Shown one piece after another: positions 1 through 64,000 of a stretch of DNA of 64,000 nt; within the stretch, counting starts at the first letter, position 1; each line of letters starts with the position of its first letter. The notes below the pieces were generated by a model. The model did not search any database, had not been told where the DNA came from, and worked only from the letters and a program-made list of their open reading frames with translations. The stretch spans positions 186,001-250,000 of the forward strand of contig JAEINT010000007.1 in assembly GCA_016342745.1 (NCBI GenBank), in the 5' to 3' direction. Made by a program: the position numbers and the translations under genes. Origin of the DNA: Labilibaculum sp. (GTDB lineage Bacteria; Bacteroidota; Bacteroidia; Bacteroidales; Marinifilaceae).

Positions 1-107
1 TTTTCTTTCTGTTTATAAAAATGGATTGGTTAAAAGCAGCAAGAGGAGTATTATTAGCTACTATTCTTTATTCTTTAGCCATTATGTTGTTCCGCATTGG
101 AATGTAA
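1..107 (+). CDS. C-terminal end of an unidentified membrane protein (partial)
   Basis: An open frame enters from the left edge and stops at TAA 105-107. The visible 34 residues are hydrophobic with a short basic stretch (KMDWLKAARG) followed by a likely transmembrane helix, ending in FRIGM. This looks like the last membrane segment of an inner-membrane protein. The family cannot be named from so short a piece. The gene lies about 100 bases upstream of lpxB on the same strand. Confidence 0.55.
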   Translation, partial: FFLFIKMDWLKAARGVLLATILYSLAIMLFRIGM

Positions 108-166
108 TAAAGTAGATTATAGATATTAGGATTGAGATTCTAGAGAATTAATTGTTGCTCTTTTTG

Positions 167-198
167 TATCTCATATCTCATATCTCACATCTTATATC
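167..198. repeat. Short tandem repeat upstream of lpxB
   Basis: The leader of lpxB contains about four imperfect copies of an 8-base unit (TATCTCA followed by T or C), running to about ten bases before the start codon. It is pyrimidine rich. The copy number could vary by slippage, but no function can be read from it. Confidence 0.5.
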
Positions 199-208
199 TA
201 ATTAAAAA

Positions 209-1336
209 ATGAAATACTATATCATTACAGGTGAAGCATCAGGAGATCTTCACGCATCTAACCTAATGAAAGAGTTAAAAGTTCAGGATCCTGAAGCGGA
301 TTTTCGCTTTTGGGGCGGTGACTTAATGCAAGCTCAGGGAGGCGAAATGGTGAAGCATTATCGCGAAACCGCTTTCATGGGATTTTTAACTGTGGTGAAA
401 AATTTAGGAAAGATAAAGGCCAATTTTGCCCTTTGCGAGAAAGATCTTTTGGAATTTAAACCTGATGTGTTGATTTTGGTTGATTACCCTGGTTTTAATT
501 TGCGCATGGCCAAGTTTGCAAAGAAGTATGGCATTCGTGTACATTACTATATTTCACCAAAAATTTGGGCTTGGAAAGAATCTCGTGTGAAGAAAATAAA
601 AGCATATGTTGATCGTATGTTTACGATATTTCCTTTTGAAACAGAATTTTATCAAAAGCACAATTACGAGGTGAGTTTTGGTGGCAATCCTCTATTAGAT
701 GCCATTGAGAATCGGGCAAACAAGGGCGAAGCTTTTTCTGATTTTATCAAACGAAATGGCTTGGCAGATAAACCAATTATTGCCTTATTAGCAGGTTCTA
801 GAAAACAGGAGATCGAACGAGTTTTACCTGTCATGTTAGAATGTGTGGAGTCTTTTCCAGATCATCAGTTTGTGGTTGCTGCTGCGCCATCCATAACGAA
901 GGCATTTTATGCTTCTGTGGTAGGACATAAGAATGTGCAGTTTGTTTACGGACAAACCTATGATTTATTGCAACAGGCCGATGCAGCAGTTGTTACTTCA
1001 GGAACAGCGACTCTGGAAACAGCTTTGCTTCGAATTCCACAAGTAGTTTGTTACCTAACAGGAGGTGGTAAGCTCTTATTTACAATTGGTAAGCGATTGT
1101 TGAAAGTGAAATATATTTCTTTAGTTAATTTGGTGATGGATAAGCTTATCGTAAAAGAATTAATCCAACATACTTGCAATAAGGAGATGATTACCGAAGA
1201 GTTGAATCAAATTCTTTTTAAAGAAGATTATAGAAGTGAAATGCTTCATAATTACCAACTGCTAAATGAAAAATTAGGTGGAGCAGGAGCTTCTGCGCGT
1301 TTTGCAAATATGATTTACAACGATCTACAGAGATAA
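209..1336 (+). CDS. lpxB: Lipid-A-disaccharide synthase
   Basis: This inner-membrane-associated GT19 glycosyltransferase joins UDP-2,3-diacylglucosamine to lipid X to form the lipid A disaccharide. The 375-residue length is normal for LpxB. The N-terminal GEASGDLH motif (residues 8-15), the central GGNPLLD and AGSRKQEI motifs and the C-terminal TSGTATLETALL segment that binds the nucleotide sugar are all present. The start is an ATG after an A-rich leader (attaaaaaATG), typical of Bacteroidota. The gene ends one base before the stop of a convergent lipoprotein gene, with no terminator hairpin visible between them. Confidence 0.95.
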   Translation: MKYYIITGEASGDLHASNLMKELKVQDPEADFRFWGGDLMQAQGGEMVKHYRETAFMGFLTVVKNLGKIKANFALCEKDLLEFKPDVLILVDYPGFNLRMAKFAKKYGIRVHYYISPKIWAWKESRVKKIKAYVDRMFTIFPFETEFYQKHNYEVSFGGNPLLDAIENRANKGEAFSDFIKRNGLADKPIIALLAGSRKQEIERVLPVMLECVESFPDHQFVVAAAPSITKAFYASVVGHKNVQFVYGQTYDLLQQADAAVVTSGTATLETALLRIPQVVCYLTGGGKLLFTIGKRLLKVKYISLVNLVMDKLIVKELIQHTCNKEMITEELNQILFKEDYRSEMLHNYQLLNEKLGGAGASARFANMIYNDLQR

Positions 1337-1337
1337 C

Positions 1338-2081
1338 TTATTCAGGTATTACCTTAGCGGTAGGGCTTTGATTGTTTACCTGCACTCGCTTAATGGTAAT
1401 TTCAGGGTTTCCTTTGTAATAGATATTTCCGCTGGTATAAATTGTAGCATTTAACTTGTTTTCAACCCAAATATGAGCTTCTCCAATTCCATTTTGTGCC
1501 AAATTAGTGTTGCTTGTTTGTAATTGAGATGCTTTGATATTAATAATTCCGTTTAAAACGTATTTAGCCTCTGTGCATACACCGTTAAATTCATAACCGC
1601 CAGCAACACTTCCGTAAGTGTGAAAATCAAGAGAATTGTAATTTAAACTAAGATTCATTTCTACCAATTCACTTGCCGATGCAACATCAATATCCAATAG
1701 ATCTCCGCTAATTGTTCCTTGAGTGCTATAATTTGAAGGAGCTTCAGTTGCAATTTTTTTGAATTCTTTTAAATGGAATTCGGCTATTATTTGATCGTAG
1801 TTGGTAAAATTGTTTTTATGCGAATGATCAATGATCACATTCTGCTCATTAATTTGAATGGACACCTTAGAAATGATATTCTCGCCACCTTTTAAAAGAA
1901 CATATTCATCATCATCTTCAACTAATATTATTTTGAAGATATTGTTGTTTTGAATTCCTGAAATACTAGGTAAATCAATTCTCTTTTCAATGTATTCTCC
2001 TTCTTCTTCAAAAGGATTTAGAGCATCGCAAGAGCAAAGTACCGCTAGCAGCAATATGAGTATAGAAAGCTTATTTTTCAT
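1338..2081 (-). CDS. DUF2807 (GIN-domain) lipoprotein
   Basis: This is a 247-residue predicted lipoprotein with a signal peptide and lipobox (LAVLCSC, Cys18). The rest is a beta-rich, Asn- and Ser-rich repeat with the pattern of the DUF2807 or GIN domain, a putative adhesin head with right-handed beta-helix character: segments such as DIDVASASEL and IWVENKLNATIYTSGNIYYKG. Its molecular role is unknown. Its start overlaps the end of the upstream outer-membrane acyl hydrolase gene by 11 bases, so the two are probably translated together. Confidence 0.75.
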   Translation of the reverse strand: MKNKLSILILLLAVLCSCDALNPFEEEGEYIEKRIDLPSISGIQNNNIFKIILVEDDDEYVLLKGGENIISKVSIQINEQNVIIDHSHKNNFTNYDQIIAEFHLKEFKKIATEAPSNYSTQGTISGDLLDIDVASASELVEMNLSLNYNSLDFHTYGSVAGGYEFNGVCTEAKYVLNGIINIKASQLQTSNTNLAQNGIGEAHIWVENKLNATIYTSGNIYYKGNPEITIKRVQVNNQSPTAKVIPE

Positions 2082-3174
2082 TCTTGTTTCTTTTTATTCG
2101 ATAACCAATTCCCCATTCAATAAAATCAGCTTTTCCCATGTGGGCTTTTAAGCATAAGCTTGTCACAAGATGTTCTCCAAATCTGTATCTTAGTCCTAAT
2201 CTTGTATAAATTGGTTTTTCAGGAGTTGTTTTGTAAAAAGTATAAACACCGATATTTGCAATAATACTAAATTTCTCAATTGCAAGATCATAAGATATGA
2301 AAATTGCTTGGCTAAATCGATTTTTAAAACTTGTTTCTGGATCAAAATCCCATTTGCCTCTATTGGCAGCTTTATTGTAGAAAAAATCAATACCTAAACC
2401 TACTCTTTGTTTCGAGTTTATTCCTAAAGAATAGTTCCCACTTAAACTTGAAGTGTAGTAGTTATGATGATCTTTTTCTGAAACTTGTTTGATTCCATGT
2501 CCCCAAATTACGCTTACTTCATTTTCGAGCTTTGTACCTTTAATTTTAGGCATTCTCTTATATGGAATTTTTTCTTTCCAATTGTATTGTACCCCAACAC
2601 TACCAGTTAAAAGGTTTAAGCCTTTGTTAGGAACACTGATTGCACCATTGGAAATATGATTGAATCCAATACCACCATTAAGTTCCCATTTTTCATTAAT
2701 GGAATAGCTTCCGTTTGCTAGTAATTTGAAAAAAGCATTGAATTTTGTTCCAATGGCAAGGTTGGTATAATTGTCAATTGGATCAAAGTGTTTTCTTGAT
2801 ATTCCAAGGCCAAAACCCATTTGAGTGTTGAATGCCCAACGTTTGCCTCTTTTTAAAGGAAAGTTGATGTATGGAAAAATTGCAGTGACATTGCCTAATA
2901 TCTTATCATTTCCTAAACTACCATGATACAATCCCAATCCAATTTCTGGCTGTTTGTATAATCTCGACCAAACTCGTTCTGTTGAAGGAATAAATCCTAA
3001 ATTCAATTCAATAGCTGATATCTGATCATTAACCAAATAGCTAATGGATTTGTGATGAGATAAAACAGCTCCGTAATGATATCGAACTGTTGATGTAATG
3101 ATATCTTTATTTTCTTGAGCAAATAAGCTATTGCAAGAAAAAAAGAGGATGATATATAGAAGACGAATTTTCAT
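2071..3174 (-). CDS. Acyloxyacyl hydrolase / PagL-like lipid A deacylase
   Basis: This is a 367-residue outer-membrane beta-barrel with a signal peptide ending near residue 20 (NSLFAQ). Residues 171-187 read FNHISNGAISVPNKGLN, matching the PagL-type active-site strand with the catalytic His173-x-Ser175 pair followed by Asn176. PagL-family enzymes remove an acyl chain from lipid A in the outer leaflet. The protein is about twice as long as proteobacterial PagL, with an added C-terminal half (residues 200-367) also rich in amphipathic strands, as seen in Bacteroidota members. It is encoded opposite lpxB, so lipid A synthesis and remodelling genes sit side by side. Substrate and position specificity cannot be told from sequence. 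Confidence 0.75.
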   Translation of the reverse strand: MKIRLLYIILFFSCNSLFAQENKDIITSTVRYHYGAVLSHHKSISYLVNDQISAIELNLGFIPSTERVWSRLYKQPEIGLGLYHGSLGNDKILGNVTAIFPYINFPLKRGKRWAFNTQMGFGLGISRKHFDPIDNYTNLAIGTKFNAFFKLLANGSYSINEKWELNGGIGFNHISNGAISVPNKGLNLLTGSVGVQYNWKEKIPYKRMPKIKGTKLENEVSVIWGHGIKQVSEKDHHNYYTSSLSGNYSLGINSKQRVGLGIDFFYNKAANRGKWDFDPETSFKNRFSQAIFISYDLAIEKFSIIANIGVYTFYKTTPEKPIYTRLGLRYRFGEHLVTSLCLKAHMGKADFIEWGIGYRIKRNKNEK

Positions 3175-3322
3175 TTTAACAGCTTGAATTCATTAATGAC
3201 CTTTGTTAAAATGTTAACTTAGAACAGATCATAAAGATTAGTGTACTTTTAATCGTATTTTGTAATTACGGATCAAATTTATGTAAGTAAATTGATTTAC
3301 CAAAGTGTTTTTTCAACTGGAA

Positions 3323-3330
3323 TAATTTTG
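3323..3330 (+). promoter_or_regulatory. Putative promoter -7 element for gldFG
   Basis: TAATTTTG matches the Bacteroidota -7 consensus TAnnTTTG and lies 40 bases before the gldF start codon. No TTTG -33 element is visible at the standard distance, so support is moderate. Confidence 0.35.
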
Positions 3331-3370
3331 CAAATTTGTAGGATAAGGATTTTTAATCAGAACCAGATAT

Positions 3371-4102
3371 ATGTTGCCACTACTTCGTAAGGAAATAAGA
3401 ACTTTTTTTAGTTCTCTTACCGGATATTTTATTCTCTCGATATTTTTAATTTCCACAGGTTTATTTGTGTGGGTTTTTCCAGGCAACTCAAATCCATTAG
3501 AAACAGGATATGCCAATTTAGATGTGCTTTTTGAAATGGCTCCATGGATATATTTGTTCTTGATTCCCGCAGTTTGCATGCGATTATTTGCCGAAGAACG
3601 AAAACAGGGAACTATTGAATTGCTCTTAACTCGGCCAATTTCAGATATGGGAATTGTATTGGCGAAGTATCTTGCAGGTTTACTTGTGGTCGTATTTTCA
3701 TTGCTATTTTGCTTGGTATACTATTATTCCATTTATTATTTGGGTAACCCAATGGGGAGTGTTGATTCTGGTGCTTTTTGGGGTTCTTTTATTGGCCTGT
3801 TTTTATTGGCAGCTGTTTATGTTTCAATTGGTGTATTTGCTAGTTCAATAACAGATAACCAGATTGTTGCATTTCTTCTAGCCTTAATTTCTTGCTTCTT
3901 TTTTTATATTGGTTTCGATTATTTAGGAGATTTAAGCAGTCTGCAATCAGTGCAGAGCTTTATTATATCAATGGGAATAAATGAGCATTACCGTTCCATT
4001 TCAAGAGGAATTATTGATTCAAGAGATTTACTTTACTTTTTTGGGGTAATCATCTCATTTTTGTTGATAACAAGAACAGTACTACAAAGTAGAAAATGGT
4101 AA
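3371..4102 (+). CDS. gldF: Gliding-motility ABC transporter permease GldF
   Basis: This 243-residue ABC-2-type permease has about six membrane helices. It begins MLPLLRKEIRTFFSSLTGYF and contains the cytoplasmic FAEERKQGTIELLLTRPIS segment typical of GldF and related ABC-2 permeases. In Flavobacterium johnsoniae GldF works with GldG and the ATPase GldA in gliding. The ATPase is not in this window. The homologous pair is also found in Bacteroidia not known to glide, so gliding itself is not proven. The stop codon touches the first possible start codon of gldG. Confidence 0.88.
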   Translation: MLPLLRKEIRTFFSSLTGYFILSIFLISTGLFVWVFPGNSNPLETGYANLDVLFEMAPWIYLFLIPAVCMRLFAEERKQGTIELLLTRPISDMGIVLAKYLAGLLVVVFSLLFCLVYYYSIYYLGNPMGSVDSGAFWGSFIGLFLLAAVYVSIGVFASSITDNQIVAFLLALISCFFFYIGFDYLGDLSSLQSVQSFIISMGINEHYRSISRGIIDSRDLLYFFGVIISFLLITRTVLQSRKW

Positions 4103-4114
4103 TTGAAAATAGAT

Positions 4115-5815
4115 ATGGTGAAAAATAGAAAATTAAAAGACCTTTCTCAATTACTAATTTCAATATTAGCTTTAGTAATTGTCATTCAAGTTTTACAAGT
4201 GTATTTTTTTCGTTGGGATTTAACTTCCGAAAAAAGATATTCCCTATCGGATAACACCAAAAACTTAGTTTCTCATCTAGAAAAAGATTTGTTTTTAGAG
4301 GTTTACCTTGCCGGTGATTTACCTCACGGATTTACAAAATTGCAGAAAGCTTGCTTGGAGATGATAGATGAATTGTCTACCTATTCCAACAGGAAGATTT
4401 CTTATGTTTTAATCAACCCGAATGATGTGGCAAATCCGCAAAAGCGAAAAGAGCTATTTGCAGAATTGGTGGATCGCGGATTGAAACCAACCAATTTGCA
4501 GGAGAAAACTACCGATGGAAGTTTGAAACAAAAGCTAATTGTTCCTGGAATAATCATTCACGACAGAGCAAAAGAAACAAGTGTTCATTTATTGAAAAGT
4601 GTAGCAGGCTTATCTGCTGATCAGAATTTAAATCATTCGATTGAAACTTTAGAGTTTGAATTGACTTCTGCGATTCGAATGCTTCAGAATACTGCACCTA
4701 AAGAAATTGCATTTCTTACTGGTCATGGCGAATTGGGCGAATATGAAGTAGCCGATTTTACAGCATCCCTTTTGCAGCGTTATGAGGTGAAAAGAATAAA
4801 GGCACAGGATTTAAATCGAGAGAAAAATCTTTTTTCAGCTTTGGTAATTGCACAGCCTAGCAATGAATTTTCAAGAGAAGATAAATATCACATCGACCAG
4901 TACGTGATGAATGGAGGAAGTGTGTTGTGGTTGGTTGATGAGGTTCGTGCCTCAATGGATAGTTTGGTAACAAAGGAAACTACGATGGCCTTTTATCAGC
5001 CATTAAATTTTGAAGATCAACTGTTCAAATATGGCGTTCGTATTAATCCCGATTTGGTGATGGATGTTCACAGTCAGTTGATTCCAGTTCAAACAGCATT
5101 GCCTGGTCAGCCTGCTAAGTTTACGCCTGCACCTTGGTATTATTCTCCTTTGTTGGCAGCTCCCGATTCGCATCCAATTACTCGAAAATTGAATGTAGTA
5201 AAAGCAGAGTTCGCGAATTCAATTGATTTCGTGGGTGATAATAAGAAAATCAGAAAACAGGTTTTATTGATGACTTCGGATTACACCAGATTAGAAAAAG
5301 TGCCAAAACCGATCAGTTTAGATATTGTAAATCGAAAGATGGATGCTTCCGATTTCCCTGGTGGACGAAAGAATATTGCTGTTTTATTGGAAGGTGAATT
5401 TCCTTCAGTTTTTCAGAATCGAATTTGGAAAGGAATCAACAAAAGTGAGTTTAAAAGCGAAAGCTCTCCAACTAAAATGATTGTTATTTCTGATGGTGAT
5501 TTGATTAAGAACAGAGTTAGAGGAACTGGAAATAACAGACAGATTGAGGCTTTGGGATACGATAGATATTCACGAAAAACATATGGAAATCGTAGTTTCT
5601 TACTTAATTGTATCGATTATTTATGCGACGATAGTGGGTGGATGGAGTTAAGATCAAGAGAAGTGAAATTGCGAATGCTAGACAAAACAAAAATTCGTTC
5701 GGAAAGATTATTTTGGCAGTTAGTTAATGTTTTATTACCTCTTATTCTTTTACTTATTTTTGGTATTATCCGCTTTTATCTTCGAAAGCGAAAATTTGCT
5801 TCTTCTAGTAACTAG
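4115..5815 (+). CDS. gldG: Gliding-motility-associated ABC transporter protein GldG
   Basis: This protein has one N-terminal membrane anchor, a large extracytoplasmic ABC-type_uncharacterised transporter domain and a C-terminal membrane helix (about residues 540-560, rich in L and I) followed by a basic tail. The motifs FRWDLTSEKRYSLSD near the N-terminus, FLTGHGE, and a C-terminal GNRSFLLNCIDYLCDDSG are characteristic of GldG. It forms a complex with GldF. A TTG at 4103 directly abuts the gldF stop, but the ATG at 4115 is the more usual start and gives 566 residues. Translation is probably coupled to gldF. Confidence 0.88.
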   Translation: MVKNRKLKDLSQLLISILALVIVIQVLQVYFFRWDLTSEKRYSLSDNTKNLVSHLEKDLFLEVYLAGDLPHGFTKLQKACLEMIDELSTYSNRKISYVLINPNDVANPQKRKELFAELVDRGLKPTNLQEKTTDGSLKQKLIVPGIIIHDRAKETSVHLLKSVAGLSADQNLNHSIETLEFELTSAIRMLQNTAPKEIAFLTGHGELGEYEVADFTASLLQRYEVKRIKAQDLNREKNLFSALVIAQPSNEFSREDKYHIDQYVMNGGSVLWLVDEVRASMDSLVTKETTMAFYQPLNFEDQLFKYGVRINPDLVMDVHSQLIPVQTALPGQPAKFTPAPWYYSPLLAAPDSHPITRKLNVVKAEFANSIDFVGDNKKIRKQVLLMTSDYTRLEKVPKPISLDIVNRKMDASDFPGGRKNIAVLLEGEFPSVFQNRIWKGINKSEFKSESSPTKMIVISDGDLIKNRVRGTGNNRQIEALGYDRYSRKTYGNRSFLLNCIDYLCDDSGWMELRSREVKLRMLDKTKIRSERLFWQLVNVLLPLILLLIFGIIRFYLRKRKFASSSN

Positions 5816-6122
5816 ATTTCTCCTGATAAATATTAATTTTGCCATCACCAAAAATGAAAGTTTAGAATCGATTCGCGATCTAATATTTTATTTTGTTATG
5901 ATTTTTACCATGGTGCAAATATGTTTTTTTAAGGTAAATTGCCTACCTTCAATTAAATAGTGATTCTGTTTATCTGAATTGCTATCGTTTTTTGAACGAA
6001 GAAGATCAAGTTTACCTAATAAATTTGTATATTCACCACTTATTATTTGCCCTAAATCACATTCCTAAAATGGAAAAGGTAAACGGGTTGAAAATTGAAT
6101 TATTGGTTAATTTTTAAATATT
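5816..6122. other. Intergenic region gldG-dnaN with an unstarted open frame
   Basis: No clear gene is present. On the plus strand the frame 5938-6117 is open for 59 codons and reads like protein at its end (FLNEEDQVYLINLYIHHLLF and LKIELLVNF), but has no ATG before 6070; ATT at 5938 would be its only early start. It may be a small gene with a rare start, a remnant, or chance. A possible -7 element TAAATTTG is at 6020-6027, about 100 bases before dnaN. Confidence 0.3.
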
Positions 6123-6128
6123 ATGCAA

Positions 6129-7259
6129 ATGAAATTTGTAGTTTCAAGTACAGAGTTGTTGAGTCATTTACAGGCAATTAGTCGGGTTATTAGTAGTAAG
6201 AATACCTTACCTATTCTTGATAATTTCTTGTTTGAGTTAAAAGATGACCAATTGGTAGCTACTGCATCGGATTTGGAATCTACCCTAATTACTACTATTC
6301 CATTAGAAACTTCGGTTGGTGAAGGTGTAATTGCATTTCCTGCTAAAATCTTAACTGATACTCTAAAAGAGTTCCCGGAACAGCCACTTACATTCGATAT
6401 TGATTCGACCTCCTTGGCGGTAAAAATTACATCAGAAAATGGTGTGTTTAGTATCGTTGGTCAGAATGGCGAAGATTTTCCTAAACTACCAGAAAGAGAA
6501 GAGTCAAATCTTGTGAATATTACCGTTGAAAGCGATGTGTTACTTACTGGTGTAAACAAAACATTATTTGCAACTGCCGATGATGAACTTCGTCCTGTAA
6601 TGAATGGTATTTTTGTTGAATTGAGTAGTAATGATTTAACTTTTGTTGCATCAGATGCACACAAGTTGGTTCGTTACAAAAGATTAGACGGAAGATCAGA
6701 AGTTGATTCTTCATTTATTTTACCTAAAAAACCAGCCTCATTATTGCGTAACATCCTTCCAAAAGAAGAGAATCCTGTTCGCATTGAGTTTGATGATAAA
6801 AATGCATTTTTCACTTTATCAAATTACAAATTGATTTGTCGTTTGGTAGAAGGAAATTACCCAAGTTACAATTCTGTAATTCCTAAAAACAATCCTAATG
6901 TTTTAACGATTGATAGAATTGAATTATACAACACTTTAAAGCGTGTTTCTGTATTTTCTAATCCAGCAAGTAACCTTATTAAATTTGAATTGAAATCAAA
7001 TGAATTGGTTGTTTCAGCTCAAGATATCGATTTCTCGATTTCTGCAAGAGAGAGATTACAGTGCCAGTACGAAGGGCAAGAGTTAGAGATCGGATTTAAA
7101 TCTGTTTTCTTATTAGAGATTTTATCTAATATCTCTTCTTCCAACGTAATGGTTGAATTATCGGATCCAACAAGAGCAGGGATTTTCCTTCCTTACGATA
7201 ACGATAATGCTGACGAAGACGTATTGATGTTGTTGATGCCAATGATGATCAATGCATAA
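6129..7259 (+). CDS. dnaN: DNA polymerase III beta subunit (sliding clamp)
   Basis: DnaN forms the ring-shaped dimer that holds the replicative polymerase on DNA. The protein is about 376 residues, the normal length, with three clamp domains: N-terminal MKFVVSSTELLSHLQAISRVI, central ENGVFSIVGQNGEDFPKLP, and a C-terminal end reading DVLMLLMPMMI, the conserved clamp C-terminus that forms part of the partner-binding pocket. The first ATG at 6123 would add two residues (MQ); the second at 6129 matches the usual N-terminus. A strong terminator follows. Confidence 0.95.
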   Translation: MKFVVSSTELLSHLQAISRVISSKNTLPILDNFLFELKDDQLVATASDLESTLITTIPLETSVGEGVIAFPAKILTDTLKEFPEQPLTFDIDSTSLAVKITSENGVFSIVGQNGEDFPKLPEREESNLVNITVESDVLLTGVNKTLFATADDELRPVMNGIFVELSSNDLTFVASDAHKLVRYKRLDGRSEVDSSFILPKKPASLLRNILPKEENPVRIEFDDKNAFFTLSNYKLICRLVEGNYPSYNSVIPKNNPNVLTIDRIELYNTLKRVSVFSNPASNLIKFELKSNELVVSAQDIDFSISARERLQCQYEGQELEIGFKSVFLLEILSNISSSNVMVELSDPTRAGIFLPYDNDNADEDVLMLLMPMMINA

Positions 7260-7288
7260 AGAAGAAAAGATGATTAAAAAATAAAATG

Positions 7289-7322
7289 AACCCAGCAGAA
7301 TCTAATTTTCTGTTGGGTTTTA
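7289..7322 (+). terminator. Intrinsic terminator after dnaN
   Basis: A 12-bp stem (AACCCAGCAGAA paired with TTCTGTTGGGTT, one G-T pair) with a short loop is followed by TTTTATATTTTT, giving a rightward terminator about 30 bases after the dnaN stop. Confidence 0.8.
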
Positions 7323-7330
7323 TATTTTTG
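7323..7330 (+). promoter_or_regulatory. Putative promoter -7 element for the exonuclease gene
   Basis: TATTTTTG fits TAnnTTTG and lies 30 bases upstream of the next start codon, just after the dnaN terminator. It overlaps the terminator's T-tract region, so it could be incidental. Confidence 0.35.
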
Positions 7331-7360
7331 TAGCATAAGCTAATATTTCATACGCAAACC

Positions 7361-8128
7361 ATGAATCTGAATTTAAAGAACCCAATTGCATTTATCGATT
7401 TAGAAACAACAGGAATTAGTGTTGCAAAAGATCGAATTGTTGAAATTTGTATTGTAAAAGTACAGCCTAATGGAGATGAAGAGGTTAAGACTTTTAGAGT
7501 AAATCCAGAAATGAAAATTCCTGCTCAATCAAGTGCCATTCATGGTATATTTGATGAGGATGTAAAGGACGAGCCAACTTTTAAGGAATTAGGGAAGATT
7601 ATAGCTAAATATTTAGAAGGATGCGATTTGGCAGGATACAACTCTAATCGTTTCGATTTCCCTTTATTGGCAGAAGAATTTTTGCGTGCAGATATCGATT
7701 TTGATATGAAAAAAAGGAAGTTTGTTGATGTTCAAACCATTTTTCACAAAATGGAACAACGAACTTTAGTTGCTGCCTATAAATTTTATTGTAATAAGGA
7801 ATTAGAAGGTGCTCATGGTGCTGAAGCAGATACCAAAGCAACTTACGAGGTGCTAAAATCTCAATTGGATAAATACGATAATTTGGAAAATGATATCGAA
7901 TATCTAGCTGACTTTTCGTCTCAGAATAAGAATGCCGATTTTGCTGGATTTATTATCATCGATGAAAAAGGGATTGAACGTTTCAATTTTGGTAAAAACA
8001 AAGGCAAAACTGTTGAACAAGTGCTATCAGAGCAACCAGGATACTATGGTTGGGTAATGAATAGTGACTTTCCATTGTTTACAAAAAAGATTCTTACTGA
8101 AATTAAACTGAGAGGTTTTAACAAGTAA
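7361..8128 (+). CDS. DnaQ-like 3'-5' exonuclease with C-terminal DUF3820-like domain
   Basis: The N-terminal 165 residues form a DEDDh exonuclease domain: Asp13 and Glu15 in FIDLETTG (Exo I), Asp99 in NRFDFPLL (Exo II), and His152 with Asp157 in HGAEADTKA (Exo III). It therefore belongs with the polymerase III epsilon and RNase T superfamily. Residues about 210-250 (FGKNKGKTVEQVLSEQPGYY and following WVMNSDFP) match the short DUF3820 type of domain. Substrate is not known; it may proofread or trim DNA or RNA. It sits directly after dnaN, and the FAH-family gene follows after 12 bases, so the two may form an operon. Confidence 0.82.
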   Translation: MNLNLKNPIAFIDLETTGISVAKDRIVEICIVKVQPNGDEEVKTFRVNPEMKIPAQSSAIHGIFDEDVKDEPTFKELGKIIAKYLEGCDLAGYNSNRFDFPLLAEEFLRADIDFDMKKRKFVDVQTIFHKMEQRTLVAAYKFYCNKELEGAHGAEADTKATYEVLKSQLDKYDNLENDIEYLADFSSQNKNADFAGFIIIDEKGIERFNFGKNKGKTVEQVLSEQPGYYGWVMNSDFPLFTKKILTEIKLRGFNK

Positions 8129-8140
8129 AAACAAGTACCG

Positions 8141-8752
8141 ATGAAGATATTAGCAATAGGGCGAAACTATGTGAATCACGCTAAGGAATTAAATAATCCT
8201 GTTCCTGCGGAACCAGTTGTGTTTTCAATGCCCGATTCAGCACTTTTAAAGAGCAATAAAGATTTTTACTATCCTGATTTTTCTAAGGATATTCATCATG
8301 AAGTAGAAGTTGTTGTAAAGATATGTAGAGTAGGAAAGAACATTCCAATCGAATTTGCACATCGTTATTATGATGAAATTGGCTTAGGTATAGATTTTAC
8401 GGCCAGAGATATTCAGGCGGAGTGTAAAAAGAAAGGTTTGCCATGGGAAAAAGCGAAAGCTTTTGATGGCGCTGCTCCAATTAGTAAGTTCATCAACAAG
8501 GATCAATTTAAAGATGTGAATCAAATGGATTTCCATTTGGATATCAATGGCAAGAGAGTACAAACTGGAAATACTTCCAATATGATCTTTTCAATTGATT
8601 ATTTAATTGCTTATTTATCGCAGTTTTTCACTCTTAAAATTGGAGATTTGATATATACAGGCACGCCAGAAGGTGTAGGTCCAGTAAAAATAGGAGATCA
8701 CTTGGAAGGAGTACTCGAAGGTGAAAAACGATTAGATTTTAAGGTTAAATAA
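8141..8752 (+). CDS. Fumarylacetoacetate hydrolase (FAH) family protein
   Basis: This compact 203-residue protein consists of the FAH catalytic fold alone. It begins MKILAIGRNYVNHAKELNN, and the metal-binding acidic residues are Glu54 and Glu56 in HHEVEVVVKI with Asp85 in GIDFTARD. The C-terminal IYTGTPEGVGPVKIGD motif is diagnostic. Members split carbon-carbon bonds in 2,4-dioxo acids, act as acylpyruvases, or decarboxylate oxaloacetate; the exact substrate cannot be told. It lies 12 bases behind the exonuclease gene and is followed by a strong terminator. Confidence 0.85.
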   Translation: MKILAIGRNYVNHAKELNNPVPAEPVVFSMPDSALLKSNKDFYYPDFSKDIHHEVEVVVKICRVGKNIPIEFAHRYYDEIGLGIDFTARDIQAECKKKGLPWEKAKAFDGAAPISKFINKDQFKDVNQMDFHLDINGKRVQTGNTSNMIFSIDYLIAYLSQFFTLKIGDLIYTGTPEGVGPVKIGDHLEGVLEGEKRLDFKVK

Positions 8753-8788
8753 GCCAATTACCGTATAAATTCTGTATTTAATCAGTTA

Positions 8789-8823
8789 AATAGCCGGAGC
8801 ATTATTGTTTCCGGCTATTTTTA
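8789..8823 (+). terminator. Intrinsic terminator after the FAH gene
   Basis: A perfect 10-bp stem (AATAGCCGGA with TCCGGCTATT), loop of 11 bases, followed by TTTTTAT. It ends the exonuclease-FAH unit. Confidence 0.85.
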
Positions 8824-8950
8824 TATAAACAATTGAAAGGTAACTAGTTTAGTCCTTTTTGAATTAGCTTTAATTCTTATTTTCATGATTTTTAAGACTT
8901 TAGCCTTTTGTCTTTGCTTGGCAAACGTTTTAATAGTTGAGAAACATCAC

Positions 8951-8958
8951 TATATTTG
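8951..8958 (+). promoter_or_regulatory. Putative promoter -7 element for the acyl-CoA synthetase gene
   Basis: TATATTTG matches TAnnTTTG and lies 27 bases before the start codon. A near-match TTTT is found 19 bases upstream where TTTG would be expected. Confidence 0.5.
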
Positions 8959-8985
8959 CGGTAGTATTACAACTAAAAGACTTTT

Positions 8986-10782
8986 ATGGAATATCAGCAT
9001 TGGGGGAAATTAATTCGCAACCGTATTGAAAAATATACGGATGGAATTGCCATGCACTACAAGGATGAGAAGAGTGGCGAGTGGGTTGGTGTAAGCTGGA
9101 CTGAATTCGGATTACAAATACGTCAAATATCAAAAGCTTTAATAAAGGTTGGTGTGGGAGAAAAGCAGATGGCTGCTATTTTTTCTCAAAACATGCCAGA
9201 ATGGATTACTGCTGACCTTGCAATTATGTGTTTGCGAGGAGTTACTGTGCCAATATATCCTACAAATTCAGCAAAAGAAGCTGAATATATTGTAGAGGAT
9301 TCTCAAGCACAAGTAATATTCGTTGGCGAGCAAGAGCAATACGATCGCACAATGGAATTTATTGATCGTGTGCCTCATGTAAAAATGGTGGTTGCTTTCG
9401 ATAAGGATGTAGTCTTGTCTGATTTTGATCGTTCAATGCATTGGGATGAATTCCTTATTTTTGGGAAGAATTCTAAAATGGGGCCTGAGTTTGAAGACCG
9501 CTTTGAAAGAGCAGAATTGGATGATTTAGCCACATTGATTTATACATCAGGTACTACAGGAGAACCTAAAGGTGTAATGATTGATCATAGCAATATTTCT
9601 AGTGTATTGGTTTCTCACGATAAAGAGTTAAATGTATCTGAAAAGGATAGATCATTAAGCTTTTTACCTTTGAGTCATGTTTACGAAAGAGGTTGGTGTT
9701 TTTTCTGTTTTCACAGAGGAATAGAGGTTTATTTTAACCGAGATCCGAAGCAAATTGGTGAAACCATGAAAGAGGTTAAACCAACTTTAATGTGCACTGT
9801 TCCTAGAATTTATGAGAAAATTTATTCTGCGATTCAGGACAAAAGTAAATCGGCATCTCCTCTTAAACAAAAGCTAATTAATTGGGCTATCCAAACAGGT
9901 GGAAAGTACAATAACGATTATCAATTAATTGATAAGAAGATACCAGTTGGATTAAAATTGAAACACAAACTTGCAGATAAGCTTGTGTTGAGTAAATTTC
10001 GTGAGATTTTTGGAGGTAGAATTAATTTTATGCCATGTGGTGGTGCACCATTGTCACCAACTATTATAGAGTATTTTCATGCTGCAGGTTTAAATGTGAA
10101 AATGGGATATGGATTGACCGAAACCATGGCTACAGTTTGCTTGTACGGTGATCGCAATATTGATTTTAATACTACGGGTCAAATAATTGTTGGTACTGAA
10201 ATTAAAATTGGAGAGAACAATGAAATTTTAGTGAGAGGCCCAGGTGTAATGCGTGGTTACTATAAGAAGCCAGAAGCTACAGCAGAGGTAATGAAAGATG
10301 GTTGGTTTTGTACTGGTGATGCTGGACGAATTGATGAAAATGGTAATGTTACCATTACGGATCGAATTAAAGATTTAATGAAAACTTCGGGGGGGAAATA
10401 CATTGCACCTCAAAAGTTGGAAACTACTTTGGTTAATGATCAGTTTATTGAGCAAATTGCAGTTATTGGAGATGCCAGACAGTATGTAACTGCTTTAGCT
10501 GTGCCAGCGATAGAACCTTTGAAGAAATTAGCTACACAATACAATATTGGTTTTGAAACGATTGAAGATTTGATTGGTAATTCGCAAATTATTGAGTTTT
10601 TCGAAAAACGATTTGAGGATATGCAAAAGGAATTTTCTCGTTTTGAGAAGATTAAAAAGTTTACCTTATTACCGAAAGAGTTTTCGATTGAAGCGGGAGA
10701 AATTACTTCAACTTTGAAATTGAAGAGAAAGGTAATTCAAGAAAAATACAAGCATCTAATTGAAAAGATGTATAAAGATTAA
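8986..10782 (+). CDS. Long-chain fatty-acid-CoA ligase (AMP-forming)
   Basis: This adenylate-forming enzyme activates fatty acids to acyl-CoA through an acyl-AMP intermediate, feeding lipid synthesis or degradation. The 598-residue chain has the P-loop-like A3 motif YTSGTTGEPKG (from residue 186), the fatty-acid-ligase A5 region GYGLTETMATVC, GYYKKPEATAEVMKDGWFCTGD around the hinge, and DLMKTSGGKYIAPQKLE near the C-terminus, as in long-chain FadD/FACS-type ligases. No signal peptide is present, so it is cytoplasmic or bound at the inner membrane. It has its own promoter-like element and terminator and appears monocistronic. Confidence 0.9.
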   Translation: MEYQHWGKLIRNRIEKYTDGIAMHYKDEKSGEWVGVSWTEFGLQIRQISKALIKVGVGEKQMAAIFSQNMPEWITADLAIMCLRGVTVPIYPTNSAKEAEYIVEDSQAQVIFVGEQEQYDRTMEFIDRVPHVKMVVAFDKDVVLSDFDRSMHWDEFLIFGKNSKMGPEFEDRFERAELDDLATLIYTSGTTGEPKGVMIDHSNISSVLVSHDKELNVSEKDRSLSFLPLSHVYERGWCFFCFHRGIEVYFNRDPKQIGETMKEVKPTLMCTVPRIYEKIYSAIQDKSKSASPLKQKLINWAIQTGGKYNNDYQLIDKKIPVGLKLKHKLADKLVLSKFREIFGGRINFMPCGGAPLSPTIIEYFHAAGLNVKMGYGLTETMATVCLYGDRNIDFNTTGQIIVGTEIKIGENNEILVRGPGVMRGYYKKPEATAEVMKDGWFCTGDAGRIDENGNVTITDRIKDLMKTSGGKYIAPQKLETTLVNDQFIEQIAVIGDARQYVTALAVPAIEPLKKLATQYNIGFETIEDLIGNSQIIEFFEKRFEDMQKEFSRFEKIKKFTLLPKEFSIEAGEITSTLKLKRKVIQEKYKHLIEKMYKD

Positions 10783-10807
10783 ATAAGCCCACCAGTTTAT
10801 TTATACT

Positions 10808-10846
10808 AACTCCGATGGAATTAATTTTCTACCGGAGTTTTTTTTA
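10808..10846. terminator. Terminator between convergent genes
   Basis: Stem AACTCCG with CGGAGTT (7 bp, extended with mismatches) is followed by an eight-T run on the plus strand, ending the acyl-CoA synthetase transcript. The leftward methyltransferase operon converges here and may use the same hairpin. Confidence 0.75.
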
Positions 10847-10858
10847 TCTGATTTGTTT

Positions 10859-11728
10859 TTAAGCTTTTTGTGCAATCATGCCGATCCACGGACTTTCTTT
10901 TTCGAAGGGTTTTCCTTGCAGGTTAGACCAATATTCTTTCACATTAAAACCAGACTCTTCCATCATGTTAATACATCTTTTTAGAGAAAAGTAATGTTTC
11001 CAAATATGATGAGTTCTAACTTCACCATTTGCTAATAGCATGGTGTATTTGTCTAGTCGAACTTTATCTTTTTTGTATTTAAAATGAGATTGTAATAACA
11101 AATGCTCTTCTTCACTCCAAAAGCCTTCGTCATCACTAATGTACCAAGATTGTTCTGCCTCTTCCTTTGAGAAAAAATACTTGGTAAACACATCGAAAAC
11201 GATGAATCCACCTGGTTTTAATGCCTTGTGAACTTTATTGAGAAGTATTTTTCTGTCTTCATGAGATAAGACACATAAATCTCCATAAATAAGCGTAATT
11301 ACATCAAATTCATTCTGATAATCTATTTGCAGATAATCTTGGCAAATGTATTTTATTCGATATTGAAATCCTTCTGCTTGTTCTTTGGCATAATCAATAG
11401 AACTTTGCGAAATATCAATACCAGTAACATCAAATCCTTGTCCGTAAAAATTCTCACTATACAAGCCAGGTCCACATCCTAAATCAAGCAACTTGCTATC
11501 TTCCGGAAGCTTTAGGTATTCGCACAGCCAAAGTACCGACTGTAAAATGTCTTGATACTTTCGTGATCCCTGATCAGATTCATCATCAAGATGTGCATTT
11601 AAAAGATGCTCGGAGATATAAGGATCTTGCCAGAAGTTTCCATCATCTTTGGCAAATAAGGCTGGTTTTTGTGTAATTTTCTCAAGTTGAGCTAAGTCCA
11701 ACAATCCTTCTGCTGATATCAATTTCAT
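10859..11728 (-). CDS. Class I SAM-dependent methyltransferase
   Basis: This 289-residue protein has the glycine-rich SAM-binding motif I LDLGCGPG at residues 81-88, followed by an acidic residue after the second strand (VTGIDISQSS) and the post-motif segment ALKPGGFIVFDVF. The N-terminal 75 residues are helical and carry no recognised domain. The substrate, whether small molecule, lipid or protein, is not deducible. It lies 24 bases downstream of the MgtC-family gene and is probably the last gene of the leftward EI24-NfeD-MgtC group. Confidence 0.8.
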   Translation of the reverse strand: MKLISAEGLLDLAQLEKITQKPALFAKDDGNFWQDPYISEHLLNAHLDDESDQGSRKYQDILQSVLWLCEYLKLPEDSKLLDLGCGPGLYSENFYGQGFDVTGIDISQSSIDYAKEQAEGFQYRIKYICQDYLQIDYQNEFDVITLIYGDLCVLSHEDRKILLNKVHKALKPGGFIVFDVFTKYFFSKEEAEQSWYISDDEGFWSEEEHLLLQSHFKYKKDKVRLDKYTMLLANGEVRTHHIWKHYFSLKRCINMMEESGFNVKEYWSNLQGKPFEKESPWIGMIAQKA

Positions 11729-11752
11729 AATTGTGATGCGATTTTTTTTGCT

Positions 11753-12460
11753 TTACAGAATTTGCTGCAATTTTACTCTTTTAATTCCTGAAATACTATT
11801 TAAATCTGAAGTCAAATCGGTCAACTTAACCTTTTCGGATATTTGTACGGTAAGGTAATAGCTAATTTTATCTTCCTCAAAGGAATGTTCTATGTCAATT
11901 GTTCTAACTGCTACTTTGTATTTGCCTAAAATAGGAAGGAAATCATCAGAATGAACCTTTTGTCCTTGTGTATAGATGTTTAATCTTTTAATGAATTTAT
12001 TTGTGAATACTTTCTTTCCTAAAACATCAAGAACAACTAGAGCTATTAATAATATGGCCGTACCTATTATTGCTCCCATGTACATTCCAGCACCAATTGT
12101 TAATCCCAAAGCTGCAACTACCCAAATTGATGCCGCTGTAGTTAATCCTTTTACGTTTACGCCAAATTTCATAATAGCACCTGCGCCTAGAAATCCAATT
12201 CCAGAAACAACTTGTGCCGCTATTCTCGATGGATCTCCATTTTGAAATTCAGGGAACGTTTGAGGTACAAAAATAGAAAGTAGCATGATTAAAGTAGAGC
12301 CCATACAAATTAAAATATGAGTTCGTAAACCAGCAGGCTGTTTGTGTTTCTCTCTTTCAAAACCAACAATAAAACCAATAATAAAGCTTAAAGTCAACCT
12401 GAAAAAAATAGTTTCAGTTGTAATTTGTGTCTCAGATATTAATTGTAAAAAATAATCCAT
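11753..12460 (-). CDS. MgtC/SapB family membrane protein
   Basis: The N-terminal 140 residues hold about four membrane helices with the MgtC family signature (GFIVGFEREKHKQPAGLRTH, then CMGSTLIMLLS, and GIGFLGAGAIM). The remaining cytoplasmic part (about 150-235) resembles the small C-terminal domain of MgtC-like proteins. Family members are linked to magnesium limitation and acid stress in other bacteria, and MgtC of Salmonella affects ATP synthase; the role here is unknown. It lies between the NfeD and methyltransferase genes with gaps of about 30 bases, consistent with one transcript. Confidence 0.85.
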   Translation of the reverse strand: MDYFLQLISETQITTETIFFRLTLSFIIGFIVGFEREKHKQPAGLRTHILICMGSTLIMLLSIFVPQTFPEFQNGDPSRIAAQVVSGIGFLGAGAIMKFGVNVKGLTTAASIWVVAALGLTIGAGMYMGAIIGTAILLIALVVLDVLGKKVFTNKFIKRLNIYTQGQKVHSDDFLPILGKYKVAVRTIDIEHSFEEDKISYYLTVQISEKVKLTDLTSDLNSISGIKRVKLQQIL

Positions 12461-12491
12461 TCAATATTTTTTGTGGTAGGTGATTTTTTGT

Positions 12492-13922
12492 TTAAAGTTC
12501 TTCCTCTTCTTTTCGGATAACGTATACTTGCCCAGTTTCAAAGCGGATCACTTCAATTTCAGTATTCTTGTCAAGAAAACCATCTTCCGATTTTGCATCG
12601 TAGATTTGCTTATCTATTTCTACCTTTCCTGAAGGACGAAGTACACTTAATACAATTCCGGTTTTTCCAATTAATGTTTTTGCGTGCATTTCAACACCAA
12701 CGTAGCCTTCTTCTGATTTTTCAACTGTATTTAGGGCTAAATGGCCTAAGAATGAATTCGACGCAAATAGTTTTTTACTAAGGTATAAGGACCCTAAAAT
12801 TGAGGTAAACATGGAGAATACAACTAGCATGATTGCGCTAAGAAGTGCTCTAATATGACGTGGTTCAAAATCGAAAGCAACATTATCAACCAAGCTAAGT
12901 GTTAATCCAGTTATAATAAGGGTAAGCCCTGAAATTCCAGCTACACCAAAGCCAGGAATGACAAATATCTCTACGGCTAGAAGTATAACTCCAATAGCAA
13001 ACAATAGAATTTCCCAGTTTTCTGCCATTCCTTCCAAATAAAGAGGAGAGAAGTAAAGTACTGCCGCAATTGCTGAAGCTAATATTGGAAATCCTATTCC
13101 AGGAGTTTGCAACTCAAAATAAATGCCTCCAATAATGATCATGATCAGAATTCCTTGAAGAACAGGATTGATCATGAAATCTACCATTTCTTCAATTACC
13201 GTTGGTTCGTATTTTTTGAGGATGTATTCGCCAACACCAACTTTTTTTAATACTTCCTCTACGCTATTTGCAATTCCTTCGCAATAGCCATTCTTAATTG
13301 CTTCATCAGGAGTAAAGGTTAGTACTTTTCCTGTGTCAATTACATTTTCGATATAAGTGCGTGGATCCACCATTGCTTCAGCAATTAAAGGATCTCTACG
13401 CCATTTGTATATGGTGTCACCTTTTTGGATTATTGTATCTTTTCCGTGCGATTCAGCAGTTGCTCTCATGGTTGATCGCATGTAAGATTGGTATTTATCG
13501 GGCATCGCTTCGCCAGTTTGATTCACAACTGTTGCAGCGCCAATATTAGCTCCTGTTCTCATGTAAATACTATCACAAGCAATAGAGATTAAAGCTCCTG
13601 CCGAAGCTGCATTATTATCAATAAATACATAAACTGGAATTTTGCTGTTTAAAATAGCAGTTCGAATTGAATCAGCATGAAGAACCATACCTCCATAGGT
13701 ATTCATATGAATTAACATTAAATCTGCATTCCATTCGTTAGCCTCTTTAAATGCTTCTTTTGTTTGTCTCCAAGCGGCAGGTCCAATTTCTCTTTTGATA
13801 TCAAATTTATAAACTTGAGTGGTGTCAATTGGAGCAATACTATCTTGTATTGGATTTGCAGTAAGATGCAAACTCATTAAAATGGCAATGCTTAAGAGGA
13901 GAAAGTTTCGAAGGCTGTTCAT
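12492..13922 (-). CDS. NfeD family protein with ClpP-like serine protease domain
   Basis: This is a full-length NfeD1b-type protein. The signal peptide (MNSLRNFLLLSIAILMSLHL) begins at the ATG at 13922; an ATG 51 bases further upstream would place a hydrophilic extension before it and is less likely. Residues about 30-215 form a ClpP/SppA-like domain with the serine-containing NNAASAGALISIACD motif. Four or so membrane helices follow and a C-terminal OB-fold NfeD domain (GKTGIVLSVLRPSGKVEI). Archaeal homologues cleave stomatin-family proteins; no stomatin gene is adjacent here. It follows the EI24-type gene after about 55 bases. Confidence 0.86.
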   Translation of the reverse strand: MNSLRNFLLLSIAILMSLHLTANPIQDSIAPIDTTQVYKFDIKREIGPAAWRQTKEAFKEANEWNADLMLIHMNTYGGMVLHADSIRTAILNSKIPVYVFIDNNAASAGALISIACDSIYMRTGANIGAATVVNQTGEAMPDKYQSYMRSTMRATAESHGKDTIIQKGDTIYKWRRDPLIAEAMVDPRTYIENVIDTGKVLTFTPDEAIKNGYCEGIANSVEEVLKKVGVGEYILKKYEPTVIEEMVDFMINPVLQGILIMIIIGGIYFELQTPGIGFPILASAIAAVLYFSPLYLEGMAENWEILLFAIGVILLAVEIFVIPGFGVAGISGLTLIITGLTLSLVDNVAFDFEPRHIRALLSAIMLVVFSMFTSILGSLYLSKKLFASNSFLGHLALNTVEKSEEGYVGVEMHAKTLIGKTGIVLSVLRPSGKVEIDKQIYDAKSEDGFLDKNTEIEVIRFETGQVYVIRKEEEEL

Positions 13923-13976
13923 GTTATAATTGTATTTAATGGTTTGTCTATGTAAGTTACCAATTAAGTTCAAGTT

Positions 13977-14777
13977 TTACGACTTATTTGTATTGCTTAT
14001 TTTTTTGTCGTCCCAAATTTCATTAACTGCCAATGTTCCTGCTACAACAGAAATAACAGCTGCAAAACTAGAAAAAGAAACACCGCAAAATGGTATAATC
14101 AAGCAAAGTGAAAACACAAAACCATTTGCCATAACAATACCTTTGTTTTCTCTCATGAATTGCACGCTTTCTTTAATACTCATCTTTTTTCGTTCAAGAG
14201 AATAATCAAGAAAAGAGAATCCATAAAAATAAGCAGAGATAAAAAATAAAAATATTGCTCCAATCCAGCCAATAATAGGGATGAAACTTAAAATAAACAT
14301 TAAAATGGTAAGGATTAATTCAATGGCTAAATTACGCACAGCAATAAAAACACCACGCATAATGTCTTTAACAAATTGTCTGAATTCAAAAGGGTAATCA
14401 TTTCCTGTTTTAATTTTCTCTGTTCGTTCTGAGAGATAGGAAAAGACAGGAGACATAATGATGATGATGATGTATCCACCGAAATATGCGAATATCAGAA
14501 AGAAGAGTATTTTAAAAATAACCCAAATAAATCCACCAATAGTTGCTTTTAGGAAGGCAGAACCCCAAAAATCGGCATTTTCTAAATCTAACCATCCTTC
14601 TAGGTAAGTTTGAGATTGTTGAGCCAAATCGCCAATATAATCCCATCCAACCCAAAATAATATAATGTTTAGAAGTATCGGAAAAAGGAAAAACCAAGCT
14701 AGTTTTTTTCTGAAAATATACTGTATTGCTTCTGTATAGGTTCGCAAACCAAAGCTAAAATCTTTAATGAATTTCAT
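13977..14777 (-). CDS. EI24/CysZ-like integral membrane protein
   Basis: This 266-residue polytopic membrane protein matches the EI24 domain family that includes the sulfate transporter CysZ. It opens with MKFIKDFSFGLRTYTEAIQYIF and has about four to six long hydrophobic stretches, with a conserved-looking GYIIIIIMSPVFSYLSERTE segment and YGFSFLDYSLERKKMS. Whether it carries sulfate is unknown, because Bacteroidota members of this family are uncharacterised. It is the first gene of the leftward group that continues with NfeD, MgtC and the methyltransferase. Confidence 0.75.
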   Translation of the reverse strand: MKFIKDFSFGLRTYTEAIQYIFRKKLAWFFLFPILLNIILFWVGWDYIGDLAQQSQTYLEGWLDLENADFWGSAFLKATIGGFIWVIFKILFFLIFAYFGGYIIIIIMSPVFSYLSERTEKIKTGNDYPFEFRQFVKDIMRGVFIAVRNLAIELILTILMFILSFIPIIGWIGAIFLFFISAYFYGFSFLDYSLERKKMSIKESVQFMRENKGIVMANGFVFSLCLIIPFCGVSFSSFAAVISVVAGTLAVNEIWDDKKISNTNKS

Positions 14778-14891
14778 TGATTCTGTCTTAAGTTAAAATG
14801 AGTGACTTAACAAAAATAGCAATTATCTTAAATTTTGAATCTCATTTTAGAAATCTAATATCTTATTGCAGATAAAATTCAATGCTTTTTT

Positions 14892-14899
14892 TAACTTTG
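14892..14899 (+). promoter_or_regulatory. Putative promoter -7 element for purB
   Basis: TAACTTTG fits TAnnTTTG, 40 bases before the purB ATG. The upstream -33 site is weak (TTG with about 23 bases spacing). Confidence 0.45.
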
Positions 14900-14939
14900 T
14901 ACTTCTAAATAACCATTATAGACATTTAATTTTTTTGAA

Positions 14940-16277
14940 ATGCAGAGTTTAACAGCAATTTCGCCAGTAGATGGACGTTACCGTGATAAGGTAGCCGTTT
15001 TGGGAGAGTATTTTTCGGAATATGCTTTAGTGCGATACAGAGTTTTAGTAGAAGTTGAATATTTTATCGCTTTATGCGAAATTCCTCTTCCTCAATTAAA
15101 AGATTTCGATAAAAATCTATTTGACGATTTACGCAGTTTGTACATCGATTTCACAGTTGAAGATGCGCAAAAAGTTAAAGAAATTGAAAGCGTAACAAAT
15201 CATGATGTTAAGGCCGTTGAGTACTTTATTAAGGAAAAATTTGATGCCTTAAATCTTCAGGAATACAAAGAATTCATCCACTTTGGATTAACTTCTCAGG
15301 ATATCAATAACACAGCAACTCCATACTCTTTAAGAGATGCAGTTCATGATGTTTACTATCCACTTTTAGACGAATTAATCGCTAAACTTGAAGGTTTGGC
15401 AAACGACTGGAAAGATATTTCTCTTCTTGCTCGTACCCACGGACAACCAGCTTCACCTACTCGTTTGGGTAAAGAAATAATGGTTTATGTGTATCGTCTT
15501 AAGACTCAGTTAGATCTTTTAAAATCAGTTCCTTGTTCAGCTAAGTTTGGTGGAGCCACAGGTAACTTTAATGCACATCACGTAGCTTATCCACAAATTG
15601 ATTGGAAAGCTTTTGGAAATAAATTTGTGAACGAATATTTGAAATTGGAGCGTGAAGAATACACAACTCAAATTTCAAACTACGATAATATGGGTGCGAT
15701 CTTTGATAATTTCAAGCGTATCAACACCATTTTAATTGACATGAATCGTGATTTTTGGACTTATATTTCCATGAATTACTTTAAGCAGAGAATTAAAAAA
15801 GGTGAAGTTGGTTCTTCAGCTATGCCACATAAAGTGAATCCTATCGATTTCGAAAACTCGGAAGGTAACTTGGGATTGGCGAACGCTACTTATGAGCATT
15901 TATCAGCAAAATTACCTATTTCTCGTTTGCAGCGTGACCTTACAGATTCAACTGTATTGAGAAATATTGGTGTTCCTTTTGCTCACTCAATCATCGCATT
16001 TAAATCGGTATTAAAAGGTTTAGATAAGTTGATTCTATCTCCTGATGCTTTTGAAGCAGATTTAGAAGCTAATTGGGCAGTTGTAGCAGAAGCTATTCAG
16101 ACTATTTTGCGTAGAGAAGCTTACCCAAATCCATATGAGGCCTTGAAAGCTTTAACTCGTACAAACACAGCAGTGACTCAAAATAGTATTGCTGAGTTTA
16201 TCGATACACTTGAGATAAGTGATGCTTTAAAAGCTGAATTAAAGACAATTACTCCAGCTAATTATACTGGAATCTAA
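14940..16277 (+). CDS. purB: Adenylosuccinate lyase
   Basis: PurB acts twice in purine synthesis, releasing fumarate from SAICAR and from adenylosuccinate. The 445-residue protein starts with LTAISPVDGRYRDKV, typical of the E. coli-like PurB subgroup, and carries TSQDINNTA, the RTHGQPASPTRLGKE segment with the catalytic-region His, and the fumarase/aspartase-superfamily loop GSSAMPHKVNPIDFENSEGN near residue 291. It is cytoplasmic and tetrameric in relatives. It has its own terminator and is divergent from the EI24 gene. Confidence 0.96.
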   Translation: MQSLTAISPVDGRYRDKVAVLGEYFSEYALVRYRVLVEVEYFIALCEIPLPQLKDFDKNLFDDLRSLYIDFTVEDAQKVKEIESVTNHDVKAVEYFIKEKFDALNLQEYKEFIHFGLTSQDINNTATPYSLRDAVHDVYYPLLDELIAKLEGLANDWKDISLLARTHGQPASPTRLGKEIMVYVYRLKTQLDLLKSVPCSAKFGGATGNFNAHHVAYPQIDWKAFGNKFVNEYLKLEREEYTTQISNYDNMGAIFDNFKRINTILIDMNRDFWTYISMNYFKQRIKKGEVGSSAMPHKVNPIDFENSEGNLGLANATYEHLSAKLPISRLQRDLTDSTVLRNIGVPFAHSIIAFKSVLKGLDKLILSPDAFEADLEANWAVVAEAIQTILRREAYPNPYEALKALTRTNTAVTQNSIAEFIDTLEISDALKAELKTITPANYTGI

Positions 16278-16303
16278 GATATTAATTATTGTTAATACCT
16301 TGT

Positions 16304-16343
16304 AAATAGGCTGTAAGAGTTGTACTTTTACAGCCTATTTTTT
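16304..16343 (+). terminator. Intrinsic terminator after purB
   Basis: A 13-bp stem (AAATAGGCTGTAA with its complement TTTACAGCCTATT, nearly perfect) followed by TTTTTTAT, about 30 bases after the purB stop. Confidence 0.88.
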
Positions 16344-16396
16344 ATACAGCTTATCGGTATTTCGATATACTTTTATTTCACAGATTAAATTTTTTA

Positions 16397-18226
16397 ATGA
16401 AAGATTTTATTCAGATTTTAAGAAGGTTCCTTCCTCCCTATAAAGGGGATTTAACAATGATGTTTGTTTATAATTTATTAGGTGCGATTTTTGGTGTATT
16501 TTCTTTTGGAGCAATTATTCCAATATTAGATACTTTCTTTAAGACCAATGTTGATATTGCTGTGCAAAATAAATTGCCATGGGAGTTGAATACAGAGGTT
16601 TTAATGCATAATTTCAATTATTACATATCGTTTGTGAAAACTGAATATGGTGCGCAGTATTCTCTGTATTTTATTGCAGTTATTGTTTTGTTTTTGGTAT
16701 TCTTAAAAGTGATTTTTACATTTTTAGCTTCGTATCATAGTGTAAATATTAGAAATGGCGTTGTGCGAGATATGCGCCAAAAAATATATGATAAATTGAT
16801 TTCTTTGCCTCTTCCTTTTTTCTCTGCAGAAAAGAAGGGAGATATTATTGCTCGTTCAACAGGTGATGTTCAGGAAGTGGAGAACTCAATAATGAGTTCT
16901 GTAGATATGTACTTTAAAAATCCGATAATAATTCTGGCTTACCTTGTAGGACTGTTGGTTATTAGTCCGCAGTTAACATTATTTGTTTTTATCATGTTGC
17001 CGATAGCAGGATATATTATTGGCTTAACGGGTAAGAAATTGAAAAAATCATCACGAGATGGACAGAATAAGATGGGGGATATTCTATCTACAATTGAAGA
17101 AAGTTTGTCTGGATTACGAATAATCAAGGCTTTTAATGCTGAGGAAAAAATGAATATTCGCTTTGAAGAAGAGAGTAATTCGTATCGCAGAATCATGAAT
17201 AGTATGATGCGCCGCTATGTGTTGGCGCATCCTGTAAGTGAGTTTTTAGGTACCGTAGTAATGTTAATTATTATGTGCTATGGAGGAATGTTAATTGTTA
17301 ATGGAACAGGAAATTTAACAGGTACCACATTTATTATTTATCTGGGGATGTTTTACTCTATAATTAATCCTGCAAAAGCATTTTCGAAAGCAGCATATAG
17401 CATACAGAAAGGACTTGCAGCAATGGACAGAATTGATCAATTGCTAGAAGCTAAATCATCAATAACTGAAAAGTTAGATGCAAAGAGTGTTGGCGATTTT
17501 AAGGGTAAAGTCGAATATAAGAATGTTGGCTTTTCTTACAATGGGGAGAGAAAAGTTCTGAAAAATATAAATCTTGAGATTCCAAAAGGCAAAACAGTTG
17601 CTCTGGTTGGACAGTCTGGTTCGGGTAAAACTACTCTTGTGGATTTGTTGCCTCGTTTCTATGATGTGAATGAAGGTGGAATATTTGTCGATGGAATTGA
17701 TATCCGTGATTATAAAATGAAGGATTTGAGAAACCTGATGGGGAATGTAAATCAGGAATCGATACTTTTTAATGATACAATTTTTAATAACATTGCTTTT
17801 GGAGTTGAAAATGCTACACTTGAAGATGTGATTGAAGCTGCGAAGATTGCAAATGCTCATGATTTTATTGAGGAAACAGAAGATGGCTACTATACCAATA
17901 TTGGAGATCGAGGAGGAAAGCTTTCTGGCGGTCAGCGTCAGAGATTAAGTATTGCAAGAGCAGTGCTTAAAAATCCTCCAATCATGATTTTGGATGAGGC
18001 TACCTCGGCTTTGGATACAGAATCGGAAAGGTTGGTACAAGATGCTCTTGATAAGTTAATGCAAAATAGAACATCTTTAGTAATTGCCCACCGTTTGTCA
18101 ACAGTTAAAAATGCTGATTTAATTTGCGTGTTTAACGATGGCGAAATTGTTGAACGTGGTAAGCATGATGAATTGATAGAAAAAGATGGAGCTTATAAGA
18201 AATTGTATGACATGCAGCTCTTGTAA
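16397..18226 (+). CDS. MsbA-like ABC exporter (fused permease and ATPase)
   Basis: This 609-residue half-transporter has a six-helix type IV exporter domain (residues about 15-330) and an ATPase domain (about 365-609). Walker A is GQSGSGKTT at residues 405-413, the signature is LSGGQRQR from 509, Walker B is PPIMILDEATSALD, and the switch is IAHRLST. Such homodimers flip lipids or export peptides and drugs; Bacteroidota commonly carry this form as the probable MsbA lipid A flippase, but the substrate is not proven. It stands alone between two terminators, and the gene symbol is left open. Confidence 0.88.
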   Translation: MKDFIQILRRFLPPYKGDLTMMFVYNLLGAIFGVFSFGAIIPILDTFFKTNVDIAVQNKLPWELNTEVLMHNFNYYISFVKTEYGAQYSLYFIAVIVLFLVFLKVIFTFLASYHSVNIRNGVVRDMRQKIYDKLISLPLPFFSAEKKGDIIARSTGDVQEVENSIMSSVDMYFKNPIIILAYLVGLLVISPQLTLFVFIMLPIAGYIIGLTGKKLKKSSRDGQNKMGDILSTIEESLSGLRIIKAFNAEEKMNIRFEEESNSYRRIMNSMMRRYVLAHPVSEFLGTVVMLIIMCYGGMLIVNGTGNLTGTTFIIYLGMFYSIINPAKAFSKAAYSIQKGLAAMDRIDQLLEAKSSITEKLDAKSVGDFKGKVEYKNVGFSYNGERKVLKNINLEIPKGKTVALVGQSGSGKTTLVDLLPRFYDVNEGGIFVDGIDIRDYKMKDLRNLMGNVNQESILFNDTIFNNIAFGVENATLEDVIEAAKIANAHDFIEETEDGYYTNIGDRGGKLSGGQRQRLSIARAVLKNPPIMILDEATSALDTESERLVQDALDKLMQNRTSLVIAHRLSTVKNADLICVFNDGEIVERGKHDELIEKDGAYKKLYDMQLL

Positions 18227-18250
18227 ATTTCGATAAGATATTTTTTTGGA

Positions 18251-18284
18251 AAGATGAACTGGTATACTGGTTCATCTTTTTTTT
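18251..18284 (+). terminator. Intrinsic terminator after the ABC exporter
   Basis: A 9-bp stem (AAGATGAAC with GTTCATCTT) around a 10-base loop is followed by a run of eight or nine T, 24 bases after the stop codon. Confidence 0.85.
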
Positions 18285-18290
18285 GTGACA

Positions 18291-18324
18291 TAAAAAAAAC
18301 CTTTCGAAAGAATCGAAAGGTTTT
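18291..18324 (-). terminator. Intrinsic terminator after tRNA-Trp
   Basis: Read leftwards, AAAACCTTTCGA and TCGAAAGGTTTT form a stem followed by a run of T (plus-strand A-run 18292-18299). It begins at the 3' end of the tRNA. Confidence 0.85.
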
Positions 18325-18325
18325 G

Positions 18326-18398
18326 CACGGGTGGAGAGACTCGAACTCCCGACACCTGGTTTTGGAGACCAGTGCTCTGCCAACTGAGCTACACCCGT
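18326..18398 (-). tRNA. tRNA-Trp (anticodon CCA)
   Basis: The reverse strand folds into a standard 73-base cloverleaf. The acceptor stem ACGGGTG pairs with CACCCGT and has discriminator G, the D arm is GCTC-AGTTGGCA-GAGC, the anticodon stem-loop is CTGGT-CTCCAAA-ACCAG with anticodon CCA, and the T arm is GGGAG-TTCGAGT-CTCTC (one wobble/mismatch allowed). The CCA tail is not encoded. It is a single-tRNA transcription unit with its own promoter and terminator. Confidence 0.97.
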
Positions 18399-18442
18399 AT
18401 TTTTTAAACAAACCAGAAGAGCTTTTCTGGAAAAGTCTGCGA

Positions 18443-18473
18443 CAAAAGTAGAATATTTTTTTTCATGTGCAAA
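18443..18473 (-). promoter_or_regulatory. Promoter of tRNA-Trp
   Basis: On the minus strand TTTG (18473-18470) is followed after exactly 19 bases by TACTTTTG (18450-18443), a complete Bacteroidota -33/-7 promoter. It ends 44 bases before the 5' end of the mature tRNA. This is the best promoter in the window. Confidence 0.75.
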
Positions 18474-18653
18474 CTCTTTTTTCGGTTCATAATTTAATTT
18501 TTCAAATTCAAAGTTTTCTTGATTTTGCACGGGTTTCAGAATGAGATGATTGCCTTGATGAAAACATTTTTTAATTTTTAAAATTATTTTCACAAAATCA
18601 GTAAAATGTGGTAAATTAATAGGAGAACTTTTAATATATGAAAAACTTGTCCT

Positions 18654-19094
18654 ATGAAGAAAGCAAAAAAAGAATATTCAAATGGAGTGGTTACGGTTGT
18701 TTACGAACCAGATTTATGTATTCATTCTGGAGTTTGTTTTAAAGGATTGCCTGATGTTTTTCAACCAGGAACGCGGCCTTGGGTAAAAGCGAAAGGGGCA
18801 AGTACCGATGAAATTATTATGCAAATACAGAAATGTCCGTCCAGAGCTCTATCATTTTATATGAATAGTGGTGATGAGAATGAAGAGAAAGGTCCTATAA
18901 AAGCGATTGAAACAGGACAAAAAGTAGAAGTTTTTAAAGATGGTCCAATAATGATGGAAGGTCCAATCACTTTAATTGGATCGGATGGACATCGAGAAGT
19001 CCTTGGGAATTCTTGCTATTTTTGCAGGTGTGGAGCTTCGAAAAACAAACCATTCTGTGATGGTTCGCACAAGGATATAAAATTTAAGGAATAA
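18654..19094 (+). CDS. Dual iron-sulfur protein: divergent 4Fe-4S mono-cluster domain plus CDGSH domain
   Basis: This 146-residue cytoplasmic protein joins two iron-sulfur modules. The first (residues about 8-70) is of the Fer4_19 type, with Cys22, Cys28 and Cys61 visible. The second is a CDGSH (mitoNEET-like) 2Fe-2S motif at residues 124-139: Cys124, Cys126, Cys135 and His139 in CRCGASKNKPFCDGSH. The partner and the pathway are unknown; such proteins are thought to take part in electron transfer or cluster handling. The gene lies between tRNA-Trp and hpf, both of which run the opposite way, and shares a bidirectional terminator with hpf. Confidence 0.88.
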   Translation: MKKAKKEYSNGVVTVVYEPDLCIHSGVCFKGLPDVFQPGTRPWVKAKGASTDEIIMQIQKCPSRALSFYMNSGDENEEKGPIKAIETGQKVEVFKDGPIMMEGPITLIGSDGHREVLGNSCYFCRCGASKNKPFCDGSHKDIKFKE

Positions 19095-19122
19095 AAAAAG
19101 GGCTCAAATCGAGCCCTTTTTT
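19094..19122. terminator. Bidirectional terminator
   Basis: AAAAAAGGGCTC and GAGCCCTTTTTT form a symmetric A/T-flanked hairpin between the convergent CDGSH gene and hpf, usable from both sides. Confidence 0.88.
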
Positions 19123-19129
19123 CTGTAGA

Positions 19130-19426
19130 TTATTTCGTTTTAATTTCTTTATATTTTATGATTTGTGTTCTTAAAGCTTCCGAAACCAAATCTGCAGCTT
19201 CTTCAAATGTTTTGCTTTTCTTTTTTGCAAATAGTTCACTTCCAGGAACATTCATTTTTACTTCAACAACTTTATTATCTTTTGTACTTGATTTGTCAAT
19301 ATTAAGTATTACATCATAACCTGTAATTGTACTATCTAATTTTTCAAGTTTTTTTAATTTTTGGTTGATAAAAGCCTCTAGTTTACTATCTGCTTTAAAT
19401 CCTACGGATTGCATTTTCATGTTCAT
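19130..19426 (-). CDS. hpf: Ribosome hibernation-promoting factor (short HPF/RaiA)
   Basis: This 98-residue protein is the single-domain HPF form (beta-alpha-beta-beta-beta-alpha): FKADSKLEAFINQKLKKLEK, then ITGYDVILNI, VEVKMNVPGSELFAKKKSKT and a final helix FEEAADLVSEALRTQI. Such proteins bind the 30S decoding centre in stationary phase and favour inactive ribosome dimers or monomers. The ATG at 19426 is preceded by AGGAGG with a 6-base gap, a strong Shine-Dalgarno sequence that is rare in this phylum and fixes the start; a GTG directly before it is not needed. Confidence 0.93.
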   Translation of the reverse strand: MNMKMQSVGFKADSKLEAFINQKLKKLEKLDSTITGYDVILNIDKSSTKDNKVVEVKMNVPGSELFAKKKSKTFEEAADLVSEALRTQIIKYKEIKTK

Positions 19427-19431
19427 CACAA

Positions 19432-19440
19432 TTCCTCCTA
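19432..19440 (-). promoter_or_regulatory. Strong Shine-Dalgarno site of hpf
   Basis: The reverse strand reads ATAGGAGGAATTGTGATG; the GGAGGA core is 6 bases from the ATG. In Bacteroidota the anti-SD of 16S rRNA is normally sequestered and most genes lack such a site, so its presence before a ribosome-binding factor is notable. Confidence 0.7.
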
Positions 19441-19715
19441 TATTTAATATGCATTAAATTGCATAAGTTAATATTCTGTTAAATATAAACCGGTTCTTTC
19501 TACTCGCGCGCTTTTGGCCTTGCAAAGCCATAAATGATTAATCTTTCTACCTTGAAAATAAGCAAAAAATCTAAGCTTAGGAAATGAAAAAGGTGAATTT
19601 AAATGACTTTAACATATTTTATTTTTCAAGAGGTTCAGGATTAGGGAAATAAAATTTAAAGAAAATTAATCTTTTATTAATGTTTAATCGGAATTGTAAT
19701 GTTAGAGAGGAGAGA
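19441..19715. other. Gene-free region upstream of hpf
   Basis: There is no convincing open frame, RNA gene or consensus TAnnTTTG promoter on the hpf strand here. The sequence is AT rich, with a small GC-richer patch at about 19502-19530. Confidence 0.5.
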
Positions 19716-19757
19716 GAGAAAAAAATGGCGGAAAACAAAGTCGTTTTCCACCATTTT
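19716..19757 (-). terminator. Intrinsic terminator of the beta-glucan locus
   Basis: Reading leftwards, AATGGTGGAAAAC and GTTTTCCGCCATT pair (13 bp, one mismatch) and are followed by seven T. It lies 24 bases after the stop of the last GH3 gene. Confidence 0.85.
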
Positions 19758-19780
19758 TAGCACATAACTAATCTATCTAA

Positions 19781-22054
19781 CTATTCTTTTAAGGTAAAAC
19801 TGATTTTTTGTACCTCAACAGAATTTTTTCCAACAAAAATGTGATAAGTTCCAGATTCAATTAAAAATTCACCATCAGGAGAATAATACCCTAAATCAGA
19901 TGGGTTTAATGAAAAGCTTATTTGTTTGCTGTCACCTTTCTTAAGCAGAACCTTCTTGTAAGCTCTAAGTTCTTTAACCGGGCGAGCATATTTAGCCTTG
20001 GGATCTTGAATGTATAATTGTACAATTTCTTCGCCATCGAATTTTCCTGAATTGGTAATAGAAAGCTTTACTTCGATTGAATCATTTTTTGTGATCCTTG
20101 CTATGTTGCATGTAAGTTCTCCATATTCAAAATTTGTATAGCTCAAACCATATCCGAAAGGATATAAAGGTGTATTTGGAGAATCGGTATAGTGCGACCA
20201 AAATACATTATTAGTAGAAGTCGGTCTGCCAGTGTTCATGTAATTGTAATAAATAGGGCACTGTCCAACATTTCTGGGAAATGACATAGTTAATTTACCA
20301 GATGGATTGTAATCTCCAAACAAAACATCTGCAATAGCATTTCCTGCTTCCGATCCAGCAAACCACGTTTCCAAAATTGCAGGTGCTTTTTCAGATAATT
20401 CAGGAATAGCCAATGGACGTCCATTCATCAGAACTACAACAATATTTTCATTTACCTTAAGAACAGCATTAAACAGTGCCATTTGTTCTCCTTTTAATGT
20501 AATATTGGTTTGACTTCTTCCTTCCCCTGATTGAAAGCAATCTTCGCCAATTGCCATGATTACAACTTCAGATTTCTGTGCTGCTTTAATAGCTTCAGAA
20601 AACTTAGAATTGTCATCCTTCTTAAAGGTTAGTTCTTGTCTGAAATTTCGATCTCCTGTTGTTAGATCGCAACCTTTTGCATAATTAATTTTTGTTTTTG
20701 CTGATACACTTGCTTGAATGCCTTCCAAAAGAGAAACTGCGGAGTTTTTGATTGCTTTGGCTCTCCAGCTTCCCAAAGGAATATCCTTACTATTTGCCAT
20801 TGGCCCAATAAGGGCAATCGACTTTACTTGTTTGGATAAGGGTAGGAGTTGTTCTTTGTTTTTAAGAAGTACCATTGAGTGACGAGCAACTTTTCGAGCA
20901 ATTGCTCTGTTTTCTTCGCTATAAATTTCTATTTTCTCTCGTTCAATATTTGAGTATTGATAAGGATCTTCGAACAAACCGAGTTGGTATTTAATTTTTA
21001 AAATGCGTTTTGCGGCATCATCAATTAAACTTTCATCAACTTTTCCTTCTTCAACAAGTTCTTTGAGGTGCTTTATGTAGCCATTAGACTCCATATCCAT
21101 ATCGCTACCAGCATTTATGGCAAGAGAAGTTGCTTCCTTTAGGTTTTCAGCTGCACCATGAATCGAAATTTCTTTAAGGCTTGCCCAATCAGAAACAACA
21201 AACCCTTTAAAATTCCATTGCTCTTTGAGTAAGGTGCGCTGTAAATATTCATTTGCTGTACAAGGGGTTCCATTGATAATATTAAATGAATTCATAAAAG
21301 TAGCAACACCTGCATTGGCTGTCGCTTTGAAAGGTGGTAAAACAATATTGTGAAGCGTGTAAGGGCTTATTTCTACCGTATTGTAATCTCTACCAGATTC
21401 TGAGAATGCATAGCCAGCAAAGTGTTTAGCACAAGCAGCAATGGTATTTTTTGCAGCTAAATCCTCTCCTTGAAAACCTTTAATGCGAGCTACAGATAAA
21501 ACGCTTGCTAAATACGGATCTTCACCACAACCTTCCATAACTCTTCCCCAGCGCGCATCTCTACCTACATCCATCATGGGTGCAAAAGTCCAATGCAGAC
21601 CTGCGGCAGAAGCTTCTTTTGCGGCTACTTGGGCTGATAGTCTAACAATTTCTGTATCCCAAGATGAGGCTTCAGCTAAAGGAATGGGAAACATGGTTTG
21701 GTAACCGTGAATGACATCGTAACCAAAGATTAAGGGAATGCCTAAACGGCTATTTTTAATGGCTAATTCTTGAGCTTTACGAGTTGCATCTGCACCTGTT
21801 ACATTTAGCATCGACCCAACGTCACCATTCTTTATTTGCTCTAGTCGATTTTGCGATTCACTATTTTGTGGAGCAGGTCCTGTCATTTCCCAATGACTGG
21901 TATATTGATTTAATTGCCCTATTTTCTCAGAAAGGGTCATGTTATCCAGAAGTTTAGATACAAATTTATCTTCTTCGGATAAGTTGCTTTTCTCTTTATT
22001 ACACGATGAAAGTATAAGTAGTGAGAGTATTATGAGGTATATTGTTTTTGTCAT
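19781..22054 (-). CDS. GH3 beta-glucosidase lipoprotein (BglX-like)
   Basis: This 757-residue lipoprotein removes terminal beta-linked glucose from oligosaccharides. The signal peptide MTKTIYLIILSLLILSSC has a lipobox at Cys18; an upstream in-frame ATG would add a charged 26-residue extension and is rejected. The GH3 catalytic barrel carries the nucleophile Asp289 in GFVVSDW, and also KHFAGY and the ARWGRVMEGCGEDPYL segment. A second alpha/beta domain and a C-terminal FnIII-like domain (GEEIVQLYIQDP, PVKELRAYKKV) follow. It lies 28 bases downstream of another GH3 gene at the end of the locus. The linkage preferred is not readable. Confidence 0.9.
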   Translation of the reverse strand: MTKTIYLIILSLLILSSCNKEKSNLSEEDKFVSKLLDNMTLSEKIGQLNQYTSHWEMTGPAPQNSESQNRLEQIKNGDVGSMLNVTGADATRKAQELAIKNSRLGIPLIFGYDVIHGYQTMFPIPLAEASSWDTEIVRLSAQVAAKEASAAGLHWTFAPMMDVGRDARWGRVMEGCGEDPYLASVLSVARIKGFQGEDLAAKNTIAACAKHFAGYAFSESGRDYNTVEISPYTLHNIVLPPFKATANAGVATFMNSFNIINGTPCTANEYLQRTLLKEQWNFKGFVVSDWASLKEISIHGAAENLKEATSLAINAGSDMDMESNGYIKHLKELVEEGKVDESLIDDAAKRILKIKYQLGLFEDPYQYSNIEREKIEIYSEENRAIARKVARHSMVLLKNKEQLLPLSKQVKSIALIGPMANSKDIPLGSWRAKAIKNSAVSLLEGIQASVSAKTKINYAKGCDLTTGDRNFRQELTFKKDDNSKFSEAIKAAQKSEVVIMAIGEDCFQSGEGRSQTNITLKGEQMALFNAVLKVNENIVVVLMNGRPLAIPELSEKAPAILETWFAGSEAGNAIADVLFGDYNPSGKLTMSFPRNVGQCPIYYNYMNTGRPTSTNNVFWSHYTDSPNTPLYPFGYGLSYTNFEYGELTCNIARITKNDSIEVKLSITNSGKFDGEEIVQLYIQDPKAKYARPVKELRAYKKVLLKKGDSKQISFSLNPSDLGYYSPDGEFLIESGTYHIFVGKNSVEVQKISFTLKE

Positions 22055-22082
22055 TTTAGTGACTTTTTTATGGCGTTTGATC

Positions 22083-24266
22083 TTAGTTAACTTCAATTGA
22101 TATTGTTTTCTCAATGTCTCGTGAAGACACACCTACCATTAGCTTAAAATCACCTTTCTCCAAATTCCAATCCATAATTGAATCATCAAAGAAAGCAAGA
22201 TCTTTAGTTGGTATTATTAGGGTAATTATTTTTGTTTCTCCCGGATTTAAGTTCACTTTTTTAAATGCCTTTAATTCTTTTAGAGGTCGTAAAACAGAAG
22301 CTTTGACATCATTTGCATATACTTGAATGACTTCGTTTCCTTTTATTTTACCAATGTTTCGAATTTCACAAGAGACGGTAATAGAATCTTCTTTACCATA
22401 AGAACGCTTGTCGGATTTCACATTCAATATTTCAAAAGAAGTGTAAGACAATCCGAAACCAAAAGCATAGAGAGGTTTTATTTTTTTTGTGTCGTGCCAA
22501 CGGTAACCAACCAATATATCTTCCTTGTATTCTTGATTTGTACCATCGCCAGGGTAAGAGAATTCGTCAAATGCATGTGCAGCATTATCTTCCAGTTTTA
22601 CAGGGAAAGAAAATGGCAGTTTGCCAGATGGGTTTACATCTCCAGAAAGTATATCAGCAATTGCATTTCCAGCTTCGCTACCCAAATACCAAGTTTGTAC
22701 AACAGCTTTTACTTTTGATAGCCAAGGCATTTCAACAGCATTTCCACTTACCAGAAGAACAGCTGTGTTTTTATTTACCGCTATTATTTTATTCAGTAAA
22801 TCATCTTGTCCAAAAGGTAATGAAAAATGTTTACGGTCATCTCCTTCACAATCCTGATGATGGTTTTTGTTTAAACCGCCCACGAAAAGAACGATATCTG
22901 CTTTAGCTGCCACTTTTATTGCTTCGACTTGTAATGAATCGGCGTTTAATTTTGATTCTACAACACGACCATAAACTGACGGTCCAGAAGCATATCCCAT
23001 TGCATGCAAAATTTTTGCATTTTTGAATCGTTTCTGAATTCCCTCCAAAGGTGAAATTTCATGAATGGTTTTTAATTCTGAAGAACCTCCACCAATTGTC
23101 ATCATTTTAGTAGCATTTTCACCAATTACTGCTATGGTTTGTACCTTTTCGGGATCAATAGGGAAGGTATTATTTTCATTTTTAAGCAGTACAATTCCTT
23201 CCTGTGCAATTTCACGAGCTACATTAAAATGTTCCTGACTATTCATACTGCCAAACGGACGAGATTTGTCCATATTTGTTCTGAACATTAAACGAAGAAT
23301 ACGGCTTACCTTTTCATCAATAACCGATTCATCAATTTCTCCTGATTCAACCATTTTACGCAAAGGATGAGCCATGAAATAGTTGTCGTAAGCATTTTTT
23401 AATGAGCTTGTTAACCCATCGGTCCCTGTTCCCATTTCGATATCTAAGCCATAAAGAGCAGCTTGCTTGGTGTCATGAGTAGCTCCCCAGTCGGTAACCA
23501 AAATACCATCGAAAGCCCAATCTCCTTTTAATATTTTATTAACTAATAGTTCATTGTGACAACAATACTGTCCTCTGAATTGATTGTAGGCTCCCATTAT
23601 ACTCCACACTTCGCCTTCCTGAACAGCAGCTTTAAATGCTGGCAAGTAAATTTCGTATAAGGCTCTATCGCTTAATTCAACATTAATATGATCTCTCCAG
23701 TGTTCCTGATTGTTTAAAACATAGTGCTTAACGCAAGCCGCGACTCCGTTTTCCTGAACTCCATGAATGTAAGGAACCACCATTTTGGTAGCTAGATATG
23801 GATCTTCTCCCATATATTCAAAATTTCTTCCATTAAGGGGAGTTCTGTAAATATTAACACCAGGACCAAGGAGGATGTCTTTCTTGCGATATCTAGCTTC
23901 TTCTCCAATTGCTTTTCCGTATTTGTAGGATAATTCGGTATTAAAGGTGGCCGCCAAACAAGTTAAGGCAGGAAATGCAGTACAGGAATCATTTGTCCAG
24001 CCAGCATGATTCCAACTATCCCAATCTATTTCAGCTCGCACACCATGTGGTCCGTCAGACATCCAAAGTTCTGGTATTCCCAAACGAGCTACTCCTTTTG
24101 AGCTAAACTTAGACTGTGCATGACACATGTCCAACTTTTCTTTCAAGGTGAGTTGTTTTATAATATTTTCAATTTTACGGTCCATTGATTGTGAGCTGTT
24201 TTGGGCAAAAATTTGATTCGAACTGATTAGGGTAAATAAGAAAAATGTAAATAGTAATTTATTCAT
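22083..24266 (-). CDS. GH3 beta-glucosidase, secreted (second type)
   Basis: This 727-residue GH3 enzyme has a signal peptidase I signal (ending NQIFAQ, residue 22) and is probably periplasmic, unlike the lipoprotein downstream. The nucleophile is Asp259 in ILVTDWGATH; KHYVLNNQE and GRNFEYMGEDPYL mark the sugar pocket. The C-terminal part has the second domain (ADIVLFVGGL) and the FnIII module (NEVIQVYANDV, RPLKELKAFKKV). It belongs to a different GH3 subgroup from its neighbour, which suggests a different linkage or chain-length preference. It is 46 bases downstream of the GH30 gene in the same operon. Confidence 0.9.
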   Translation of the reverse strand: MNKLLFTFFLFTLISSNQIFAQNSSQSMDRKIENIIKQLTLKEKLDMCHAQSKFSSKGVARLGIPELWMSDGPHGVRAEIDWDSWNHAGWTNDSCTAFPALTCLAATFNTELSYKYGKAIGEEARYRKKDILLGPGVNIYRTPLNGRNFEYMGEDPYLATKMVVPYIHGVQENGVAACVKHYVLNNQEHWRDHINVELSDRALYEIYLPAFKAAVQEGEVWSIMGAYNQFRGQYCCHNELLVNKILKGDWAFDGILVTDWGATHDTKQAALYGLDIEMGTGTDGLTSSLKNAYDNYFMAHPLRKMVESGEIDESVIDEKVSRILRLMFRTNMDKSRPFGSMNSQEHFNVAREIAQEGIVLLKNENNTFPIDPEKVQTIAVIGENATKMMTIGGGSSELKTIHEISPLEGIQKRFKNAKILHAMGYASGPSVYGRVVESKLNADSLQVEAIKVAAKADIVLFVGGLNKNHHQDCEGDDRKHFSLPFGQDDLLNKIIAVNKNTAVLLVSGNAVEMPWLSKVKAVVQTWYLGSEAGNAIADILSGDVNPSGKLPFSFPVKLEDNAAHAFDEFSYPGDGTNQEYKEDILVGYRWHDTKKIKPLYAFGFGLSYTSFEILNVKSDKRSYGKEDSITVSCEIRNIGKIKGNEVIQVYANDVKASVLRPLKELKAFKKVNLNPGETKIITLIIPTKDLAFFDDSIMDWNLEKGDFKLMVGVSSRDIEKTISIEVN

Positions 24267-24312
24267 GTAATGTGAGTTATGGTTTTGAATGGTTGGTGGG
24301 TTTATTGAATTT

Positions 24313-25773
24313 TTAGTATCTGATCGTTTGTATTGCTCTTGCTGGAATATTTATGCTTACAGCTTGATTGGCTCCAACATAAAGCTGGTAATTTATTGAT
24401 TCTTCTGATTGATTCATAACAACTGTAGCAATTTTTCCATCTTCATTTACAAAGGATGTGCTTTCTAAAAAACTAACACTTGAAACCGTACTTATTCTTT
24501 TGGCTCCTGGGCGGATAAATTTTGAGAAATGCCCCAAGTAGTAATAAGATGGTGTATAAATTATGCTGTCTGTTTTAGTGTCGGCATGAATAGGAGAGAA
24601 GCATAAATTTCCAACATGATTTGGTCCTCCCGTTTCATCCAAAAGAATATTCCAATCGGTCCATCCAACGGTTCCTCGGTTAAAGTCATTAATCATTGAA
24701 CGACCGTATCGTTCGGCATTAGGCCAATATTGATATTTAGCAGGATTGAAACTTTCGTTACAACCTTCAGTGAATAGTAATTTCTTGTCAGGATAAGCTT
24801 CCTGTATTTTTTGCAAATTATCGAACATTGGTTCTCCACCTCGCCAGGTTTCATACCAGTGGAAACCTGTTCCCCATGCATATTTAGATGCTTCTGCATC
24901 ATCAAAAATAGTATTTGCCCTGTGGGTAATTAAATCTCTGTTGTGATCCCATACCACAATGTTTTTATCTCCAAGTCCTTCTTTTTCTAATATCGGACCC
25001 AAATGATTTTTAAGAAAATCTCTTTCTTCTTCGGCTGTGTAAATACAAGATTCCCAGCGTTGAACGGCCATTGGTTCATTCTGAATTGTTACACCCCAAA
25101 CAGGAATGCCTTCCTTTTCGTATGCTTTGATGAATTTAGCATAGTATTTTGCCCAAATATCATAGTATTCAGGTAATAGTTTTCCACCTTGAAGCATGTT
25201 TTTATTATCCTTCATAAATGCAGGAGGACTCCATGGGCTAGCATAAAATAGCATTGATCCTCCAGCTTTTTTAATTGCTCGTTTGATCATTGGCAAACGA
25301 AACTGTTTGTCATGTTCTATTGAGAAGGTTTTTAATTCTTTGTCTCCTTCTTGGATATATGTGAAGCTGCCACTACTAAAATCGCAGCTGTGAATAGACG
25401 TGCGTAGTAAGGTATAAGCAATACCTTCTTTGCCATAATAGGCAGAAATTAATTCTTCTTGTTTTTCTTTTGAAAGTTTTGCGAATACTTCAGCAGAAGC
25501 ATCAGTTATCGCTCCACCAATTCCTATGAATGTTTGAAATGTGTTGTTTGGATTAACGAATATGGAATTTTCGGTTTCCAGAGCTTGTTTTGTATTCTTG
25601 AATTGAGCCTGTGCGGTTTGTGTTAATCTAAGATCTGTATCCTTAGCAGTAGTAATCACTGTTACGGTTTTTCCTTCTGCACTAAACTCAATACTAGAGT
25701 TTGTATTTTCTTTCTTATTTGGCTGCGAACATGCTATAAAAGCAAATGCAATAACCGGGATGAATCTTTTCAT
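24313..25773 (-). CDS. GH30 glucanase/glucosylceramidase-type lipoprotein
   Basis: This 486-residue clan GH-A enzyme has a lipobox (FAFIAC, Cys15). The acid/base is Glu233 in TIQNEPMAVQRWESC and the nucleophile Glu336 in LLFTEGCNE. YASPWSPPAFMKDN and the N-terminal GIGGAITDASAE are GH30 hallmarks, and a C-terminal beta-sandwich (from about 400) completes the fold. In Bacteroides, GH30 enzymes next to GH3 and SusCD act as endo-beta-1,6-glucanases; other GH30 members are glucosylceramidases or xylosidases. Beta-1,6-glucan is therefore the leading but unproven substrate. It follows SusD after about 95 bases that contain a hairpin. Confidence 0.88.
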   Translation of the reverse strand: MKRFIPVIAFAFIACSQPNKKENTNSSIEFSAEGKTVTVITTAKDTDLRLTQTAQAQFKNTKQALETENSIFVNPNNTFQTFIGIGGAITDASAEVFAKLSKEKQEELISAYYGKEGIAYTLLRTSIHSCDFSSGSFTYIQEGDKELKTFSIEHDKQFRLPMIKRAIKKAGGSMLFYASPWSPPAFMKDNKNMLQGGKLLPEYYDIWAKYYAKFIKAYEKEGIPVWGVTIQNEPMAVQRWESCIYTAEEERDFLKNHLGPILEKEGLGDKNIVVWDHNRDLITHRANTIFDDAEASKYAWGTGFHWYETWRGGEPMFDNLQKIQEAYPDKKLLFTEGCNESFNPAKYQYWPNAERYGRSMINDFNRGTVGWTDWNILLDETGGPNHVGNLCFSPIHADTKTDSIIYTPSYYYLGHFSKFIRPGAKRISTVSSVSFLESTSFVNEDGKIATVVMNQSEESINYQLYVGANQAVSINIPARAIQTIRY

Positions 25774-25805
25774 AGTTTTGATTTTCTATATTCTAATGAA
25801 TTTGG

Positions 25806-25836
25806 AAAAGACTACCCTGAATAAGGGTAGTCTTTT
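25806..25836 (-). terminator. Hairpin between susD and the GH30 gene
   Basis: AAAAGACTACCCT pairs with AGGGTAGTCTTTT (13 bp, loop of 5). The T-run is long on the plus strand but only four T on the transcribed strand, so it may be a partial terminator or mRNA stabiliser rather than a full stop. Confidence 0.6.
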
Positions 25837-25867
25837 TTTATGATTCAAATTTCAATATAAATGATAA

Positions 25868-27403
25868 TTAGTATCCAGGGTTTTGATCTGTTTCGTCAAT
25901 TGAATTATTTGCGATAATTTCATTTTGAGGAATTGGGAACAATTCATGTTTGTTGGCTTGGAATCCTATGCCACTCATTTCTTGACTTGCTAAATCCCAA
26001 CGAACTAAATCCCAATATCTGCTACCTTCAAATGCCAATTCCAATTGTCTTTCAGTTACAATTGCTTGAAAGATATCATCAGAAGCTGTAATGTCTGCTA
26101 AATTTGCACGATCACGAACTTTATTTAATTCGATTAATGCTAATCCATCTTGGGTTGAAAAGTGATAAGCTTCTGCAGCCATAAGCAATACGTCAGCATA
26201 GCGCATTAAACGCCAGTTAATGGTATAGTTTAGTTCTGCAACTCCACTTTCGCTTGTTTCTGATGCTTTGGTAACATACTTCATACGCATATAACCTTCA
26301 TAGTCATGAGCATTTGGATCTTCGATTACGCCGCCTGTTGCTATGAAATCAGCAGCCGACATAACAGTTGCATCTCCACGTTCAGTATCTCCTGCGTCTA
26401 TATAAGCTTGACCAATTTTAGAGGTTGGCATATTGAATCCCCATCCGTTTGCAACATCAAGAGAAGATCCAGAAAGATTAAATAGGTTACTACGAGGGCC
26501 TTGTAGCTGAGCTTCGATATTGTTTTCGTTGCCTCCGCCCCAAGGGAAGTTACCCCAATCATAAGATTCTTGTGAAGTATAAGAAATTTCGAATAATGAT
26601 TCTTGTCCAAATTCAGTCTCTTTTGTCCAAACATCGGCAAAATTTGGTTCCAAGTCGAACTCAAGACTGCTAATAACATTGCCCAATTGAGTTGCAGCTT
26701 CTCCATATTTTTTCTGATAAAGAAGAGCTTTCCCATAATAAGCCTGTGCAGTTCCTTTTGAAAAACGATATTTGTCAGCAGCACTGTACTCACTTTTTAA
26801 AGGAAGATCGGGAATTGCTTCAGAAAAATCTTTCTCAATTTGAGTATAAACTTCAGCAGCAGTAGCTCTAGGAAGATGGTACTCTGAAGGATCAGCTGGG
26901 TTAATAGTCATCAATGGTACACCTCCAAATAGAGTAACCATTTCAAAATAGGTATAAGCTCTTAATGCTTTTGCCTCAGCAATTAACTCTTTTTTTGCAT
27001 CCGTATCTGGTTCTACTAAATTAATTACTGTATTCGCAGAACTAATTGCTTTGTAAAAATTGGTCCAGATGCTTTCAATTTTTGCATTGGTTGTTTGAAT
27101 AGCAAAATCATCAATGTTTTGATATTCTGTCTGATCACCTTCAGAAGAACCAGCTAAGCAATCATCAGCCGGCAGGTTTTTGATAAAATAAACACTTGCC
27201 CATGAACCGCTTGAGAAATTGTGTTGCATTGAATTGTAGATTCCTACCACAACTGTTTTTACCTCTTCTTCAGTTTCTAAATAAGTATCACTTGATAGTT
27301 TCCCTTTAGGTTCGATATCAAGAAAGCTATCTTCGTTGCACGAAGTACTAGCAAAAGCAATGGCTAGACCTAGTATGAATTTATAATATTTTGAATATTT
27401 CAT
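25868..27403 (-). CDS. SusD/RagB-family outer-membrane glycan-binding lipoprotein
   Basis: This 511-residue lipoprotein caps the SusC channel and binds oligosaccharides at the cell surface. It has a lipobox (IAFASTSC), then the SusD N-terminal pattern (FLDIEPKGKLSSDTYLETEEEVKTVVVGIYNSM written here in parts: FLDIEPKG, TEEEVKTVVVGIYNSM), TPR-like helices (EAKALRAYTYFEMVTLFGG) and the conserved C-terminus (ERQLELAFEGSRYWDLVRW, then LFPIPQNEI and NPGY). It ends QNPGY, as most SusD proteins do. It starts 17 bases after the SusC stop, so the two are translated from one mRNA. Confidence 0.95.
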   Translation of the reverse strand: MKYSKYYKFILGLAIAFASTSCNEDSFLDIEPKGKLSSDTYLETEEEVKTVVVGIYNSMQHNFSSGSWASVYFIKNLPADDCLAGSSEGDQTEYQNIDDFAIQTTNAKIESIWTNFYKAISSANTVINLVEPDTDAKKELIAEAKALRAYTYFEMVTLFGGVPLMTINPADPSEYHLPRATAAEVYTQIEKDFSEAIPDLPLKSEYSAADKYRFSKGTAQAYYGKALLYQKKYGEAATQLGNVISSLEFDLEPNFADVWTKETEFGQESLFEISYTSQESYDWGNFPWGGGNENNIEAQLQGPRSNLFNLSGSSLDVANGWGFNMPTSKIGQAYIDAGDTERGDATVMSAADFIATGGVIEDPNAHDYEGYMRMKYVTKASETSESGVAELNYTINWRLMRYADVLLMAAEAYHFSTQDGLALIELNKVRDRANLADITASDDIFQAIVTERQLELAFEGSRYWDLVRWDLASQEMSGIGFQANKHELFPIPQNEIIANNSIDETDQNPGY

Positions 27404-27420
27404 TTGTTACGATTTTAAAA

Positions 27421-30400
27421 TTAAAAGTTTAGCGATACACCAAAAATTACTTTACCGGCAATTGGATATAATCCACGATCAACACCTTGTCTAGCGTTAT
27501 TTGAACTACCAGCTTCAGGATCTAAACCTTCGTAATCTGTAAAAGTGAAAAAGTCGTCAAGTGAAACGAATACTCTAGCACGATCAATACCTGTTTTTTG
27601 CAGGATGTCTGATGGTAAAGTATACCCAACTTGAATTTGTTTAATTCTCATATATGATCCATCAGAAACCATTAAGTCACTACGATAAACATAGTCGCTT
27701 GAATTGTTTGCAGCAGGACGACTCGCATTAGTATTTGATGGAGTCCAACGATCGTCAAACATAAACTTAGGCTTGTTTGAGAATGGTCTGTCAGAACGGA
27801 ACCAACCCATAAACACATCATTCCCTTGCGAGCCTTGTAAGAACAGGTTAAAGTCAAAACCTTTGTATTGAGCATTAAATGTTGCTCCATAAAGGTAGTC
27901 TGCATGAGGATCACCAATGTAAGTCTGATCTGCATCAGATATTTCACCATCTTTATTAACATCTACAACGATAACATCACCATTTGTAGGATCAATACCA
28001 TTGGTTTTATAACCTTTAAAGTACCAAATAGGAAGACCTTCTTCGAACCATGTTAAATCATGACCACGTAAGTTATCACCTTTTACTGGAGAATCAACGT
28101 CAAGTCTTGTTACTTCGTTATCAAGAGTAGATAAATTTAAATTTACACTGTATTTAAATTCGTGATCTCTATTGTTGTATCCCAATTCAAAGTCAAAACC
28201 TTTATTAGTTACATCACCAACATTCATAATTGGGAAATCATTACCTGTTGATAAAGGTCCCGAACCTGTCGTTAAAAGATCTTTTGTTGTTTTATTATAA
28301 TAATCCATAGCGAAAGATAATTTTCCGCTCAAGGCTCTTAAGTCAAAACCAATATCTAATTGTTCTGTAGTTTCCCATTTAAGATCAGGATTAATTAACT
28401 TGTCAATTTCAGCTCCTGGTTGATATACATCATCAGCTCCTGGATATTGAGCGCCAAAAACATAAAATTCTTGACCTTCGTTACCTGGGATATTAGAACG
28501 ACTTCCGTTTTCTCCCCAACTAGCTCTTAATTTTAAATAATCAATACCTTGAAAGTCAAAGAAATCTTCTTCAGAAATAGTCCAACCCGCAGAAACAGCA
28601 GAGAAAACAGCTGCTTGATTATCAACTGGGAATACATCAGCAGCATCACGTCTAAGTGAAACTTCTAACATATATCGGTTAAGGTAGTTGTATGATAAAC
28701 GACCAAAGAAAGAGGTCATAGTGTGGTTTACATACCCACCACCTGTACGATCAAATTCATTTGAAGTAGTATAACCTTGGTATGCATATTGGTCACCTTC
28801 TTTAATAAGTGGAGCAGAATGCATTGTGTAATCAGGTGCTTGATATTCTTCAGCTGAATAACCTGCTAAAACAGTAAAGTCATGATCGCCAAATGTTTTG
28901 TTATAAGAAGCAAAATTTTCCCATAACCATGTGTACCATTTGTTGATATTATCATCTACATAGGTATCAGAGTTTTGACTTTCTGCAGAGAAATAATATT
29001 TAGGAGCCCAAGAGTGATCCGTCTGATAAGTCAAATCAAGACCGGCTCTAGATGTAAAAGTTAATCCTTTTACAGGCTTAATAGTGGCATAAACATTTCC
29101 AAGAATTTTATCTTGAACAATGTTATTTCTATAAGTATCAAGTAAAGCTAATGGATTTGCTGTTTCACCTGTAACATACTCTGGTAGGCCGTAATATTTA
29201 CCATTACTATTCTGTAGAATCGTATTTCCACCATCCAATAAATCTTGAACTCTTTGTGGAGTACCATCGTAAGTTGTTTGAGTTAGAGGATCAAGAAGAA
29301 GTGCAAAGTTAACTGCTCCACGATACTCATCATCCTCACCAATATATTTCTGCTTGGAGTGAGAAAAACTAAAGTTGTTTCCTACTTCTAACCAATCTTT
29401 AAGTTGACTTTTTACGTTTGCACGTGCAGTAAAACGTTCGTATTTCGCTTTGTCTCCACCAACAATACCGTCTTGACCATAGTATGATCCAGAAATTAGA
29501 TAAGTTGTTTTTTCACTACCACCAGAAAAGCTTAAGTGATGCTTTTGCATTGGAGCAACTTCGAAAATTTCATCTAGCCAATCTGTATCAGTACCATTTA
29601 AGGTTACGGTACCGGCGCCAGATTCTTGCATCCATTGTTGATACTCACTTGCGTTCATTACTTCCATATCACTTCTTGATGATTGGAATCCGTACTGAAA
29701 GTCGTAAGAGATTTTAGATGATCCAGCCTTACCCGTTTTTGTTGTGATTAAGATAACACCATTTGCACCTTCTGTACCATAAATAGCAGCAGAAGCAGCA
29801 TCTTTAAGAACTTCCATAGATGCAATGTCAGCAGGGTCAATGTTATTGATATCACCAGTTTTCATACCATCAACAATAAACAAAGGATTTGAATTTCCAT
29901 TTGAGTTGACACCACGAATTCTGATTTTTGCTCCAGCACCTGGAGATCCTGATGTTGACAGGATAGAAACACCAGCAGTTTTACCTTGAATAGCTTGATC
30001 GGCTCTTGAAACTGGAACGTTTTGGATATCCTCCGATTTAATACTAGAAATAGATCCAGTTACTAAGCTTTTCTTTTTCACACCATATCCAACAACCACA
30101 ACTTCATCCATGCCTATTGCATCCTCAAGCATAATTACATTAAGCTGTACTTGATCAGCAACAAGAATTTCTTGACTGGTGTAACCAATAAAACTATACA
30201 CAATTACATCTTCAGCACTAGCGAAAATGGTATAATTTCCGTCAATGTCGGATACAGTACCTGTAGTTGTACCTTTAAGAGATATATTAACTCCAGGCAA
30301 ACCAAAACCAGATGAATCTGAAATTTTTCCAGATATTTCTTTGTTTGAGTTCTGCCCAAATATGATGGCTACATTGCAAAGGACCATCAGTAGTAGCATT

Positions 30401-30504
30401 GTTGGCTTAAGAAGCCAGTTACTCTTTTTTTGCTTCCCTGTTTGTAGGCAATGTGAGGGAGCATTAAAATTTTCAGATTTTTTCATAAAATTAAATTGAT
30501 TCAT
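27421..30504 (-). CDS. SusC/RagA-family TonB-dependent glycan importer
   Basis: This outer-membrane 22-strand barrel imports oligosaccharides with SusD. After a long basic n-region and signal peptide (LLLMVLCNVAIIFGQ) come the carboxypeptidase-D-like domain (ISGKISDSSGFGLPGVNISL), the TonB box region (MDEVVVVGYGVKKK), the plug (PADIASMEVLKDAASAAIYG) and the barrel ending VIFGVSLNF. Three in-frame ATGs compete: 30528, 30504 and 30486. The ATG at 30504 lies in an 18-base block repeated in the duplicated leader, and the one at 30486 gives MKKSENF; 30504 is used here but is not certain. Length is about 1027 residues. Confidence 0.93.
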   Translation of the reverse strand: MNQFNFMKKSENFNAPSHCLQTGKQKKSNWLLKPTMLLLMVLCNVAIIFGQNSNKEISGKISDSSGFGLPGVNISLKGTTTGTVSDIDGNYTIFASAEDVIVYSFIGYTSQEILVADQVQLNVIMLEDAIGMDEVVVVGYGVKKKSLVTGSISSIKSEDIQNVPVSRADQAIQGKTAGVSILSTSGSPGAGAKIRIRGVNSNGNSNPLFIVDGMKTGDINNIDPADIASMEVLKDAASAAIYGTEGANGVILITTKTGKAGSSKISYDFQYGFQSSRSDMEVMNASEYQQWMQESGAGTVTLNGTDTDWLDEIFEVAPMQKHHLSFSGGSEKTTYLISGSYYGQDGIVGGDKAKYERFTARANVKSQLKDWLEVGNNFSFSHSKQKYIGEDDEYRGAVNFALLLDPLTQTTYDGTPQRVQDLLDGGNTILQNSNGKYYGLPEYVTGETANPLALLDTYRNNIVQDKILGNVYATIKPVKGLTFTSRAGLDLTYQTDHSWAPKYYFSAESQNSDTYVDDNINKWYTWLWENFASYNKTFGDHDFTVLAGYSAEEYQAPDYTMHSAPLIKEGDQYAYQGYTTSNEFDRTGGGYVNHTMTSFFGRLSYNYLNRYMLEVSLRRDAADVFPVDNQAAVFSAVSAGWTISEEDFFDFQGIDYLKLRASWGENGSRSNIPGNEGQEFYVFGAQYPGADDVYQPGAEIDKLINPDLKWETTEQLDIGFDLRALSGKLSFAMDYYNKTTKDLLTTGSGPLSTGNDFPIMNVGDVTNKGFDFELGYNNRDHEFKYSVNLNLSTLDNEVTRLDVDSPVKGDNLRGHDLTWFEEGLPIWYFKGYKTNGIDPTNGDVIVVDVNKDGEISDADQTYIGDPHADYLYGATFNAQYKGFDFNLFLQGSQGNDVFMGWFRSDRPFSNKPKFMFDDRWTPSNTNASRPAANNSSDYVYRSDLMVSDGSYMRIKQIQVGYTLPSDILQKTGIDRARVFVSLDDFFTFTDYEGLDPEAGSSNNARQGVDRGLYPIAGKVIFGVSLNF

Positions 30505-30556
30505 TAGCGTATTATGATTTAATTCCAAAAGGAGAGGACCAACATATCCTTATGGA
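30479..30556 (-). promoter_or_regulatory. susC leader stem-loop, copy 1
   Basis: In the RNA sense, a 9-bp stem with one mismatch (TCCATAAGG with CCTTTTGGA; plus positions 30548-30556 and 30524-30532) presents a loop containing GTTGGTCCTCT. It is followed by an 18-base block (plus 30497-30514) that includes the candidate start codon at 30504. Both blocks recur in copy 2 with a different stem sequence. The loop is rich in CCTCTCC, similar to an anti-Shine-Dalgarno sequence. No consensus promoter is visible just upstream. Confidence 0.6.
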
Positions 30557-30770
30557 CTTTTATTGATTATTCGTATTGATTGATAGTATTTCATCAATAG
30601 TAGTTTTTAGTGAGATTTTTCAATATTATTTGTGTTGATTAATTGGTTGTCAATGGCTATTGAAATCGTTTTCGGGAGCATCAAAGAATAAAACTTGATA
30701 AAAGTCTATCTTCTCATAATGTTTCAGTTCTAATCGCTTAGTACATTCCTGCCCATATTTGTCTTTTTTT
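30557..30770. other. Spacer between the two susC leader copies
   Basis: No gene is recognised. The leftward frame from copy 2 runs on to 30650 but looks non-coding. The part nearest copy 1 is AT rich and probably holds the susC promoter, although no exact TAnnTTTG element is seen on the minus strand. Confidence 0.4.
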
Positions 30771-30851
30771 TTCATAAATTTGCGATGATTCATTAGCGTA
30801 TTAACAAATGAGTTATTTGCCGAAAGGAGAGGACCAACTTTTCTTTTCGGC
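30771..30851 (-). repeat. susC leader, copy 2, with truncated susC-like start
   Basis: This repeats the susC leader directly after the GH9 stop codon. Identical blocks are plus 30823-30838 (16 bases) and 30786-30803 (18 bases), plus TTTATGAAAAAA at the same in-frame distance. Its own stem is different but still pairs (GCCGAAA with TTTCGGC; 30845-30851 and 30819-30825). The open frame that follows (to 30650) does not continue as SusC, so this is either the remnant of a lost susC or a separate leader RNA. Confidence 0.6.
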
Positions 30852-30855
30852 ATTT

Positions 30856-32580
30856 TTATTTTTTATCATAGGCATCCATTCCAAAGGTTAAGAAAACTAG
30901 TGGCGCATTCCAATTGATTGCAATTTCGTTGGTTGAATAACTACATTGCTCATCAATATATGATTTTGCAGGGTAAGTAGATCTGATGATTTCAGGTCCA
31001 CAATCGTTAAGAACAATTAGGTTTGGTCCACCTACAAGAAATCCTGGTACCGGTTCAACAACAGCATCGGCTGCGGATGGTCGGTGATGGATGTTCATTG
31101 GCGATAAAGAACCAAAACCTGTCACAAAGCAATAAGCTGTTGTATTTCGGCCAAGCAAATAATTTAAACTTTCTCTTGCTGAGTTCAGGTATTTGGAATT
31201 CTTAGTTATTTGGTGTGCAAGTAATTTCATTACGCCTTGATTGGCAAATTCAGAATTGCTTCCCCATTCGTATTTGTTAATTGCGATATGGTAAGGAGAC
31301 TTTTCTTCTTTCCGAATTAACTCATCTGTATGTGCAAGAAATTGAGTTTCGATTGTTTTAAACTCTTCTCTTTTGTTAGATGTTAGTAAGGAGGAAATGC
31401 CCAATGTTGCAACGTCTCTCCAACCAGGTGTTGAAACTTCTAATTTTGATGAATTTAGATGCTTCAAGTAGCTCTTTTCTTCTGTTGCTAAATACATTTC
31501 GGAAGCAGCCCAAAACCATTCATCTTTTAAATTGGTATCATCATAAGCTCCAGTTGAAATGTCAGCGTCTTGATCGTAAATTTCATTTGGGTTTTTAATT
31601 GCCCAGTTCCATGCTTTTTTTGATTGGATCAAACAAGAATCGGCTAATCCAGGTAATTGAGTTTCAAAATCACTAAATACTCGAGAAGCGTAGCTCATGG
31701 TAGCTGCAAAATCGAGAGCTGCCGTTGTGCTTTTTTGAACCAAATACCTCTTGTTTATCGCCTTGTGTGGCATTACAAAATCTTCGAATTTTTTGGTCGT
31801 TAGTTTGTGATAAACACCACCATCAAAAGAATCTTGCATTGTCATCATCCATCTCAAATTGTACAAGGCTTCGTCTAAAATATCAGGAATTGTATTGTTA
31901 GATTCCGGAATGTTTAAGTTTACTTCGTTGAAGTATTCCGAAAATAAATGATAAGACAAAAGCATTGTGTAAGTTGAAATACTACTGTTTACAATGTATT
32001 TATTGTAATCGCCAGCATCATACCAACCTTTTGGAGATGAAATAATACTGTTTTCAGGATGATTTTTATCTGCTGCAGAAGAGTGATAATAGACAATTGT
32101 ATCTGGATGGCCAGCTGGGCGTGCCCATTTGCCACCATGTAAACTGTCAATTTCTATTCCCGAGCGATTCAGGTAGAAAGACTTAAGCGAAGCTTTTGCA
32201 AGTTTCGCATAAGGCCTTTCTGTTATGATTATTTTATTTGAGATGATGCTATCATTAACTACAATATAATACGTTCCCTTGTCTGTTAATTCTGAAAAAT
32301 CAATAGATTGAATTGTGTCACCTGACAATGAACAATACTGTTTTGATCCAGTAGCTTTTTCAAGTAGGATTTTACCTTCACTGTTTTTGATTTGAAACAG
32401 ATTGGCACTTTTTCTGACCATTGCTTTTTTAGGAGCATTGTTTTCATATCCAACTTGATTGGCAAGGATGAGTTGTGCGTTTGCAGGAACAGGCTCATCC
32501 ATTTTTTGATTAGAGCAAGCAACCGCTGTCAATAAAACAGCAAGTAGAAAAGTATATATTTTATAGTCTTTAATATTCAT
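30856..32580 (-). CDS. GH9 endoglucanase lipoprotein
   Basis: This 574-residue lipoprotein (lipobox LTAVAC, Cys22) has an N-terminal Ig-like CelD_N domain (about 35-120: ILANQVGYENNAPKKAMV) and a GH9 (alpha/alpha)6 barrel. The catalytic-base aspartates are Asp188 and Asp191 in GWYDAGDYNKY, and the proton donor is Glu552 in NEIAINWNAP. HHRPSAAD is the usual sugar-binding His segment. GH9 enzymes cut beta-1,4-glucans (cellulose, mixed-linkage glucan) by inversion. It lies 13 bases behind the GH94 gene and just upstream of the duplicated susC leader. Confidence 0.92.
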   Translation of the reverse strand: MNIKDYKIYTFLLAVLLTAVACSNQKMDEPVPANAQLILANQVGYENNAPKKAMVRKSANLFQIKNSEGKILLEKATGSKQYCSLSGDTIQSIDFSELTDKGTYYIVVNDSIISNKIIITERPYAKLAKASLKSFYLNRSGIEIDSLHGGKWARPAGHPDTIVYYHSSAADKNHPENSIISSPKGWYDAGDYNKYIVNSSISTYTMLLSYHLFSEYFNEVNLNIPESNNTIPDILDEALYNLRWMMTMQDSFDGGVYHKLTTKKFEDFVMPHKAINKRYLVQKSTTAALDFAATMSYASRVFSDFETQLPGLADSCLIQSKKAWNWAIKNPNEIYDQDADISTGAYDDTNLKDEWFWAASEMYLATEEKSYLKHLNSSKLEVSTPGWRDVATLGISSLLTSNKREEFKTIETQFLAHTDELIRKEEKSPYHIAINKYEWGSNSEFANQGVMKLLAHQITKNSKYLNSARESLNYLLGRNTTAYCFVTGFGSLSPMNIHHRPSAADAVVEPVPGFLVGGPNLIVLNDCGPEIIRSTYPAKSYIDEQCSYSTNEIAINWNAPLVFLTFGMDAYDKK

Positions 32581-32593
32581 CTCGTTGTATTTA

Positions 32594-35026
32594 TTATCCT
32601 AGAATAACCGTTACTTTATGTGTCCCTGATTTTAAAATTGGAATGATGTTATCATTCACCATAGTTCCATCGATCTCAATAGATTTAACACCTTTATTTT
32701 TTCCATCAGGATTCAATACTTTAATTTCATAGCTTACACCACGAAATTCACGGGTTATGGTGTATTCTTTCCATTCCTTAGGAATACATGGATCAATTCT
32801 TAATCCATCGTAGTCGGGTTGAATACCTAAAATGTATTGAGTTATCGCATAAAAATTCCAAGATGCGGTACCTGTTAGCCAACTGTTTTTTCCTTCGCCA
32901 GGTTTAAATGCATCTTTTCCAGCTACCATTTGGCAGTATACATAGGGTTCAACTTTATGCAATTCACTAATTTCTTCTAGATATGAAGGACATATTTTAC
33001 GGAAATATTCCCAAGCCTGATCACCTCTTCCCAATAGTGCCTCGCCAATAACTATCCAAGGGTTGTTGTGGCAGAAAATTCCGGCGTTTTCCTTGTATCC
33101 GGCAGGATAAGTTGAGATTTCACCGTATTCAATTTTGTATTCGGTAAATGCTGGATTGTTTAGCACAATTCCAAAAGGAGTATCCAATCGTTCTTTAACG
33201 CTATCCAATGCTTTTTCCATCATGCCTTCTTCTTTTCCAATTTCAGCCATGGTGCACCATCCTTGAGATTCGATGAAAATTTTACCTTCCTCGTTTTCTT
33301 CTGAACCAACTTTTTTACCGTAGTAATCATAGGCTCTAAGAAACCAATCGCCATCCCAAGCATGTTTTTTTATTGATTCAGTCATTGCTTCAACATGCAC
33401 ATTGGCTTTATTCGCTTCTTCAGTATTACCAATTCGTTCGCAAAGCTTAATGAATTCTTTTCCGTACACGACGAATAATCCTGCAATCATTACCGATTCA
33501 GCAGTTCTTCCTTTTTTGTTTCCTGTGGTCTGGAACGATTCGTTCGGATTTGTTGAGAAACAGTTTAGATTCAAGCAATCATTCCAATCGGCACGACCGA
33601 TTAATGGCAATTGATGAGGTCCCAAATTATTCACAACATGATTGAAAGATACTTTTAGGTGATGAAACAAAGATTGTGCTTTTGATTCATCATTATCGAA
33701 AGGAACCATTTCATCCAGAATGCTGAAATCACCTGTTTCCTTGATATAGCATGTTACAGATAAGATTAACCACAACGGATCATCATTAAAATCGCCTCCT
33801 AAGGCATGATTCCCCATTTTTGTTAGTGGTTGATATTGGTGATAACATCCGCCATCTTCAAATTGAGTAGCTGCAATATCTAAAATTCGTTGTTTTGCTT
33901 CTGCTGGAATTTGGTGGACGAAGCCAATAATATCTTGATTAGAATCTCTGAACCCCATGCCACGACCGATTCCACTTTCGAAGAAACTTGCACTTCTCGA
34001 CATGTTAAAGGTGACCATACATTGGTATTGATTCCAAATGCTAACCATTCTATTTAGCTCCGTTTCTTGACTCTCCAAATTGAATTTGTCAAGCAGTTTA
34101 GACCAGTAAGTTTCTAAATCAGCGAAAGCGGCATTTACTTTCTCAGTAGTATTAAACTGAGCCATCATAGCGTTGGCTTTCTCTTTGTTGATTACTCCTT
34201 TAGAAGCCCATTTTTCTTCGTCTTTGTTCTCTACATATCCTAAAATGAAAACAAACTCCCTTTCTTCTCCAGGTTGTAATTCTACTTCGATGTAATGAGA
34301 TGCAACTGGCGACCATCCATGAGCAATACTGTTTCCGGCTTTGCCGTTTTCAATTGCTTGTGGTTTATCAAATCCATTGTGCATACCAATAAAGCTTTCG
34401 CGATCGGTATCAAAACCATTTATTTCAGAATTTACTGAAAAGAATGCGTAATGATTTCTTCTCTCTTTGTATTCTGTTTTGTGGTAAAGTGCAGATCCTT
34501 CAACTTCTACTTCACCTGTTGATAGGTTTCGTTGAAAATTGGTCATGTCATCTTCAGCATTCCAAAGGCACCATTCTGCGAACGAGAAAAGCTTTACTTT
34601 CTTTACTTTATCGGTTTCGTTTTTTAGTTTTAACAGATGTACTTCTCCCATGTAGTCAAGAGGGATGAAGCAAAGTAAGTTGGAAGAAAGTCCATTTTTA
34701 CTGCTTAAAAAACGAGTATAGCTAAGGCCGTGACGACACTCATACTTGTCTAGTTCTGTTTGAGTTGGTTTAAAACCTGGATTCCAAGTGCACTCCTCAT
34801 CTTTTATATAGTAGTAACGCCCGCCCATATCTACAGGCACGTTATTGTAACGATATCTAGTTAACCTTCTAAATTTCGCATCTTTATAAAAAGTGTATCC
34901 TCCCGCTGTATTTGATATCAATCCAAAAAAGTCTTTGTTTCCAAGGTAATTGATCCATGGAAAAGGTGTTTTTGGTGATGTAATCACATACTCTCTGTTG
35001 GTGTCATCAAAGAAACCGTACTTCAT
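32594..35026 (-). CDS. Cellobiose phosphorylase-like GH94 enzyme
   Basis: This 810-residue cytoplasmic enzyme (no signal peptide) has the length and layout of cellobiose phosphorylase, which converts cellobiose and phosphate to glucose 1-phosphate and glucose. It begins [20 protein letters not shown] and carries the (alpha/alpha)6 catalytic region with general acid Asp483 in [10 protein letters not shown], the [12 protein letters not shown] substrate loop and the C-terminal [19 protein letters not shown] segment. Other GH94 members act on laminaribiose or cellodextrin, so the exact disaccharide is open. Coupled with the symporter upstream it completes intracellular use of beta-glucan disaccharides. 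Confidence 0.9.
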
Positions 35027-35055
35027 AATACTTCAATTAAAATGTTTATTCTATA

Positions 35056-35072
35056 AAGTGTATGTTACACTT
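35056..35072. promoter_or_regulatory. Inverted repeat upstream of the GH94 gene (candidate operator)
   Basis: AAGTGTATGTTACACTT is a perfect 7-bp inverted repeat around TGT, 30 bases before the GH94 start. The half-site AAGTGTA also appears upstream of the Nudix-type regulator gene (37471-37477). It could be its operator; no footprint supports this yet. Confidence 0.4.
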
Positions 35073-35088
35073 CTTGTATTCGTCTTTA

Positions 35089-36681
35089 TTATTTATTCTG
35101 TAACCTACGGCTTTGCAATTCTTTCGTGATCTCATCCATTTTGCCTTGATTCAATGGATAAATTGTCATGAAAATTGCGCCTAGAATTGCAATGATTGCA
35201 GGTATCCAACTCATTAGCATTTTAATACCAGGAATTGCTCCTTGAATGGCCACATGATCTTGTCCGCTATAGTGAAAGGCTGCCAATACAAATCCAATGA
35301 TTGCACCTGCCACGCCTCCTCCAAATTTGGTTGCGAATGAACCAGCAGAATAAATCAAGCCAGTCGCACGTCGTCCATTTTTAAATTCTGAATAGTCGGC
35401 GGCATCACCAAGCATTGCAAAAAATAGCGTTGGAAATATTGCTGAAGCAAATTCGGATACGATACCTAATATGAAAATGGCACTAATGTCGTTGGGACCA
35501 CAAAATATAATGGATGCATTTACGAGTCCTGAGAATATCAATGCATAGATAAAGAGCTTTTTCTTGCCTAGTTTTTTACTTAGGGGTGCAGTAATCATGG
35601 CACCAGCAATTGATGCAAACATTAATGCGACCATAAATGATGCAGCTAAGAGTTGATTGTGCAAGTAATGCGTAAAATAGATTACTACGATACCTTGTTT
35701 TATCGAATTGTAGATGCTGAAAAGTAAACCAATTGTTAGCAACACCAACCATGGTTTATTTTGAATTAGATCTTTTAAATCTTTTCTTAAATTACTTTTT
35801 TGCGCTTTAGGAGGTTGAACTCTTTCTTTGGTGCTCCAAAAAGTTATGAACATGAAAAAAGCCAAAAAAGCAGACATTAAATATATTGAGTAGCTGTAAC
35901 CACTTTTTTGATCGATAATTACAATTTTTTCTTTTGATAGGTTTTTTTCACCTGAAACGATAAATGAATATGGTTTGTTAGCTTCTACTGAAAAACTTTT
36001 ATCATGTGTTAAGGTATCTTTAATTCCTTCCCAGGAAAATTTAGCGATTCCATCTTTCGTTTTGATATTTACATTTTCAACATCTGCAGGAGCTGAAACG
36101 ACAACCTGAAATTTATCATTTAGAAGTTCATTAACTTGAATATCTGGATTGATGTTTCCGAAGTGTGCAACTAGATAAAGCAAAGCGCCTTGAACTAACA
36201 TTCCACCAGCAAAAGCACCTACCATTCGGTACGATCCTATACTCGTTCTTTCTTTGTCATCACCAGTCATTACAGCCATTAATGCTCCGTATGGAATATT
36301 ATTTGCCGTATAGATTAAGGTGAAGAAAATATAGGTGACGTAGGCGTAAATAATTTTGCCTGTTGGGCCTAGATTTGGAGCCGTGAAAAGTAAAGATAAA
36401 ATGACGCCTAAGGGAATTGCTGTAAACAATATCCAAGGTCTGAATTTGCCATACTTTGTATTGGTGTGATCACCAGCAATGCCAATTAAGACGTCACTAA
36501 TCCCATCAGAAAAGCGGGCCACTAGCATTAGTAAACCAACTGCTGCAGGATTAATCCCGAAAACATCGGTATAAAAAATAAAAAGAAATGTAGCCACACC
36601 TCTCCAAGCAATGTTTGCTGCCCCATCGCCTAAAGCATAGCCTAATTTTTCTTTTATTGATATTTTATATGAATCTGACAT
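35089..36681 (-). CDS. GPH-family sugar:cation symporter with a large extra loop domain
   Basis: This inner-membrane MFS protein belongs to the glycoside-pentoside-hexuronide:cation symporter group: KEKLGYALGDGAANIAWRG at the N-terminus, RFSDGISDVLIGIAGDHTNTKYGKFRPW written here in parts (RFSDGISDVLIGIAGDHT, KYGKFRPW), and GDAADYSEFKNGRRATG in the C-terminal half. It likely imports cellobiose or similar for the GH94 enzyme, 62 bases downstream. At 530 residues it is longer than usual because of about 90 hydrophilic residues (172-266, beta-rich) between membrane helices 5 and 6, on the expected periplasmic side. No known domain is recognised in the insert. Confidence 0.87.
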   Translation of the reverse strand: MSDSYKISIKEKLGYALGDGAANIAWRGVATFLFIFYTDVFGINPAAVGLLMLVARFSDGISDVLIGIAGDHTNTKYGKFRPWILFTAIPLGVILSLLFTAPNLGPTGKIIYAYVTYIFFTLIYTANNIPYGALMAVMTGDDKERTSIGSYRMVGAFAGGMLVQGALLYLVAHFGNINPDIQVNELLNDKFQVVVSAPADVENVNIKTKDGIAKFSWEGIKDTLTHDKSFSVEANKPYSFIVSGEKNLSKEKIVIIDQKSGYSYSIYLMSAFLAFFMFITFWSTKERVQPPKAQKSNLRKDLKDLIQNKPWLVLLTIGLLFSIYNSIKQGIVVIYFTHYLHNQLLAASFMVALMFASIAGAMITAPLSKKLGKKKLFIYALIFSGLVNASIIFCGPNDISAIFILGIVSEFASAIFPTLFFAMLGDAADYSEFKNGRRATGLIYSAGSFATKFGGGVAGAIIGFVLAAFHYSGQDHVAIQGAIPGIKMLMSWIPAIIAILGAIFMTIYPLNQGKMDEITKELQSRRLQNK

Positions 36682-36773
36682 TTCTTTCTTTTAGACTGTG
36701 AAATCAAATAATTCCTTTTTTGTTTTTTCATAAACATCTCTGCTAAAAACGTAAAGACGAGCAGGTTTGTGTG

Positions 36774-37433
36774 CTATACTCCCGTTTGTTTCTCGTCTGT
36801 GGGAATTAGGTATTTCATACGTGCAATTTTCTTTCTGAAATTTCTTTTGTCTAATTCAGTGCTTAAGATTACTTCGTATATGTTTTGTAATTGTGTAAGG
36901 CTAAATTTTTCAGGAAGTAATTCGAAACCGATAGGTTCTTGCTTAATTTTATTGCGCAAGGCAATTAAGGCTTCGTTTAGTATTTGATTATGATCGAAGG
37001 CTAGTTCTCCAACTTCTGAAACGGGAACCCACTTTACATTTCTACCTTTCCATTCAAGTGTAATACTTTGGGTTGCTAGTAAAGCAAAATAACCAATGGA
37101 GACGATTCTTTTGTTTGGATCTCTTCCATCATGAATTAACCATTTGCGGTCATTATCTTTTTTTAATCTTTCTGGATGTGCGAATGTTTTGAATTGATCT
37201 AGAAATACATTTTTTAATCCAGTTAAATCAAATAATACACGATAAGCAGCCTGTTCTATTGTTTCATCTTCGTAAATGTGATTTCCTGTAAGAGTTAAAT
37301 CTGTAAATTCTGATTTTCCAGTTTTTTCATCAGTAAGTGTTCTATCTACAAGTAGAACTTGAAGTTCTTGCCCATTGTATCCGAAAATGACACAATCAAC
37401 AGAAATATAGTCGTTTAATGTTCTTTTTATCAT
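36774..37433 (-). CDS. Nudix-fold (NrtR/AraR-like) transcriptional regulator
   Basis: This 219-residue protein has an N-terminal Nudix domain (about 8-145: YISVDCVIFGYNGQELQVLLVDR) and a C-terminal winged helix (about 155-215: FSLTQLQNIYEVILSTELDKRNFRKKI in parts). In the Nudix box region the hydrolase glutamates are lost: after Arg65 the sequence is VLFDL in place of EUxEE. It is therefore expected to sense a sugar or nucleotide and not to hydrolyse. Bacteroidota use such proteins as sugar-catabolism repressors (AraR type). Its place upstream of the symporter suggests control of the beta-glucan locus and of itself; the effector is unknown. Confidence 0.85.
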   Translation of the reverse strand: MIKRTLNDYISVDCVIFGYNGQELQVLLVDRTLTDEKTGKSEFTDLTLTGNHIYEDETIEQAAYRVLFDLTGLKNVFLDQFKTFAHPERLKKDNDRKWLIHDGRDPNKRIVSIGYFALLATQSITLEWKGRNVKWVPVSEVGELAFDHNQILNEALIALRNKIKQEPIGFELLPEKFSLTQLQNIYEVILSTELDKRNFRKKIARMKYLIPTDEKQTGV

Positions 37434-37456
37434 TGTTAGGTTGGTTGTTTTGATGG

Positions 37457-37486
37457 TGTTGATATGTATAAGTGTAAAATCAACAC
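37457..37486. promoter_or_regulatory. Inverted repeat upstream of the Nudix-type regulator
   Basis: GTGTTGAT and ATCAACAC form a perfect 8-bp inverted repeat separated by 14 bases, 24-53 bases before the start codon. Its position fits an autoregulatory operator. Confidence 0.4.
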
Positions 37487-37694
37487 TAACTAATCATGAC
37501 GCTAATGTAAAATCTTTTTATTAAAAAGTCAAAAAAGATTTTAGGAAAAGCGAAAACGTATGCATAAAGAAATTGTAAAAAGTACACTAAGGATGGGCTT
37601 TTCACACAAATTAAAGTGGGATAATGTGTCGTGCAATTTTGAATTGTTTTAAATAAGGAGCCGAAAAAAGGGAGGTTGGTGGTTTTAAAAAAGA
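37487..37694. other. Gene-free region between the two regulators
   Basis: No open frame of note. Positions 37506-37545 contain an AT-rich imperfect repeat (aaaatctttt and aaaagatttt) that can fold. The AraC terminator follows. Confidence 0.4.
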
Positions 37695-37738
37695 AAACCT
37701 TCCCTATAAATGAAGAGTTTCATTTATAGGGAAGGTTT
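37691..37738 (-). terminator. Strong intrinsic terminator of the AraC-type gene
   Basis: A perfect 20-bp stem (37695-37714 with 37719-37738) and a 4-base loop, followed leftwards by TTCTTTTTT, 26 bases after the AraC-type stop codon. It is the strongest hairpin in the window. Confidence 0.9.
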
Positions 37739-37763
37739 CACTTGTACTGTTATTTGTTGAAAA

Positions 37764-38621
37764 TTAGTGTTTTGTGATCATTTTTTGTTGAGATCTAAAT
37801 TCTCTTGGAGTACAGCCTTTTAGCTTTTTGAACGATCGGTTGAAGTTGGAAATGTTGTTAAAGCCACTTTCAAAACAAATTTCAGAAATGTTTTTCTCTG
37901 TTTCTATCAGTATTTTAGCAGCATGACCAATGCGAATATCTAATAGGTAATCGGAGAATGCTCTTTGTGTTCTCTTTTTAAAGAAATGGCTAAAAGCTGA
38001 TGGAGACATGTTTACCATTTCTGCCACATCGTTTATTCTTATTGGGTTGTGTAGATTTTCAATCAAGAATTGATTGACCATTTTTATTCGTCTACTTTTT
38101 GATGTGTCGAACTGCTCAACATAGGAGGGAGAAGACAAAGTCATTTGATTTCGAGAAATGGATAAATCGTATAGAATTGATAGAAAGTCTAGAAATGAAT
38201 CAAAACCAGTAACGTCGGATAGTTTTAAAATTCGATCTGTTATATTGTGAGTCGTTTCTTCGGAAAACAAAATACCCATTTTTGATTTTTCTAATAAATC
38301 TTTAATTGGCAGGCTTGCTTTTCTATTTAATGTTTGTTCGCTTAATATATTGGTTTGGAATTGTATGGTTATAACTCTAGCATCATCGGTACTGCCACTC
38401 CAGGCATGAGGCGTATTGGGTCCAATAAGTACCAAATCTGCAGATTCATATTTTTTAATGGAATCTCCAATAATGCGTTTGCCTTCGGAGTGAAGAACAA
38501 GGTTTAATTCATATTCAGGATGATAATGAATTGGGAAATCGAATTTGGCATTTTGATGATCAAGAACAATAAAAAAATCATGTTCTGATAAAGGCGTAAT
38601 TTCACGTACTATTCTTGTCAT
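37764..38621 (-). CDS. AraC-family transcriptional regulator with cupin sensor
   Basis: This 285-residue regulator has an N-terminal cupin-like ligand domain (FPIHYHPEYELNLVLHSEGKR written in part: IHYHPEYELNLVL; GPNTPHAWSG) and a C-terminal double helix-turn-helix AraC domain (about 185-283: INDVAEMVNMSPSAFSHFFK and ISEICFESGFNNISNFNRSF). The cupin suggests a cytoplasmic small-sugar signal such as mannose or mannobiose. It is encoded divergently from the mannan locus SusC gene with 269 bases between, the classical position for its activator. No hybrid two-component or anti-sigma regulator is seen in the locus. Confidence 0.9.
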   Translation of the reverse strand: MTRIVREITPLSEHDFFIVLDHQNAKFDFPIHYHPEYELNLVLHSEGKRIIGDSIKKYESADLVLIGPNTPHAWSGSTDDARVITIQFQTNILSEQTLNRKASLPIKDLLEKSKMGILFSEETTHNITDRILKLSDVTGFDSFLDFLSILYDLSISRNQMTLSSPSYVEQFDTSKSRRIKMVNQFLIENLHNPIRINDVAEMVNMSPSAFSHFFKKRTQRAFSDYLLDIRIGHAAKILIETEKNISEICFESGFNNISNFNRSFKKLKGCTPREFRSQQKMITKH

Positions 38622-38660
38622 GAATCAAAAAGTTTGCGTTATATGTTATAAAATGATTAA

Positions 38661-38678
38661 TATCTTTGTACAAAGATA
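38661..38678. promoter_or_regulatory. 18-bp palindrome with divergent -7 elements
   Basis: TATCTTTGTACAAAGATA is a perfect palindrome whose two arms each read TATCTTTG, the Bacteroidota -7 consensus, in opposite directions. The leftward copy is 50 bases from the AraC-type start. It may be a divergent promoter, an operator, or both. Confidence 0.5.
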
Positions 38679-38842
38679 GTAAAATATTCATAAAAGTATC
38701 GTTCGTTGTGTGTGTGTAATGCTAGTGATATTAGGTATTTGTGTCGGAAATTGGCTCGTGTATTGAATTGTTGTATAATTAATAATTCATTAAAGTACAG
38801 GTAAAGAACATTAAAAGTAAAATTATATACAGTGATCAGTAC

Positions 38843-38850
38843 TACTTTTG
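38843..38850 (+). promoter_or_regulatory. Putative promoter -7 element of the mannan locus
   Basis: TACTTTTG fits TAnnTTTG, 40 bases before the SusC start, with no TTTG at -33. A missing -33 element is what one expects of an activator-dependent promoter. Confidence 0.45.
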
Positions 38851-38890
38851 AAACATCGATAATTTTATTAGAAACGAGAAATCTATATCT

Positions 38891-41800
38891 ATGAAAAAAA
38901 GAAACCGGATATTGAGTTTAGTAATCATGTTTTGTTGCCTGTTGTCGGTAACACTTCAAGCTAATGCTCAATCTCAATCAGTAAATGGGATTGTATCCGA
39001 TGCAAGCGGATTAAGTATCCCAGGTGTGAGTGTGGTTGAAAAAGGCACACAAAATGGTACTGTTACAAACATTAACGGTGAATTTACAATACATGTTGTA
39101 TCCGAGAATGCAAGCCTTGTATTTTCTTTTGTTGGTTACAAAACAATTGAAATTCCTGTTGATGAAAATAAGGAAATGACCATTACTTTAGAAGAAGACA
39201 TGCTAGGTCTTGAGGAAGTTGTGGTTGTTGGGTATGGTTCTGTAAAGAAGAGTGATTTAACGGGATCTGTTTCATCTGTAAAGATGGACGAGATGCCAAT
39301 GAAACCTGCCAATTCTATTGATGGTCTTTTGCAAGGGCAAAGTGCCGGTGTTCAGGTAATATCATCTTCTGATGATCCGGGAGCTGGATCTACTATTCGT
39401 ATTCGTGGTGGTAGTTCATATCGTGAAGGTAACGAGCCTTTGGTTGTTGTTGATGGATTTCCAATTGGTAAAGCAGGTGCTATCAATCAAATAGCTCCAT
39501 CGGATATAGCTTCTATGGAGATATTGAAAGATGCATCTTCTACTGCTATTTACGGTTCGCGTGGTGCAAATGGTGTGATCATGATTACCACAAAGAAAGG
39601 AACTAAGAATAGAACGGAAGTGAGTGTTTCTCAGCAAAACACAATTTCGGAGTTTACTTCGGATTTAAATTTGTGGCGCGATCCTGTCTTGATGGCTGAA
39701 TTAAGCAACGAATCAAGAACAAACGGAGGATTTGTTCCTTTATATATCGGTGCTAATGATCCTAATGGAGTGTATTATCCATCTGTTTCGGAATTAAAGA
39801 GCGGATCTTGGAAGTACAATACGCGTTGGGATGATGTTGTTTTCCGTAATCCGGTTTCGAATAATACCAATGTGGCAATTCGCAGTCAGAATGAAAACAC
39901 ACAGTTTAGCTTTAGTTCTTCATACTTTACTGATGAAGGTGTTTATATTGACGATGACTATGAAAAATTAAATGCAAATCTAAATGTAATTCATAAGGCA
40001 TTTGACAAATTAACTGTTGGAGCAAATATCCTATTTTCAAAAGGGAAAAGAAACAACAATGGTGGTTTGGCATATTGGAGAAACCCTATTTTTCCAGTTT
40101 ATAATGATGAAGATCCTACAAAAGGATACTATATGGTTGGAACGCAGGATTATTCACATCCAATTGCACTGACCGAGAATAAATCTAATGAATATGAATC
40201 CACTAGTTTCTTAACCTCGGTTTTTGCAGAGGCTCAAATTTTACCTTCGCTAAAATTAAAATCTCAAGTTAACTACAATTCAAGCAGATCAACATCAGAA
40301 TTTTATAATCCTAAGGTTTATACTGAAGATGGAACCTTTAATAATGGTGCTGGTGGTATTGATAATGGAGAATCGAGCGATTTGGTTACAGAATCTTACT
40401 TGACGTTTGATAAGACATTTAACAATGTTCACAAGTTAAATGCAATGGCTGGTTTTTCATATCAATACACTAAAGGACGTAACTCGAGTCTTAGAGCTTA
40501 TGACTTTTTGAATGAATCCTTAAGAAGTGGAAATTTATCTGGAGGAAATCCTGAGAAACAGAGTGTATCTAATTCTCTATCAGAAGAGGTAGTGTACTCA
40601 TGGTACGGAAGATTAAATTATACTTTCGATAATAAGTTGTTGGCAACATTTACCATGCGTGGTGATGCATCGTCTAAATTTGGATCGAATAATCAGTGGG
40701 CTTATTTTCCTTCGGGAGCTGTAGGTTATAAAATGCACAACGAAGATTTTATTAAAGATCTTGGGATTTTCGATGAATTAAAAGTTCGTGCAAGTTATGG
40801 TTTGTCTGGTAATAAAGAACCTATTGGAACCTACTTGATTAACAGTCAGTATGGACAAGATCAATACTATACAGATGGTAATTGGCAAACTACAATTGGT
40901 CCTGGGTACATTGCAAGATGGGATTCTCAAACAGGAAAGAAGTTGTGGGCTGGTATTCCTAATCCAGATTTAAAGTGGGAGAAAACTACTCAGTTTAACC
41001 TTGGAGTTGACTTCGCATTTTTTAACAGACGCTTAAGGGTAACTGCTGACTACTATAACAAAAATACTGACGATTTACTTCGTGAAAGATGGCTTTCTCC
41101 TTCATCGTCTTATGACTTAATGTGGGTTAATGGTGGAGAGATCAAAAATGAAGGTATTGAACTATCAATTGCTTCGGATGTTATTAATAAGAACGACTGG
41201 AAGGTTTCTGGTACATTAATCTTTTCTCGTAACAAAAATGAAGTTGTAAATCTAGGTGACGAATTGGCTTTCGGTTTAAATGCTGATACCAATACGGGAA
41301 TGAAATACGAGTTCAATGCCAATACAATAGAAGCTTTCCGTGCAAAACCTAATATTTTGGGAATTGGCGAAGCAGTTAATGTTTTCTATGGTTACAAGGT
41401 AGATGGAATTGTTCAAAGCGAAGCTGAAGGATTAGCTGCAGGATTAACAGGAAAAGATGCTCAAGCAGGTGAATTTAAATACCTAGACATTAACGAAGAT
41501 GGCGTAGTAGATTTAAATGACCGTACGATTATTGGTGATCCAAACCCAGATTTTACTGCTAGTTTAAATCTTCAGGTAAGCTATAAGAATTTCGATTTGG
41601 CAATGCTTTTCAACGGAAGTTATGGTCAGGATATTTTAAATACCAAAGCTTTCGGTGAACCAGGAAATATGCCACTTCGTTGGACTCAAGATAATACTAC
41701 TAATAAATATCCAAGTTTACGCGATGGTAGAAACTTGTTCATGTCGGATTGGTATGTAGAAGATGGAAGCTACTTAAGATTGCAAAATGTATCTCTAGGA

Positions 41801-41983
41801 TATAATATTCCAGATCTTGGTCTATCATGGTTCAAGCGTGGACGTATCTATATGAATGCAACCAACCTATTTACTATTACTGGTTTCGATGGATACGATC
41901 CAGAAGTAGGTTTGGATGGAGTCTACTGGGGAGGTTATCCTAAATTGAGAAAATGGACATTGGGTGTTGAATTAACATTCTAA
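38891..41983 (+). CDS. SusC/RagA-family TonB-dependent importer of the mannan locus
   Basis: This 1030-residue outer-membrane importer has a signal peptide ending near LQANAQ, the carboxypeptidase-D-like domain (VNGIVSDASGLSIPGVSVVE), the TonB-box region (LEEVVVVGYGSVKKSDLTGS), the plug with DIASMEILKDASSTAIYGS and a barrel ending LRKWTLGVELTF. With SusD it should import manno-oligosaccharides. It differs clearly from the SusC of the beta-glucan locus. It is the first gene of a rightward operon that extends to about 56.3 kb. Confidence 0.95.
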   Translation: MKKRNRILSLVIMFCCLLSVTLQANAQSQSVNGIVSDASGLSIPGVSVVEKGTQNGTVTNINGEFTIHVVSENASLVFSFVGYKTIEIPVDENKEMTITLEEDMLGLEEVVVVGYGSVKKSDLTGSVSSVKMDEMPMKPANSIDGLLQGQSAGVQVISSSDDPGAGSTIRIRGGSSYREGNEPLVVVDGFPIGKAGAINQIAPSDIASMEILKDASSTAIYGSRGANGVIMITTKKGTKNRTEVSVSQQNTISEFTSDLNLWRDPVLMAELSNESRTNGGFVPLYIGANDPNGVYYPSVSELKSGSWKYNTRWDDVVFRNPVSNNTNVAIRSQNENTQFSFSSSYFTDEGVYIDDDYEKLNANLNVIHKAFDKLTVGANILFSKGKRNNNGGLAYWRNPIFPVYNDEDPTKGYYMVGTQDYSHPIALTENKSNEYESTSFLTSVFAEAQILPSLKLKSQVNYNSSRSTSEFYNPKVYTEDGTFNNGAGGIDNGESSDLVTESYLTFDKTFNNVHKLNAMAGFSYQYTKGRNSSLRAYDFLNESLRSGNLSGGNPEKQSVSNSLSEEVVYSWYGRLNYTFDNKLLATFTMRGDASSKFGSNNQWAYFPSGAVGYKMHNEDFIKDLGIFDELKVRASYGLSGNKEPIGTYLINSQYGQDQYYTDGNWQTTIGPGYIARWDSQTGKKLWAGIPNPDLKWEKTTQFNLGVDFAFFNRRLRVTADYYNKNTDDLLRERWLSPSSSYDLMWVNGGEIKNEGIELSIASDVINKNDWKVSGTLIFSRNKNEVVNLGDELAFGLNADTNTGMKYEFNANTIEAFRAKPNILGIGEAVNVFYGYKVDGIVQSEAEGLAAGLTGKDAQAGEFKYLDINEDGVVDLNDRTIIGDPNPDFTASLNLQVSYKNFDLAMLFNGSYGQDILNTKAFGEPGNMPLRWTQDNTTNKYPSLRDGRNLFMSDWYVEDGSYLRLQNVSLGYNIPDLGLSWFKRGRIYMNATNLFTITGFDGYDPEVGLDGVYWGGYPKLRKWTLGVELTF

Positions 41984-42027
41984 TTCAATATTTCAAGAAT
42001 CATTTACAATATTAAAAAGATTTGAAG

Positions 42028-43530
42028 ATGAAGATATTAAATAAAATAGCATTAGGATTAGCTTTTGTAATGGGCTTGGTATCATGCGAAAGTCTGGAGG
42101 TAGAGCCAACAGGTTTTTATTCCGAAGGTAATTTCTATAAAACAGTAGAAGATGCAGAAGCATCGCTATTGTATGCTTATGATGCATTAACATTGGTTAG
42201 TTATGCTCCTGTTACATACTATTTATGTGAATTGGCAACCGATAACAGCATTGTAAAAGCAGATGAAGGAGCAGATGCGCAAGCATTTGTAAATTGGGAA
42301 GTGAATTCTCAGAATGAACTACTTACGCAATATTATCGTTGTGCTTACATTGCCATTAATAGAGCAAATGCAGTAATTGAGAATGTTGAAGGAAGAGGAT
42401 TTAATGAAGAGGACGAAAAACGTTTGTTGGGCGAAGCTTATTTCTTACGCGCATACAATCATTTTAATGTGGTAAGAGCTTTCGGTTTGGCGCCATTGCA
42501 AACCTCGCTAATCGACGAAATGAATGAAACGAATTCACCTCAGGCTGAAAATATGCAAGAGGTTTATACATTCTTAATTGGAGATTTAACCAAAGCAATA
42601 GATAATTTGAACGTAAATCGTGTAGTAGGACGTGCAGATAAAGTTGCGGCTCAGGCGTTGTTGGCTGAGGTATATTTATTTGCAGCCTCAGCAAAAGAGA
42701 GTGGAGTGCCTAAATACGATGCCATTACTGAAAGTGCTGATAATTTGTATGCAAAAGCTGCTGAATATTCGGGATATGTTTTAAACGAGCAATCAGAATA
42801 TGCACATGATGCTGATTTGCAAAATATTTATGATGTCAATTCACCTGACGGATCAGAGCATATTTTCATTTTGTCGATGGATCGTTCAGGAACAGAGGAA
42901 GGTGACTACTCGAAGTTGTCGAAATATTTTATTCCTTGGGTTGCAGGTGGTACAATCTACCTTCAAAATACCGATGGATCTTTCTCACCTACTCATGATG
43001 GTTGGAGTGTAATTCAAACAACTGGTGAGTTGCTATCAAAATACGAAGCTACAGATATGCGTCGTACCGAATTGTTTGTTTCTGAAATTTACGATGAGAA
43101 CAACAATTCGTCAGGAACTGTTGCCGATGGAACTATTCCTTATGCATTTACAAGAAAGTATATCGATACAGAGTTTTCGGGAGATAAAACAAGTACACGT
43201 CCTTATTTAATTCGCTATTCAGAAGTTCAATTGGTATACGCCGAAGCTACTGCTAATGCAAGTGGTTTAGAACAGTACAATTCAGTACGTCGTCGTGCTG
43301 GAGTAAGCGAATTGGCTGATCTTTCGGGCCTATCTGCAGATGAGTTCCGTACATTGGTTGTGGAGGAACGTCAGCGCGAGTTGGCTTACGAAGGAGATCG
43401 CCTTTGGGATTTACGACGTAAAAATATCGTACAGGAAAAAGTTACGCAGGCAGCAGGATTATCTCCTGAAGCATTAGCTTTCTATCCAGTCCCTCAGCGT
43501 GAATTAGATTTAAATCCTAACATTAATTAA
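42028..43530 (+). CDS. SusD/RagB-family lipoprotein of the mannan locus
   Basis: This 500-residue SusD-like lipoprotein has a lipobox (FVMGLVSC), an N-terminal TPR region (ESLEVEPTGFYSEGNFYKT, then LLGEAYFLRAYNHFNVVRAF) and the C-terminal SusD signature (VVEERQRELAYEGDRLWDLR, then YPVPQRELDLNPNIN). A TTG two codons earlier is possible, but the ATG is preferred. It lies 44 bases after SusC and 8 bases before the next lipoprotein gene, so all three should be made together. Confidence 0.95.
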   Translation: MKILNKIALGLAFVMGLVSCESLEVEPTGFYSEGNFYKTVEDAEASLLYAYDALTLVSYAPVTYYLCELATDNSIVKADEGADAQAFVNWEVNSQNELLTQYYRCAYIAINRANAVIENVEGRGFNEEDEKRLLGEAYFLRAYNHFNVVRAFGLAPLQTSLIDEMNETNSPQAENMQEVYTFLIGDLTKAIDNLNVNRVVGRADKVAAQALLAEVYLFAASAKESGVPKYDAITESADNLYAKAAEYSGYVLNEQSEYAHDADLQNIYDVNSPDGSEHIFILSMDRSGTEEGDYSKLSKYFIPWVAGGTIYLQNTDGSFSPTHDGWSVIQTTGELLSKYEATDMRRTELFVSEIYDENNNSSGTVADGTIPYAFTRKYIDTEFSGDKTSTRPYLIRYSEVQLVYAEATANASGLEQYNSVRRRAGVSELADLSGLSADEFRTLVVEERQRELAYEGDRLWDLRRKNIVQEKVTQAAGLSPEALAFYPVPQRELDLNPNIN

Positions 43531-43538
43531 GAAGAACG

Positions 43539-45248
43539 ATGAAAAAGTTATTAAATATATTTTTGATAGTTCTGGTAGTTTTTATGACTGCCTGTACTTC
43601 AGATCCTTTGGAGGATTTGGACGGAAACGGATGGAAAAAGGAGAGAAATGTTGTATCTCTTTTATTGGAAGGTCAGATTGGCACATCACTAATTGAGAGA
43701 GACATTGACGAGGCTAAGATTCAGGTTTACGCTAAGTTTGAAAACATAGCAGACCTTTCCAATGTAGAAATTAAGAGTATTGATTTGGCTTATGGTGCTA
43801 GTTCAGTAAGTACTGTAGGAGCTACTCTTGATTTTACAACTGCTGATACTACTGCAATTATTTCAGTAGTATCTGGATCTGGTTCAACGCTGGATTGGAA
43901 AGTGAGTTTGAAGCCATTTAAATCTGATTTGGAAGGCGAGTGGTATGTTGGAGAAATTCGTATGTATTGCGATATGTTTACCTGGGAAAGCTGGGGATGG
44001 GAAAAGAATGAGAAAATTACTGATTACCTACCTGAGTTAAGTCCTGAATTAGATAATGTATTCACTTTTACTGTTGAAGGTGCCGATGCAAAAGGGAATC
44101 CTTTTGGGAGCTATGAACACAGTGCGGGTCCTGACGGTATTTTTGGTAACTATGGCGATGCTGGAAAAGGATGGGATTTTAATGAAAGATTCCGTAAAAT
44201 TCCAATGGGTAGTGGAAGTTGGTTACGTGATTTCGAACGTAATAAAGTTATCATTACTGATGAAAACAATATTGAGCATGAATTGGATCTTGAGGTTTCA
44301 GCAGAAACTGAAGGTGTAACGCTAAAAGCTGCTTTGCCTTATTTAGCAAACCTTTTTAATTGGAGTGATACAGATTGGTCTTATGAAGAATTGGCTCACA
44401 TGTCGAACCCAATGTGGTACAATCTTACAAGAGAAAGAGTATTGCAAACAGGAAATGATATTACTGGTTTAACAGTGAAAGATCAAGTTGGTGATGCTGT
44501 AGTTGATGCGGCGAACAAAACTGTTACAGTTAAAATAGAAGATAATGGTGCTGATAAGTCAGCTATCGAGATTATTAGCATTGGTACTTCTTATGGTGCT
44601 TCAGCAGATAAAGCTGTTGCGGAAATGCTTGATTTTTCTACTGATAATTCTACTCAGATCACAATTACTTCTGAGGCTGGTGAATCAGCAGTGTGGACTA
44701 TTAAATTGGAGATTGATCTTGATATTAGTGATGTTTCAATTGCTGGAACATGGAATATTGGTGAAATTGGAATTTATGCAGATTTATTTACCTGGGAAAG
44801 CTGGGGATGGGACAAGTCTGAAAAATTAACCAACTATCTGTCAAATGCTAACCCAGAGCTTGATAACACAATCACATTTAATGTAGATGGAAAAGATGGA
44901 GCTGGACAGCCTTACGGAACTTACGAAAACAATGCGGGTACCGATGGTTTGAATGCAGACTTTACTTATGATGGTACCGATTGGCCAGAAACAGATTTTA
45001 ATGATAGATATAGAAAAGTGCCAACAGGTACAGGAACATGGATTCTTGAAGGAGAAACTGTGAAAATTACTGATGCTGGTGGAGTTGAGCACACACTAAC
45101 TCTTGAGATAAAAACTGAAACAGAAGTTGCTTTAACAACAGAAGTAGAATTTTTAGCAGACTTGTTTGACTGGGATGTATCAAATTATAGTTATGAAGAG
45201 GTTGCTCACATGTCGAAGAAGATGTGGTATAATCTAAATAAGCAATAA
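43539..45248 (+). CDS. Putative surface glycan-binding lipoprotein with duplicated module
   Basis: This 569-residue predicted lipoprotein (FMTAC) is not recognised as an enzyme. It consists of two copies of an Ig-like segment (about 35-132 and 305-402; both carry YGAS followed by LDFxT) plus a larger domain (133 to about 302, and 403-569). Both large domains share GEI, MFTWESWGW or LFTWESWGW, PELDN, F(N/D)(E/D)RYRKxP, an EHEL/EHTL motif and EExAHMSxxMWYN. The position after SusD is that of a surface glycan-binding protein, and the many exposed aromatics fit sugar binding. Binding to mannan is inferred from position only. Confidence 0.75.
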   Translation: MKKLLNIFLIVLVVFMTACTSDPLEDLDGNGWKKERNVVSLLLEGQIGTSLIERDIDEAKIQVYAKFENIADLSNVEIKSIDLAYGASSVSTVGATLDFTTADTTAIISVVSGSGSTLDWKVSLKPFKSDLEGEWYVGEIRMYCDMFTWESWGWEKNEKITDYLPELSPELDNVFTFTVEGADAKGNPFGSYEHSAGPDGIFGNYGDAGKGWDFNERFRKIPMGSGSWLRDFERNKVIITDENNIEHELDLEVSAETEGVTLKAALPYLANLFNWSDTDWSYEELAHMSNPMWYNLTRERVLQTGNDITGLTVKDQVGDAVVDAANKTVTVKIEDNGADKSAIEIISIGTSYGASADKAVAEMLDFSTDNSTQITITSEAGESAVWTIKLEIDLDISDVSIAGTWNIGEIGIYADLFTWESWGWDKSEKLTNYLSNANPELDNTITFNVDGKDGAGQPYGTYENNAGTDGLNADFTYDGTDWPETDFNDRYRKVPTGTGTWILEGETVKITDAGGVEHTLTLEIKTETEVALTTEVEFLADLFDWDVSNYSYEEVAHMSKKMWYNLNKQ

Positions 45249-45258
45249 AAAATTAATA

Positions 45259-45290
45259 ACCAGTTGCAGATTTGTCTGCAACTGGTATTT
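45259..45290 (+). terminator. Hairpin after the SusCD-lipoprotein unit
   Basis: ACCAGTTGCAGA and TCTGCAACTGGT pair perfectly (12 bp, loop of 4). The trailing sequence ATTTAAAAAT has few T, so it is more likely a partial terminator or 3' stabiliser inside the operon. Confidence 0.6.
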
Positions 45291-45302
45291 AAAAATATTA
45301 TC

Positions 45303-46823
45303 ATGAAAACAGGACTATTATTTACCGGGTTACTTTCTCTATTTCTTGCTACTACAGCTTGTGATAGTGATAACAACAATTCGGACTTTATTATAAAAAA
45401 CAGAGAGGTCAATATTACAAGTAATTTGATTTCATCTGATTTTGTTGGAAATGGTGCACAATGGGGAGGATACGAAAGTCTTCAAGATTGGATTGGTGCA
45501 GAAACTTTAAGCGAGGCTGATTGGAATACTTTGTATCAGCGAATCGATTTCATGCGTCCTCCTTTTTTGCGTATCATGACGAACGCAAATTCATCATACG
45601 ATATTAATGGTACTTACGATGAGACGACCAAAACAGCAACTTTATTCAAAATGTTGGATTATGCTCAAAGTCGTAATATCGAAATTACCTACGGTGAGTG
45701 GGGACATCATTATCTAAATGGAAATTTAGAAGAAATTAACACCGAATGGGTTGCTAACTCTGTTAAGTTTTTAAATCATTTAGTGAACGAGAAGGGATAC
45801 ACATGCATTAAAACAGTTAATATCATTAACGAGCCTAATGGAGACTGGTCTTCAGCAAATGGAAACTATACTGCCTGGAAGAATACTCAGGATGCTTATG
45901 TAGCCGAAATGGTTAATTACGATCTATCTGGAGTAAAATTAATGGGGCCAGATATCGCAATTTTCGAAAGCACAAATCAAACCAATTGGATTACCAATGC
46001 GAAGAATGATTTGGGTGATGCTATTGGCTTATACGATATTCACGTTTATCCAAAGCAATTGATTGTACGTAATGGCGATTATACTGAAATGCTTCAGGCT
46101 TATCGTGATGCAACGCCAGCCGATAAACGAATTGTCTTAGGTGAGATTGGATTTAAATATACTGAGGTTGATGCAGACTTAAAAGCTGAAAATGAGGAGT
46201 TGATTGAGGCAGATCCTTATGCTGGAGAAGATTCAAACATGATGATTTACAAGGCATTTTATGGTATTGATATGGCAGATGCGATTATTCAATCAATGCG
46301 TGCTGGTTTCTCTGGTGCTTTGGTTTGGGATATGGATGATGCCATGTATGTTAGCCCGAAAGATGACAACTATAATGTTGATCAAATGAAAAGATGGGGA
46401 TTCTGGAATATCCTTGGTGAAGATCATACTGGTGATGCATCTGATGAGGAGATTCGTCCATATTTCTACCCAGTATCTTTACTATGTCGTTACTTTCCTG
46501 CTGGCGCTGATATTTATGATATCAACTTGCCAAATAAAAAAGGAGTTCGTGCAATTATGGGCGAAAAAGATGGCAAGTATACCATAGCCATAGTGAATTC
46601 TCATTACGTTACTTATCCAATCAACTTGAAATCTGATTTCTTATCAAGTGTTAGCATGGACAAGTATAGCTACAAGTCAAAAGCTGACGGTACTTTCGTT
46701 GGGTCTGTAGATGAAAATGGATTTGCTACACCAGCAGAGAATAGTGTGAATTTAGATTTCAATAAAGGTGTTGAAATGACGCTTGAAGGCGAATCATTTA
46801 TCCTATTTACAAATATGGATTAA
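45303..46823 (+). CDS. Clan GH-A glycoside hydrolase lipoprotein, family not assigned (paralog 1)
   Basis: This 506-residue lipoprotein (lipobox ATTAC, Cys20) has the features of a retaining clan GH-A barrel: acid/base Glu177 in NIINEPNGDWSS and nucleophile Glu281 in VLGEIGFKY. HVYPKQ provides the usual strand-6 His. A C-terminal beta-sandwich (about 415-506) follows, as in GH30, GH39 and similar families. The family cannot be assigned by eye. It is a clear paralog of the gene at 48113. Its place between SusCD and GH130 suggests an exposed mannan- or glucomannan-cleaving enzyme. The ATG at 45303 is preferred because the signal peptide starts there. Confidence 0.8.
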   Translation: MKTGLLFTGLLSLFLATTACDSDNNNSDFIIKNREVNITSNLISSDFVGNGAQWGGYESLQDWIGAETLSEADWNTLYQRIDFMRPPFLRIMTNANSSYDINGTYDETTKTATLFKMLDYAQSRNIEITYGEWGHHYLNGNLEEINTEWVANSVKFLNHLVNEKGYTCIKTVNIINEPNGDWSSANGNYTAWKNTQDAYVAEMVNYDLSGVKLMGPDIAIFESTNQTNWITNAKNDLGDAIGLYDIHVYPKQLIVRNGDYTEMLQAYRDATPADKRIVLGEIGFKYTEVDADLKAENEELIEADPYAGEDSNMMIYKAFYGIDMADAIIQSMRAGFSGALVWDMDDAMYVSPKDDNYNVDQMKRWGFWNILGEDHTGDASDEEIRPYFYPVSLLCRYFPAGADIYDINLPNKKGVRAIMGEKDGKYTIAIVNSHYVTYPINLKSDFLSSVSMDKYSYKSKADGTFVGSVDENGFATPAENSVNLDFNKGVEMTLEGESFILFTNMD

Positions 46824-46868
46824 GCCAGAAATCTTAATTGAATCAAGAAAACTAATATAAAAAATATT

Positions 46869-46918
46869 CATGATTTTGGAGTTAAAATGTTCAAGTTTTG
46901 AATAACTCTAAAATCATG
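46869..46918 (+). promoter_or_regulatory. Long stem-loop covering a possible GH130 start codon
   Basis: Arms 46869-46884 and 46903-46918 pair over 16 bp with one G-T pair; the 18-base loop holds a smaller TTCAA/TTGAA stem. The right arm ends exactly with the ATG at 46916. If this ATG is used, its translation would be masked; if the ATG at 46943 is used, the stem-loop is a 5' leader element. No T-run follows, so it is not a simple terminator. Confidence 0.6.
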
Positions 46919-47956
46919 ACTTCAGAACAAAATAATAAACGGATGAAATTAATTAAGCACCCAAATAATCCCATTTTAAAACCACATGCTACAAACTATT
47001 GGGAGAACCTAGTGGTTTGTAACCCTGGAGTATGGTACGAAAACGGTAAGTTTACCATGTTGTATCGTGCGGCAGGTGATGATGAGCAGCATTATATCCG
47101 TATGGGAACAGCAGTGAGTGAAGATGGAGTAAACTTTGATAGAGTTTCTGATGAGCCTACGTTTGGGCCAAGTGTTGATGGTCCTGACCAAGGTGGTGTT
47201 GAAGATCCTCGTATTGTGAAATTTGGAGATGAGTTTTATGTAACCTATGCATATCGTCCTCATTATCCAGGACAATACTGGAAATTTGCACATGATGTAA
47301 TTCTTTTGCCAGAAGTAGGTGCTGATTCGCCTGCAGTGATGAAAGATAACATTGCAAATTCTGGTTTAGCAGTAACCAAAGATTTTAAAAATTGGAGACG
47401 TTTAGGTCGCGTTACAGATACGAATCTTGATGATCGTGATGTGATTATTTTTCCAGAGAAAATTAATGGGAAATATGTAATGCTTCACCGCCCTAAACAA
47501 TGGATTGGTGAAGAGTATGGTTGTGATACTCCAGCTATTTGGATTCGTTTTTCTGAGGATTTGATGGTGTGGAATGAGCCTAGTGAATTGCTTATTGCAG
47601 GAATTAATGGAACTTGGGAAGAGAAAGTTGGAGGAAGTACGCCACCACTAAAAACAGATGAAGGTTGGTTGGTTATTTATCATGGTGTTGAAAATGGCGG
47701 AGAAGGTCATTATCGAGTAGGAGTTGCTCTTTTGGATTTAGAAGATCCAACGAAAGTTATTGCTCGTGCTAGTGATTGGATTATGCAACCAGAACATGAT
47801 TATGAGATGGAAGGATTCTATAAAGGATGTGTGTTTCCAACTGGTAATGTAATTGTTGACGATACCTTATATGTTTATTACGGTGGAGCCGACAAATATG
47901 TTGGTTTAGCTACTTGTAGTGTAAAAGAAATCCTGGAATTTGTAAAAAAAGGATAA
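46916..47956 (+). CDS. GH130 beta-mannoside phosphorylase
   Basis: This cytoplasmic enzyme should phosphorolyse beta-mannosides to mannose 1-phosphate. Its five-bladed propeller pattern is clear: HPNNPILKPHATNYWE, YRAAGDDEQHYIRMG, and GGVEDPRIVKFGDEFYVTY, where Asp97 of the EDPR motif is the expected general acid, then GYCHGV-type strand IYHGVENGGEGHYRVGVAL and YYGGADKYVGLA. The ATG at 46916 gives 346 residues; the ATG at 46943 gives 337 and matches the usual family start (MKLIKHPNNPIL). A TTG at 46898 is less likely. GH130 members act on Man-Glc, mannobiose, or beta-1,2-mannobiose; the subgroup is not certain. Confidence 0.92.
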   Translation: MTSEQNNKRMKLIKHPNNPILKPHATNYWENLVVCNPGVWYENGKFTMLYRAAGDDEQHYIRMGTAVSEDGVNFDRVSDEPTFGPSVDGPDQGGVEDPRIVKFGDEFYVTYAYRPHYPGQYWKFAHDVILLPEVGADSPAVMKDNIANSGLAVTKDFKNWRRLGRVTDTNLDDRDVIIFPEKINGKYVMLHRPKQWIGEEYGCDTPAIWIRFSEDLMVWNEPSELLIAGINGTWEEKVGGSTPPLKTDEGWLVIYHGVENGGEGHYRVGVALLDLEDPTKVIARASDWIMQPEHDYEMEGFYKGCVFPTGNVIVDDTLYVYYGGADKYVGLATCSVKEILEFVKKG

Positions 47957-48112
47957 ATTAGTTAGTTGTTGTTAGAGGATTGGGTTTTCTTTTATTTCGT
48001 GTTGTTTGAATAAAGGGAAATCCATTTCTTGTAAGTAAAGCTGATTGTTGCTCTGTTGATTGTAGATGCGGGGCTGATTTTAAATAGTTATAGACAGTAA
48101 AGTTAGATACAG

Positions 48113-49630
48113 ATGCAAAACAGATTTTTAATGATCGTAATTTCGATCCTCTTTTTTTCTTGCCAAGCGCAACACGAAAATGTTATTCGTATTTATTCCG
48201 ATCAAGCTATTTCAAGCGATTTTATTGGTAATGGTGTACAGTGGTCGGCATATCCGCATGCAGATACAGAAAATGCTGAATGGGGCAAATTGATGACCGA
48301 TGAAAAATGGGATATGAATTTCCATAGATTGGATTACATGCAGCCTAAGTTATTTAGGGTGTTCGATCAGGCCAATTGGAGATATCTGGTTGGATTTGAT
48401 AAAAAAGGAGAGCCTATCCTTGATTTTTCAACACCTGAAGTTAAAGCTGTTGAGAAGATTTTGAAGTATGCACAGGAAAATAACATAACTGTACTTTTGG
48501 GTGAAGTTGGTACACCTTATAAAGTACATGATTTAAATGAAGGTCATTCAGATAAATTTTCAGGTGCAGATGATCCAAAATGGATTAATGGGATAGTTGC
48601 TTATTTGGATTATTTGATCAATACTCGCGGTTATACATGTATCAAATATTTCAATTTTATTAATGAGCCAAATGGCGATTGGTCGAGTGTAAATGGTGAT
48701 TTTAATAAATGGCGTGCTGGTGTTGAATTATTGGTAGAAGGTATAAAAGCTAAAGGGCTAGATAAAATGGTTTCCATAGCAGGGCCAGATGCTGTTACAC
48801 GTTACGATAATCCAAATTCGACATACACAGGTTCGGGTTGGGTGGAAGAAACCGCAAAGCAATTAGATGATATTGTAGGAATTTACGAAGTACACGACTA
48901 TACAGAATATGGTTTGGTGAGAAGTGGAGGTTTTAAGAAGTACCATGGAGATATTGCCAAATTTGCAAAACAAGTTAATAAGCAAATCATTTTTGGAGAG
49001 TTAGGTTTTAGTCGTAATGGTCAAGAGAACCAAGACAAAACTAAAAAAGATCCGTTTGCTTGTGAAGATAGTCAGATGGATGTGTTTAATTTCAGTTATG
49101 GAATTGATATGGCTGATGCAGCAATTCAATCGATGAATGCTGGTTATTCAGGAGCCGCCGCCTGGGCTTTAGATGATGCGATGCATACTTGTGGTGATTT
49201 GGGTAACAAAAATGAACTGAAAAGATGGGGAATGTGGAACAGTTTGGGAACAGAGATTTGCAACAATCCAGCTGATGAAAATATGAGACCTTGGTTCTAT
49301 TCTTGGTCGCTTTTGTGTCGTTATTTTCCAACAGGAAGTACAATTGTTAAGTCTGATTCTACAGGAATAGAAGGTCTTCGATTAACAACAGGTATTTTTA
49401 AGAATGATATTACAGTTGCTATCGTTAATAACTCTTCGGAAGACAATACCATTGCTATTTCTATACCAACAGCTAAAGAGCTTAAAAAATATCTTTATGT
49501 GGATGGAAAAAGAGCTGTTGATGAAAATGAATTTCCTATTGCTGTAGAGTCTGGCATTAGTGCGAAAGACATTATGGAATTAAAGGTTCCTGCCAATAGT
49601 TTTATTCTGTTGACTTCAATTAACTATTAA
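48113..49630 (+). CDS. Clan GH-A glycoside hydrolase lipoprotein, family not assigned (paralog 2)
   Basis: This 505-residue lipoprotein (lipobox LFFSC, Cys17) is a paralog of the enzyme at 45303. Shared features are the start DQAISSDFIGNGVQWSAY, the acid/base Glu185 in NFINEPNGDWSS, the nucleophile Glu296 in IFGELGFS, FSYGIDMADAAIQSMNAGYSGA and the SLLCRYFPTGS turn before the C-terminal beta-sandwich. The aligned copies diverge strongly outside these motifs, so they may differ in substrate. It is separated from GH130 by 156 bases with no obvious promoter or terminator. Confidence 0.8.
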   Translation: MQNRFLMIVISILFFSCQAQHENVIRIYSDQAISSDFIGNGVQWSAYPHADTENAEWGKLMTDEKWDMNFHRLDYMQPKLFRVFDQANWRYLVGFDKKGEPILDFSTPEVKAVEKILKYAQENNITVLLGEVGTPYKVHDLNEGHSDKFSGADDPKWINGIVAYLDYLINTRGYTCIKYFNFINEPNGDWSSVNGDFNKWRAGVELLVEGIKAKGLDKMVSIAGPDAVTRYDNPNSTYTGSGWVEETAKQLDDIVGIYEVHDYTEYGLVRSGGFKKYHGDIAKFAKQVNKQIIFGELGFSRNGQENQDKTKKDPFACEDSQMDVFNFSYGIDMADAAIQSMNAGYSGAAAWALDDAMHTCGDLGNKNELKRWGMWNSLGTEICNNPADENMRPWFYSWSLLCRYFPTGSTIVKSDSTGIEGLRLTTGIFKNDITVAIVNNSSEDNTIAISIPTAKELKKYLYVDGKRAVDENEFPIAVESGISAKDIMELKVPANSFILLTSINY

Positions 49631-49710
49631 ATTTGAATTGATAAAATTGGCATAATGGAGTAATACAAATAGGGCTGACTAGGCTTTAGATTTGTATACT
49701 TTAGACTTGC

Positions 49711-49718
49711 TATTTTTG
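49711..49718 (+). promoter_or_regulatory. Weak promoter-like element before the symporter gene
   Basis: TATTTTTG fits TAnnTTTG and TTTG is at 49691-49694, but the spacing is 16 rather than about 19 bases and the leader would be very short. Confidence 0.3.
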
Positions 49719-49735
49719 TCCTGATACTTATAAAA

Positions 49736-51370
49736 ATGAATATTAGTACAATCGATATTACCATTCTTATTGTCTTTATCATCGGAATTATCTGGTGGGC
49801 ACTTAAGAATGGAAAAAGTCAGGATTCGACTTCCTATTTTCTTGCAGGAAGGAACATGACTTGGCCTGTAGTTGGGCTTTCCTTATTCGCAGCAAGTGTA
49901 TCCAGTTCAACCTTAATGGGACATTCAGGAGAAGGATTCATTACAGGAATTGCGGTTTTCAATTATAATTGGATTTCCGTTTTAGTTATGGTGTTTTTCG
50001 CCCTGTTTTTTCTTCCATTTTATATTAAATCGGGCATTTTTACCATGCCTGAATTTTTAGAAAAACGATTCGATAAACGTTCTAGATATTATTTTTCTTT
50101 CATTACCATTTTTGGGAATGTATTTTTAGATGCAGCAGCTACACTTTATACTGGTGCGCTAATTATCAAGTTGATATTTCCGGAAGTAGACATGTTTTGG
50201 ATCATTGTAATTATGGCTGTTGTAGCGGGTTCGTATACCATTATTGGTGGACTTTCTTCGGCTATTAATGCTGATATGATTCAGGCTACCATTCTTATTA
50301 TTGGTTCGGGTATTCTTTATTTTTATGCCTTAGATGAAATTGGTGGATGGGAAGAATTATACAGTCGTTTTGGTGATGGTGTATGGTTGAAATTAACTCG
50401 TCCAATTAATGATCCTACTGTACCTTGGTTAGGCATGTGGATCGGAATACCAATTTTAGGATTCTATTTCTGGGCAAATAACCAAGTAATGGTTCAGAGA
50501 GTTCTTTCTGCTAAATCAATCGATCATGGTCGTAAAGGTGTTTTGTTTGTAGGCTTCTTATACTTGTTTACGCTATTTATTTTTATCCTTCCAGGATTAA
50601 TCGGTAGAGGTATCAACTTATTTGGAGTTGAAAACCTGCCAACCGAAATTATTGATGGTAGTACATTGAAATCTGCCTTTGGAATAAATACCGATCAGGT
50701 TTATCCTCGATTAATCGTAAAATTATTACCAGTTGGTTTAATTGGATTGATTTTAGCTGCTATGATATCAGCCTTGACATCTACATTGAGTGCAACTTTA
50801 AGTTCTGTTTCTACCTTGTTTACCATGGATTTTTATGCTCGATATGATAAAAATGCAGATAGTAAAAAGTTGGTTAAAGTAGGCCGAATTACTTCTGTTG
50901 TTGTATTGATCTTTGCTGTTATTTGGGCTCCTTTTATAGCCAATTTTGATTCTCTTGTTTCCTACTATCAGGAAATTGTTTCGTATTTGGCACCTCCAAT
51001 TGTAGGAACATTTTTCCTTGGTTTGTTTTGGAAGCGTTCGAACGAATTTGGTGCATTGTGGGGATTAATTTCAGGAATTTTAGTTGCTGCAATTCTCATG
51101 ATTTCAAAATATGTTTTAGATGTTGAAATACCATATCACTTCTTGCTAATTGCTCCTGTAGTAATGATTTTTAGTATGAGTATTAATGTAATTGTGAGTT
51201 TATCAACTCATTTGCCAGATGCTGAAAAAGTAGCTCAAAATACATGGACAGTTCAGGTTTGGAAAGATGAAACGGAAGAGTTAAAAGGAGTGGTTTGGTA
51301 CAAGAATTTCCGAGTCCTTTCTATACTATTGGTAATCGCATGTTTTACCATGTATTTCATTTTTATTTAA
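49736..51370 (+). CDS. Sodium:solute symporter (SSS family)
   Basis: This 544-residue inner-membrane transporter has about 13 membrane helices. The N-terminal region holds YFLAGRNMTWPVVGLSLFAASVSS in parts (FLAGRNMTWPVVG, SLFAASVSSSTLMGHSGEGF), the typical substrate and sodium site of SGLT-like SSS proteins. GLILAAMISALTSTLSATLSS carries the TM8 serines and threonines that in relatives hold sodium. Located in the mannan locus, it likely imports mannose, glucose or short manno-oligosaccharides from the periplasm for GH130 or glycolysis. A strong terminator follows. Confidence 0.9.
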   Translation: MNISTIDITILIVFIIGIIWWALKNGKSQDSTSYFLAGRNMTWPVVGLSLFAASVSSSTLMGHSGEGFITGIAVFNYNWISVLVMVFFALFFLPFYIKSGIFTMPEFLEKRFDKRSRYYFSFITIFGNVFLDAAATLYTGALIIKLIFPEVDMFWIIVIMAVVAGSYTIIGGLSSAINADMIQATILIIGSGILYFYALDEIGGWEELYSRFGDGVWLKLTRPINDPTVPWLGMWIGIPILGFYFWANNQVMVQRVLSAKSIDHGRKGVLFVGFLYLFTLFIFILPGLIGRGINLFGVENLPTEIIDGSTLKSAFGINTDQVYPRLIVKLLPVGLIGLILAAMISALTSTLSATLSSVSTLFTMDFYARYDKNADSKKLVKVGRITSVVVLIFAVIWAPFIANFDSLVSYYQEIVSYLAPPIVGTFFLGLFWKRSNEFGALWGLISGILVAAILMISKYVLDVEIPYHFLLIAPVVMIFSMSINVIVSLSTHLPDAEKVAQNTWTVQVWKDETEELKGVVWYKNFRVLSILLVIACFTMYFIFI

Positions 51371-51403
51371 TAGATAGCATATCGTTAGATTAATATGATT
51401 ATA

Positions 51404-51445
51404 AAATACGGTTTGCTTCAATTAGAACAAACCGTATTTGCATTT
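51404..51445 (+). terminator. Intrinsic terminator after the symporter gene
   Basis: A perfect 12-bp stem (AAATACGGTTTG with CAAACCGTATTT) and a T-rich tail GCATTTTTAAT. It would split the mannan locus into two transcripts or attenuate the downstream genes. Confidence 0.75.
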
Positions 51446-51471
51446 TTAATTTAGCCTTTAAATTTATATCA

Positions 51472-52338
51472 ATGAGAAAAACGGTTCTAAACTTAATGAG
51501 TTGTTTACTACTAATTTCTTGCTTTGGATGTAAGAACACTGCCTCAAAAAAGAAAGAAGTAAAACCTGAGCCTGAAGTTCACATTTATTTGTGTTTTGGA
51601 CAATCGAATATGGAAGGTTCTGCAACAATAGAAGAGCAGGATAAAACAGTTAATCCTCGATTTCAAATGATGTCACCTATGGATTGTGCTGATTTTGAAA
51701 GAAAAAAAGGAGAGTGGTATGATGCAGTTCCTCCTTTAAGTCAATGTTGGGGCGGTTTATCACCAGCTGATTATTTTGGCAGAACAATGGTTGAAGAACT
51801 TCCAGAGAACATTACAGTAGGTGTTATCAATGTAGCCATTGGTGGATGTGATATCAGATTATTTAATAAAGATATTTACCAAGATTATATAAATACTTAC
51901 CCAGAGGCTTGGTTTGGAGATAAAATTAAAGCTTACGGAGGAAACCCTTATGCACCTTTAATTGAGCTTGCAAAAACAGCACAAAAGGATGGCGTAATTA
52001 AAGGAATTCTACTTCATCAGGGAGAGACAAATCAAGATGACGAAGAATGGACAAACTATGTGAAAACGATTTACAACAACATGCTAACAGACCTTTCTTT
52101 GGATGCTAATGAAGTACCATTATTAGCTGGTGAGGTTGTTGGAGTAGACCAAAATGGTGTTTGTGCTAGCATGAACCCAATCATTAATACATTACCTGAA
52201 GTAATTCCAACAGCTCATGTGATTTCTTCTAAAGGATGTACTGTAAGAGAAGATAATGTACATTTTAATTCTGCTGGTGTAAGAGAATTGGGTAAAAGAT
52301 ACGCTGAGAAAATGCTATCTCTAAAAGAATTAAAATGA
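51472..52338 (+). CDS. SGNH/SASA-type carbohydrate acetylesterase lipoprotein
   Basis: This 288-residue lipoprotein (LISCFGC) has the sialate O-acetylesterase/DUF303 pattern also seen in CE6-like acetylxylan esterases: the nucleophile Ser45 in CFGQSNMEG, INVAIGGCDIR (block II Gly), HQGETNQDD (block III), and the catalytic EDNVHFNSAG with His264 (block V). In this locus it would deacetylate acetylated (gluco)mannan before enzyme attack; xylan-type acetyl groups remain possible. Its stop overlaps the start of the mannanase gene by 4 bases (ATGA), so both are translated in a coupled way. Confidence 0.85.
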   Translation: MRKTVLNLMSCLLLISCFGCKNTASKKKEVKPEPEVHIYLCFGQSNMEGSATIEEQDKTVNPRFQMMSPMDCADFERKKGEWYDAVPPLSQCWGGLSPADYFGRTMVEELPENITVGVINVAIGGCDIRLFNKDIYQDYINTYPEAWFGDKIKAYGGNPYAPLIELAKTAQKDGVIKGILLHQGETNQDDEEWTNYVKTIYNNMLTDLSLDANEVPLLAGEVVGVDQNGVCASMNPIINTLPEVIPTAHVISSKGCTVREDNVHFNSAGVRELGKRYAEKMLSLKELK

Positions 52339-53621
52339 TAAGTATGAAATCAATTAAATACATAGTAATAGCTGTACTATTTATGTCTTGCCAGTTTGTG
52401 GATTCAGAGAAATATATAGTTGTTAAAGATGGGGAATTCATTAAAAATGGACAGGCTTATAAATACATAGGAACCAATTTCTGGTATGGCATGAATTTGG
52501 GCGCGTACGATCAGGAAAGATTAATCCGAGAATTGGATCGATTGAATGAATTGGGAGTGAAAAACCTTCGTTTAATGGCTGCGTCAGAAGGAAATGCAGA
52601 TGCAGAATGGAGATTGCAACCCTGTTTGCAAACCTCTCCTGGAGTATTTAATGAAGAGCTTTTGAAAGGATTGGATTTTCTTTTGGATGAAATGAGCAAA
52701 AGAGATATGGTGGGCGTGATGTGTTTGAACAATTTCTGGCCTTGGTCGGGTGGAATGTCACAATACGTTTCTTGGGCGAATAACAACGAAGCCATTCCTT
52801 TTCCTCCACCAGCAAAAGATGGTGATTGGAGAACTTACCAGGAATACACGGCTCAATTTTATGCCAATAAAAAAGCTTTAGAGTATTTCAATAAATTGCT
52901 TGCTAAAGTTGTTGAGCGAAAAAATTCGGTTAATGGCTTAGCTTATAAAGAAGATCCAACAATTATGGCCTGGCAGTTGGCTAATGAGCCAGAAGGAATG
53001 AACAAAGAAGAAGCTTACAGAAATTGGTTGCATGAAACTGCTAAATTCATAAAATCAATGGACGAAAATCATTTGGTGTCTATTGGTAGCGAAGGAAATA
53101 CACCTTTCCCACAAACAGGAAATGATTTTGAAAAAGATCATGATTCTGAATACATAGATTATTGTACTTTTCATTTGTGGATACAGAATTGGGGTTTCTA
53201 TGATCCGTTACAGCCAGAAGAATCATACAAAAAGGCTATTGTAATGGCTGATAAATATATCAAAGAGCATTTTGATATAGCCAACAAACTAAATAAACCT
53301 GTGGTGTTGGAAGAGTTTGGTATCTCAAGAGATTTAAATAGCTACGAAACAAAAGCGAAAACTGACTATCGAGATGTTTACTACAAATATATTTTTAATA
53401 AGGTTCTGACTCTGTCGAAAAAAGGCAATATGGCCGGAGCCAATTTCTGGGCTTGGGGTGGAGAAGGAAGACCGCGATTTTCAAAGGCAGTGTGGGAAAC
53501 TGGAGATGATTTAATCGGCGATCCTCCACATGAATATCAAGGTTGGTATTCCGTTTACGATACGGATGAAAGTACTATGGCAATTATAAAAGAATATACA
53601 GGGTTGATTTCTGAGGAATAA
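52335..53621 (+). CDS. GH5 beta-mannanase-like lipoprotein
   Basis: This 428-residue lipoprotein (lipobox LFMSC, Cys19) is a retaining clan GH-A enzyme with the pattern of mannan endo-1,4-beta-mannosidase (probably subfamily GH5_7): YKYIGTNFWYGMNLGAYDQ, LRLMAASEG, LNNFWPWSGGMSQYVSW, acid/base Glu218 in WQLANEPEG, FHLWIQNWG and nucleophile Glu327 in VVLEEFGIS. The late NFWAWGGEG is also typical. It would cut the mannan backbone into oligomers for SusCD. The start overlaps the esterase stop; an ATG 9 bases later is also possible. Confidence 0.88.
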   Translation: MISMKSIKYIVIAVLFMSCQFVDSEKYIVVKDGEFIKNGQAYKYIGTNFWYGMNLGAYDQERLIRELDRLNELGVKNLRLMAASEGNADAEWRLQPCLQTSPGVFNEELLKGLDFLLDEMSKRDMVGVMCLNNFWPWSGGMSQYVSWANNNEAIPFPPPAKDGDWRTYQEYTAQFYANKKALEYFNKLLAKVVERKNSVNGLAYKEDPTIMAWQLANEPEGMNKEEAYRNWLHETAKFIKSMDENHLVSIGSEGNTPFPQTGNDFEKDHDSEYIDYCTFHLWIQNWGFYDPLQPEESYKKAIVMADKYIKEHFDIANKLNKPVVLEEFGISRDLNSYETKAKTDYRDVYYKYIFNKVLTLSKKGNMAGANFWAWGGEGRPRFSKAVWETGDDLIGDPPHEYQGWYSVYDTDESTMAIIKEYTGLISEE

Positions 53622-53633
53622 AAATTAAAAGAT

Positions 53634-53684
53634 CCGGTAAATTGTAAACAATGTGAGGTTTGTAATTTATCGGTTTCTTTTTTT
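53634..53684 (+). terminator. Intrinsic terminator after the mannanase gene
   Basis: Sixteen pairs with three G-T wobbles (starting CCGGTAAATTG and ending TTTATCGG) and the tail TTTCTTTTTTT, close behind the stop codon. Confidence 0.75.
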
Positions 53685-53719
53685 AAGTAAATTAGACTCT
53701 GAAATATAAAAAAAACAAG

Positions 53720-56296
53720 ATGATGGCCCGACTCAATCTAGTATTATTGATTATTCTACAGGTTTTGATTGGATGTGAAACTCCGAATCAAAACCTAATG
53801 ATTGTTAAAGAATTGAATTCCAATTGGGAGTTTTCTGAAAAGGATTCGATGAACTGGTTACCTGCAAAAGTGCCTGGTTGTATACACACCGACCTATTAG
53901 CAAATGGTAAAATCGAAGATCCATTTTACAGATTGAATGAACATGATTTACAATGGATTGATAAAAAGGATTGGACCTATAAAACTGAATTTGAATTGAA
54001 TCAAAATATCCTGAATAAGGATAGAATTAACCTTGATTTTAAGGGCCTGGATACTTATGCTGATGTGTATTTAAACAATCAGAAAGTGCTTTCGGCCAAT
54101 AATATGTTTAGAGATTGGGAAATTGATGCAAAGAAATATCTCAAAAGTGGAAAGAACGAGTTAAAAATTGAATTAAAATCACCAATAAATGAAGGTCTCA
54201 AACTGCACGATGCAAATGCTTTTGTATTTCCCGGCGCTGAGAACGATCAGGCAGAGCTGGGACAGGTTGAAGGAAATAAAAGAGTAAGTATTTATACCCG
54301 AAAAGCAGGTTATCATTATGGTTGGGATTGGGGACCGCGTTTGGTTAGCAGTGGAATATGGCGTCCGGTATATCTAAAAGCTTGGGATATTACAAGAATC
54401 AACGATCTACAGATTGTACAAAATAAAGTGAACGAAGATGTGGCCAATTTTACCGCAATTCTTGAATTGGAATCTGAAAAAGAAGTCTTGGCCGGCATTA
54501 AGATTCAAAGTCAAGGTGTGGATTTGGCTTCATCAAAAGTTCATTTGAATAAGGGAGTTCACAAATATGAGCTCAACTTTAATATTGAAAATCCAGATTT
54601 GTGGTGGCCTAACGGATTAGGAGAACAGCCATTATATGAAGTTAAGGCGCAAGTGAATGTTGATGGTGAAATAGCAACAGCAGAGCGCAGGATTGGTATC
54701 AGAACAGTTGAAGTCGTTCGGGAGAAGGACGAAAAAGGAACTTCATTCTACTGTAAAGTAAATGGTGTGCCTGTTTTTATGAAAGGAGCCAATTACATTC
54801 CCAATGATATTTTTCCATCACGAGTTAGTAAGGAGCAATTAAAAAAGGTGGTTAATACCGCAAAAAATTCCAATATGAACATGCTTCGTGTGTGGGGTGG
54901 TGGTTACTATGAAGACGATAAATTCTATGATTTGTGTGATGAAGCCGGAATTTTGGTTTGGCAAGATTTCATGTTTGCCTGTGCCATGTTTCCAGGCGAT
55001 CAGGAATTTTTGGACAATGTAAAAGTAGAGGCAGAGGACAATATAAAAAGGCTCAGAAACCATCCAAGTATCGCACTTTGGTGTGGAAATAATGAAATTT
55101 TAGTTGCTTGGAACAATTGGGGCTGGCAAAGGCAAGCCAACGAACAAGGAAAGGACGTCTCAGCTAAGGTTTGGAAAGCATACACCGACATTTTTCATGA
55201 AGTATTGCCAAAAGCCGTTGAACAATATGACCCATCAAGATTTTATTGGAGTTCAAGTCCTTCATCGGGAACAGGAGTAAAACCAGACTTAAACAATGGC
55301 GATGAACACTATTGGGGCGTTTGGTGGGGGAAAGAACCATTTAAAACCTATGCAACTCATATTGCCAGATTCATGAGCGAATATGGTTTTCAATCTTTTC
55401 CTGAAATGAAATCGGTAAAGAAATATGCTGAACCAGAAGATTTTGATATTCTGTCGGAGGTGATGAAATCGCACCAACGCTCTTCAATTGGGAATGAAAC
55501 CATAGAATATTACATGTTGCAGGATTACAAGAAGCCTAAAGATTTTGAATCATTTTTGTATGTGAATCATGTATTGCAGGCCGAGGGAATTAAGTTTGCA
55601 TTGGAAGGCCATCGAAGAGCAATGCCTTATTGCATGGGGAGTTTGTATTGGCAAATAAACGATTGTTGGCCAGTTGCTTCTTGGAGTTCTACTGATTATT
55701 ATCAGGAGTGGAAAGCACTTCAATACTACGTTAAGAAAGGTTTTGAGCCACTTTTGCTTTCTCCTTATATCGAAGATGGCTATTTGAAAGTAAGTGTGGT
55801 CAACGATCATTTAACTGAGCTAAATGCTAAATTAAATTTAAAAATGATCGATTTTTCGGGTAATGAAGTGTGGTCAAATTCTGAAGATATCAAGATTGAA
55901 CAAAACTCAAGTACACTTTGTTTTGAAACGAAATTAACTGATTTCTTAAAAGGGAAAGATCTGAAAAGTCAATTGTTCTCTGTCGAATTGGAGAAAGATG
56001 GAAGGCGAATTGCAAGTAATGTGCTTTATTTTAAACCCGTTAAGGATTTATCTTTGCCTAAGCCTAAAGTGGATTACATCATAACAGAAAATAAGGATGG
56101 TTTTCTAATTCGTTTACAAACGAATGCATTGGCTAAAAATGTATTCATAACAATGGGAGAGGAAGATGTTTTCTTTTCGGATAATTACTTTGATTTACTT
56201 CCTAAGGAAACAGTAGATATTCAAATCAATACTAAACTTTCACTTGAGAAATTGAAAGAAAACTTAAAAATACAAACATTGGATTCTACTTATTAG
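53720..56296 (+). CDS. GH2 beta-mannosidase lipoprotein
   Basis: This 858-residue lipoprotein (lipobox VLIGC, Cys19) releases mannose from the non-reducing end of manno-oligosaccharides. It has the GH2 sugar-binding jelly-roll (WLPAKVPGCIHTDLLANGKI in parts; YRLNEHDLQWIDKKDW), an Ig-like domain, and the barrel with acid/base Glu459 in ALWCGNNE and nucleophile Glu554 in FMSEYGFQSFPE. The NE pair and WGWDWGPRL-type segment (YHYGWDWGPRLVSSGIWRP) mark beta-mannosidases rather than galactosidases. It is the last gene of the locus and has a terminator on each side, so it may also be transcribed on its own. Confidence 0.93.
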   Translation: MMARLNLVLLIILQVLIGCETPNQNLMIVKELNSNWEFSEKDSMNWLPAKVPGCIHTDLLANGKIEDPFYRLNEHDLQWIDKKDWTYKTEFELNQNILNKDRINLDFKGLDTYADVYLNNQKVLSANNMFRDWEIDAKKYLKSGKNELKIELKSPINEGLKLHDANAFVFPGAENDQAELGQVEGNKRVSIYTRKAGYHYGWDWGPRLVSSGIWRPVYLKAWDITRINDLQIVQNKVNEDVANFTAILELESEKEVLAGIKIQSQGVDLASSKVHLNKGVHKYELNFNIENPDLWWPNGLGEQPLYEVKAQVNVDGEIATAERRIGIRTVEVVREKDEKGTSFYCKVNGVPVFMKGANYIPNDIFPSRVSKEQLKKVVNTAKNSNMNMLRVWGGGYYEDDKFYDLCDEAGILVWQDFMFACAMFPGDQEFLDNVKVEAEDNIKRLRNHPSIALWCGNNEILVAWNNWGWQRQANEQGKDVSAKVWKAYTDIFHEVLPKAVEQYDPSRFYWSSSPSSGTGVKPDLNNGDEHYWGVWWGKEPFKTYATHIARFMSEYGFQSFPEMKSVKKYAEPEDFDILSEVMKSHQRSSIGNETIEYYMLQDYKKPKDFESFLYVNHVLQAEGIKFALEGHRRAMPYCMGSLYWQINDCWPVASWSSTDYYQEWKALQYYVKKGFEPLLLSPYIEDGYLKVSVVNDHLTELNAKLNLKMIDFSGNEVWSNSEDIKIEQNSSTLCFETKLTDFLKGKDLKSQLFSVELEKDGRRIASNVLYFKPVKDLSLPKPKVDYIITENKDGFLIRLQTNALAKNVFITMGEEDVFFSDNYFDLLPKETVDIQINTKLSLEKLKENLKIQTLDSTY

Positions 56297-56316
56297 TAAG
56301 TAGGTTTAGAGATATA

Positions 56317-56346
56317 ACAAAGGCTGCCCAAATGGACAGCCTTTGT
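56317..56346 (+). terminator. Terminator after the beta-mannosidase gene
   Basis: ACAAAGGCTG pairs with CAGCCTTTGT, with a short inner loop and TTGTTATG behind; it lies between convergent genes. Confidence 0.7.
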
Positions 56347-56355
56347 TGTTATGTG

Positions 56356-56553
56356 TTATCTTCCTTTCGAAATTTCTTTGAAAATCTGTTCGTATTCTTT
56401 GAATTTATGTTTACGAATAGGTCTGATTTTGGGTTCAGTTGAGAAATGAAGCAATAAACAAGGTGAAATGCTTTTATACTTATCTACGTATTCATATCGT
56501 ACAAATTCATTGTTGCTAATGCGTTGTTTAATTGTGTTATGGTATGGATACAT
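56356..56553 (-). CDS. Small hypothetical protein (65 aa)
   Basis: This is a short, unrecognised, mostly polar protein (MYPYHNTIKQRISNNEFVRY at its start, ending EYEQIFKEISKGR), with no signal or membrane segment and one Cys. It starts 55 bases after the alpha/beta hydrolase stop on the same strand and ends just before the convergent terminator. Coding support is the balanced amino-acid use, the ATG start after an A-rich stretch and its place in an operon; it may still be spurious. Confidence 0.55.
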   Translation of the reverse strand: MYPYHNTIKQRISNNEFVRYEYVDKYKSISPCLLLHFSTEPKIRPIRKHKFKEYEQIFKEISKGR

Positions 56554-56608
56554 TGTTTGATTTTTAAAATTTACTTTCTTTTACGGTTTTCAATGTAAGC
56601 TATTTTTT

Positions 56609-57484
56609 TTATTTCTGTGCTATACCTTCCACAAGTGTCCAATCGTAAAAACGCTCAATCCATGTGTCAGAAGGTAATCCTTTTTCGCGCATGCCAAATC
56701 CATGACCTCCTTTAGAATACATATGCAGAGCAACATTTAAGCCCATTTTGTGGTAAGAGTTGTATAATTCAATAGAGCCAGGAACCAAACCTAAAGGATC
56801 GTTCGAAGCACAGAAAATAATCATAGGAGGAGAATCTATTTTAGGTTTCTGTACAGGATATTGTGTTGTCCACGGATAAACTGGTACCAAAAAATCAGGT
56901 CTATTTTCCTTTGTGTAATTGTAAGCAACACCCATTGTTACAGCTCCTCCAGCCGAGAAGCCCATAAAGCCAATTTTATCAGGCTTAATAGTAAATTCAT
57001 TGGCATTATTTCTTACGTAAGAGATTGCATTTAAACCATCAGAAATGGAAAGTGGAATTACTTTCGCAACCTCTTCTCTTATTTTTGAAGGATTGTTTTT
57101 CGATAAAACAGCTAGTTCTGTTACCGCATCATCTCCTGTAGGAACCAATCGATATTTTAATACGAAAACAGTAAAACCTTTTTTGATAAGCCATTTGGCA
57201 ACATCTCTACCTTCACTATTAATGCTATGAGCGTATAATGCACCTCCTGGAGCAACAATTACAGCTGCACCATTATTCAATTCTTTTGTTGGTTTGTAAA
57301 CCAGCATTGTAGGAGTCGAAACATTGGTAATTACTTGTGTAGTCCACTTTTCAGAGTAATATTCTTTCTCGTTTTGGCTCCATTTTATTTCTGTAGATTG
57401 TTTAAAAGGTAGCTTGATAACCTCTTGTGCCTTAGTAAATAAAAAGCTTGTAATGAATAAGGTGATTAAAAATTGTTTTTTCAT
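56609..57484 (-). CDS. Secreted alpha/beta hydrolase (acetylxylan esterase-like)
   Basis: This 291-residue protein has a signal peptide (FITSFLFTKAQ, cut near residue 20) and the alpha/beta hydrolase fold. The oxyanion-hole segment is VAPGGALY (77-84), the nucleophile Ser177 is in GFMGFSAGGAV, and the His is in GGHGFGMR near 262. Such BD-FAE/Axe-like esterases deacetylate plant polysaccharides in Bacteroidota, so it may help the mannan locus, although it is encoded on the other strand. The ATG overlaps the stop of the hybrid kinase gene upstream by 4 bases, which indicates coupled translation. Confidence 0.82.
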   Translation of the reverse strand: MKKQFLITLFITSFLFTKAQEVIKLPFKQSTEIKWSQNEKEYYSEKWTTQVITNVSTPTMLVYKPTKELNNGAAVIVAPGGALYAHSINSEGRDVAKWLIKKGFTVFVLKYRLVPTGDDAVTELAVLSKNNPSKIREEVAKVIPLSISDGLNAISYVRNNANEFTIKPDKIGFMGFSAGGAVTMGVAYNYTKENRPDFLVPVYPWTTQYPVQKPKIDSPPMIIFCASNDPLGLVPGSIELYNSYHKMGLNVALHMYSKGGHGFGMREKGLPSDTWIERFYDWTLVEGIAQK

Positions 57485-59496
57485 TCTTGTATTGATGTTA
57501 ATTTTCTTGACTTGTTAAGACATTTATTTATTGCTTCTAATAATTTTTGTTTGCCAATTGGTTTAGACAGATACAAGTCACAACCTGCTGATAATATTTT
57601 TTCCTGATCGCCAGCCATAGCATATGCAGTTTGAGCAATAATTGGGAGTTTTGGATTTATCTTTTTAATTTGCTCTGTAGCTTCATATCCATTCATTATT
57701 GGCATGTTGATGTCCATTAATACCAAATCAACTTCCTTATTTGTTGTGCAATACGCTACAGCTTCTTTCCCATTTTTAGCTCGAATACAATCAACTCCCT
57801 CTTTGCGAAGCAATTCCAATAAATAAGAATAACTCGCAGTGTCATCTTCTGCAATTAGAATTATTTTACCCTTCAAATTAAGAAGTTGCTGAGTGAATTC
57901 ATCTGTGCTATTTTGTTTTGCATTATCCATATTTATTGGAATCGTAAAATAAAAAGAGGCGCCTTTGCCTTCTTCTGAATTAACCCAAATTTCTCCACCC
58001 AATAAATTGATTAGTCGCTTGCAGATTGTTAATCCTAAACCAGTTCCGCCATATATTCTTGTCTTCGACTCATCTACTTGTCTAAACACCTCGAAAATCA
58101 ATTCCTGTTTATCTAAAGGGATCCCAATTCCTGAATCAGTAACGTGAAATTTAATCATTGGAATTTGATTTTGAATGATTTCTTCGCAACCAAATTCAAC
58201 AGTTCCAGACTTGGTGAATTTTAATGCATTTTTCAAGAGGTTAAGTAGAACTTGTTTGATTCTGTTCTGATCTGAATTTAAGATGAGATCAGTATTCTGA
58301 ATACTGATATTCTTTTTGAGATCGAGCTCTTCTTTTCCAAGATTTCTTTGTTCACTCGTAATAATAGAGTGCACTTCATCTAAAGTCTCTTCAATTGAAA
58401 AACGTTCATGTTCAATATTAATATCACCTGTTTCTATTAATGATATGTCAAAAAGATCTTCAATAAGGGCTAACAAATTATTACCACTCTTGTTTATTAT
58501 TGCATTGAAATTGAGAATGTCTTCTATGTTTGAATCTTTATGAATTAATTCTGAAAATCCAATTACCGCATTTAATGGAGTTCTCAATTCATGGGACATA
58601 CTTGCTAAGAAAGTCGATTTTATTTTGTCACTTTTCTCAGCATCTTCCTTTGCTAAAATTAACTCTTCTGTTAGTTTTTTTCTTTGGGTAATATCTGTAA
58701 TAAAACCTTCTAAAGATACCAGACGATTGCCATCAAAAATGCCACAACCACGTTCCCAAATCCAGTGAATTTCACCATTCTTATTTCGAATAGGGTATTC
58801 TTCTTCGAATACACCCCTACGCCCCAAGGCTTCTTGCCATTTGTTCCATAATAAATCACGGTATTCGGGTAGTATAATCTGATTGAAGTTAATCTTATTT
58901 TGTTTAACGAAATCTTTAGGCGTGTAGCCTGTTATATCTTTACAGCCTTGGCTAATGTATTCCATCTTCCAATCTCTGTCGTTGGCACAAGTATAAACAA
59001 AGCCAGGAAGGTTATTAAGCAAGGTTTCCATTTTACGATTGGTTTCCTCTAGCTCCTTTATTTTATTTTCAATTCCAATTCCAAGTATCTTATTTTCCTT
59101 TCTTAATTCATCTTCGGCATCTTTAATTCTCAGCATTACATTCAATTGCGCAATTAACTCTTCTTCTTCAATCGGTTTTGAAAGAAAAGCATCTGCACCT
59201 AATTCTAATCCTTTAATCCTGCTCTTTTTATCGCCACGCATGGCAGTAATAAGAATGATAGGGATGTGTTTGGTCTTTATTTCTTTTTTGAGTCTTTGGC
59301 ATGTCTCAAAACCATCCATTCTAGGCATAATGATATCCAATAGAATAGTATCTGGCTGTTCTTTTATGGCCATTTCAATTCCTTCAGAACCTGATTGACA
59401 AGTTATAATAGTACAAGTGGAGTAGTACCTTTTAAGTATTGCCTTGTAAACTACTAAATTGTCCTTATTATCGTCAATAGTTAGAATCTTTCTCAT
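57481..59496 (-). CDS. Hybrid histidine kinase: receiver-PAS-kinase-receiver
   Basis: This 671-residue soluble protein has an N-terminal receiver (phospho-Asp near 52, in LLDIIMPRMDG), a coiled-coil linker, a PAS domain (about 152-265: NLPGFVYTCANDRDW), HisKA with the phospho-His in MSHELRTPLN (about 302), HATPase with GGTGLGLTICKRL, and a C-terminal receiver (VDLVLMDINMPIMNG, Asp near 593). No transmembrane segment or output DNA-binding domain is present. The ATG at 59496 follows the stop of the upstream kinase after four bases; an earlier ATG would overlap it. The layout suggests phosphorelay between the two kinases. Confidence 0.9.
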   Translation of the reverse strand: MRKILTIDDNKDNLVVYKAILKRYYSTCTIITCQSGSEGIEMAIKEQPDTILLDIIMPRMDGFETCQRLKKEIKTKHIPIILITAMRGDKKSRIKGLELGADAFLSKPIEEEELIAQLNVMLRIKDAEDELRKENKILGIGIENKIKELEETNRKMETLLNNLPGFVYTCANDRDWKMEYISQGCKDITGYTPKDFVKQNKINFNQIILPEYRDLLWNKWQEALGRRGVFEEEYPIRNKNGEIHWIWERGCGIFDGNRLVSLEGFITDITQRKKLTEELILAKEDAEKSDKIKSTFLASMSHELRTPLNAVIGFSELIHKDSNIEDILNFNAIINKSGNNLLALIEDLFDISLIETGDINIEHERFSIEETLDEVHSIITSEQRNLGKEELDLKKNISIQNTDLILNSDQNRIKQVLLNLLKNALKFTKSGTVEFGCEEIIQNQIPMIKFHVTDSGIGIPLDKQELIFEVFRQVDESKTRIYGGTGLGLTICKRLINLLGGEIWVNSEEGKGASFYFTIPINMDNAKQNSTDEFTQQLLNLKGKIILIAEDDTASYSYLLELLRKEGVDCIRAKNGKEAVAYCTTNKEVDLVLMDINMPIMNGYEATEQIKKINPKLPIIAQTAYAMAGDQEKILSAGCDLYLSKPIGKQKLLEAINKCLNKSRKLTSIQE

Positions 59497-59500
59497 AGGA

Positions 59501-62500
59501 TTAAATAAAGAAGTTTTCAATTTTAGTCAGAATCTCTAAATGTCCAACGGGTTTGGTTACATATTCATCACAACCGGCTTTTAAGATTGCTTCTTTGTCT
59601 TCGATCATTGCCATTGCAGTTAATGCGATAACAGGAATGTTTTGAGTTATTAAATTGGACTTTATTTTTTTGACAACTCCCAAACCATCTATTTTAGGTA
59701 AGGCCATGTCTAAGAGAATTAAGTGTGGATTTATTGAATCTACCATTTCCAATCCTTGTTCACCATTAACTGCCTCATGAATTTCGTATTTGTCGCCTAG
59801 TATTGCTTTAATGGTAACCATATTATCAGGATTGTCTTCAATAATAAGCACCTTAGCCTTTTCATCTTTATCGAGCTTTATTTTTGGACAGGTTTGATTT
59901 GCATATTTGGAAGGTTCTACTTTTTCAATCTCACCAAACATTTTATGAATCTTCTCAAGCAAAGCCTTTATGTTGATATCACCTTTTTGGATTAATTGTT
60001 GAACATTATTAGCACTTAATCGACTTAAATCTTCTCTTGTTAGATCTTTCGCAGTTAAGATTACCACAGGGATATTAGCGGTATTTTCTTTGCTTCTAAT
60101 TCGGTCTAACACTTCAAACCCATCAATTTCGGGCATCATTAGATCTAGAATAATACCATCAGGAATGGTGTGCTTTACGAACTCCAGAGCTTCTCTTCCA
60201 CCATTTGCGACATCTATTTTGTAGCCTTCGTGCTCAAGAACCTGCTTCATTTGAATGGTGGCAGTTTCATTGTCTTCAATCATTAATATTCTGGTGTTTT
60301 CACGAGATTTATATAATGAGCTTGTTTGATTGATTTGATTGTTTGGATTTGATTGGTGAGTTATTTCTGATTGATGAAATGTGTTTTTTGTAGCTGATTT
60401 TGTGGATTCGGAATAAAGTATGAATGGAGAAGTTTCTTTTTCTAAATGCCAAACCAAAGGAAGTGTGAGTGTAAAACATGAGCCTTCGTTAATTTCACTT
60501 CTAACACTAATTTTACCACCAAGTAATTTAACCAACTTATTTACGATGGCTAATCCAAGACCTGTGCCTTCGTATTGGCGCGAAGAGCTACCATCAATTT
60601 GTCGGAATTCATCAAAAATGGTTTCCAGATTTTTTTGGGAAATCCCAATGCCACTATCTTGAACTTCAATTGTAATCTTTTCTTCGTCATGAAAGGCGGA
60701 GACAATAACTTTACCTTTTTCGGTGAATTTAACGGCATTACCAATTAAATTAGTCAAGATCTGGCTTAATCGAACTTCATCAGAGTCGAAATCAGGGAAG
60801 GTGTTGTTGCAATTAATTTCCAATTCTATTCCCTTTTGAATGGCAAGAGGTTTAATGTTTTCCTGTAAAAGTTTCAGAATTGGCTTGAGCTGAATTTGAC
60901 GTGGATACACATCCATTTTTCCAGCTTCGATTTTCGAAAGATCTAAAATATCATTGATTAATTGTAAAAGATTTGTTCCATTTCGCTCTACAATTTCCAG
61001 ATATGAATTTTCTTCCTCGTTAAGTTTATCTTTTGCTTGCATGATTAAGGTTCGGGAAAGAGCCATAATCGAATTTAATGGAGTGCGTAATTCATGACTC
61101 ATATTGGAAAGAAATTCACTTTTGAGTTGATTAGCCTCTTCCACTTCAATTTTTTTAGCTTCTAAAATTCTGTTTTGTTCATTTAATTCAGTAGCCTGAT
61201 TTTGCATTTCGCGAGATTGCTCCTGTAATTCGTTTGTTTGTTCTTTCAGTTCTTCCGATTGTGCTTCTAGTGTTTGATTCGTAATTGTTAAGCTATCAGC
61301 TAAAGATTTTGTTTTTCTGGCTGAAATTAAATTTTCAAAGGCAATGTTGATGCTAAGGGTCGATAAAGAAAGAATATCAATGCTTTCTGTTGTGTATTTT
61401 TCTAAATTGCTAAGCGAGATAATTGCTTTTACTTCATTTCCATCAAGAATGGGTAAGCTAAGGATTTCCATTGGGGCATATTCTCCAATACTAGTAGTAA
61501 ACTGAAAGCCTGGATGATTTTGCAAACCATCAATTATTTGCATTTTTTTCTTGCGAATTGAGATGCCAAATTCACCTGGAGGATTGGTTAGAGAGAAATT
61601 TTGTAATGTATTTTTACTCGCACCAATAGATGCAATGCATTCATAGCATTTACTATCTTCGTTAAGAATATAAAAGATAGCATTATTTGAATCTGTTACT
61701 TCTAACATAGACTCCAAAAGTTGATAGGCAAATTTTTCAGTATCAGTTTCTCCAATTAATGAATTACTGATTAAGGAAATGCCATTTTGAATGGTCATTC
61801 TAGATTTAAGAGAATGAGTCATGTTGTTAATCCCAACAGCAAGTGAATTTAGCTCATCATTAGCTGAGGTTTCATTTTGGATGTTTAAATCTCCTTGTTG
61901 AATGGCTTCAGAAACAGCATTCATTTTATTTATTGGTCGCTTTATGCTTTGGGTTATTTTTAATGAGATATAAATACTAAGTATAATGCTGAGAATTAAA
62001 ATGATTAAAATCGTACGGTAAAAAAAATGGCCTTGTTTAAGAGCTGAACTTCGAAATGATTTCGCTTTTTGATTAGCAAAATCTTTCATTATTTTAATTT
62101 TTCTATTTATTTCTAGAATGTGTAGGGCACTTTTCCCTTTTGTGATTTGAGCAGCTTGGGATTTTTCGCCTTTTAATGTTAATGCAATGACTTCCGAACG
62201 GATTGGTTTCCATGCTTTAAATGAATCCCATGCTTCGCTAACATCATTTAAATCTCCAAGAAATTCTTTTGATACAATTTCAAAAAGTTGATTTACATTC
62301 TTTTCGCATTCATCAACTGCATCTATTGCTAAATTAAGTTCCTTCTCATTTTGCGCAAGAGGAACATCTTTCATTGAACGATGAATGGAAATAATATTGG
62401 TTTCAATTTCCTGAACAGCATTACTTACAGTGTACGGATGATCAAAAATATCATTTATTGTGCTTAGGTTCTGATTTGAATTCCAAAGTGCAATTAAGCC

Positions 62501-62581
62501 AATACTAATTGTAAATAATGTAAGAAATAAGAATCCTAAAAATAGACGAAATCCGATGTTTAAATTCCTAAGTTTAAGCAT
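59501..62581 (-). CDS. Membrane hybrid histidine kinase: four-helix sensor-HAMP-GAF-kinase-two receivers
   Basis: This 1026-residue sensor has membrane helices at about 12-32 and 188-208 around a helical periplasmic domain (4HB-like), then HAMP (207-260), a GAF domain (264-417), a long Gln/Glu-rich coiled coil (430-485: QTLEAQSEELKEQTNELQ and on), HisKA with MSHELRTPLN (near 496), HATPase (GTGLGLAIVNKL) and two receivers with Asp near 814 (GIILDLMMPEIDG) and 957 (LILLDMALPKIDG). The signal it senses is unknown. The gene lies 36 bases behind cheR and 4 bases before the second kinase gene. Confidence 0.9.
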   Translation of the reverse strand: MLKLRNLNIGFRLFLGFLFLTLFTISIGLIALWNSNQNLSTINDIFDHPYTVSNAVQEIETNIISIHRSMKDVPLAQNEKELNLAIDAVDECEKNVNQLFEIVSKEFLGDLNDVSEAWDSFKAWKPIRSEVIALTLKGEKSQAAQITKGKSALHILEINRKIKIMKDFANQKAKSFRSSALKQGHFFYRTILIILILSIILSIYISLKITQSIKRPINKMNAVSEAIQQGDLNIQNETSANDELNSLAVGINNMTHSLKSRMTIQNGISLISNSLIGETDTEKFAYQLLESMLEVTDSNNAIFYILNEDSKCYECIASIGASKNTLQNFSLTNPPGEFGISIRKKKMQIIDGLQNHPGFQFTTSIGEYAPMEILSLPILDGNEVKAIISLSNLEKYTTESIDILSLSTLSINIAFENLISARKTKSLADSLTITNQTLEAQSEELKEQTNELQEQSREMQNQATELNEQNRILEAKKIEVEEANQLKSEFLSNMSHELRTPLNSIMALSRTLIMQAKDKLNEEENSYLEIVERNGTNLLQLINDILDLSKIEAGKMDVYPRQIQLKPILKLLQENIKPLAIQKGIELEINCNNTFPDFDSDEVRLSQILTNLIGNAVKFTEKGKVIVSAFHDEEKITIEVQDSGIGISQKNLETIFDEFRQIDGSSSRQYEGTGLGLAIVNKLVKLLGGKISVRSEINEGSCFTLTLPLVWHLEKETSPFILYSESTKSATKNTFHQSEITHQSNPNNQINQTSSLYKSRENTRILMIEDNETATIQMKQVLEHEGYKIDVANGGREALEFVKHTIPDGIILDLMMPEIDGFEVLDRIRSKENTANIPVVILTAKDLTREDLSRLSANNVQQLIQKGDINIKALLEKIHKMFGEIEKVEPSKYANQTCPKIKLDKDEKAKVLIIEDNPDNMVTIKAILGDKYEIHEAVNGEQGLEMVDSINPHLILLDMALPKIDGLGVVKKIKSNLITQNIPVIALTAMAMIEDKEAILKAGCDEYVTKPVGHLEILTKIENFFI

Positions 62582-62617
62582 AAAATAAGATTTGTTGGAC
62601 GAATTATAAACTCGTTG

Positions 62618-63478
62618 TTAGTGCTTCTGTTTTTTATAAATTTTGAATAGTTTCGATTCTTTTTGGAATCGATTTTCATACTCTTCCGGGGGTTCTTCAA
62701 CTTCACCTAAAATGAGGAATCCTGAAGAGTTCAAAGATCGATGCAATTTGTTGAAAATGATTTCTTGGTATTCTTTGTTGAAATAAATTAGAACATTCCT
62801 GCAAAATATTAAATCGAAGTCCCCATAAATACTTTCTTCAGGAGCGTATTGCTGATTGTTTAAGAGATCGAAATTTGAGAAATGAATCATCTTTTTAATT
62901 CTTGGGATAATCGAATATTTCTCATCGACTTTAGAGAAATAGTTTTGTGCAATCTCAAGTTTTGTCTCTTTCAAAGAGTCAATTAAGTATTCCCCTTTCT
63001 TTGCTTGTAGTAAGGACTTTTGATCAATGTCTGTAGCAAAAATACTTAGGCTAATTTTTAAATTATTTTTCCGGATATAGTTATCAATTAGAATTCCTAT
63101 CGAATAGGCTTCTTCTCCTGTTGAGCATCCTGCAGACCAAATTCGGAGTGTTGGGTTTGCCGTTTTCAGTTTCTCATTAATAATTTTAGGAATAATAATT
63201 TTGTCAAGGTATTCAAAGGTGAAAGCATTTCTGAAAAAGTGACTCACATTTATTGTGAGGATATCTTGTAATGCTTCAAATTCCTCAGAATTATGCTGTA
63301 AATATTCAAGATATTCTTGGTGATTATTGGTGTTCGTTACCGACATTCGTCTTGAAATACGACGATGTAAAAAATCGAGTTCACTTCCACACAAATCAAT
63401 TTTTTTAGAAAGATATAAAAGGCTCAGTATTTCATGAAGCTCTTTGCTAATACTCTCTTTTTTAGTGTTGATTTGCAT
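62618..63478 (-). CDS. cheR: CheR-type protein-glutamate methyltransferase
   Basis: This 286-residue protein has the CheR N-terminal helical domain (INVSHFFRN at 76-84, the usual NVTxFFR motif) and a SAM-binding domain with IWSAGCSTGEEAYSIG (113-128), FATDID, and DLIFCRNVLIYFN. CheR normally methylates glutamates of chemoreceptors. No receptor, CheB, CheA or CheW gene is in this window; its partners here are two hybrid kinases, so it may methylate the helical or coiled-coil part of the membrane kinase. That is a hypothesis from gene order. Confidence 0.88.
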   Translation of the reverse strand: MQINTKKESISKELHEILSLLYLSKKIDLCGSELDFLHRRISRRMSVTNTNNHQEYLEYLQHNSEEFEALQDILTINVSHFFRNAFTFEYLDKIIIPKIINEKLKTANPTLRIWSAGCSTGEEAYSIGILIDNYIRKNNLKISLSIFATDIDQKSLLQAKKGEYLIDSLKETKLEIAQNYFSKVDEKYSIIPRIKKMIHFSNFDLLNNQQYAPEESIYGDFDLIFCRNVLIYFNKEYQEIIFNKLHRSLNSSGFLILGEVEEPPEEYENRFQKESKLFKIYKKQKH

Positions 63479-63934
63479 CTTCGGTTCATTTAATTTTGCA
63501 TGTAATATTTAAATGAAATGAGTCAATTGATTTTGATCTTCATCACCTAAATTATACGAGTAATAGAGTAGACATAACAGGAAGTGTAATACACTAATTT
63601 TATAACATTTCTAAGAACTAAAAGAACAATAAAAACTCCTGAAGTAGTACTAAAAATCGGAATTATCGAGTAAATAACCAATATAAATAGTGTATGCATG
63701 TTGTTACAAAACTTGGATGGTTTTTTAATCTTGTTAGGGAATGGGTTTTTTATGGAAAATAGAATGAGATGAATTTTGTAGTAGAATGATCTTTAGTTGT
63801 TAAGTCTTATTTGTGCAAACGATATAAGTTGAAAACCCTTTTGATTTGGGTGTTGTATGGATGTGTTCATTGAATCAAAATCAGTATCTTTGTAGAAAAT
63901 TAGGACCCTTCCAAACAAAAAAGAAAAATAGCCT
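63479..63934. other. Gene-free divergent region
   Basis: There is no convincing gene in these 456 bases between cheR and the next rightward gene. It holds a 13-base palindrome AGTGTAATACACT at 63583-63595 and a small ACCC/GGGT hairpin near 63835. No TAnnTTTG element is seen for cheR. Confidence 0.4.
63885..63892 (+). promoter_or_regulatory. Putative promoter -7 element for the last gene
   Basis: TATCTTTG, the exact TAnnTTTG consensus, 42 bases before the ATG at 63935. A clear -33 TTTG is not seen. Confidence 0.5.
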
Positions 63935-64000
63935 ATGATCAATGAAGTTGTAAAAGTACATGATAAGTTTTCGGTAGAAATTAAAATGGGCTATGAGCCT
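63935..64000 (+). CDS. N-terminus of an unidentified protein (partial)
   Basis: The last 22 codons of the window form the start of a rightward gene: ATG then INEVVKVHDKFSVEIKMGY. It has no signal peptide. The ATG follows an A-rich leader and a good -7 element. The family is not recognisable from this piece. Confidence 0.55.
   Translation, partial: MINEVVKVHDKFSVEIKMGYEP

Follow-up and report, generated by a model that had tools for sequence, protein, structure and literature searches.

What are the two tandem copies of one element doing upstream of a susC gene in Labilibaculum, and which of their strands is active? The window, i.e. the whole stretch of 64,000 nucleotides that was analysed, contains a PUL on the - strand with the order NrtR-like regulator, MFS transporter, GH94, GH9, copy 2, copy 1, susC, susD, GH30, GH3 and GH3. 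The spacer between the copies carries at 30655-30675 (-) the partly palindromic motif CGAAAACGAT, which is conserved in most tandem genomes and, judged from its sequence, may be a susC operator. A second PUL is located adjacent to this locus (38891-56296, + strand) and comprises SusC/SusD, GH130, a GH5-like protein, an SSF transporter and a GH2 mannosidase-like protein (beta-mannan type).

The original prediction described both copies as leader RNA of susC, and the tandem arrangement itself was found as claimed. The copies have in common a loop of 16 bases and a block of 18 bases containing ATGAATCA, and ATGAAAAAA is equally spaced in both. The 16-base block GTTGGTCCTCTCCTTT is located at 30528-30543 and 30823-30838 of the - strand; a search of the window with up to 3 mismatches yielded 4 matches compared with 0.37 expected, and only the two copies matched exactly. 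The sequence AATACGCTAATGAATCA is present without mismatch at 30497-30513 and 30786-30802 (both -), and in both copies the second ATG (ATGAAAAAA) follows 18 nt after the first one. The stems are unlike in sequence and nevertheless pair, in 8/9 positions in copy 1 (one T-T) and in 7/7 positions in copy 2, where the stem can be extended to 11 positions if a single A-C of the susC strand is included. No susC is located behind copy 2, which starts 3 nt past the GH9 stop codon.

The likely start codon of susC is ATGAAAAAATC at 30486. In copy 1 of two relatives (G030 and G032; L054 and L056) a 5-nt deletion turns ATGAATCA, located 18 nt upstream of this codon, into ATGAATTAA and cuts it off by a frameshift; because the deletion shifts the frame from the first ATG, only the second ATG can serve as the susC start in these genomes. 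The candidate pairing block of copy 1 ends about 10 nt ahead of the likely start codon (ATGAAAAAA). An N-terminal extension of SusC through the hairpin, as considered for the single-copy genomes, was rejected because stops interrupt the frame elsewhere.

Selection on structure, which had been proposed from the differing but pairing stems, was borne out by stem covariation across relatives. Five pairs were changed on both sides, and 87% of the cells of the structure (stem plus tested pseudoknot) were paired compared with 29-51% in slid versions. The sense-leader reading was mostly wrong with respect to the strand. All non-Watson-Crick stem cells of copy 2 across the relatives (12/12) are A-C on the susC strand and G-U on the + strand, the 12 cells being largely inherited together and corresponding to about four or five independent events. 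Since the imperfect pairs of copy 2 are all G-U there, the fold is assigned to the + strand. The mean folding energy of copy 2 was -18.4 kcal/mol on the + strand vs. -9.8 on the other strand, and the z-scores for copy 2 of the window were -6.3 (+) vs. -2.3 (-). The 5' stem-loop of copy 2 pairs as well, and the wobble pairs in this region are standard on the + strand. Altogether 97.6% of the cells of the predicted RNA were paired in 11 distinct relatives.

Further features on the + strand are in line with a gene of its own. The sequence TAnnTTTG (nn = AA, CT or TT), a candidate -7 box of a Bacteroidota primary-sigma promoter, occurs at constant spacing in all 15 single and second copies and in 0/10 first copies; no clear -33 box could be detected on the + strand ahead of copy 2. 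The block TTTATGAAAAAA overlaps the -7 box TAAATTTG; its fixed spacing, recorded in the original prediction, is explained by the conserved TAnnTTTG of the + strand, the opposite strand of which reads TTTTTTCATAAATTTG. At the other end, copy 2 shows the features of an intrinsic terminator, a G+C-containing stem-loop and a T tract (TTTTTATTTTTT), and these are weaker in copy 1. From the promoter box to the U tract the RNA would be about 76-80 nt long, both ends being predicted. On the susC strand, a short open frame (MP[KE][RG]xVGP...) crosses the hairpin in 14/15 single and second copies. As it is missing from all first copies it does not explain the loop, and it is probably incidental. Judged from these features, copy 2 resembles a gene on the + strand (about 30775-30864) for an antisense sRNA of about 78 nt facing susC; of the two options given for copy 2 in the original reading, the independent RNA is the one that stands.

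Features of the duplicated element and its surroundings in the window, with strand and supporting evidence.
Feature	Position	Strand	Evidence
susC (SusC/RagA TonB-dependent importer)	27421..30486	-	Pfam, TIGR04056, leader comparison
-7 position in copy 1, degraded (TAAAATTA replacing TAnnTTTG)	30486..30493	+	lost in 10/10 first copies
Target block of copy 1 in the susC leader, TAATACGCTAATGAATCA	30497..30514	-	99% identical to copy 2 block, 10 genomes
Hairpin of copy 1 in the susC leader, loop GTTGGTCCTCTCC	30524..30556	-	complementary to copy 2 terminator loop
Spacer between copies, conserved AAACGAT motif, putative susC operator/promoter	30655..30690	-	alignment
-7 promoter box of the predicted copy 2 sRNA gene, TAAATTTG	30775..30782	+	T run 30764-30772 ahead of box
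Predicted sRNA: 5' stem-loop with seed, terminator hairpin, U tract	30787..30864	+	fold z-scores, 97.6% of cells paired
Seed of the predicted sRNA, GAUUCAUUAGCGUAUU	30787..30803	+	complementary to the copy 1 block at the susC start
Copy 2 terminator hairpin with loop region GGAGAGGACCAAC	30818..30852	+	terminator scan, G-U pairs
T tract of the copy 2 terminator	30853-30864	+	T at 6-7 of 8
GH9 gene upstream of copy 2	30856..32580	-	Pfam

The two copies have diverged unevenly. In the ten tandem genomes compared, they are 100% identical in the loop and 99% in the start block, but 45-59% in the stems and 43% in the promoter region; the sole difference in the start block (G036) still permits a G-U pair. 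The stem of copy 1 is degraded with true mismatches in 22/88 cells, and its T tract is weaker than that of copy 2. On the sequence level the features are divided between the copies: the putative promoter, the fold and the terminator are kept by copy 2, and both candidate pairing sites by copy 1. The seed of copy 2 can form 15-16 continuous pairs with the copy 1 of the same genome in 10/10 tandem genomes. Pairing of the copy 2 RNA with the leader in copy 1 was calculated at -74 kcal/mol, compared with -24.5 +/- 3.8 kcal/mol when the remaining 34 susC leaders were used, part of this complementarity being inherited because the copies share ancestry. Other candidate sites for the seed with 2 mismatches numbered 29 vs. 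19 in the reversed control.

To define the distribution of the element we searched 59 genomes of the family (Marinifilaceae); six genera carry it, always at this PUL and at no other site in these genomes. The tandem pair is present in 11 genomes including that of the window (g1, g2 with the one genome G003, and g11), with 255-296 nt between the loops, and a single copy is present in 5 genomes (g10, g12 and g13). Model scores were at least 69.9 bits at this locus vs. about 25 elsewhere in the family. The element is therefore not a general susC leader but is confined to one PUL in one family; it is absent from the 34 other susC leaders of the window's genome, which contains the two copies and no further paralogs. 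No match was obtained in 108 other genomes across the order. In the other families sampled the model found no match and a pattern search gave one chance-looking match; a contig scan of 84,980 species returned Labilibaculum only, in addition to one coding-looking chance match. At the locus itself there was no Rfam match.

The body of SusC is mosaic across the relatives. In three genomes (G032, G034 and G037; L097, L098 and L096) the SusC behind the same leader is 52-59% identical to that of the window, while the neighbours reach 80% or more; from these identities it seems that the SusC body was exchanged, with the leader and the putative sRNA left in place. We also tried to date the duplication by a SusC tree. 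This approach was abandoned, since the mosaicism spoils the tree and it cannot tell one-copy-first from two-copies-first; a single copy could also stem from a deletion between the repeats. In one MAG (L078, G033) GH9 is absent and copy 2 is located directly behind GH94, which shows that it does not belong to the GH9 gene. The SusC of this MAG is 96% identical to that of the window despite the MAG's assignment to another genus, and a transfer or a mixed MAG is possible.

Taken together, we consider it likely from these sequence comparisons that copy 2 makes an sRNA which represses susC through pairing with copy 1, regulator gene and target having been split by a tandem duplication. Copy 2 would be the sRNA gene of the + strand with the TAnnTTTG promoter, the 5' seed and the terminator hairpin, and copy 1 would be the 5' leader of susC bearing both sites complementary to the sRNA, the block at the start codon and the hairpin loop. 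The first contact would probably be made between the terminator loop of copy 2 and the hairpin loop of copy 1; the sRNA would then zip along the block near the site of initiation, which would hinder ribosome binding. Because of this hindrance SusC would be made only at a low level of sRNA. Within this model, retention of the copy 1 hairpin is explained only by the loop-loop step. The suggestion that copy 2 competes with copy 1 for a regulator is not required, as the opposite strand of copy 2 most likely encodes the regulator. In the one-copy relatives the RNA would span the start of susC as a normal cis-antisense RNA of the DonS kind, and the tandem duplication would have parted regulator gene and target and converted it into an sRNA encoded by a neighbour. 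We give somewhat better than even chances to this origin, in which one tandem duplication took in both a cis-antisense RNA and its target, and the copies became a promoter-bearing sRNA gene lacking a target gene and a promoter-less target leader, with only the two pairing sites identical, in three genera.

In copy 1 the sense strand is that of the mRNA, and the invariance of loop and block there would also suit two sense leader elements with a protein, the ribosome or some unrelated sRNA as binding partner, the terminator look of the + strand being a by-product. Loop and block could even form a pseudoknot together in all copies; the chance probability of this is 0.03-0.07, and the pseudoknot was dropped in favour of the antisense reading, which covers both conserved pieces. 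A partner of this kind was not apparent: a search for a separate sRNA gene complementary to the loop yielded only scattered 1-mismatch matches, fewer than in the reversed control and therefore not above chance. An anti-Shine-Dalgarno core, proposed for the loop in the original prediction, fails because its CTCTCC half differs between genera (GTTGGCCCAATCC, GTTGGTCCAGTCC, GTTGGCCCTGTCC), although a role of the loop as a pairing site is probable. Since copy 2 folds well on the + strand only and the TAnnTTTG box with its variable nn is conserved on that strand, we regard sense elements as improbable. With a strong terminator right at the end of GH9, the + strand hairpin could instead be a mere terminator against stray antisense transcription into GH9/GH94, without sRNA function. 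This is more doubtful still, because the promoter box, the 5' stem-loop and the seed are conserved as well and the loop would have no need to match copy 1.

Among the alternatives to repression in trans, the least unlikely is that the antisense RNA of copy 2 acts mainly in cis, on read-through from GH94-GH9 into susC. In the single-copy genomes the leader is located directly behind GH94 or GH9, suggesting one operon, and the promoter-like sequence TTTG-N18-TAAATCTG between the copies on the susC strand is weak in the window's genome. In several g11 genomes, however, this sequence is present, and action in cis leaves the identical loop and block of copy 1 unexplained while the rest diverged; we therefore consider it unlikely. 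A deletion scar, i.e. a non-functional remnant of a second susC, had been offered as one origin of copy 2, the reading frame of which leads nowhere and which resembles a susC leader. The tandem pair is kept in 10 genomes besides that of the window, in three genera, and stem, seed and promoter of copy 2 are constrained while ATGAAAAAA decays; we see next to no room for this origin.

Antisense RNAs of susC are already known from gut Bacteroides, and the route of repression by DonS is described as unknown. DonS-type antisense RNAs lower susC expression in Bacteroides (PMC7366714, PMC10994844) and those of PULs have a length of 78-128 nt (PMC7366714). The predicted RNA would resemble them as a short RNA facing the 5' part of a susC homolog, with a similar predicted length and an expected repression (PMC7366714, PMC10994844). 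The single-copy form (g10, g12, g13) shares the position as well, since it overlaps the susC 5' end on the other strand, whereas the window has a duplicated RNA gene that lies about 290 nt upstream of the susC start. In addition, the PUL is of the NrtR-like/GH94/GH9 type and belongs to a different family; the likeness to DonS concerns the layout. By analogy the element may work like a DonS-type antisense RNA, and an overlap of copy 2 with the susC transcript would depend on the transcription start of susC.

The FopS sRNAs of Bacteroides repress susC translation and pair near the start codon (PMC11697453). With FopS and GibS of Bacteroides thetaiotaomicron the predicted RNA shares a 5' seed for a site near the susC start codon, a 3' terminator hairpin and the proposed action in trans on susC, but it has one locus and one evident target in contrast to a family of 14 members (PMC11697453, PMC7366714). 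Moreover, its 5' seed is located within a predicted stem-loop, and no RRM_1 (RbpB-type) protein was found in the window's genome. The missing Rfam match at the locus and the presence of only two copies in the genome speak against membership in the FopS family. In the plasmid systems CopA/CopT and RNAI/RNAII, complementary loops on two hairpins are combined with a zipping stretch, as in copy 1 and copy 2, and UUGG in the loop of the susC mRNA fits the YUNR motif. In contrast to these plasmid systems, the predicted RNA would control a chromosomal nutrient importer, and regulator and target would be the copies of a tandem duplication.

The geometry of the single-copy element recurs in the window's genome among ten susC genes with a long N-terminus (L016, L019, L024, L036, L037, L039, L042, L043, L045 and L046). 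CAAAnnTA is located exactly 7 nt before the ATG in 7/10 of these genes vs. 0/25 of the other susC genes, and a terminator on the opposite strand lies upstream of the start in all ten. A Pfam check of two of them showed an STN domain in one and a weak one in the other, with FecR in the preceding gene of both. By this pattern the ten loci likely carry further DonS-type antisense RNAs.

In the literature searched we found no description of such an RNA in this family. What is new here is a tandem arrangement specific to this lineage, together with the proposed separation of the regulator from its target. The covariation gives strand and structure of a putative susC antisense RNA, and the divergence of the copies shows what a regulator needs (promoter, fold and terminator) as opposed to a target (start-site block and loop). 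If true, the locus would clearly exemplify how, in nature, a trans-acting sRNA can be born from a cis-antisense RNA.
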